Below are positions 1 through 36,988 of a stretch of DNA of 36,988 nt, piece after piece (the stretch's first letter is position 1; every line of letters begins with the position of its first letter). Source of the DNA: an uncultured Opitutia bacterium (GTDB lineage Bacteria > Verrucomicrobiota > Verrucomicrobiia > Opitutales > JABJCN01); the NCBI GenBank assembly GCA_913048125.1, contig CAJWWL010000003.1, positions 1 to 36,988 of the forward strand, read 5' to 3'. Made by a program: the position numbers and the translations under genes. The notes beneath the pieces are model-generated. The model made no database searches, was not told where the DNA came from, and was given only the letters and a program-made list of their open reading frames with translations.

Positions 1-1
1 C

Positions 2-55
2 GTCTGGGGCGACGATGGTCACAGTGGTCGTCATGGTGGTGCAATCTTTCCGTAG
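2..55 (+). CDS. C-terminal end of an esterase/alpha-beta hydrolase (partial, truncated by window start; ends at TAG 53-55)
   Basis: Frame 2 reads VWGDDGHSGRHGGAIFP*, which aligns residue by residue with the C-terminus of the next ORF ([26 protein letters not shown]). The catalytic-His region H-x(3)-HGG is recognisable. Confidence 0.6.
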   Translation, partial: VWGDDGHSGRHGGAIFP

Positions 56-85
56 TCTGCCCAATGGATTTTCTCTGATACTGGG

Positions 86-916
86 ATGGAAGAGAACCCT
101 TCTAAGGAAAAAGAGGTTCAAGAATTTGAGTTAGGTGAGGATTCAAAACGTCATCCCGGGGTTCCTAAAGGCAGTGTCACAAGACACATCCACGAAAGTA
201 AGATTTTTAAGGATACACGCCGAGAGTACTTCTTGTATGTCCCTGCGCAATACAAGGCTGATCAACCAGCTTGCGTCATGGTTTTTCAGGATGGACATGC
301 CTTCGTTAAGGAGGACGGTGACATTCGTGCTCCCATTGTGTTTGATAATCTAATTGCGAAAGGGGATTTGCCTGTAACGATCGGCATATTTCTCAACCCT
401 GGTCATCGTGGTGAGAAGTTTCCGGAGAGCCGTTGGAAATCGAACAATCGGAGTTACGAGTACGATTCTCTGGGGGATGGATACGCTCGATTTCTGCTGG
501 AAGAAATTTTGCCGTCAGTTAGCAAGAAGTACAACCTCTCGGACAAAGCCGAAGATCGTGCCATCTGTGGTGCTAGTTCGGGAGGTATCTGTGCGTTCAC
601 AGTGGCTTGGGAGCGTCCGGATGCCTTCTCCAAAGTTTTCAGTATGATCGGGAGTTTTACCAATATTCGAGGCGGTCATGTTTATCCAAGTTGGATTCGC
701 AAGACTGCGCCCAAGCCTATTCGTGTTTACTTGCAGGGTGGCGAAAACGATCTGGATAATATTCATGGTCATTGGCCCCTTGCCAATTTACAAATGGCTG
801 CTGCACTTAGCTACATGGGCTATCAACATAAGTTTGTATACGGTAAGGGTAAACACAATCTCAAGCATGGTGGTGTTCTCCTTCCTGAAGCCCTGCGCTG
901 GCTTTGGGCAGAATAG
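86..916 (+). CDS. Esterase, enterochelin esterase-like alpha/beta hydrolase (Esterase D/Fes family)
   Basis: 276 aa; [25 protein letters not shown], nucleophile elbow GASSGG, C-terminal KHNLKHGG. Open reading continues upstream in frame to the TAG at 53-55, so the true start is uncertain. Confidence 0.85.
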
Positions 917-923
917 TTTTTCA

Positions 924-1877
924 ATGTCCAATTTACGTAGATTACAAGTTATTGATTCACATACGGGCGGTGAACCCACACGGGTTGTTGTAGGGGGTGC
1001 GCCTGAATTTGCTGGTAGGACACCCAGCGAAATACGAGAGCTTTTGCAAAGTGATCATGACTGGGTCAGATCCGCTTGTATCCTTGAGCCCCGTGGTCAT
1101 GAGGCAATTGTGGGTGCTTACCTATCAGAGCCTACTCTTGATGACTGTGTGGCTGGAGTCCTGTTTTTCAATAACGTAGGCTACCTCAATGGTTGTGTGC
1201 ATGGTACGATTGGGCTTGCTGTGACCTTGGCTCATCTCGGACGTATCGGTCCTGGCGTCCATAAGGTTGAGGCACCAACTGGAGTGCTTTCCGTAGAAGT
1301 CACTGGTCATGGCGAGGTCACGGTTCAAAATGTCCGTAGTTATCGCTATCAAAAAAATGTTCCAGTGCATGTCCCTGGATATGCTGAGGTACTTGGTGAT
1401 ATTGCTTGGGGTGGCAATTGGTTCTTCCTTGTCGAGGCTGGTACACATATCGACATCAATATCACCAATCTCGACAAACTAACTCAGTTCTCCGAAGCAA
1501 TTCGTGATTCTTTAGTCAAGGCTGGCATCACAGGAGAGGATGGGGGCGAGATTGACCATATTGAAGTCTTTGGACCGCCGATGAATCCTGCACAGGCTGA
1601 TAGCAAAAACTTTGTCCTCTGTCCGGGGGGCGCCTATGATCGTTCTCCTTGTGGTACTGGTACGAGTGCAAAGTTAGCATGCCTGCATGCTGATGGTAAG
1701 CTACGTCCCGGGGACATCTGGCGTCAGGCTGGAATCTTGGATACTGTTTTTATCGGCTCCATCGAAGAATCTGCCAAAGGAGGAATCTTACCGACCATAA
1801 AAGGTAGTGCATTCATCACCGCTGAGTCTGAACTTATCATCGACGATGCTGACCCCTTCCAGCATGGGATCGTCTGA
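924..1877 (+). CDS. Proline racemase / 4-hydroxyproline 2-epimerase family protein
   Basis: ORF track starts at 678, but the internal ATG at 924 (MSNLRRLQVIDSHTGGEPTRVV) matches the family N-terminus and does not overlap the esterase. Two active-site Cys motifs: NGCVHGTIG and DRSPCGTGTSA. Confidence 0.88.
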   Translation: MSNLRRLQVIDSHTGGEPTRVVVGGAPEFAGRTPSEIRELLQSDHDWVRSACILEPRGHEAIVGAYLSEPTLDDCVAGVLFFNNVGYLNGCVHGTIGLAVTLAHLGRIGPGVHKVEAPTGVLSVEVTGHGEVTVQNVRSYRYQKNVPVHVPGYAEVLGDIAWGGNWFFLVEAGTHIDINITNLDKLTQFSEAIRDSLVKAGITGEDGGEIDHIEVFGPPMNPAQADSKNFVLCPGGAYDRSPCGTGTSAKLACLHADGKLRPGDIWRQAGILDTVFIGSIEESAKGGILPTIKGSAFITAESELIIDDADPFQHGIV

Positions 1878-1941
1878 TTCGAGACTTTATTGCTTCATTG
1901 GAAAGACGACTTTTTTCCTCCAAGAAACAGTATTCCTCTAG

Positions 1942-3201
1942 ATGAACTCAGATTCTCAGCGTGTGCTCATAATCGGTGGCGGAATCATTGGCCTATGTTC
2001 AGCCTGGTACCTATCCAAGGCTGGATATAAGGTTGTCATACTCGACCGTGACTCCACTCACCGTGAATCATGTTCTGATGAAAATGCGGGCATGATCGTT
2101 CCCAGTCACTTTATCCCTTTGGCCGCGCCGGGCGTAATTGGGCAAGGTCTGCGATGGATGCTAAATCCCAGAAGTCCTTTCTATCTTCGCCCTCGTCTCG
2201 ATCTGGAATTATGGCGCTGGTGCTGGCAGTTTTTCCGATGTTCCAACAAGGCCAATGTAATTAAGCAAAGACAGTTGCTGGCTGACTTAAGTCTCAAGAG
2301 TCGAGAACTTATTATCTCGATGGGGGAGGAACTGGAAGTTGAAATCGTAAAGCGTGGGCTTGTGATGTACTGCCGTACGCATGAGGGTTTGGAGGATGAG
2401 TCTGCGGTCGCAGAGATGGCCAGATTAGTCGGGATAGAAACTGAGATTTGCTCTCCTGAGCGCATACGTGAACTGGATCCTGATGCCACGATGGATGTGG
2501 TAGGTGGAGTTTGGTTTCCGCAAGATTGTCACCTCGATCCAACTCTGCTTTTGTCTGCACTTAGAAATTCAATCACAATTCGGGGAGGAGAGTTCGTACA
2601 TGCAGATGCTATTCGTTTCAACCGAGTTGGTGCTCGAGTACATAGTGTGGAAGTGGCAAGCGGTGAAGATTTTGCTGCGGACCATTTTGTCATTGCATGT
2701 GGTGCATGGTCGCCTGAGTTAGCACGTGAGTTCAATTTGAGAATGCCTATGCAGGGAGGCAAGGGATACTCCATGACTTTGGAGAAACCGGCGGAGTTGC
2801 CTCGTGTCTGCTCGTTGCTCAAGGAGGGCCGGGTGGCAGTGACTCCTATGGGTGAAAAGCTCAGGGTGGCTGGCACAATGGAGATTTGTGGTCGGGATCT
2901 CTCCGTGAATGAGCAAAGAGTTCAGGGGATCATCGATTCATTCTGTCAATTCTTCCCCGCCTTTGATTCCGCTCATTTTAAGGGTTTGGAGGTCTGGTCG
3001 GGACTACGTCCATGCACTCCTGATGGGATGCCATACGTGGGCAAGGTCCCTTCAGTCGACAACACCATCGTTGCGACAGGTCACTCTATGCTGGGATTGA
3101 GCCTAGGGGCAGTTTCAGGGAGACTGGTCGCGGATCAGATAAACAACTCTGATTCCTTGCCTTTAGACATTACAAATCTCGATCCAGCAAGATTTGCCTA
3201 A
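1942..3201 (+). CDS. FAD-dependent D-amino acid dehydrogenase / DAO-family oxidoreductase (DadA-like)
   Basis: N-terminal Rossmann VLIIGGGIIGLCSAWYLSKAGYKVVILDRD; C-terminal WSGLRPCTPDGMPYVGKVP...ATGHSMLGLSLGAVSGRLVAD typical of DAO/DadA. Confidence 0.88.
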   Translation: MNSDSQRVLIIGGGIIGLCSAWYLSKAGYKVVILDRDSTHRESCSDENAGMIVPSHFIPLAAPGVIGQGLRWMLNPRSPFYLRPRLDLELWRWCWQFFRCSNKANVIKQRQLLADLSLKSRELIISMGEELEVEIVKRGLVMYCRTHEGLEDESAVAEMARLVGIETEICSPERIRELDPDATMDVVGGVWFPQDCHLDPTLLLSALRNSITIRGGEFVHADAIRFNRVGARVHSVEVASGEDFAADHFVIACGAWSPELAREFNLRMPMQGGKGYSMTLEKPAELPRVCSLLKEGRVAVTPMGEKLRVAGTMEICGRDLSVNEQRVQGIIDSFCQFFPAFDSAHFKGLEVWSGLRPCTPDGMPYVGKVPSVDNTIVATGHSMLGLSLGAVSGRLVADQINNSDSLPLDITNLDPARFA

Positions 3202-3272
3202 TCTCTTCTGTACCCGAGATTCCTTCAGCAGTGAGAGCCTTCAGGTACAAGCCATCTGTGAAAAGTCTGAGA

Positions 3273-3728
3273 CTATTTCACTGTGATGGTGATCTTCTCG
3301 GATACAACCGGCTTATCGTGCGGGATGTGTGCAAAGTCTGCGAAGACGAGCTGCAGGGTATGTTTGCCGGGTTTGAGTTCTAGCATGGTCTCAGTTTGGC
3401 CAAGGCCGAAGTGCTTTAGCTTATCGCTGGCGGCAAGCGGCTGGTCCATCGGAGGAAGCTTTTCCATGTCGATGAGTAAGTGGTGGTGTCCTGTGTTGGC
3501 TGGTGCTTTACCGTCGGGTCCGACAATGCCTGCGGGGCAAACGCCCATACCCTTGAGACCAAAAACAACTTTGAACTTGGTCTTTACTGTTTTGCCGTCC
3601 TTGGGAGATATGATATAAGTCTTGGCTCCTTTAGGAGATGGAGAACGGGGAAGCTTGGGCTCATCTTTTGCGTTGGAAATCAAGCCCGATAGAAACAGTG
3701 AGGTGATAAGAATTATTATTTTGTTCAT
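3273..3728 (-). CDS. DUF4399-type secreted protein
   Basis: 151 aa with signal peptide (MNKIIILITSLFLSGLISNA); ISPKDGKTVKTKFKVVFGLKGMGVCPAG...TGHHHLLID...HFGLGQTETMLELKPGKHTLQLVFAD. Confidence 0.8.
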   Translation of the reverse strand: MNKIIILITSLFLSGLISNAKDEPKLPRSPSPKGAKTYIISPKDGKTVKTKFKVVFGLKGMGVCPAGIVGPDGKAPANTGHHHLLIDMEKLPPMDQPLAASDKLKHFGLGQTETMLELKPGKHTLQLVFADFAHIPHDKPVVSEKITITVK

Positions 3729-3795
3729 TTGATAAGAGAGGTTTGCTTAGGTGATTTATAATGGGACATGAAGATTTGCTTTAAGACAACTTTGT

Positions 3796-6384
3796 CTAGT
3801 TCAGCTTGATGGGCTTGCCGTAAATTTGCATTTCATGAATGGACCAGTAGAGGCTAGGTGCTGAGCCTGTTTGCATGATTTTTAGATACTTTGCTTGTGT
3901 TGAGGGAAAAATGATATCCGTCAAGGGATGGCGTCCCGCACCTTTACTGATCGGACTCGACCACTTTTTCCCATCTAAGGAAGCCTGCACTTCATAGCCT
4001 CGAGGATAATCTCTAGAGGATCCTGCAGAGTCGAGTAGGATACGATTTACAGTCGAGGTTTCTGGTAGTTCAACTTGGAACCACATTCCGGGTACCTGAG
4101 AAGTTCCTGTATCGAAGCGGGAACGTCCGTTGCCATCCACGACGTTCTTGGCAGCACCCGAGTTGTGACTAGCGGCGAATTTCCACTCACTGCGATTTGT
4201 GAGCAAGGGCGGTTCGAGTTCTTCAAGTTCTGCTTCTGTCCATGGCAGTTTGCGCTCAAGAGACTCTTTGCGAATAGCGGCTACAAATTCCTTGGAGATG
4301 GGCCCTCCTTTGTTACCGAAACTATTACGGATATAGGTGGAGACTGCGGCGATCCACTCGTCGTCGTTGGCGGCGAGCGGAAGCATCTGTCCCGGATAGG
4401 TCTTACCATCAAGTGGCCCAGTCAGACCGTGTAGAATAGTGCGCACAAGACTTCCGCCAGACCCTAGGACACGACCTGAGCCTGGTAGAGGTGGGCCTAG
4501 GGTAACCTTAGGTTGGCCTGCCATGGGCGTTCCCTTACCATCTCCACCGTGGCAGGCATAGCAGAGTTGCTTGTAGATGACAGAGCCTTGCTCCATCTGT
4601 TTTGCATAAAGCGCATCGCGGCGGCGTTGCTCGGCGAGACGGGCACGTTCGATGGCGAGGGAGGCGCGGTTGCTGGCAATACGCTTCAGGATGGGTTTGT
4701 CACCGTGGGCTTGGAGAAGAGAATTTTCAATGCTAGCGAGAGCTTCTGATCCCGCTGTTCCACCACTGTATGCAATCGAATTAATGACCTGGATGGCGAC
4801 ATCTGCATCCTTCTCTTTCTTGAGTTTGCCTAGGGCGGAGATGATGGTTGTATCTCTGTCTGTAAGATGAGGTTCGCTGACCCGGATGGCGGCTTGGCGG
4901 ACGCGCGGGTCGGCGTCCATGATTGCCTCGGCAAGAAGTCCGGGCTTGGCGGCTTCCAGTCCTTCAAGAGTCCAGAGTGCGTGAACTCGACCCAGCGGAG
5001 ATTCGTTTTGGCGGACAATCTTTTCTAGGTCGGGAACGACCGATTTGCCGTTCTCCCGCAAGATAATGAGCTTTTGCGCAGTGTCGCGCCACCATCCGTT
5101 TGGGTGCGAGAGGTGAGTGACAAGCTCAGCCGTGGACTCGTTGAGCATATTAGGCTTGGGACCGGGCTTGAAGGTTTTGTGGACGAGGCGGTAGATACGT
5201 CCTTTGCCTACATTTTTATCTAGTCCCCACTGATCGATGATGCCGCGCAGGTAACTGCCTCGGCGAGTCCAGTTACCCTGCTGAATGATGCCGCGATGCA
5301 TATCAATAAAGAACATGGAGCCGTCTGGTGCTGTCTCGGCCCCAAGTGGACGAAAGTTGATATCCTTTGCGCGTATGAACTCACTGCCTGGATTGGCATT
5401 ACTTAGTACGGTAAGGCCGTTCTCCCGGGTTACATTGGCTCGGCGAATCAGACGGCCCACGGGTTCTGGGATGAACAGATTTCCGTGAAGTTCCTTGGGA
5501 AGACGATCTCCCCTGTAGATTCCTTGTCCTGCGCAACCAGTGAAGGCATTAAGCCCTCCATGGGAACCGACTCTGCGACGACCACCTTGGACGTCTGGCA
5601 CTGCAGCTATTGGATAGACGCGTCGAAAGTCGGGAGTGGTTTGGCCAGAAGCGTCAAACATGCCATAGATGGGTGGTTGCTGGAAGAAGAAAGCAGGGTT
5701 CTCTCCTCCGCCGGTAGAGTAGTAGACGCGGCCCTCATTGTCGCTGGTCAACCCCCATTGACCGCCACCGCGTGGTAGTTGCTCTTTGCGAAATGTGCCA
5801 TCGGTGTAGCGGTAGCGCACGTTCTGATAGGTGATGTAAATCCAATTATCCAAATTCCAGATTAGCCCGCTGGGTTGGTGTTCCATGTTGCCGCCTCGTC
5901 GACCACCTTCAAAAATCTTTACCTTTTCATCAGCGACTCCATCCCCGTCGGAGTCACGGTAGTTCCATAGATCTAAGGTATTTGTGACGCCGACCATCAC
6001 GCGATCGTCCAATGGAAGTACCATGCGCGGAAGAAGTAGATTATCGATAAAAACAGTGCTCTTATCGTAGTTTCCATCTCCATTGGTGTCTTCATGTCTA
6101 CTGATGCGACTATTGGGGGCTTGCTCGTCGGTGGCGTCGGCGGTCTGCATGTAGGTGAGCATCTCTACCACGTATAGTACGCCATTGCCATCCCATGCGA
6201 GGGCCACCGGTTCCTCTACCTGTGGTTCGCTGAGGACAAGTTCGAGTGCGTAACCATCCGGCAATTCGATGGACTTTAGGGCCTCTTCCTTGGATAGAAA
6301 GCCACGTTGGTAGATTTCTTCTCCAATAGCCGAGTAAACCTGAAAGGAAAGAAGTAAGATTGCGCCAAGGATGATTCTGTTCAT
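3796..6384 (-). CDS. PVC-type membrane-bound dehydrogenase: beta-propeller + HEAT-like region + cytochrome c (CYACH) + C-terminal F5/8C-discoidin-like domain
   Basis: Signal peptide; SIELPDGYALELVLSEPQVEEPVALAWDGNGVLYVVEM; HEAT-like segment around LAEAIMDADPRVRQAAIRV; heme motif CYACHGGDGKG; C-terminal NVVDGNGRSRFDTGTSQVPGMWFQVELPETSTVNRILLD...YPRGYEVQASLDGKKW. Confidence 0.88.
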   Translation of the reverse strand: MNRIILGAILLLSFQVYSAIGEEIYQRGFLSKEEALKSIELPDGYALELVLSEPQVEEPVALAWDGNGVLYVVEMLTYMQTADATDEQAPNSRISRHEDTNGDGNYDKSTVFIDNLLLPRMVLPLDDRVMVGVTNTLDLWNYRDSDGDGVADEKVKIFEGGRRGGNMEHQPSGLIWNLDNWIYITYQNVRYRYTDGTFRKEQLPRGGGQWGLTSDNEGRVYYSTGGGENPAFFFQQPPIYGMFDASGQTTPDFRRVYPIAAVPDVQGGRRRVGSHGGLNAFTGCAGQGIYRGDRLPKELHGNLFIPEPVGRLIRRANVTRENGLTVLSNANPGSEFIRAKDINFRPLGAETAPDGSMFFIDMHRGIIQQGNWTRRGSYLRGIIDQWGLDKNVGKGRIYRLVHKTFKPGPKPNMLNESTAELVTHLSHPNGWWRDTAQKLIILRENGKSVVPDLEKIVRQNESPLGRVHALWTLEGLEAAKPGLLAEAIMDADPRVRQAAIRVSEPHLTDRDTTIISALGKLKKEKDADVAIQVINSIAYSGGTAGSEALASIENSLLQAHGDKPILKRIASNRASLAIERARLAEQRRRDALYAKQMEQGSVIYKQLCYACHGGDGKGTPMAGQPKVTLGPPLPGSGRVLGSGGSLVRTILHGLTGPLDGKTYPGQMLPLAANDDEWIAAVSTYIRNSFGNKGGPISKEFVAAIRKESLERKLPWTEAELEELEPPLLTNRSEWKFAASHNSGAAKNVVDGNGRSRFDTGTSQVPGMWFQVELPETSTVNRILLDSAGSSRDYPRGYEVQASLDGKKWSSPISKGAGRHPLTDIIFPSTQAKYLKIMQTGSAPSLYWSIHEMQIYGKPIKLN

Positions 6385-6506
6385 GAGCTTTGTCGTAGGT
6401 ATGGAAATCAGAAGTCGATAGATAATGTGCCGAATTATTGAACTGAGACTAAGTGGATGTTAAGCTTGAGGGACAAATCTACATTGGTCTTGGGCTAGTG
6501 GAATTA

Positions 6507-7970
6507 CTATTTTTTTTCTGTGCTGGTTTCCTCTTCGCTTTTAACTTTCGGGATCTTGAGCCAGAGCCAGGTTGTTTCGTTGATGAGATAGTCTCCCCGG
6601 CTTTCGCTAGTCTGGAATGATCGGGTAACGGTTTGCTCAAATGCCTTTTCATGGGTTTCCGATATATGGATTTGAAAAGGGTGGTTACCTTTGGGGGTAT
6701 CTTTGTGGATGGTGAGAGATACGGTTGCTTCCTTGGTGTCCTCGGCAATATCAAGGCCTTCTGCGCAGATTGGTTCAGGGAGTCCACTCAGCTTTACTTT
6801 GAGTGGTTGCTTGTGGCCGTTTTTTCGGTTAAGGTTAATCTTGATCTCCAACTTTTTTTCGAGTTTAGCCTCGTGGATGTCTTTTGCTATGGTGGGTTCG
6901 AAAGAAGGTTTTGGTTCATTTATTGAGAGCCTGTAATTGTAGTTTTCACCTGCGTTTCCATAGCGTTCTCGAATTTTGAGAGTGTACGGGGTGTCAGTCC
7001 CAGACTTTAGAAGATAACCTGCATCGGGGCTGTTGCGGTCTTCATCATCGACTTCTTTGATAAGCTTTTCGCCATTGTAAACTTCCAGAACAGTGTCGGT
7101 GGGAAATTGAAGTGAATGTGCTTCTACATGTATGTGGGCTGACGTTCCCTTTGATACTTTGACTTTGTAAGTGTCGGTTTCGTCTGGGAGTTTGAAGATT
7201 CCCGCGAGAGAACTTGGGACATTTAGAACTTTTGTAGGGGATAGTTCGGCATGCTCGGCGCTGGGTGGGGGAGAACTCGGCTTGCCGAGGCTCAGTTTTA
7301 GGCGATAGACCGAATTTTCGTCGCCTGCATATTGGATGCTTGTTGAGGCTTTTGATGTGACGGCAAGGACTTGTAAGGTATGCATTCCATTTTGGCGAGC
7401 GGTGTAGACGAGGTGTGGGTCTAGGTTGTGTGTGTCGCTGGCAACCGCTAATTCATACCCGCGAGGGTCAAGGATGTGGAGGAATGCATCGATAGGGGAA
7501 TATAGGCTATAGCCGTCGAGCTTTGCTGATAGAGTCTCTCCTTTTTTAAGATGAAACTGAAAGAAGTCGGTATCGCCTTTCTTCTGAAGACGGCCGTTGA
7601 TCAGGGCTGGAATTTTCTCAATTTTCTGCGCCTCAGCTAGGTGATTGTTTGGTTCGGATTCGAGAGTTTCCTCTTGCTGGGAAATGACAAATGTATGGGC
7701 GATAGAGATTCCTTTTTGTCCCAGAAGCCTAACAAGCACTGGCCCTGGTTGAGCATCCTTTGCAATTGTGATCTTCAATTGTCCGGATTTTTCAAGAGCT
7801 TCAATCGTGAGACCTTTGCGTGAAACCCAGAAATCTGGCGGCCAATCTTCGTGTTTCCCTGTAGCAAGAACCTCAATGGTGGTACCAGTTTGTCCACCTG
7901 GCGGGTGAAGTGCCGACGTCGCTGAAAGAAATGGAAGCAGGCTCGCGCCAAAGGTAAGGATTGCCCGCAT
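6507..7970 (-). CDS. PPC (bacterial pre-peptidase C-terminal) domain protein, secreted
   Basis: Signal peptide; ESEPNNHLAEAQKIEKIPALINGRLQKKGDTDFFQFHLKKGETLSAKLDGYSLYSPIDAFLHILDPRGYELA is a PPC signature; a second PPC-like stretch follows (LPDETDTYKVKVSKGTSAHIHVEAHSLQFPTDTVLEVYN). Confidence 0.85.
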   Translation of the reverse strand: MRAILTFGASLLPFLSATSALHPPGGQTGTTIEVLATGKHEDWPPDFWVSRKGLTIEALEKSGQLKITIAKDAQPGPVLVRLLGQKGISIAHTFVISQQEETLESEPNNHLAEAQKIEKIPALINGRLQKKGDTDFFQFHLKKGETLSAKLDGYSLYSPIDAFLHILDPRGYELAVASDTHNLDPHLVYTARQNGMHTLQVLAVTSKASTSIQYAGDENSVYRLKLSLGKPSSPPPSAEHAELSPTKVLNVPSSLAGIFKLPDETDTYKVKVSKGTSAHIHVEAHSLQFPTDTVLEVYNGEKLIKEVDDEDRNSPDAGYLLKSGTDTPYTLKIRERYGNAGENYNYRLSINEPKPSFEPTIAKDIHEAKLEKKLEIKINLNRKNGHKQPLKVKLSGLPEPICAEGLDIAEDTKEATVSLTIHKDTPKGNHPFQIHISETHEKAFEQTVTRSFQTSESRGDYLINETTWLWLKIPKVKSEEETSTEKK

Positions 7971-7984
7971 CCTATACAGGTTAT

Positions 7985-9310
7985 TTAAGCAAAGAGCTCC
8001 TTGATCAGACGCCCGTTATCGATGAGCTGTACAGGGCGTCCAGCCGGCGTGTGCAGAATCTGGTTAGGGTCGATGCCCATCTTGGTGTACAGACTGGCTG
8101 CGAAGTCTTCCGGAGAATAGACGTTGTCGTTTGCATAGTATCCTTTGACATCGGTAGCACCAACAATCTGGCCACCAGGAATGCCAGCGCCAGCCATCAG
8201 TACGCTCATGGCAAAAGACCAGTGGTCACGTCCACCTCGGTCATTGATTTTTGGTGTGCGTCCAAATTCACCGAGGCATATCACTAGGGTGTTGTCTAGA
8301 GATCCCCGTTCATGGAGGTCCTCAATTAGGGCACTTAACCCTTGGTCGACTGGTGGGAGTGCTTTATCTTTAAGACTAGGAAATATGTTGGTGTGATGGT
8401 CCCAGCCACCACTGTAAACCGTAACGAAAGGTACTCCAACCTCAGTCATACGTCTTGCTAATAGAAGCCGTTGGCCGAAACCATTGCGACCATAACGTTC
8501 GCGAGTCTTTTCCGGTTCCCGGGAAATATCAAAAGCTTCCTGTGCTGGCTTCGAGTAGACAAGTTCGTAACTTTGGCGATAGAATTCATCGATGCTTACA
8601 GCAGGATCCGCTGCAACCTTGTCCTGAATGCGTTCCAGATTGTCCAGCGTGGCCCGCAGTTCTCGTCGATTTTCTGCTCGTGGGTCTGCGATGACATCAG
8701 GTATGCTGACGTCTCGCACTTTGAAGGAAGAGCTATTCGGATCGTTTGAAAGAACGAAGGGCGCATAGGGGGCTCCAAGAAAGTTTGGCCCGCCGGAACG
8801 AGACATTCGAGGCATCGAGACATAGCCGGGTAAGCCGTTGCGCAAGTTGCGTTCTTTGGAAACAACTGAGCCCAAAGAGGGGTGGAAAGTGACATGTGCG
8901 CCGCATCCCACAGGCACAGGAGTCGGGCGGCCAGTCATGAGGTAGTGATTGCCCGCGCCGTGATTGTTCTGTTTGTGGGCAATAGACCTAACGACAGTGT
9001 ATTTATCCAATGACTTTGCCAACTGGGGAACTAGTTCGCAGAAGTGAACACCCGGCACAGATGTCTTTACCGTACCAAATTCCCCACGAATCCCATCTGG
9101 GGCTTCGGGCTTTGGGTCGAAGGTTTCGTAGTGGCTTGGGCCACCGTCAAGCCACACTAAAATACAACGTGTGTCGTTAGCGGTTTTGCTTGGATTGCCT
9201 GAGGCCTCTGCACGAAGATTCAGCAACTGTGGGAGAGTCAATCCACCGAGGGAGGAGAGGCCCACTTGAAGGAAGTCACGCCTTGTAGTGCCGTTGCAAT
9301 TACTGTGCAT
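7985..9310 (-). CDS. DUF1501 domain protein (Tat-exported)
   Basis: Tat-like signal TTRRDFLQVGLSSLGGLTLPQLL; CILVWLDGGPSHYETFDPKPEAPDGIRGEFGTVKTSVPGVHFCELVP; CLGEFGRTPKINDRGGRDHW. Confidence 0.93.
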   Translation of the reverse strand: MHSNCNGTTRRDFLQVGLSSLGGLTLPQLLNLRAEASGNPSKTANDTRCILVWLDGGPSHYETFDPKPEAPDGIRGEFGTVKTSVPGVHFCELVPQLAKSLDKYTVVRSIAHKQNNHGAGNHYLMTGRPTPVPVGCGAHVTFHPSLGSVVSKERNLRNGLPGYVSMPRMSRSGGPNFLGAPYAPFVLSNDPNSSSFKVRDVSIPDVIADPRAENRRELRATLDNLERIQDKVAADPAVSIDEFYRQSYELVYSKPAQEAFDISREPEKTRERYGRNGFGQRLLLARRMTEVGVPFVTVYSGGWDHHTNIFPSLKDKALPPVDQGLSALIEDLHERGSLDNTLVICLGEFGRTPKINDRGGRDHWSFAMSVLMAGAGIPGGQIVGATDVKGYYANDNVYSPEDFAASLYTKMGIDPNQILHTPAGRPVQLIDNGRLIKELFA

Positions 9311-9370
9311 GGATTTATCTTACTATCCTAAGAATATTCGAAGCGAGACTTTTTACGACATCATTATCCT

Positions 9371-12300
9371 TCAATGATTAAGCATGAACTCGGCGGTATT
9401 TAGGAGCGCCCAAATCAGATCTTCTGTAGCTGTTTGGCGTGTGGCGTCCTTTGAGGCGAAGGATGCAATGGCTGCTTCCTGTTCCTTCTCAGTAGGCAGA
9501 CGAGAGAAGGCTGCGAGATATATCTCCTCAACAATATGTTCGGTTGAAAGGTCGCTCTTGGCTAGTTTTGTCGCCCGACTGGCACCAAGGGCAATACGGT
9601 CTATGAGTTTACTGGAGTTGGCGAGGTGGAGTGCTTGCGTGATGGTTGGAGCGGGGTCGCGCTCACAGGGACACTCCGCGCTAGAGTCGGGCCTTCCAAA
9701 GGTATCGAGGAAAACAGAGGGCATGGTGGTGTTCCAGACGTGCATGGCACGAGAGCGAGCAGGAAGACCTTGGAAGTCGGCAGCAATGTCTGTGACGGAA
9801 GTGACCGCATCGGCCATGACCTCGGCGCGCAGTCTGCGACGTAAGGATCGGCTGAAGTTTCTGTGGTCGCCTGAATTGGTTGCATTGGGTAAGCTTGAGC
9901 TCTGGTATGTCCGGGAATGCAGGATGCGACGCATGAGATGCTTAAGGTCATATCCGTTTTCTACAAAATCTTTGGCAAGCCAGTCCAGAAGGAGAGCGTT
10001 GCTAGGTGGGTTCGATTCCCTAAAGTCGTCTACAGGTTCTACAATTCCAATACCAAAGTAAGCCGCCCAGATACGATTCACTATTGCTTTGGCGAAGTAG
10101 GGGTTGTCTTTTTCTAGCATCCACTCAACGAGTGCGGTTCTAGGGTCTTTGGAGTCTGCTATGGTGAGTGTATGGCCGCCCGGTGGTGTAGGCTTCATTA
10201 CGGCGTCAGTGACTGGGTGTTTGACTGTGCCGCCTGGTTGGAACCACCAGTACTCGGGTTCGCCGGAGATGGGCGCGGATATTCCTTGCCCTTTTCGCTT
10301 CATGGATCCGAAGAATGCTGCAAGTTGATAGTAGTCGTCTTGTCCCCACTTCTCGCTGGGGTGGTGGTGGCATTGAGCACATTCAAGGCGGACACCCAGA
10401 AATATTCGGCTGGCAAATGCCCCTGCTGTGTGGGGTTCACGCTTGTCGCGGAAAAAAGCCACAGGGCCATACTTATGAGAACTTCCTGTTGCAGTGAGTA
10501 GTTCACTGACAAAGGTATCCCAAGGCGTATTTTCACGTAGTTTCCGTCTTACCCAGCGGTCAAGAAGATAGACGGGTTTCACCCCAACGCGCTGAGTGTT
10601 TGGACGAAGTAGGTCGTTGAAGCGTGTCGCCCAGTAGTCGGCCCAGTCGGGATTATTGAGGAGTTTTTCAATGTAGTGCTTACGCTTGTCTACGGAGGTG
10701 TCCTTGAGGAATTTGCGGGCGGTCTCGGGATGGGGGAGTCGACCGATGGTATCCAGGGTGGCGCGGCGTAAGAACTCACTGTCTGAACACTTGTCAGATA
10801 TCAGAAGCCCTAGTTGTTTGTGTCTGTCATAGTTGTGTCGATCGATTGGATTGCTGATGAGCAAGTTCTCGTAGGATGCTGGTGGAAGGTTTGTCTCGCT
10901 GGGAATGGCGACTCTAGCCACTTCTACAGCATCCATGTATCGGACGATAAGTGCGCTTTCGCCTGATTGGTTACCTAGTGTGGCATGGCCGTTTTCATCG
11001 ATTGAAGCGATGCCTAGATCATTGCTCTGGTAGTGGGCAAGGTGCGTCACATCGCGAGTTGACCCGTCGGAATAGTGAGCCTTTGCATTCAGGCTGACCT
11101 TAGCTCCTTTCAAATATGTGCCTTCCTTGGGGGAGACTGATAGACGTTCAAGTTTGGGCTCGTCTTTCTGACCGTAGGGCGTTCCTTGGGCAATCCAGTC
11201 GTGAATAATTTGGTAGAATTCAGAATCCGGCTTGATACGTTGGCCTCCTTCATGACTGATGCTCTCTGTTGCCTTTCGGAGCAGTAGACTCTGCGCTGGT
11301 GCATCGGGCATAGTGCGGCGACCGCGACCTGCAAACGCTAAGGCATGATGGTCAGTCTTGGGATCATAGGAGAAGATAGAAAGCTGAAAGCCATTTTGGC
11401 CTCCGGATTTGGCGTGGCAACTACCGTCGGCACAGCCAGCTCGCGTTAGGATTGGGAGGATGTCATTTCGGAAGCTTAGTGTATTGGCTTTTTTGATCGG
11501 CTCCTTGATTGCATTATCTTTGGGCACTTGTGGCTGCCAGTTTTTTCCAGAGGAGTCTAGGAAGTGAAGCTGACCATCACCATCGGTCATCAAGATGCGT
11601 TTGTATTCAGATGACCAAGCTATGGCGTCATATCCATACTTGCCGACCGAAGACCATGCCCTTTCTTTGGCGCCAGTGGAGGTTTGTTTGCCCTCATGGT
11701 TTACGAGTGAAGTGTAGAGGCGAGGTGTGTTGTCATCTGATATCGTGACGATCCAGTCATCAGTTTGCTCGGGCTTTTCCTTGTTGGGGTCTAGGGTCCA
11801 GACTATTCCAGTAGCATCGGCCTTTGCATTCCGAGCAGAAAAAGTGATGTCTTCATTGAGAGTTTTGGGGTTCCATATCTTCACCGATCGGTCGGCGCTG
11901 GTTGTGGCGATTCGCTGGCTATCTGGACTGAAGGTGGCTGCCAGTACATAGCCAGTATGTCCTTCCAAGTTGCCAACTGGTTGTAGTGTGTCGGCGTTCC
12001 AAAGTCGGGTCAATTTATCGGCGCTTGAGCTTGCGAGGAGTTTTCCGTCAGCACTGGCGGTAAGAGCAAAAATGGAGTCGGTGTGGGCTCTTATGCTTTT
12101 TACATGGGTCCAACCAAGGGGGCGTATAATGTGGAGTTGTCCAAGTTGGGTGGGTAGGCTATCTGCGATGATGAGTCGTTGTCCTTCATTCAAGAAGGTC
12201 AAGGCTGTGATACTACCGGTGAGTTTATCCTCGATTGTAGTTTCGATTTGTCCTGTCTCAATATTCCAAATGTTGACCTTGCGGAAGCTTCCTCCTGCGA

Positions 12301-12862
12301 GAACTTTGCCATCTGGGCTCCATGCCAGTGAATGGATGGGTCCTTGATCGGTGATAAACTGGTGTATCGGGGTGATCCCTTTTTCCTCGATCCTTCGGAT
12401 ATCTACGGTTCTGCCTCTGGATACAGCAAAGGTCTTGCCATCCTGCGCCATGGCAAGGGCGTGGGATGGTTGGTGGAAGGGTGAAGGTTGGTCCCAATCA
12501 ATAGGATTGAGATCGGGCACGGCTTTAAGGATGGCGGCGTCCCATTTGAGTCCTTTAGCTATCCATTGGCTAAGGCTGGATATGTCTGTTTTCGAAAGTT
12601 GCTTCTTGGGAGGCATGTGTGGGTCTGCATCTTTTTGGAGAAGCTTAATGAGGAGACTTTCTTCCGGTTTTTCCAAATTTATGGCTTTGCCGGTTTCGCC
12701 ACCTTTTAGAATTCCTTGGCGCGTGGAGAGTAGAAGTCCCCCCTTACGTTTTTCTTCCGAGTGACAACTTATGCAGTTGTCTCGAATGATAGCGAGGGGT
12801 TCTGCCACCATGGCTTGAGCGAATAGGCTGCCTAGTATCCAGAATTTGCCTAATCGATTCAT
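9371..12862 (-). CDS. Planctomycete-cytochrome (PSCyt1) + WD40 + Ig-like (Big2) + DUF1549 + DUF1553 multidomain protein
   Basis: CISCHSEEKRKGGLLLSTRQGILKGG; WD40 repeats (GHTGYVLAATFSPDSQRIATTSADRSVKIWN); CADGSCHAKSGGQNGFQLSIFSYDP; ...RRATLDTIGRLP...CAQCHHHPSEKW; C-terminal DUF1553 (FGRPDSSAECPCERDPAPTITQALHLAN). Confidence 0.92.
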   Translation of the reverse strand: MNRLGKFWILGSLFAQAMVAEPLAIIRDNCISCHSEEKRKGGLLLSTRQGILKGGETGKAINLEKPEESLLIKLLQKDADPHMPPKKQLSKTDISSLSQWIAKGLKWDAAILKAVPDLNPIDWDQPSPFHQPSHALAMAQDGKTFAVSRGRTVDIRRIEEKGITPIHQFITDQGPIHSLAWSPDGKVLAGGSFRKVNIWNIETGQIETTIEDKLTGSITALTFLNEGQRLIIADSLPTQLGQLHIIRPLGWTHVKSIRAHTDSIFALTASADGKLLASSSADKLTRLWNADTLQPVGNLEGHTGYVLAATFSPDSQRIATTSADRSVKIWNPKTLNEDITFSARNAKADATGIVWTLDPNKEKPEQTDDWIVTISDDNTPRLYTSLVNHEGKQTSTGAKERAWSSVGKYGYDAIAWSSEYKRILMTDGDGQLHFLDSSGKNWQPQVPKDNAIKEPIKKANTLSFRNDILPILTRAGCADGSCHAKSGGQNGFQLSIFSYDPKTDHHALAFAGRGRRTMPDAPAQSLLLRKATESISHEGGQRIKPDSEFYQIIHDWIAQGTPYGQKDEPKLERLSVSPKEGTYLKGAKVSLNAKAHYSDGSTRDVTHLAHYQSNDLGIASIDENGHATLGNQSGESALIVRYMDAVEVARVAIPSETNLPPASYENLLISNPIDRHNYDRHKQLGLLISDKCSDSEFLRRATLDTIGRLPHPETARKFLKDTSVDKRKHYIEKLLNNPDWADYWATRFNDLLRPNTQRVGVKPVYLLDRWVRRKLRENTPWDTFVSELLTATGSSHKYGPVAFFRDKREPHTAGAFASRIFLGVRLECAQCHHHPSEKWGQDDYYQLAAFFGSMKRKGQGISAPISGEPEYWWFQPGGTVKHPVTDAVMKPTPPGGHTLTIADSKDPRTALVEWMLEKDNPYFAKAIVNRIWAAYFGIGIVEPVDDFRESNPPSNALLLDWLAKDFVENGYDLKHLMRRILHSRTYQSSSLPNATNSGDHRNFSRSLRRRLRAEVMADAVTSVTDIAADFQGLPARSRAMHVWNTTMPSVFLDTFGRPDSSAECPCERDPAPTITQALHLANSSKLIDRIALGASRATKLAKSDLSTEHIVEEIYLAAFSRLPTEKEQEAAIASFASKDATRQTATEDLIWALLNTAEFMLNH

Positions 12863-12905
12863 ATCAATCTTTAACGTATCGCTTTTAAATAGAGCCCGAA
12901 AAACT

Positions 12906-13889
12906 TTAACGAACCAAGTTGACTACGTTTTGAGGTGTGCCTTTCAGAAAAGCCTTAACATTTGCTACGACGGTATTCATTAAGCGGGTTCGAGCCGCCT
13001 GCGTAGCCCATGCGATGTGGGGAGTGATGATACAATTTGGGATTCCGATCAGTGGATTGTCATTAGTGGCAGGTTCGATACTTAGCACGTCTAATCCCGC
13101 ACCAGCAATTTGACCAGTTTTCAAGGCCTTAGCTAGAGCGCCTTCTTCGATAAGTGGTCCGCGGCTGGTGTTAATCAGGAAGGCAGTTGTTTTCATCATT
13201 GCGAGTGCCTCAGCGTTGATGAATTTCTCATTTTTTGCAGTAAGCGGGCAGTGAAGGCTAACGAAGTCGCTTTCCTCGAGAATTTTATTGATTGAGGCTG
13301 TGGAGATACCCTCTTCCAGTTCGCCACGCCCTTCTAGGGATGGACTGTAGACCAGTAGTTTCATGCCGAAACTTCTAGCGATGCGGCCAACCTGTTTTCC
13401 GATGCTACCGTAGCCAATGATGCCTAGTGTTCGCCCTTCCAGTTCGATCAGCGGGTAGTCCCAGAAGCAAAAGTCTGGGCATTCATTCCATCGCTGGTTA
13501 TCGACGGCTGTTCCGTGATGGGCGACACGTTGGGTGAGGTTTAAAATGTGCGCAAACGTCATCTGTGCGACTGACGCAGAACCGTAGTCCGGCACGTTTG
13601 TGACCGCTATGTTCTTCTCTGATGCCGCCTCGACATTCACGATATTGAAGCCAGTTGCTGTGACGCCAATATATTCAAGGGCATCTAGTTTGGCGATTGA
13701 TTCACGGGAGAGGGGTGCTTTGTTGGTGAGGACAATTTTGGCTCCCTGAGCACGCTCAATTACTTCTTTGGGTGAAGAGCGTTCGTAAACCTCGCAGGTG
13801 CCAAGGGTTTCAAGTTCTCCCCAGTTTAGGTCTCCGGGGTTAAGGGTGTATCCATCGAGGACTACGATTTTTATTTTATCAGTTGGCAT
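12906..13889 (-). CDS. D-isomer specific 2-hydroxyacid dehydrogenase (glycerate dehydrogenase-like)
   Basis: LEGRTLGIIGYGSIGKQVGRIARSFGMKLLVYSP; LHCPLT; LINTSRGPLIEEGALAKAL; AGLDVL...NCIITPHIAWAT. Confidence 0.92.
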   Translation of the reverse strand: MPTDKIKIVVLDGYTLNPGDLNWGELETLGTCEVYERSSPKEVIERAQGAKIVLTNKAPLSRESIAKLDALEYIGVTATGFNIVNVEAASEKNIAVTNVPDYGSASVAQMTFAHILNLTQRVAHHGTAVDNQRWNECPDFCFWDYPLIELEGRTLGIIGYGSIGKQVGRIARSFGMKLLVYSPSLEGRGELEEGISTASINKILEESDFVSLHCPLTAKNEKFINAEALAMMKTTAFLINTSRGPLIEEGALAKALKTGQIAGAGLDVLSIEPATNDNPLIGIPNCIITPHIAWATQAARTRLMNTVVANVKAFLKGTPQNVVNLVR

Positions 13890-15297
13890 TATTTAGCTGA
13901 ATTTCATCGAGAAGAGACCAAGCTGGTTCGAAGTCACCTCCGTAACCTGTCTCAAGAATGCGATCCACATTTATAGCTCCATTTTCGATTCGTAAATGGG
14001 GGCAACCGGTGTCGCTGTTGACATAGAGTTCAGGATAGTTTTCCAAAGCCCAGCGAGATTCTTCTAGTTCTAGGAACTCCAGGCCCTTTACGAAATGATG
14101 GCCGTTTCGTTCCGTATGGCTAATTCCCAATGTTCCGGCAACGCATAGATCCTGATGCAGGGGAAGGACAGGAAGGTTTGTTAGATCTTCACTGGAAAGG
14201 TAGAGAGGGTTCTCTGGCGATTGTGAATTGTGTCTCTGGATAATCTCAAAGTTCTTCAACGTACGGAATGGACCCTTACAGTTCTTGGCGCTGACGCCTC
14301 GATAACCGAGGGTTATGGCTTTCTCAAAAGCGTCGTCGGTGCCGTTGGACTCATCAATAATTACAGGGATTCGCGAATTCATTCGATGAAGTTCTTCGGC
14401 CAGATCTTCTTTCAGAGCGTTGTCACGGTGAAGTGGTTGTTCGATCCAAAGTACTTGTTTGCGTAACGTAGCCAAAGCTTGGTCGCCTTCATATTCATCA
14501 AGAAAGCTAAGGAAATCTACTGGGGTGTGGAAGGCTTCGTTGGCATCGATGGTCACTTGATAGTTTCCGATCCCCAGTTTTTTATTTAAAATTACCGAGA
14601 CTTCTCGAAGGCGTGCCAATACAGCCTCTGTATCGGCAGATATCTTAAGCTTGAACCAACGTATTCCATATTCATCGATGACTTCCTCCAAAGATTGGGG
14701 AAGTCCGTCCTTCAGAGGATCTGACAATTCGCTGTTTTGCAAGGCGTCAACGAGACCTAGTGTGTGGCGTACATTTAAGCTCTTTGGTGGCGTTTCGGGT
14801 AGTAGGGTGGGTAGTTCAGGACCAAGACCGAGAGAGTTTGTGGTGATGGCCCCCCGAATACCTTGGTCGGTTGCTCGGCATACAGCATCTATAACTGCGC
14901 TATCTAGGAGGGCGCATCCGAATCCTGCAGTCAAGTCGTTGAAGCGCTTATTGGTATTGATTCGACGGGTTTCGTTTTCAATTTCTTGGTGTAGGTTCCA
15001 AGCTGGGGCACCATCGTGCGATTGATATAATCTCGCTGCCTGAGCGATTGAATCCTCCAGTGCACGCTGGCGCTCCTCGAAACTCTTTTCTGGGTTTTTC
15101 TCAAACCACATTGGAGAGAAGATAGTGGCACCAATTCCTGGGATAGAGGTACCGTGCTCGTCTTCGACAATCGTTCGAAGCAGAGCGCATTCCAGATATT
15201 CAATCTTGGCATTACCAAAGTGGAAGGGCATCCGTAATGAGGCTGGGCGTGAGTATAGCCGAACCTCCCGAACTTTTACCTTTTTTGGAGCATCCAT
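13879..15297 (-). CDS. Enolase-superfamily (mandelate racemase/muconate lactonizing-like) protein
   Basis: WFKLKIS (KxK-type), VTIDANEAF, IEQPL, VIIDESNGTDDAFEKAITLGYRGVSAKNCKG, SSEDLTN. Overlaps the dehydrogenase start by 11 nt. Confidence 0.75.
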   Translation of the reverse strand: MDAPKKVKVREVRLYSRPASLRMPFHFGNAKIEYLECALLRTIVEDEHGTSIPGIGATIFSPMWFEKNPEKSFEERQRALEDSIAQAARLYQSHDGAPAWNLHQEIENETRRINTNKRFNDLTAGFGCALLDSAVIDAVCRATDQGIRGAITTNSLGLGPELPTLLPETPPKSLNVRHTLGLVDALQNSELSDPLKDGLPQSLEEVIDEYGIRWFKLKISADTEAVLARLREVSVILNKKLGIGNYQVTIDANEAFHTPVDFLSFLDEYEGDQALATLRKQVLWIEQPLHRDNALKEDLAEELHRMNSRIPVIIDESNGTDDAFEKAITLGYRGVSAKNCKGPFRTLKNFEIIQRHNSQSPENPLYLSSEDLTNLPVLPLHQDLCVAGTLGISHTERNGHHFVKGLEFLELEESRWALENYPELYVNSDTGCPHLRIENGAINVDRILETGYGGDFEPAWSLLDEIQLNNAN

Positions 15298-15396
15298 AGC
15301 GAAGGATTTCTAGTTTTCTAGTTTTGTTTGTTAGGTCAAACTGAGAGTTGGTCTGCACTTTACAACTCATAGAGGATAACGAGGATACACCAACAG

Positions 15397-16434
15397 ATGA
15401 ACATTGAGATTCCTGAATTTAGCGACGTTCTTTCTCTTGAGGCACACTTATCTGAACCAGGGGATGCCTTGGTTTCTGACTTTTCTGAATTGTCTGGAGA
15501 TATCCTCGTTCTTGGAGCGGGAGGGAAGATGGGACCGACTCTAGCCAAGATGGCTAGAAAGGCTATGGATCGAGCGGGTTGCTCTGCAAAAGTAATTGCC
15601 GTCGCTAGGTTTTCAGATTCTGAGGTCAAATTGCGTTTGGAGGCTTCCGGAGTGGAGACTGTTACCTGTGATTTATTGGATACAGACTCGGTGCGCGAGT
15701 TACCAGATGCACCTAATGTGCTTTTTATGGCAGGAATGAAATTCGGTGCTTCCGGCAACCCTGCTTTCACATGGGCCATGAATGCCCTTTGCCCAGCTAT
15801 TGTTGCGGAACGATACTATAATTCCAGAATCGTAGTTTTTTCCTCTGGCAACATTTACCCTTTTGTTAGTGCGGGTACCAAAGGTGCCTCAGAAGATGTA
15901 CCTACAAGTCCTGTAGGAGAGTATGCTCAATCTGTATTAGCTCGGGAACGTATGTTCGAGTACTTTGCATGTGAAATGGGCACACATATTCTTCAGTATC
16001 GCCTCAACTATGCTGTTGAACCTCGTTACGGAATACCCGTTGATCTTGCTTTAAAGATCCTTTCTAACGAACCAATAGATCTTTCTATGGGCTTCGTAAA
16101 TCTTATCTGGCAGAGAGATGCAAATGAGATCGCTCTTCGCTCTCTCAATCGGGCATCGAATCCTCCAGAAATTCTTAACGTTACCGGTCTTGAAATTCTT
16201 TCTGTTCGCGCCCTTGCTGAAAAATTAGGCGAACGGCTGGGACAGGTGCCCATGTTCCTTGGGCATGAAGAGCCTGAAGCCTTGCTGGCAGATGCCTCCA
16301 AGTGTGCACAATACTTTGGTGAACCTCCTACTACCGTTGATGCTATGCTGGACGCTGTAGCTAGGTGGGTTCAACAGGGTGGGTCACTACTAGGTAAACC
16401 TACCAAATTCCAAGTTCGCGATGGCAACTTTTAA
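15397..16434 (+). CDS. NAD(P)-dependent epimerase/dehydratase-like SDR protein
   Basis: ILVLGAGGKMGPTLAKMARKAMDRAG; NVLFMAGMKFG; VVFSSGNIYPF...EDVPTSPVGEYAQSVLARERMFEYF (extended SDR Ser/Tyr region; spacing to canonical YxxxK not confirmed). Confidence 0.78.
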   Translation: MNIEIPEFSDVLSLEAHLSEPGDALVSDFSELSGDILVLGAGGKMGPTLAKMARKAMDRAGCSAKVIAVARFSDSEVKLRLEASGVETVTCDLLDTDSVRELPDAPNVLFMAGMKFGASGNPAFTWAMNALCPAIVAERYYNSRIVVFSSGNIYPFVSAGTKGASEDVPTSPVGEYAQSVLARERMFEYFACEMGTHILQYRLNYAVEPRYGIPVDLALKILSNEPIDLSMGFVNLIWQRDANEIALRSLNRASNPPEILNVTGLEILSVRALAEKLGERLGQVPMFLGHEEPEALLADASKCAQYFGEPPTTVDAMLDAVARWVQQGGSLLGKPTKFQVRDGNF

Positions 16435-16528
16435 AAAAACTGTCAGAAAAAAATAACCTTTACCTATATATAGTGAACGCATTGCACGAGCGCGCGAGGA
16501 ACTAGCAAATTTTCACAAAAGCAAACAG

Positions 16529-17869
16529 ATGAATAACCACATGACCAAAAACCAATCCATGAAGTGTAACGACCTGCCTGGGCATTTTTCCCGTCGCGAA
16601 TTCCTCCATGTTGGCATGATCGGAGGATTGGGTCTGACCCTTCCTGAGTTCTTGAGAATGAAAGCTCATGCGGCTCAGAAGCATTATGATTCTGTGGAAG
16701 GCAAAGCCAAGAGTGTTATTCATATCTACCTGCCTGGTGGAATGGCTCACCAAGAGTCTTTCGATCCAAAACCTTATGCGCCCCTAGAATATCGAGGCCC
16801 CATGTCTCACATTCCAACCAAGATCACTGGTGAACGTTTTGGGGAGACTTTTAAAGAAACTGCCAAGATTGCGGACAAAATCACGGTATGCCGTTCCATG
16901 AGTCATGGTGAGGCCGCTCACGAGCGTGGCACTCACAACATGTTTACAGGCTATCGCCCAAGTCCAGCAATTCAGTTTCCTAGCATGGGCAGTGTGGTTA
17001 GCCATGAGTTTGGTTCACGCAAGAGCCTTCCTCCCTATGTCTGTATTCCTAACGTACCCAACGAGTTTGCAGGCAGTGGCTACCTAAGCAGTGCATACGG
17101 GCCGTTTGGCCTTGGTAGTGATCCAGCCTCGGATGGTTTCTCTGTGCGAGATCTTGGCTTACCCAAAGACATCTCACTTGGACGCTTCGATCGGCGCAAG
17201 AGCATACTCAACACAGTTGATGATCATTTTCGAAAGATGGAGAAGTCCGACAAGCTAAGCGCCATGGACAGTTTCTACAGCGACGCTTATCAGCTCATCA
17301 GTTCTAAAGAAGCTCGCGAAGCTTTCGACATCAACAAGGAAGATGCCAAGTTACGCGAACGTTACGGTCAGAATCAGGCTGGTCAGCGTATGCTTCTTGC
17401 CCGCCGTCTCGTCGAGGCTGGTGTTCGTTTCGTTTCTCTTACATACGGAGGTTGGGACCACCACCAAAATATTGAAGCGGCTTTTCAGCGGCAAGGACCC
17501 GACTTGGATAAGGCTTTTGCGTCTCTTATCACCGATCTTGATGATCGTGGACTGCTTGACGAGACGCTTGTCATGATCTCTTCCGAATTTGGTCGCACAC
17601 CCAAGATCAACGCGAACAATGGTCGTGACCACTGGCCACGAGTTTTTAGTGTCGTATTGGCAGGTGGAGGGATCAAGCGAGGCAGCATCTACGGATCTTC
17701 AGATGCTTTTGCAGCAATGCCTGAGGATGATCCACTATCTGTGGAAGATTTAGCAACCACTGTCTACAACCAACTGGGTATTGTTGCCGATAAGGAATTA
17801 ATGGCTCCGGGTGACCGACCAATGGAAATCGTAGATGGCGGAAAGGTCGTCAAGGAACTGCTCGCCTAG
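16529..17869 (+). CDS. DUF1501 domain protein (Tat-exported), paralog of 7985..9310
   Basis: Tat-like signal FSRREFLHVGMIGGLGLTLPEFL; VIHIYLPGGMAHQESFDPKPYAPLEYRG; SSEFGRTPKINANNGRDHWPRVFSVVLAGGG. Confidence 0.93.
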   Translation: MNNHMTKNQSMKCNDLPGHFSRREFLHVGMIGGLGLTLPEFLRMKAHAAQKHYDSVEGKAKSVIHIYLPGGMAHQESFDPKPYAPLEYRGPMSHIPTKITGERFGETFKETAKIADKITVCRSMSHGEAAHERGTHNMFTGYRPSPAIQFPSMGSVVSHEFGSRKSLPPYVCIPNVPNEFAGSGYLSSAYGPFGLGSDPASDGFSVRDLGLPKDISLGRFDRRKSILNTVDDHFRKMEKSDKLSAMDSFYSDAYQLISSKEAREAFDINKEDAKLRERYGQNQAGQRMLLARRLVEAGVRFVSLTYGGWDHHQNIEAAFQRQGPDLDKAFASLITDLDDRGLLDETLVMISSEFGRTPKINANNGRDHWPRVFSVVLAGGGIKRGSIYGSSDAFAAMPEDDPLSVEDLATTVYNQLGIVADKELMAPGDRPMEIVDGGKVVKELLA

Positions 17870-17948
17870 GACACCGGATGTTCCGGAATTACAAGCTTTG
17901 GAGTCCACAAGACTTTTTGGCCGTTAAACCCTTAGCTACTAAGCCACA

Positions 17949-20447
17949 ATGACTCGCTTGCTACCGAATCTGCTTCTCTTTTTATTTAGCGTAACCGCCA
18001 GCCTTGATGCGGCTTCTCCTATCCTTTCTCGTATCCTACCGAGAGGTGGTCAGCAGGGGAGTACGGTTGAGATGGTCTTTACCGGTCAGCGGCTAAATGA
18101 TATCCACCAAGTACTTTTCTACACCCCCGGGTTTTCGGTTGAAAAGGTAGTTGGGGACGAGAAGAACGCCAACCGAGCAACCGCAACTGTAACGATTGCT
18201 CCAGACTGTAAGCTTGGTGAGCACAAGTTGCGTATTGTCACACGAACTGGCTTGAGTACTCTCAGCACTTTCTGGGTTGGGCCCTATGAAACGGTTTTGG
18301 AGGTTGAGCCCAATAGCGACTTTTCAAGTCCTCAGGTCATTGCAATAAATCGTACTGTTGAAGGGCGAGTAGACAATGAAGACGTGGATTACTATGCCGT
18401 TGAAGCAAAGAAAGGTCAGCGATTGAGCGTAGAGGTTGAAGGTATTCGCCTAGGAGGTCAGAATAACGTTATCTTTGATCCTTACGTTGCCATTTTAAAC
18501 AGCAAACGCTTCGAGCAGGCTGCTGCCGATGATACGCCTCTGCTCTTACAGGACTGCTTTGTCTCAATTGTTGTTCCAGAGGACGGCACCTACTGGGTAG
18601 AAGTTCGCGATAGCTCCTACGCTGGGAACGCCAACAGCAGATATCGTCTCCATATTGGTAACTTTCCTCGTCCTCAGGTTGTCTTTCCTGCTGGTGGTAA
18701 AGCAGGTACTGAACTGGAGGTCAGCTTTCTTGGAGACAAGGCAGGCTTGCCGAAAAAGAAGATTCAACTGCCTGCAAAATCAGATCCGGCCTTCGCTCTT
18801 CTAGCCGAAGCAGACGGTCAACGTTCGCCTTCTGCCAACCGCTTTCGTGTTAGCGACTTCGCCGATGTCCTAGAAGTTGAGCCCAATGAAAATCGCACCA
18901 AGGTTCCCGTTCCAGACGTTACTCCGCCCATGGCCTTTAACGGAATCATACAGGACGAGGAAGATATTGATTACTTCACCTTCATGGGGAAGAAGGGCCA
19001 GCGCCTAACATTTACCGCTCATGCACGTTCTCTACGCTCTCCTCTTGATCCTGTCCTGAACGTCTACTTTGGCGAGGGCAAAGAGTTCAAGAATCTGAAG
19101 GGAAGCGATGATGTTGGCCGTAACCCTGACAGTAAATTTGATCTAACTCTGCCCGCCGACGGAAAATACTACGTCCGCATCACAGATCATCTTCGCAAAG
19201 GCGGTCCTGATTACATCTACCGCATAGAAGCCGAAGCCATGCGCCCAGAGCTCAAGACATTCCTTCCACGCTATGGCAACAACGATACCCAGTCTCGTCA
19301 GATGATTCCGGTGGCTCGAGGCAATCGTTATGCTAATGTTATTCAGGTGACCCGTCGCAACATTCGCGCTGAACTAGATTACATCGCTCATAATTTGCCT
19401 GCAGGGATTACGATGCATGCAGCACGTCTTCCAGCTAGCATCGATAGATTCCCTGTCGTATTTGAGGCTGCCCCGGATGCTCCTCTCGGCGGTTCGCTTG
19501 TGGACCTCAAGGTACGACAGGTTCTCACCGAAGAAGAGGCTAAACAGGCCAATCGAACTCCGGCAGAAGGGGGCTATGGACATAGTTTCACTCTCGTCCG
19601 TGGTCCTAACAACACAGACATGTACATGACCACGGTTGACCGTTTAGCTGTTTCTGTAACCGAAGAGGTTCCTTTCCATATAGAAATCGATAAGCCTGCC
19701 ACCCCTATCCTTCAAAGGGGTTCCATGAACCTAAAGGTTCGAGCTATCCGAAAGGAGGGTTTCGATGATCCAATAGTTTTGCGAATGCTTTGGAATCCAC
19801 CGGGCATCGGTTCCCGAGGAACGGTTACCATCCCTAAGGGCAAGAGCGAAGCGAATTATGGCTTAACCGCTAACGGTGGTGCCACTGTTGGGACATGGAA
19901 GATTGCTATTCTTGGCGAGGCCGCTGCGCCAGGCGGACAAGTCTTTGCCTCCTCTCGGTTGACTGATCTTGTCATCGAAGAGCCGTATCTAAACATGACC
20001 ATCGAGATGGCCGCCATCGAGCGCGGAAAAGAAGGAGAGGTATACTGCAAGATTGAAACACTTCGTGAATTTGAAGGTGAGGCAGATATACGACTCGTGG
20101 CCCTTCCAGCACTGACCAGTACTGTTCCTCTCAAAATCAATAAGGACACCAAAGAAATTTCCTTTCCCGTTAAGACTGAAATCAAGGCTCGTGCTGCCAC
20201 CACGAAAAACCTTTTCATTTCCGCCAGCATTCCGGTGGCCGGACACAATCTCAGCCAGACAGTTGCTAGTGGTGGGCAAATCCGCATCGATAACCCACCA
20301 CCACCTCCGAAAAATCCCACAACAAAGCCTAAAGCATCACCAAAGCCAGCCAAAGTTGTAGCAAAAGCACCGGCTGAAAAACCGAAAAAGCCCCTCAGTC
20401 GCTTAGAAAAGCTTCGTCTAATTGCCAAGGAACGTGCCGGGAATTGA
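17949..20447 (+). CDS. Secreted multi-PPC-domain protein with Pro/Lys-rich C-terminal tail
   Basis: ILPRGGQQGSTVEMVFTGQRL; VLEVEPNSDFSSPQVIAINRTVEGRVDNEDVDYYAVEAKKGQRLSVEVEG; VLEVEPNENRTKVPVPDVTPPMAFNGIIQDEEDIDYFTFMGKKGQRLTF; tail PPPPPKNPTTKPKASPKPAKVVAKAPAEKPKK. Confidence 0.9.
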   Translation: MTRLLPNLLLFLFSVTASLDAASPILSRILPRGGQQGSTVEMVFTGQRLNDIHQVLFYTPGFSVEKVVGDEKNANRATATVTIAPDCKLGEHKLRIVTRTGLSTLSTFWVGPYETVLEVEPNSDFSSPQVIAINRTVEGRVDNEDVDYYAVEAKKGQRLSVEVEGIRLGGQNNVIFDPYVAILNSKRFEQAAADDTPLLLQDCFVSIVVPEDGTYWVEVRDSSYAGNANSRYRLHIGNFPRPQVVFPAGGKAGTELEVSFLGDKAGLPKKKIQLPAKSDPAFALLAEADGQRSPSANRFRVSDFADVLEVEPNENRTKVPVPDVTPPMAFNGIIQDEEDIDYFTFMGKKGQRLTFTAHARSLRSPLDPVLNVYFGEGKEFKNLKGSDDVGRNPDSKFDLTLPADGKYYVRITDHLRKGGPDYIYRIEAEAMRPELKTFLPRYGNNDTQSRQMIPVARGNRYANVIQVTRRNIRAELDYIAHNLPAGITMHAARLPASIDRFPVVFEAAPDAPLGGSLVDLKVRQVLTEEEAKQANRTPAEGGYGHSFTLVRGPNNTDMYMTTVDRLAVSVTEEVPFHIEIDKPATPILQRGSMNLKVRAIRKEGFDDPIVLRMLWNPPGIGSRGTVTIPKGKSEANYGLTANGGATVGTWKIAILGEAAAPGGQVFASSRLTDLVIEEPYLNMTIEMAAIERGKEGEVYCKIETLREFEGEADIRLVALPALTSTVPLKINKDTKEISFPVKTEIKARAATTKNLFISASIPVAGHNLSQTVASGGQIRIDNPPPPPKNPTTKPKASPKPAKVVAKAPAEKPKKPLSRLEKLRLIAKERAGN

Positions 20448-20466
20448 ACGCAAGACACCAAATTTG

Positions 20467-23400
20467 ATGAGACAAATTACAAAATTCCTTTCCTTCATTT
20501 TCATTCTTGGGTGGTCCCACTGGTGCTTTTCTGAGGATGCTCCAAAACCTTCTCAGATTAACCAGTCTGAGCAGAAAGATTCCCCTGAACCAGCTAAGCC
20601 TATCGAGGCAGTGAGACCGACTGAGTCTGCTACAGCACTACAGACTAAACCCAGTCCCACTGAGCCGAAACCAACCGATACAAAGCCTGCTGAGGTCGAG
20701 AAGCCTGAAACTCCTGCTATCGCCAAACCTGTTGCTGCTGCTCCTGTTGCTCCAGACTTTCATTCTGATATTCGTCCAATTCTTGAAGTGGCATGTGTCC
20801 AATGCCACGGTGCCGAGAAACAAAAGGGAGACTTACGGCTCGACCAACTTGTTCACGCGACCAAGGGCGGAGACGGTGGTCCTGCAATCGTTGCCAAGGA
20901 TATCGTAAATAGCCTTCTCATCGAGCGTATCGAATTGCCAGCTGACGATGACGAAATTATGCCACCTAAGGGTGATCCACTCAGTCCTGAACAGGTCAAG
21001 CTTCTAAAAGACTGGATTATTGCTGGTGCGCCTTGGCCTACTGAAGTGGCGCTTCGACAAAAGACCCTCGAAGATCTTGCCCGTGAACGACGTTTCGCAG
21101 CAAAGCAGATCGTTGACGTAAAGGTGTACCCACCTGAAGTCAGCTTGGAGACATCTTCTGACCATCATACCCTCGTGGTCATGGCAACATACGCAGACGA
21201 GAGTACTCGTGATGTAACTCACGACTCCAAATTTGTAATATCGGATTCATCTATCGCCAAACTTGAAGGTCAAACTCTTCTTCCTGCAAAGGATGGTAAT
21301 ACAAGTCTCCGCATTAGTTTTGCTGATCACAATGTCGATGTACCCGTCAACGTGAAGGAGTCGTCTACGCCTCGTCCAAATAGTTTTCGCCTGGATGTGA
21401 TGCCAGTTCTCATGCGCGCTCAATGTAACAATGGTTCATGCCACGGTTCGGCTCGCGGACAGGACGGTTTCATGCTTTCTCTCTTTGGTTATGATCCAGA
21501 AGGGGATCATCATCGGATCACCAGAGAGGAGTCTACTCGCCGCATTAACCTTGCTCTGCCACACGAGAGTATGCTCCTTGAAAAGGCTATTGAGGCGGTC
21601 CCCCACACAGGTGGTAAGCTTTTCGAGAAGGACAGCCAGTATTACAACGCGATTCTTGCTTGGCTTAAAGGCGGTGCTAAGAACGACCCCGCAGATATCG
21701 CCCAACCCACCAGTATTGAAATCCTTCCCTCTAAACTCCTCCTCGAAGGTGCTGGAGCGACTCAACAGATGACCGTTACTGCCCACTATTCTGACGGGAC
21801 TGACCGGGATGTAACTTCATTGGTTATCTTTCAAAGTAACAACGATAACAGCGCGACTATCAGCGAGGATGGTCTTGTCACTGCTCACAAGCCAGGTGAA
21901 GCCTTCATAATGGCTCGCTTTGCCACCTTTACAGTCGGTAGTCAGGCAATAGTTATCCCAGCAGGACTAAAGTACAAACGTCCAGAAGTCGCAGAAACCA
22001 ACTACGTGGACAAGCTTGTTAACGAGAAGCTCCATAAATTACGCATCATACCCTCTGGTAAGTGTACAGACGAATCCTTCATTCGTCGTGCCTCACTAGA
22101 TATCATCGGAAAGCTCCCTACACTTGAAGAGCAGGAATCTTTCCGAACCAGCGCTGATCCTAAGAAGCGTCAAAAGCTAATCGACAATCTTTTGGACCGC
22201 AAAGAGTTCACTGAGATGTGGGTTATGAAGTTCGCCGAACTTCTGCAAATCCGCACCCAGCAGAACAATCAGGTCAGTTACAAGGCCACACTTCTTTACC
22301 ACAACTGGCTCAAGGAACGTATTGCTGCCAACGTACCTATAAATAAAATCGTTCAGGAAATTCTCTCCTCGACTGGAGGCACGTTTAAGACCCCTGCCAC
22401 CAACTACTATCAGATCGAGCGTGATACCCTCAAGGTCGCCGAGAATGCTGCACAGGTTTTCATGGGCATGCGTATTCAATGCGCACAGTGCCACAATCAC
22501 CCTTTTGATCGCTGGACAATGGATGATTATTACTCCTTTGCTGCTTTCTTTTCCCAGATTGGTCGCAAGAACGCAGAAGATCCAAGGGAGGTCATCGTTT
22601 ACAATCGTCGATCTGGAGACATGAAGCACATGGTCGATGGTCGTGTTATGGAGCCAAAGTTTCTTGGTGGCGCTGTTCCTGAAATACCCCGAAGTGCCGA
22701 CCGTCGTGCTATTCTCGCTGAGTGGCTTGCTTCAGAGCAGAACCCTTACTTTGCTTCCAACTTGGCAAATATCGTCTGGCAACACTTCTTTGGAGTCGGG
22801 ATCATTGAGCCTGTTGACGATGTTCGTATCAGCAATCCAGCCTCGAACCCTGAACTGCTCGAAACCCTTGCCGGAAAGTTCACCGAGTACAATTATGACT
22901 TCAAACGACTTGTCCGCGATATCTGTAACTCCCAGACCTACCAGCGTACCACTCGCACCAATGAGAGTAACGAATCCGATACTCGCAACTTCTCGCATGG
23001 TAATCTCCGCAGACTTCGTGCAGAAGTCCTGCTTGATGTTATAACGCAGGTCACTCAGACGAAAAATAAGTTCCGAGGTCTACCACTTGGAGCTCGCGCA
23101 GTGCAGATCGCAGATGGCAACGTCAGCAATTACTTCCTCACGACTTTTGGCCGTGCCACTCGTGAAACAGTTTGTTCTTGCGAAGTCAAAATGGAACCCA
23201 GTCTATCTCAGGCGCTCCATTTACTTAATGGCGATGTTACTCATAATCGAATTCGTAGTGGTGGACTCGTAAATCAGCTCGTCAACCAAGAGAAGAAGCC
23301 TCCCTCTGAAACGCTAGAATTCCTTTACCGTCGCACCCTTTGTCGTCCCCCGACCAAAGAAGAGGCTGCGCCCATATTAGCTGTTGTTGAGAAGGAGGAA

Positions 23401-23472
23401 GACAAACGCGCTATTTTTGAGGATGTCTTCTGGGCACTACTGAACTCTAAGGAGTTTATTTTCAACCACTAG
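20467..23472 (+). CDS. PSCyt1 + Ig-like + DUF1549 + DUF1553 protein (planctomycete cytochrome family)
   Basis: ORF track starts at 20422, but ATG 20467 gives a proper signal peptide (MRQITKFLSFIFILGWSHWCFS) with no overlap. ACVQCHGAEKQKGDLRLD; CNNGSCHGSARGQDGFMLSLFGYDP; RIQCAQCHNHPFDRWTMDDYYSFAAFF; TFGRATRETVCSCEVKMEPSLSQALHLLNGD. Confidence 0.92.
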   Translation: MRQITKFLSFIFILGWSHWCFSEDAPKPSQINQSEQKDSPEPAKPIEAVRPTESATALQTKPSPTEPKPTDTKPAEVEKPETPAIAKPVAAAPVAPDFHSDIRPILEVACVQCHGAEKQKGDLRLDQLVHATKGGDGGPAIVAKDIVNSLLIERIELPADDDEIMPPKGDPLSPEQVKLLKDWIIAGAPWPTEVALRQKTLEDLARERRFAAKQIVDVKVYPPEVSLETSSDHHTLVVMATYADESTRDVTHDSKFVISDSSIAKLEGQTLLPAKDGNTSLRISFADHNVDVPVNVKESSTPRPNSFRLDVMPVLMRAQCNNGSCHGSARGQDGFMLSLFGYDPEGDHHRITREESTRRINLALPHESMLLEKAIEAVPHTGGKLFEKDSQYYNAILAWLKGGAKNDPADIAQPTSIEILPSKLLLEGAGATQQMTVTAHYSDGTDRDVTSLVIFQSNNDNSATISEDGLVTAHKPGEAFIMARFATFTVGSQAIVIPAGLKYKRPEVAETNYVDKLVNEKLHKLRIIPSGKCTDESFIRRASLDIIGKLPTLEEQESFRTSADPKKRQKLIDNLLDRKEFTEMWVMKFAELLQIRTQQNNQVSYKATLLYHNWLKERIAANVPINKIVQEILSSTGGTFKTPATNYYQIERDTLKVAENAAQVFMGMRIQCAQCHNHPFDRWTMDDYYSFAAFFSQIGRKNAEDPREVIVYNRRSGDMKHMVDGRVMEPKFLGGAVPEIPRSADRRAILAEWLASEQNPYFASNLANIVWQHFFGVGIIEPVDDVRISNPASNPELLETLAGKFTEYNYDFKRLVRDICNSQTYQRTTRTNESNESDTRNFSHGNLRRLRAEVLLDVITQVTQTKNKFRGLPLGARAVQIADGNVSNYFLTTFGRATRETVCSCEVKMEPSLSQALHLLNGDVTHNRIRSGGLVNQLVNQEKKPPSETLEFLYRRTLCRPPTKEEAAPILAVVEKEEDKRAIFEDVFWALLNSKEFIFNH

Positions 23473-23474
23473 AT

Positions 23475-26411
23475 ATGCCTGATTTTTCGATGAGACTCGC
23501 TATGAAACTACATTCAACCGCTATTTTTCTTGCAGCTCTGCTAGCACAAAGCCCTCTCGCTATAGCTGAGTCTGCCACGAAAATCACATGGGACGATCAT
23601 ATCTTCGCACTCATGGAGGGTGCCTGCATTTCCTGCCATAACCCCGATAAGACCAAGGGCGGTCTCGACCTTAGTTCTTACAATAATCTCCTCAAGGGAG
23701 GCAGTAGCGGCGAGAGCGTGACTGCTGGCGATCCAGAATCCAGTCTCCTCTACAAGGTGACTGCCCATCTCGAAGAGCCATTTATGCCACAGAACAAGGA
23801 TAGGCTTCCTGACGCGCAAATTGCTCTGCTTAAGAGCTGGATTTCTGGCGGTCTCCTTGAAACTGCAAGTAGTAAGGCTAAGAAGGCAAAAAGCTCTGGT
23901 TTCAATCTTGCGCTAAAGGTGACTAACTCTGGGAAGCCAGAGGGGCCACCGCCCATGCCTGAGCATCTTCCGCTGCAACCTCATGTTTTGAGTGAACGCC
24001 CCGCTGCCGTATCAGCACTAGCTACCAGCCCTTGGGCACCACTGGCCGCTGTTGCTGGTCAAAAGCAGGCATTACTTTACAACACTGATACTTTTGAACC
24101 TGTAGCCATTCTACCTTACGAAGAGGGGTTCATTGAATCCCTAAAGTTCAGTCCAAATGGTGCCTTGCTTGTAGCGGGTGGAGGACGTGGAGGCAAGGTG
24201 GGCCGCGTAATAGCTTGGGATGTAAAGACTGGTCAGCAAGTCCTCAAAGTTGGGCAAGAGTACGACACTGTTCTATCTGCTGACATAACGGCTGACCAAG
24301 CTACTGTTGCCATTGGTAGTCCAAGCAAGCGTATCAAACTTCATGATACAGCCGACGGAGAACTTCTTCACAACATCAAGAAACACTCCGAGTGGGTTAC
24401 TTCCGTATCCTTCTCTCCTGATGGAGTTTTACTGGCAACTGGCGACCGTAATGGAGGTGTTCACGTTTGGGAAGCCTTCTCAGGGAACCTCTTTTACACC
24501 CTCGAAGGAAATAAAGGCGCGATCACTAGCATCACTTGGCGATCCGACTCAAATATTGTGGCTACTGCTTCTGCAGATGGTTCAGTGCGTCTCTTTGCCA
24601 TGACTAACGGTCGCCAAGTCCGGAACTGGACGGCTCATGGAGGAGGGGTACTTTCTTTGCACTTTGCACGTAACGGTCAGCTTGTTTCCTCCGGTCGTGA
24701 CAAACAAGTTAAAGTTTGGGCACAGGACGGCAAACAGATCAAAGCCTTAGGTGGCTTTACTGACCTTCCTCTGGAAGTTGCCTTCACGCAGGATGCCAAG
24801 CGTGTCATTGTAGGCGATTGGCTAGGATCTGTGACCGTCTGGGATATTGAAACGGCCAAACAGGTCGCTACCTTATCCGCTAATCCCCCATCTCTAAACA
24901 ATCGTCTCGCTGCCGCCCAGCAACAGGTTGTCGCTGCTGATGCCGCGGAGAAGAAGGCAAAGTCAGTCCTCGATGCCGCCAAGGCTGTTACTGCACAGCT
25001 TGCGAAGCAGTTGACAGATGCCAGATCAGCGCTTGCTGCACGTACCACTGAAAAGCAACAAGCTGACACTGCACTGGCTGCTTCTAAGCAACAGCAGTCC
25101 GCTGCTACCTCTGCACGAACTGCGGCGAGCAACAATTTGAAGACGCAGCAGGACAAACTTAGCCAAATAAATGCCGTGCTCAAAACAGAGTCTGATAAGC
25201 TGACTGCAAACAAAGCCAATCTTTCAACGTGGAAGGCGCAAGTTACTGCGCGTACTAGTCAGTCTGAGTCCCTCAAAACTGCGGCAGATAATGCAAATGC
25301 CGAGTCTGCCAAAATTCCAGAGGATGCTGCTCTCAAGGATGCTGCCTCTAAGGCGGTTGCTGCATGGCAGGCCATGGATAAAGCCCTTTCTGAAGCGCGT
25401 TCCAAAGAGAATACTGCAGCAACCAATGTTCAGAACTCTGAATTTCAAGTCACTACCGCGCGAAAGCAGTCTGAAACACAGGCAAGTGCCGTCAAGGCTG
25501 GGCAAAACGACCTTGCTACAAAAGACCAAGCCTTAAAGGTAGCTACCGCAAAGGTGACTGCAGATGCCAAGGCTAGTGCTGAAAAGGTGGCGCAACTGAA
25601 GGTCGCACAAGACGCTGTTTCTAAATCCGAGGCTGCTCATAAGGCGCAGGTCGAAAAGGAAAAGGCTCCAGCACAGGCTCACTCGACTTCCGTTGCAAAA
25701 TTAGCCGCTGCCCAAAAGAAGGTTGCTAAGTGGAAGGCTGAGCAACTCAACGTAAACCGACACCTTGAAATTGCTTCATTGAATAACCTAGATTCCGAAC
25801 TTGTTGTTCTGAAAAGTGCTTCTGCAGACACTAAAGCCACCTTTGAGAAGGCTGAAGCAGACCTCTTAGCTGTACAGAATCAACTCACTGAAGCGCCTAC
25901 ACGCATCAAAGAAGCTGAAGTCTCTCTTTCTGGTCGTAAGTCTACGGTAACTGCTGAAGCTCAGAAGTTAGGTACACTCAATGAGGATGTGTCTAGACGG
26001 GAAGCATTTCTCAAAAAAGCCGATGCTTTTGGCTCTGAAATCGACTCCATTCAGTCGAAGGAACCCCAGAACGCAGAGTTGGCGGATGCCTCCAAAAATT
26101 TCAAAGAACAGGTTCGCAGCAAGTTTCAATCAGATCTTGATAATGCAAAGGGCAGAGTTGCTGCACAGCAGCAAGTGCTTGCCCAAGCTAACGAAGCCGT
26201 AGTTGCAGCAGAGAGACATCTAGTGGAAATGAAAACCCTTCCTGAAAAGTTGCCAGCAATCATAGCTGAGCGTACCAAAATTCGAGACTTAGCAAAGTCT
26301 GCCTATGAAAGTGCTCAGGCTTCTGAAATCCAATTTACTCAGAAGGTTGATGCGCAACGTAAGAAGGTTGACGGCTTAACCGGTCAGTATTTAGCCCTTC
26401 TGCCCAAGTAA
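23475..26411 (+). CDS. PSCyt1-type cytochrome + WD40 beta-propeller + long Ala/Lys/Gln-rich coiled-coil protein
   Basis: GACISCHNPDKTKGGLDLSSYNNLLKGGSSGE; WD40 repeats (KHSEWVTSVSFSPDGVLLATGDRNGGVHVWE); from about nt 24898 to the end a heptad-like A/K/Q/E/S-rich stretch. Start could also be the in-frame ATG at 23490 or 23502. Confidence 0.88.
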   Translation: MPDFSMRLAMKLHSTAIFLAALLAQSPLAIAESATKITWDDHIFALMEGACISCHNPDKTKGGLDLSSYNNLLKGGSSGESVTAGDPESSLLYKVTAHLEEPFMPQNKDRLPDAQIALLKSWISGGLLETASSKAKKAKSSGFNLALKVTNSGKPEGPPPMPEHLPLQPHVLSERPAAVSALATSPWAPLAAVAGQKQALLYNTDTFEPVAILPYEEGFIESLKFSPNGALLVAGGGRGGKVGRVIAWDVKTGQQVLKVGQEYDTVLSADITADQATVAIGSPSKRIKLHDTADGELLHNIKKHSEWVTSVSFSPDGVLLATGDRNGGVHVWEAFSGNLFYTLEGNKGAITSITWRSDSNIVATASADGSVRLFAMTNGRQVRNWTAHGGGVLSLHFARNGQLVSSGRDKQVKVWAQDGKQIKALGGFTDLPLEVAFTQDAKRVIVGDWLGSVTVWDIETAKQVATLSANPPSLNNRLAAAQQQVVAADAAEKKAKSVLDAAKAVTAQLAKQLTDARSALAARTTEKQQADTALAASKQQQSAATSARTAASNNLKTQQDKLSQINAVLKTESDKLTANKANLSTWKAQVTARTSQSESLKTAADNANAESAKIPEDAALKDAASKAVAAWQAMDKALSEARSKENTAATNVQNSEFQVTTARKQSETQASAVKAGQNDLATKDQALKVATAKVTADAKASAEKVAQLKVAQDAVSKSEAAHKAQVEKEKAPAQAHSTSVAKLAAAQKKVAKWKAEQLNVNRHLEIASLNNLDSELVVLKSASADTKATFEKAEADLLAVQNQLTEAPTRIKEAEVSLSGRKSTVTAEAQKLGTLNEDVSRREAFLKKADAFGSEIDSIQSKEPQNAELADASKNFKEQVRSKFQSDLDNAKGRVAAQQQVLAQANEAVVAAERHLVEMKTLPEKLPAIIAERTKIRDLAKSAYESAQASEIQFTQKVDAQRKKVDGLTGQYLALLPK

Positions 26412-26445
26412 CCCAAGTAGGATACTTATTATCGTAGATTGATTG

Positions 26446-26464
26446 ATCCCAACAGTCATGGGAT
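26446..26464 (+). promoter_or_regulatory. Short inverted repeat in the leader of the double-SBP/MoaD/MoeB operon
   Basis: ATCCCA-ACAGTCA-TGGGAT: perfect 6-bp stem, 7-nt loop, in the 89-nt gap between the coiled-coil gene stop and the SBP start. Function unknown. Confidence 0.3.
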
Positions 26465-26500
26465 TGACATCACCCAAGTGCGGGACACCATTTTTCCGCT

Positions 26501-28045
26501 ATGTCCGAGCCGAGTTTTCAGCGCAGTAACTCCTGGCCGCTAATTGCCTTCTTCTCCATTGCGGTACTAGTCGTACTTGTTGTGGTAATGCGGAGTCCTA
26601 CTTCGAATTCAATAAATGCAGATGGGGCTAGGGAGTTAAGAGTCTACTGTGCTGCCTGTGTCCGGCTTGCAGTTGAGGAGGCAGCCCGCCAGTTCGAGAA
26701 AGAGCTCGGGGTGAGAGTTGTTCTAGAATATGCCAATAGCGGAGTTTTGGCCAATCGGCTCAAGACTGATCGTGAGGGTGGCTTATCTACTGCCGACGTG
26801 TACATACCCGCTGATTTTTCATTCACTGAACGAGCACAGGCAGAAGGTTTAACTGCTGAAGCTCTACGCGTTGCAACATGGAAAGTCGTACTTGGTGTGA
26901 AGCCAGGACTCGACCTTGGGATTTCCAATTGTGATGAGGTACTGGATAAGAATATCTCTTTCGTACTTTGTGACCCGTTGGCCGGGGTAGGTCGGAAGAC
27001 GAAAAAGATGTTGGTGAACTCTGGACACTGGGAGGCGATTGATGCAGCCAAGGCTTCATCCTTTCCCACGGTTACTGAAGCAGCTTTGGCTGTGAAGGAG
27101 AATGTAGGTACGCAAGCCGCATTTGTTTGGGATTCTACGGCTCGTCAGCATGGTTTGCAGGTCTTGGAATTACCCGAGCTTAAGGCTAGTAAGGCTGATA
27201 TCTCTGCTGCAGTGGCTTCAGCTAGTGAGCAACCCGCGTTGGCTTTGCAGTTTCTTCGATACCTTGCGGCACCTCAAAAAGGTGGGCAGGTTTTTGCACG
27301 TCACAAGTACACACCTTTTCCAGGAGATCCTTGGTCTTTACGACCTAGACTCCGCGTGGATTGTGGGGGTGTTAACCGGGAGGCTGTACAAAAGACCATT
27401 GCCGAATTTGAGCAGCGAGAGGGTTGTGATGTGGATGTTGTTTACGCTGGTTGCGGTACACTGGTTGGCAAGATGCAGACTGGTGACCAGGGGTTACCTG
27501 ATCTTTTTGTAACCTGTGATGCCAGCTATCTTGATAAGGCTCAGGACGCGATGGGCAGTCCATTTGGTCCAGACTTGAAAGTCTCCAGCACGCGTATCGT
27601 GATGCTTGTAGCTAAGGGGAATCCCTTGGGCATTCTAAGGTTGGAGGATTTGGCTAAGGTGGGTCTTCGCCTTGGCACTACAGATCCTCAGGCAAGTACA
27701 CTTGGAGCATTAAGTCATGAGCTTATTCGTGAAACTGGTAAATTTGCACAAGTTGAGTCTAACATCACCATGATGGCAGATACTGCCCACACGCTCATTC
27801 AGAGTATGGAGGCAGGAGAAAAGCTGGATGTAGTTATGGTTTACGAGGCCAATATTCAGCACTTGAAGGATCGCTTTGATTACGTTCCATTGAAGCAACC
27901 TCGGGCAATCGCTGTGCAGAATGTAGCAGCCAGCAAGATATCTGAATATCCTCAATTGGCCCAGCGTTTCATGAATCGATTGGTGTCAGAGATTTCACGC
28001 CACCGTTTTGAGCAACTCGGATTTCAGTGGGTCGCCGAGAAATGA
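26501..28045 (+). CDS. Membrane-anchored tandem (double) extracellular solute-binding protein, molybdate/tungstate ABC-transporter type
   Basis: N-terminal TM (WPLIAFFSIAVLVVLVVVM); two homologous halves: ELRVYCAACVRLAVEEAARQFEKELGVRVVLEYANSGVLANRLKTD... and RLRVDCGGVNREAVQKTIAEFEQREGCDVDVVYAGCGTLVGKMQTGD... Confidence 0.85.
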   Translation: MSEPSFQRSNSWPLIAFFSIAVLVVLVVVMRSPTSNSINADGARELRVYCAACVRLAVEEAARQFEKELGVRVVLEYANSGVLANRLKTDREGGLSTADVYIPADFSFTERAQAEGLTAEALRVATWKVVLGVKPGLDLGISNCDEVLDKNISFVLCDPLAGVGRKTKKMLVNSGHWEAIDAAKASSFPTVTEAALAVKENVGTQAAFVWDSTARQHGLQVLELPELKASKADISAAVASASEQPALALQFLRYLAAPQKGGQVFARHKYTPFPGDPWSLRPRLRVDCGGVNREAVQKTIAEFEQREGCDVDVVYAGCGTLVGKMQTGDQGLPDLFVTCDASYLDKAQDAMGSPFGPDLKVSSTRIVMLVAKGNPLGILRLEDLAKVGLRLGTTDPQASTLGALSHELIRETGKFAQVESNITMMADTAHTLIQSMEAGEKLDVVMVYEANIQHLKDRFDYVPLKQPRAIAVQNVAASKISEYPQLAQRFMNRLVSEISRHRFEQLGFQWVAEK

Positions 28046-29307
28046 GTGGAGCTGAAGACAACTATCGAGTTTCTTCTGACCGACCATTTCTTCTAGTTCT
28101 TGCCGTCCTTGGTGGTAGCTACTTGTTTCTTATCGCAGCCATGGTTGTGGCTGATCTAATATTTTTAGACTACCGTGACCGTCCTGTTTTTGGGCCTGAA
28201 ATTGTCGAAGCTAGCCGCTATCCCGGAGATGCTTCTGGAGTAAAAATCACTTTGGAGTCTTCTCGCCGTTACTACTATCAAGGTGGACGAAACGAATTGG
28301 GGTTCCGGATGGGTGGAAATCTAATCAAAAAGGACGGTGTTTTTGATGCAGTTGAAGAAGAGGTTTTGTTAGTTTCAGAGACTCCCGAAGGGGCGGTCAC
28401 AGCTTCCTTTCGTCCTGAGGTGCGGGTAGTTGGTATCCAACTACATGAGGGGGTGGCCACTTTGCGTATGGATTTGCCTCACGGTTTGCTATGGGGCGAG
28501 TTCATACGTGTGCGGGATTCTGGATCTGAGTTCTGGGATGGTGTTCATGAAATCACAGATACCACACAGGATGAGCTTTCCTTTGTTGTCGGAGAGCAGA
28601 GCAAGATTGTGAATGCCCTCTCACTCAGCCGTCCAAACCCTCTCATACAAGCTCTCAGAAGTAGGGATATACAATTTTCGATCAAGCTGAGCCTAGTTAG
28701 TTGCACGGTGACAACACTACTTTCACTTTGGGTAGCCATTCCGATCGGATATCTCATGAGTCGTTTCACCTTTCGTGGAAAAGCCTTTGTGGATACTTTA
28801 TTGGATATACCTGTTGTCTTGCCTCCACTTGTGGTCGGCCTGAGTTTACTTATCCTTTTCCGCTATGTCCCAGACTGGCTCAGCGATGCAGTAGTCTATA
28901 AGTGGCCCGCAGTTGTGTTGGCACAGTTCATGGTAGCCTGTGCCTTTGCCGTGCGTACAATGCGGGTGACTTTTGACCAGATTTCACAGCGATACGAACA
29001 GGTGGCATTGACTCTAGGTTGCAACCGACAGCAAGCATTTTGGAGAGTTGTCCTTCCACAGGCTCGAGGTGGTGTTTTAGCTGCGGGAACACTGGCCTGG
29101 GCTAGAGCACTTGGTGAGTTTGGCCCCATATTAGTATTTGCTGGTGCAACTCGCCAAAAGACGGAAGTTTTACCCACTAGTGCGTTTCTAGAACTTCAAG
29201 CTGGTCGAACGGAGGGAATGCTAGCCGTCTCTTTGATCATGATTGCCACAGCGGCTCTAGTTTTTGTCGTCGCGCGAACCTTTGGGATGAAAAGGATTTT
29301 TTCATGA
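28042..29307 (+). CDS. ABC transporter permease, ModB/CysT-like, with a large extracytoplasmic insertion after TM1
   Basis: ATG 28042 overlaps the upstream TGA (ATGA). C-terminal half contains LDIPVVLPPLVVGLSLLILF and EQVALTLGCNRQQAFWRVVLPQARGGVLAAGTLAWARALGEFGPILVFAGATRQKTEVLPTSAFLE (binding-protein-dependent permease EAA-type region). Confidence 0.88.
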   Translation: MSGAEDNYRVSSDRPFLLVLAVLGGSYLFLIAAMVVADLIFLDYRDRPVFGPEIVEASRYPGDASGVKITLESSRRYYYQGGRNELGFRMGGNLIKKDGVFDAVEEEVLLVSETPEGAVTASFRPEVRVVGIQLHEGVATLRMDLPHGLLWGEFIRVRDSGSEFWDGVHEITDTTQDELSFVVGEQSKIVNALSLSRPNPLIQALRSRDIQFSIKLSLVSCTVTTLLSLWVAIPIGYLMSRFTFRGKAFVDTLLDIPVVLPPLVVGLSLLILFRYVPDWLSDAVVYKWPAVVLAQFMVACAFAVRTMRVTFDQISQRYEQVALTLGCNRQQAFWRVVLPQARGGVLAAGTLAWARALGEFGPILVFAGATRQKTEVLPTSAFLELQAGRTEGMLAVSLIMIATAALVFVVARTFGMKRIFS

Positions 29308-29957
29308 TTGCGGTAGACAATCTTTCTATTCGGCAGGGTGACTTTTTGTTGGACGGAGTTTCGCTTGAGCTCTCCGATGGTGAATATGGTGTGTTGATGG
29401 GCCGTAGTGGTTGTGGTAAGACCACTGTATTAGAAGCAATCTGTGGACTTCGACCCATCATAGGTGGACGCATCCTTCTTGGTGGTCGCGATGTTTCTGT
29501 TTTACCACCAGCAGAGAGAGGCATTGGCTATGTTCCTCAAGATGGAGCTTTGTTTCCCGATATGCCGGTTTGGGAGCAGTTGGCATTCTCAATGCTCATT
29601 CGAAAAATACCAAAATCCCAAGTGGAGGCTCGTGTTCGAGAATTAGCTAAAGATCTTGGTATCACTCATTTGCTCGAGCGTCTGCCAGTTGGTCTTAGTG
29701 GAGGAGAAAGGCAACGGGTGGCTCTTGGACGAGCATTGGCTGTTAAGCCACGTTTCCTGTGTATGGATGAGCCTTTGAGTGCTCTGGATGAGGATATCCT
29801 TGAAGAAATCTGTGAGTTGTTTACGCAAACTATCAAAAAGGAAAACGTGACCGCCTTGCATATTACCCACAGCAAAGCCGAGGCGGCTCGTCTCGGTGAT
29901 ACTCTCTTTCATTTAGTTGGTGGCCAACTTCAGAAAGTAGGACCAAACGAGGAATGA
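29304..29957 (+). CDS. ABC transporter ATP-binding protein (molybdate/sulfate-type)
   Basis: Walker A GRSGCGKTT, Q-loop GYVPQDGALFPDMPVWEQL, signature LSGGERQRVALGRALA, Walker B FLCMDEPLSAL, H-loop ALHITHS. ATGA overlap with the upstream stop. Confidence 0.93.
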   Translation: MIAVDNLSIRQGDFLLDGVSLELSDGEYGVLMGRSGCGKTTVLEAICGLRPIIGGRILLGGRDVSVLPPAERGIGYVPQDGALFPDMPVWEQLAFSMLIRKIPKSQVEARVRELAKDLGITHLLERLPVGLSGGERQRVALGRALAVKPRFLCMDEPLSALDEDILEEICELFTQTIKKENVTALHITHSKAEAARLGDTLFHLVGGQLQKVGPNEE

Positions 29958-30229
29958 AGGTACGGTTTCAGCTATGGGGTCAACTACGTAAGGCGGCTGG
30001 AATACCCGCTCCTGAAGTAGAATTAAGTTTTGGTAGTGTAGCCGCGGATGCAATCAAGGTTTTGGCAGATGATTTTCCTGACCTGCAGTCAATTCTCTTG
30101 GATGATGGGGGAGAAGTACGTCCCATTATCCTCGTATTTCGTGATGGTCAGCAATTGGAACCTCATGATTCAGAGCCGTTGTCAGAGGGCTCCGAATTGA
30201 CGTTGATGTCTCCAATCGCGGGAGGATGA
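29954..30229 (+). CDS. MoaD/ThiS-family sulfur carrier protein (beta-grasp, C-terminal GG)
   Basis: 91 aa; MKVRFQLWGQLRKAAG...; ends in ...LTLMSPIAGG*. ATGA overlap with the ATPase stop. Confidence 0.88.
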   Translation: MKVRFQLWGQLRKAAGIPAPEVELSFGSVAADAIKVLADDFPDLQSILLDDGGEVRPIILVFRDGQQLEPHDSEPLSEGSELTLMSPIAGG

Positions 30230-30230
30230 C

Positions 30231-30983
30231 ATGCTCACAAATGCTGAAAAAGCCATTTATGAGTGGCAGATGTGGGTGCCTGGTATTGGCGAGGAAGGTC
30301 AGCAGAAGCTTAAGGATGCCACCGTATTGATTTCTCGCTGTGGTGGTTTGGGCGGTTTGGTTGCCTATGAGTTGGCCGCGGCAGGTGTTGGTAAGCTTGT
30401 TATCGCTCATGCTGGTAACGTAAAGCCCAGTGACTTACACCGACAGCTTCTGATGACGGCAGACTGGGTTGGTAAGCCACGGATCGATTCTATAGCGAGA
30501 CGCTTGAGTGATTTGAATCCAAGAGTCGAGGTGGTTGGGATTCCTGAAAATATATCTGAAGACAATGTGTCGAAACTCGTGGGCAGAGCCGACGTTGTAG
30601 TCGATTGTGCTCCATTGTTTGAAGAGCGTCTTCTACTCAACCGTGAGTCTGTGCGTCAGTCAAAACCCATGGTTGAGTGTGCGATGTATGAATTACAGTT
30701 TCACATTACGACATTCCTTCCCAGTAAATCACCATGCCTTGCCTGTCTGCACCCCGAAGCGCCTTCTCATTGGAAGCGGAAATTTCCTGTCTTTGGCGCA
30801 GTATCTGGTACGGTTGGATGCATGGGGGCAATGGAAACCATAAAGCTGATTACGGGCATCGGAGAACCACTTACTGGCAGTTTGCTCTCCATGGATCTAC
30901 GTGATTTTCAGGTTATGAAGACAAAAATTGCCCGCAGAAAAGATTGCACCGTCTGCGCAGATGCTGACTTTGGAGCCGAATAA
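30231..30983 (+). CDS. ThiF/HesA-family E1-like protein, divergent
   Basis: ATVLISRCGGLGGLVAYELAAAGVGKLVIAHAGNVKPSDLHRQLLMTADWVGKPRIDSI; CxxC pairs CLACLHP and CTVCAD. Immediately follows the MoaD-like gene. Confidence 0.85.
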   Translation: MLTNAEKAIYEWQMWVPGIGEEGQQKLKDATVLISRCGGLGGLVAYELAAAGVGKLVIAHAGNVKPSDLHRQLLMTADWVGKPRIDSIARRLSDLNPRVEVVGIPENISEDNVSKLVGRADVVVDCAPLFEERLLLNRESVRQSKPMVECAMYELQFHITTFLPSKSPCLACLHPEAPSHWKRKFPVFGAVSGTVGCMGAMETIKLITGIGEPLTGSLLSMDLRDFQVMKTKIARRKDCTVCADADFGAE

Positions 30984-30995
30984 ATTTTTTTGAAT

Positions 30996-32153
30996 ATGGA
31001 TAACGAGCAACTGAATCGCTACAGTCGGCACATTCTTCTTCCCGAAATGGGAGTGGAGGGACAGGAAAAACTGCTTGCGGCCAAAGTATTGCTGGTGGGC
31101 GCAGGCGGCTTGGGTTGTCCTGCGGCATTGTATCTTGCTGCGGCAGGTGTAGGTCGCATTGGTATCATCGATTTCGACAAGGTAGACGCCTCCAATCTCC
31201 AGCGCCAAGTCCTCTACTCAACAGCGGATATCGGTAAGTACAAAGTGGATGTGGCTAAGGAGCGTATTCAGGCGTTAAATCCAGATGTCCAAGTGGATTG
31301 CATTCGTGAACGCTTGAATTCTGACAATGCGCTAGAACTTTTTAGTCAGTATGATCTTGTAGTGGACGGTACAGATAACTTTGCGACCCGTTATCTTGTA
31401 AATGACGCCTGTGTTCTAACCGGTACGCCCAACATCTATGGAAGTATCTTCCGTTTTGAGGGACAGATGACCATATACGCTCACCCAGAAGGGCCTTGCT
31501 ATCGTTGTTTATTTCCCGAACCACCTAGCCCCGGGGAGGTGCCGAATTGTGCGGAAGGTGGGGTGCTTGGAGTCCTGCCTGGAATGGTTGGTGTTGCCCA
31601 GGCTACCGAGGCGATCAAGCTGATTCTTGGTCAGGGTCAACCTCTTTTAAACCGAATGCTTATCTACGATGCCCTAGAGATGAGATGGAAGGAACTTAAG
31701 ATTAAACGTGATCCACATTGTCCAGTCTGCGGGGATAAGCCTAGTGTAACTGAACTGATTGATTACGAGGCGTTCTGTGGAGGCGCCAAACAAGAACCAG
31801 AAGTTGAAGAGGTTTTGCCTGAAGATGGTATTGTGCAATTGGATGTCGGTTCAGCAGCAAAGATGCTGGAGCAATCTGAACCACCTACGCTTGTAGATGT
31901 GCGAACGGACATGGAATGGCAGATTGCTCGAATCTCCGGAGCGAGGCTGATCCCGCTTCAAGAGTTCGGTGAGCGCTGGCGGGAATTAGATGGATTGCAA
32001 GATCATCCTATTATCCTTCAGTGCCATCATGGGATGCGAAGCTATCAAGCTGCAATGTTCCTTAAAGAAAAAGGATTCAATACGCTCTATAATTTAGTTG
32101 GGGGTATTGATTCTTGGTCCGAACAGATCGATCCAGAGGTAGCTCGCTACTGA
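30996..32153 (+). CDS. moeB-like: MoeB/ThiF adenylyltransferase fused to a C-terminal rhodanese domain
   Basis: ORF track uses TTG 30990; ATG 30996 is the likelier start (MDNEQLNRYSRHILLPEMGVEGQEKL). VLLVGAGGLGCPAALYLAAAGVG, SNLQRQVLY, DGTDNFATRYLVND, CYRCLFPEPP, CPVCGD; rhodanese TLVDVRTDMEW...ILQCHHGMRSYQAAMFLKEKGF. Confidence 0.92.
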   Translation: MDNEQLNRYSRHILLPEMGVEGQEKLLAAKVLLVGAGGLGCPAALYLAAAGVGRIGIIDFDKVDASNLQRQVLYSTADIGKYKVDVAKERIQALNPDVQVDCIRERLNSDNALELFSQYDLVVDGTDNFATRYLVNDACVLTGTPNIYGSIFRFEGQMTIYAHPEGPCYRCLFPEPPSPGEVPNCAEGGVLGVLPGMVGVAQATEAIKLILGQGQPLLNRMLIYDALEMRWKELKIKRDPHCPVCGDKPSVTELIDYEAFCGGAKQEPEVEEVLPEDGIVQLDVGSAAKMLEQSEPPTLVDVRTDMEWQIARISGARLIPLQEFGERWRELDGLQDHPIILQCHHGMRSYQAAMFLKEKGFNTLYNLVGGIDSWSEQIDPEVARY

Positions 32154-32159
32154 TATCAA

Positions 32160-33635
32160 ATGTTCGAGCAAGTACTGACAATTGAAGGCTTTTGCCTCGT
32201 AGCGCTTGGGACACTTCTCGGTATCACGGTTGGTGCAGTGCCGGGACTGACAGGCGCAATGCTGATTTCGTTGTCCTTGCCTCTGACCTTCTCGATGGAA
32301 GGAACCTCTGCGATGCTTTTGCTGGTCTCAATGTATGTGGGCGCGGTCAGTGGTGGTTTGATTTCAGCAACTTTATTGAGGATGCCTGGTACACCTGCCT
32401 CGGTTATGACGACTCTCGATGGTTATCCTATGGCTCGTCAGGGAAAAGCCAGACGAGCTCTCGTGCTAGGAGCAGGCGCATCTCTGTTTGGAGGTTTGAT
32501 TTCGTGGGGTTTTCTTGTGCTATTGGCAAAGCCGGTCTCTGAGTTATCGACTCGTTTTGGACCGTTTGAATTCTTTTCTTTGGTTCTCATGGCTTTAGCG
32601 ATGATTGCTGGTTTAGGCGGGTCCAGTGGTGTTCTTCGCGGTTTGTTTGCAGGGGCATTGGGAATGCTGGCCGCCATGCCTGGTTTATCCCCAGCAACTG
32701 GTGACCCTCGGTGGACATTTGGTATACCAGCCATGTCCGACGGCTTTAAGCTATTGCCAGTACTCATCGGTTTATTTGCCATTAATCAGGTACTCCGAGA
32801 ACTTCTCGGCCTTGCGGGTAAACCTGAGGAGTTAGGAGGTCAGTCCGAAAGAAGTATGCCTAGAGTGGGGGACTGGTTTCGACAGGTGGGGAACATGCTT
32901 CGTTCATCTTGCATTGGGACTTGGGTAGGTATTCTTCCTGGTGCAGGTGCCAATGTGGGTTCGGTCCTTGCGTACTCTGCGGCCAAGGGTATGTCGAAGC
33001 AGTCGGATAAGTTCGGCACTGGTTGTGACGAAGGTGTGGTTGCCTCAGAGTCGGCTAATAATGCCACTGTGGGAGGTGCCTTGATTCCTCTTGTAGCTAT
33101 GGGTATACCGGGAAGTCTAATTGATGCTATTCTCCTAGGAGCCTTTGTCTTACATGGGTTACAGCCCGGGCCATTACTTTTTCAAAACCATCCCGAAGTT
33201 GTGGACTCGATTTTGGGTGCTGCCTTGGTGGCCAATCTACTGATGTTCGCAATCATGTTCTGGTTGGCGCGTTGGATTGCCAAGCTGGCCTTTGCCCCAA
33301 GAGCTGTGCTTCTCCCAATGGTAGTCGTTTGCAGTGTGGTGGGTGCCTTTGCATTATCCAATCGTATGTTCGACGTCTGGGTTATGCTGGCCTTCGGTCT
33401 AGTGGGTTTCGTCCTTGAGCGCGGACGCATTCCCTTGGCACCATTTGTTATCGGCTTCGTGCTGGCACCGATTGCAGAGGAAAACCTTGCTGCGGGTCTC
33501 ATGGCCTCAGGAGGAAGTCTTGCTCCTATGTTTACACGTCCCGTCTCCCTTTTATTTATAATTGCGGCAGTCGGCCTGCTACTTGGCCCGATCTTGCTTC
33601 AGCGAAGAAAACTTGTTCCAACCAAAGAAGCCTAA
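32160..33635 (+). CDS. TctA-like tripartite tricarboxylate transporter large membrane subunit
   Basis: VGAVPGLTGAMLISLSLPLTF...LLVSMYVGAVSGGLISATLLRMPGTPASVMTTLDGYPMARQGKARRALVLGAGASLFGGL; GILPGAGANVGSVLAYSAAK. Confidence 0.9.
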   Translation: MFEQVLTIEGFCLVALGTLLGITVGAVPGLTGAMLISLSLPLTFSMEGTSAMLLLVSMYVGAVSGGLISATLLRMPGTPASVMTTLDGYPMARQGKARRALVLGAGASLFGGLISWGFLVLLAKPVSELSTRFGPFEFFSLVLMALAMIAGLGGSSGVLRGLFAGALGMLAAMPGLSPATGDPRWTFGIPAMSDGFKLLPVLIGLFAINQVLRELLGLAGKPEELGGQSERSMPRVGDWFRQVGNMLRSSCIGTWVGILPGAGANVGSVLAYSAAKGMSKQSDKFGTGCDEGVVASESANNATVGGALIPLVAMGIPGSLIDAILLGAFVLHGLQPGPLLFQNHPEVVDSILGAALVANLLMFAIMFWLARWIAKLAFAPRAVLLPMVVVCSVVGAFALSNRMFDVWVMLAFGLVGFVLERGRIPLAPFVIGFVLAPIAEENLAAGLMASGGSLAPMFTRPVSLLFIIAAVGLLLGPILLQRRKLVPTKEA

Positions 33636-35035
33636 TGAATGCGAAACGCCCAAACCTTCTATGGTATTGTACTGACCAACAACGATTTGACACCATACGT
33701 GCCCTCGGAAACGAGTATGTCCGCACGCCTGTTCTGGATCAACTCGTGTCTCAGGGTACCGCTTTTACTTATGCATATTGTCAAAGTCCTATCTGTACCC
33801 CGAGTCGTTCGAGCTTTATGACTGGGCTCTATCCGTCGCGGCTACACAACACTCGCAACGGGAACGACACTTTTCCTGAAGGCCCTGAATTGATATCCAA
33901 GCTTTTAGCTGATGCTGGCTATGATTGTGGTCTCGTAGGCAAATTCCACCTTGTGAGTGCAGGTAAGCGTACCGAGCCGCGTCTCGATGATGGTTTTCGT
34001 TACTGGAAACATAGCCATGCCCCTAGAGATGATTGGCCCGAAGGCCACGACTATGCTGAATGGGTCAGAGAAAAGGGGGGAGACCTAGATGCACTGCGCA
34101 ATGATCCCGACCGGGTTCCTCGAGAATTTCACCAGACGACTTGGGCAACCGATCGCTCCATCGAATTCATACAGCAAGAACGGGAAGGTCCTTGGATGCT
34201 CAATGTGAATGTCTATGACCCGCACCCTCCTTTCATACCGCCCAAAAGTTACGCAGATGAATTCAACGCCGAGGATATGCCCGGACCACATTTTGAGTCT
34301 TCTGAACTCGAGCAACAGGCGCGACTCGCCGATGTGGACTTTCAAAATCAAGTACTAACGCCTGAAGAACATGAGGCTAAGGAAAAGCAGGCACTTTACT
34401 ATGCTATGATTGCGCTGATTGACGATGAGTTCGGTCGTCTTCTGCAGGCACTGGAGGACTCTGGTCAGCGTGATAATACGGTCATCATTTTTACCAGTGA
34501 CCACGGGGAAACGCTTGGTGACCATGGTCTCATGTACAAGGGTTGTCGTTTTTACGAAGGACTCGTCCGCGTACCTCTTATTTTCTCTTGGCCCGGCCAG
34601 TTCGAAACAGACTTACGAAGTGAGGGTCTTGTAGAACTCCTCGATATGAGTGCCACACTACTTGAACTGGGCGGCGTCGACCTGCCAGAATCTTTTCAAG
34701 GTCGTAGCCTTCTTCCCATTCTCAGAGGAGAACAGGATTCTGCTCATTTTCGAGAGTCCGTACGTTGTGAGTACTTCGACGCTTTAGATCCCCACTTCAC
34801 CGGTGGTACTGGTTCTTACGGAACAATGTATCGAAATGAACGCTACAAACTAGTTGTCTACCATGGTAAAGGTCAGGGTGAACTCTACGATCTAGATGAA
34901 GACCCTTGGGAGCACAATAACCTCTGGGATCATCCCGATGCTCAGAGTGTCCGTAACGAACTACTCTACAAGAGCTTCGATGCTCACGTATTGTTAACTA
35001 CTGATGTCGGTTCCCGACGGATTGCTCCTATGTAG
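33635..35035 (+). CDS. Sulfatase (Cys-type, CTPSR), no evident signal peptide
   Basis: RPNLLWYCTDQQRFDTIRALGNEYVRTPVLDQL; SPICTPSRSSFMTGLYPSR; VGKFHL; TSDHGETLGDHGLMYKG. Start overlaps the upstream TAA (TAATG). Confidence 0.93.
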   Translation: MNAKRPNLLWYCTDQQRFDTIRALGNEYVRTPVLDQLVSQGTAFTYAYCQSPICTPSRSSFMTGLYPSRLHNTRNGNDTFPEGPELISKLLADAGYDCGLVGKFHLVSAGKRTEPRLDDGFRYWKHSHAPRDDWPEGHDYAEWVREKGGDLDALRNDPDRVPREFHQTTWATDRSIEFIQQEREGPWMLNVNVYDPHPPFIPPKSYADEFNAEDMPGPHFESSELEQQARLADVDFQNQVLTPEEHEAKEKQALYYAMIALIDDEFGRLLQALEDSGQRDNTVIIFTSDHGETLGDHGLMYKGCRFYEGLVRVPLIFSWPGQFETDLRSEGLVELLDMSATLLELGGVDLPESFQGRSLLPILRGEQDSAHFRESVRCEYFDALDPHFTGGTGSYGTMYRNERYKLVVYHGKGQGELYDLDEDPWEHNNLWDHPDAQSVRNELLYKSFDAHVLLTTDVGSRRIAPM

Positions 35036-35230
35036 TCTCGGTGAAAAATCTCTTCTCTTGAGCACATAATCTACTCCGAGAATTAAGGACTTCAATTATT
35101 AGGTGATGGGGGTGCATTAAAAACGGCTTTCGCAATCTCAACAGGCACTTGCCGAAGTAGAGATTGTTGCATGACTCGTCTTCTGAATCATCTGGTGTCG
35201 ATTGCTCCATAACTCAAAATAGTAAGCAAT

Positions 35231-36826
35231 ATGAGCCGATTTAACATATCTCTTTACGTAGCATTTAAATTCTTGCTGATAGCAACGACGACAATAAATG
35301 CCGCTCATACCAGTCTCCCTGAAAAGCCCAATTTTATCTTCGTCATGACCGACGATCAGGGCTATGCTCCCATTGGTGCACATGGGCATCCTTGGATCCG
35401 GACACCCAACCTCGATAGAATGCATGGCGATTCGATTCGATTCGACCGATTCATGGTGGGTTCGACTTGTGCGCCGAGTCGTGCTGGATTGATGGCGGGA
35501 GACTACAGTATTCGTAATGGTGTAACCCATACCATCTATGAACGCGAAAGACTACGTCTCGAAGCAATAACACTTCCTGAGATTCTCAAGAAGGCTGGAT
35601 ACCTCAACGGTTACTTCGGTAAATGGCACCTCGGTGATGAGGACCCTTATCAGCCGGAGAATCGTGGGTTTGATGAGAGCTTTATTCATGGAGCCGGTGG
35701 TATCGGTCAGAAGTTTCCTGGTTCATGTGCAGACGTGCCTGGAAACACATACTTTGATCCCGTCTTTCGACACAACGGCAAATTTGTTAAAACAAAGGGC
35801 TACTGCACAGATGTGCTTTTTAAAGCGACTTTGGGATGGATCAAATCCGTCAAGGACAAGAAGCAACCATTTTTCGCATATCTCTCACCAAATGCACCAC
35901 ACAGCCCCTTCATCGCACCTCCGGAATACCAAAAGTATTACGAGGATCTTGGTTTCGGAAGTAAGCCTGCTGGATTCTACGGTATGATTGAGCACATCGA
36001 CATGAACATTGGCGTCTTGATGGACAAGCTCGAGGAATGGAAATTACTGGAGAGTACGGTAGTGATCTTCACTTCAGATAACGGTATGACTCGAGGCGGT
36101 TCTGGTCTCATTGGTTTTGAAGGCCAACCCCAGGTCGAACTTGGTCGAAAACAAGACGGTTCCGTCATGATGTCCTACAATGCAGGCATGAAAGGCTTAA
36201 AGGGAACTGCTCATGAAGGCGGAGTGCGCGTACCCTTTTTTGTGAAGTGGAAAGGGCAGATCAATAGAGGTGAGACTCGCGAACAGGTGGCGAGTTACCT
36301 CGATGTCCTTCCAACTCTCGCAGATTTGGCTGGTTCACCGATTCCGCTCCGCCAAAAGTTTAAAGGTCGCAGTCTGGTTCCACTGTTATTTGACGCAAAT
36401 TCCGAATGGGAAGAGCGATATCTCTTTGAGCACGTCACTCGTTGGCCACACAAGGCTAACCCTGATGATTACAAATGGCAGAAGTACTCGGTTCGAAGTC
36501 ATCGCTTTCGGTTGGTCGAAGATGCGCTTTATGATATGAAAAACGATCCTGGACAAAATAAGGACGTAAGTACGCAATTTCCCGAAATTGCAAAACGGAT
36601 GAAGGATGCCTACGAGAAGTTTTGGAACGAGGCTAGACCACTCATGGTTAACGAAGACGTCCCCCTTGCTGAGCTTCGTCCTTATCATTTTAATTATTTC
36701 AAGCAGGAGAAAGCTGAAGGTATACCTTTGTGGCAGGAACCTGTAATAACCATGCCTTCCTCCTACGTTCCAACTACCTACCCGGAGAAGCTACCTGAGA
36801 AGAAGAAAAGAAGACTACGCAAATAG
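35231..36826 (+). CDS. Secreted sulfatase (Cys-type, CAPSR)
   Basis: Signal peptide-like N-terminus (ISLYVAFKFLLIATTTINA); KPNFIFVMTDDQGYAPIGAHGHPWIRTPNLDRM; GSTCAPSRAGLMAGDYSIRNGV; GYFGKWHLG; TSDNG. Confidence 0.94.
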   Translation: MSRFNISLYVAFKFLLIATTTINAAHTSLPEKPNFIFVMTDDQGYAPIGAHGHPWIRTPNLDRMHGDSIRFDRFMVGSTCAPSRAGLMAGDYSIRNGVTHTIYERERLRLEAITLPEILKKAGYLNGYFGKWHLGDEDPYQPENRGFDESFIHGAGGIGQKFPGSCADVPGNTYFDPVFRHNGKFVKTKGYCTDVLFKATLGWIKSVKDKKQPFFAYLSPNAPHSPFIAPPEYQKYYEDLGFGSKPAGFYGMIEHIDMNIGVLMDKLEEWKLLESTVVIFTSDNGMTRGGSGLIGFEGQPQVELGRKQDGSVMMSYNAGMKGLKGTAHEGGVRVPFFVKWKGQINRGETREQVASYLDVLPTLADLAGSPIPLRQKFKGRSLVPLLFDANSEWEERYLFEHVTRWPHKANPDDYKWQKYSVRSHRFRLVEDALYDMKNDPGQNKDVSTQFPEIAKRMKDAYEKFWNEARPLMVNEDVPLAELRPYHFNYFKQEKAEGIPLWQEPVITMPSSYVPTTYPEKLPEKKKRRLRK

Positions 36827-36988
36827 TTCTCTAATATTCACTTTCAATTAATCACTATCACTCTTCGAAGATTATTATCGCTTTTGATATACTCTTCTAC
36901 TGTCCTGAAACGCAGCAAAGACCACTACTGTAGTGTTTGTGCGGTCCATTTGGAAGCCTACGAATAAAGCCATGATTCGTATCGAAAA

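Follow-up and report, generated by a model that had tools for sequence, protein, structure and literature searches.

Tandem binding domains are already known for amino-acid importers: in GlnPQ, two substrate-binding domains (SBDs) arranged in tandem have been proven to feed one transporter (PMC8025302). Binding proteins of the ModA family (TIGR01256, PF13531) serve importers of the ModB2C2-A type (PDB 2onk, 3d31), and their pockets differ between species; P. aeruginosa ModA uses the ligand residues Asn33, Thr60, Tyr141 and Ile168, of which Thr60, at the position equivalent to Ser39, coordinates the oxyanion (PMC9171197).

Here we describe a double substrate-binding protein (dSBP) encoded in a stretch of 36,988 nucleotides (the window) from the genome of an uncultured Opitutia bacterium, a marine member of the Verrucomicrobiota. 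Like GlnPQ (PDB 6h30), it carries two binding domains in tandem on one polypeptide, joined by a short linker and associated with one ABC importer. However, in GlnPQ the domains bind amino acids and form one polypeptide with the permease, whereas dSBP is of the ModA type, has its own anchor and is not fused to a transmembrane domain, its permease being the product of a gene of its own. The resemblance to ModA is that both halves (A and B) belong to SBP_bac_11 and that A keeps the Ser39 and Val152 positions; unlike ModA, dSBP holds two domains on one transmembrane (TM) anchor, neither half groups with E. coli ModA, Ser12 and Tyr170 are replaced in A, and B has a cysteine at position 39. The permease core and the ATPase are related to those of the ModB2C2-A importers, but the window permease contains an extra beta insert and stays under the TIGR01581 cut-off (186.9 against 210.3), the ATPase is short and the SBP is double. 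In the open-access literature we came across no description of a ModA-type tandem carried by an anchor of its own, and annotation pipelines would label the gene plainly as 'modA'. We conclude that dSBP is a real, conserved and apparently undescribed variant of the Mod-type importers. A conserved tandem of non-equivalent ModA-type domains, one of them with a cysteine at a ligand position, would show that uptake of a trace oxyanion can be split between two receptors.

Domain architecture and ligand pockets

The dSBP open reading frame begins with ATG and has no internal stop. The initial annotation had described its product as one N-terminal TM segment followed by two homologous SBP halves, and profile searches bear this out: PF13531 covered the first half, searched alone, over model positions 1-216 of 227 (E = 1.8e-36) and the second over positions 1-227 of 227 (E = 2.1e-33), scoring 126.5 and 116.4 bits, where the cut-off is 25. 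Aligned pairwise, the halves are 24% identical over 230 columns (E = 6e-14), and the starts of homology proposed beforehand (26636 and 27350) were right to within a codon. The statement that typical ModA proteins have a single domain is true of E. coli ModA and of the classical ModA genes seen here. Against the TIGR01256 ModA equivalog the whole protein scored 70.4, a sum over two stretches, with a cut-off of 62.5. Structure prediction agreed in pattern but at low confidence: an AlphaFold2 model built on an 8-sequence alignment displayed two full alpha/beta SBP patterns with a mean pLDDT of 58. Foldseek searches with this model returned single molybdate SBPs and also the GlnPQ SBD1-SBD2 tandem (6h30), aligned across both domains over 535 columns. 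The N-terminal helix is probably an uncleaved signal anchor, as the N-terminus appears to lack a clear cleavage motif. Among 25 aligned double proteins the linker residues G275, D276 and W278 were invariant and P282 was found in 24; this near-invariance suggests a fixed geometry between A and B.

Features of the dSBP gene and its operon in the window
Feature	Coordinates	Strand	Description	Evidence
dSBP	26501-28045	+	514 aa; TM anchor, domain A, linker, domain B	ORF, profiles, alignment, relatives
N-terminal TM helix	26534-26593	+	residues about 12-31	helix in structure model; hydrophobic sequence
Domain A	26636-27316	+	SBP_bac_11, residues 46-272	Pfam and alignment
Linker	27317-27346	+	short, conserved, residues 273-282, G275-D276-x-W278-xxx-P282	alignment of 25 doubles
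Domain B	27347-28030	+	SBP_bac_11, residues 283-510	Pfam and alignment
Cys318 codon	27452-27454	+	Cys invariant in B, aligned with ModA Ser39	25/25 doubles
Cys339 codon	27515-27517	+	the other Cys invariant in B, followed by invariant Asp340 (ModA positions 58-59)	25/25 doubles
ModB-like permease	28027-29307	+	426 aa; BPD_transp_1 at residues 237-417; start overlaps dSBP gene	profiles
Permease insert	28207-28641	+	about residues 61-205 (~145), between TM1 and core, predicted all-beta	
ModC/WtpC-like ABC ATPase	29304-29957	+	217 aa; lacks the regulatory C-terminal part found in full-length ModC	
MoaD/ThiS-family sulfur carrier	29954-30229	+	GG end	
ThiF1	30231-30983	+	ThiF/MoeB-family adenylyltransferase	
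MoeB-rhodanese fusion	30990-32153	+		

The ligand residues of E. coli ModA, which we take to be Ser12, Ser39, Ala125, Val152 and Tyr170 in mature numbering, were located in the same alignment. Domain A keeps a serine at position 39 (S80) and a valine at position 152 (V191), and at the Tyr170 position it carries W210, with Trp or Phe there across the A halves. The Ser12 position is occupied by glycine in 23 of the 25 relatives and by Cys53 in the window protein alone. The pockets of the two halves therefore differ, most clearly at position 39, where the serine of A corresponds to an invariant cysteine in B. The suggestion made in the initial annotation, that the tethered halves could give dual specificity or a relay to the permease, would be compatible with this difference. 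A cysteine had also been noted just after the first beta strand of each half; both are present (C50, which in A is accompanied by C53, and C288), but the conservation of C288 does not extend to most of the distant B halves, and the invariant pair of B is C318 and C339. In this fold the latter two would sit at strand ends facing the cleft. Since the oxyanion-binding serine of ModA is replaced by cysteine in B, dSBP may do more than bind molybdate.

Distribution, ancestry and associated genes

The A-B fusion was found in 18 sampled Verrucomicrobiota genomes under 11 family codes (G000, G004, G015, G023, G029, G115, G139, G145, G166, G188, G190, G195, G200, G212, G215, G235, G271 and G292) and in seven further contigs (L003-L009). 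Across the phylum the fusions are 31-39% identical to the window protein; those of the seven contigs are 65-69% identical and are followed, where the contig is long enough, by permease, ATPase and ThiF1 genes in the same order. Six of these contigs are labelled Verrucomicrobiota and one Euryarchaeota; the latter (L009) encodes the same operon, with a dSBP about 65% identical to that of the window, and is probably a mis-binned Verrucomicrobiota contig.

In a tree of 68 rows the A halves, together with two single-domain relatives, formed one clade and the B halves another, each with a bootstrap of 100, and the E. coli ModA clade (100/100) excluded all of them. The separate clades rule out a recent internal duplication and indicate that the halves diverged long before these species. 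An ancient shared origin is compatible with the data, as the AU test did not reject a single clade of A plus B (p = 0.27). By the same tree, the A-B type was probably fused once. A plasmid search for the tandem yielded only a single-domain Azospirillum ModA, and adjacent SBP genes in two other genomes (G248 and G160) scored as the classical ModA type rather than as A or B. An additional protein of 1030 aa with two SBP_bac_11 domains (L083:4717-7806, minus strand, in G114) is unlike the A-B type.

A second, related pair of SBPs, A' and B', also precedes a Mod-type permease, B' being marked by a CHDP motif. As with A-B, genes for two different ModA-like proteins precede those of a Mod-type permease and a Mod-type ATPase, often together with the h13, FtsX and LolD genes described below; unlike A-B, they occur either as separate adjacent genes (L060, L061, L062, L064, L065, L070) or fused in either order (B'-A' in L066, L068 and L069; A'-B' in L057). 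The three B'-A' fusions do not form one clade (p = 6e-8), so fusion or fission has happened more than once and in both orders. A single ancient separation of A from B, with B' included in it, was not rejected (AU test, p = 0.33). Because the pairs are either fused or adjacent, the pairing of two different ModA-like proteins is the rule in these loci, and fusion is one way of keeping them together.

Most of the distant A-B loci and many A'/B' loci also contain a MacB-like set, in which a permease of the FtsX type and an ATPase of the LolD type are joined by a periplasmic protein, h13, for which no Pfam or NCBIfam match was obtained. The h13 proteins carry the motifs ACxVPVFRYALERW, FGRGRAL and CSCxVKxxNPGxD (genes at L042:2627-3610, L041:1925-3121, L044:1772-2914, L048:3028-4200, L055:3019-4221 on the minus strand, and others). 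They were present in 25 of 241 genomes, comprising 21 of the 22 with an A-B or A'/B' pair, a list compiled by hand, and four others (Fisher 3e-25, relatedness ignored); G260 is a probable case of a pair split by contig ends. In some h13 loci a further SBP_bac_11 protein lies directly after the LolD-type ATPase (L060:5836-6723 and L099:131-946, both on the minus strand). The linked h13, FtsX and LolD genes hint at a larger system that is unnamed in Pfam or NCBIfam.

Operon context and the transported substrate

In the window, dSBP is the first gene of an overlapping operon that continues with the permease, the ATPase, MoaD, ThiF1 and the MoeB-rhodanese fusion. The locus holds a Mod-type ABC importer set, with SBP, ModB-like permease and ModC-like ATPase together. 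Among the genes beside A-B fusions that are not for transport, ThiF1 is the most frequent. In the window genome (91.6% complete) dSBP was the sole PF13531 gene found, and MoaA, MoaE and a PF00384 protein are encoded. Upstream of the operon (20422-26411) lie genes for a PSCyt1/PSCyt2/PSD1 protein and a PSCyt1, WD40 and long coiled-coil protein; downstream are a TctA gene (32160-33635) and two sulfatase genes (33635-36826).

MoaA was detected in 14 of 17 A-B genomes and in 53 of 224 others (Fisher 1.8e-6, phylogeny ignored), the 14 spanning seven families and the three exceptions three families. A'/B' genomes were not enriched in this way (Moco synthesis in 1/5). The enrichment of A-B genomes in Moco synthesis makes molybdate the likeliest substrate, and we regard this assignment, drawn from gene content, as probable. 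None of the A-B genomes known to be without MoaA has MoaD or ThiF1 near its A-B locus, and in the three Moco-negative genomes (G029, G139 and G215) both genes are absent from the locus. These three genomes, which are 95-97% complete, gave no match to MoaA, MoaE, PF00384, PF02738 or nitrogenase, and molybdate for Moco therefore cannot explain the importer there. Nitrogenase molybdate was rejected as a way of accounting for them, as nitrogenase occurred only in G023, and tungstate for AOR was rejected because AFOR_N was absent from the 20 genomes searched.

Other A-B loci add to the picture. Two genomes, G190 and G023, have a classical ModABC system directly beside the A-B system; in G023 the classical ModA and a ModB-like permease form one protein of 506 aa (L045:11448-12968), and G190 (L048) has separate ModA, ModB and ModC genes at the matching place. 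Sulfur-related neighbours recur, namely rhodanese, TauE pieces and ThiS/ThiF, and at two loci (L046:3522-4328 and L053:8079-8906) a ThiS-like ubiquitin domain is fused to a ThiF domain beside the importer.

Proposed mechanism and alternatives

The explanation to which we lean is that dSBP is a tethered two-domain receptor of one Mod-type ABC importer, with A as oxyanion donor and B as a diverged partner, bringing in molybdate for Moco. It is built on the two complete domains, the conserved fusion, their separate ancestry, the divergence of the pockets and the operon. Domain A would be a ModA-like oxyanion binder that docks on a homodimeric ModB-like permease, while B would be an old and diverged ModA-like partner, its cleft lined with cysteines and its place fixed by the short conserved linker. 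In the known ModB2C2-A structures one ModA covers both permease subunits, so only one half of dSBP could dock at a time; A is the likelier of the two to be the oxyanion donor. The pair would most likely import molybdate for Moco synthesis, with the same operon supplying MoaD, ThiF1 and MoeB-rhodanese as Moco sulfur-transfer genes. B may contribute a second specificity, for example for a thio- or otherwise altered oxyanion, or may pass ligand to A; a redox or docking function is another possible role. Several observations stand against this explanation: the Moco-negative A-B genomes, the classical ModABC systems beside A-B in two others, the replacement of Ser12 and Tyr170 in A, the recurrent sulfur-related neighbours, and a structure model that is weak and gives no ligand information.

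Several of the same observations would fit an importer of sulfur oxyanions of the thiosulfate or sulfite type, feeding the rhodanese, MoeB-rhodanese and MoaD genes, with the cysteines of B helping to bind sulfur. A rhodanese gene directly follows dSBP in L050 and L051, TauE-half genes occur in L042, L043 and L053, ThiS-like and ThiF genes in L046 and L053 and MoeB-rhodanese in many loci; three A-B genomes have no Moco genes and two have a classical ModABC to hand. However, the strong co-occurrence of A-B with MoaA argues against this, as does the loss of MoaD and ThiF1 from the locus in precisely the Moco-negative genomes, which is expected if both belong to Moco synthesis, and we consider such a substrate unlikely. 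Independent binding of different oxyanions by A and B, in competition for one permease, is quite possible, though not what we would expect. GlnPQ has this tandem layout, with two SBDs of different specificity serving one transporter (PMC8025302), Foldseek aligns both domains to 6h30 and conserved pocket residues differ between the halves, but the invariant cysteine pair of B is atypical of an oxyanion site. Such dual specificity is a narrower form of the two-domain receptor explanation rather than a full alternative to it.

That B binds no transported solute and instead serves in docking, redox chemistry or sensing, at first for an h13/FtsX/LolD partner, agrees with the near-constant company of SBP pairs and h13, with two genomes (G191 and G086) that have a single A domain only and gave no h13 match, and with three (G188, G200 and G235) in which h13 adjoins dSBP while the permease is elsewhere. 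Against it, the profile match of B is to a complete SBP fold, and both cysteines of B persist in the window clade even though h13 was not found in the window genome or near L003-L009; we judge it improbable. There is next to no prospect that dSBP is a single large SBP or a product of faulty assembly or gene prediction. The gene is indeed a single ORF only, but each half fits the SBP_bac_11 model nearly end to end, for which reason the single-SBP reading was rejected, and the same fusion recurs in seven independent MAG contigs and 17 further sampled genomes.

A broader and rather doubtful proposal is that the fused pair is part of an undescribed Verrucomicrobiota envelope system. Here the two non-equivalent ModA-like proteins would act on an oxyanion or thio-anion jointly with a Mod-type importer, with an ABC machine of the FtsX/LolD type and with the cysteine-containing h13, and B would use its two invariant cysteines to handle the ligand. 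The window clade, with its permease insert and no h13 found, would then be a reduced form. One might speculate that the insert replaces h13; comparison of the two revealed no homology. The insert occurs only in the window clade. A fold search with it gave nothing with E below 0.001, and it bears a weak likeness to an endosialidase beta-barrel. Within the clade its conservation is 45-48%, against 87-90% for the permease core.
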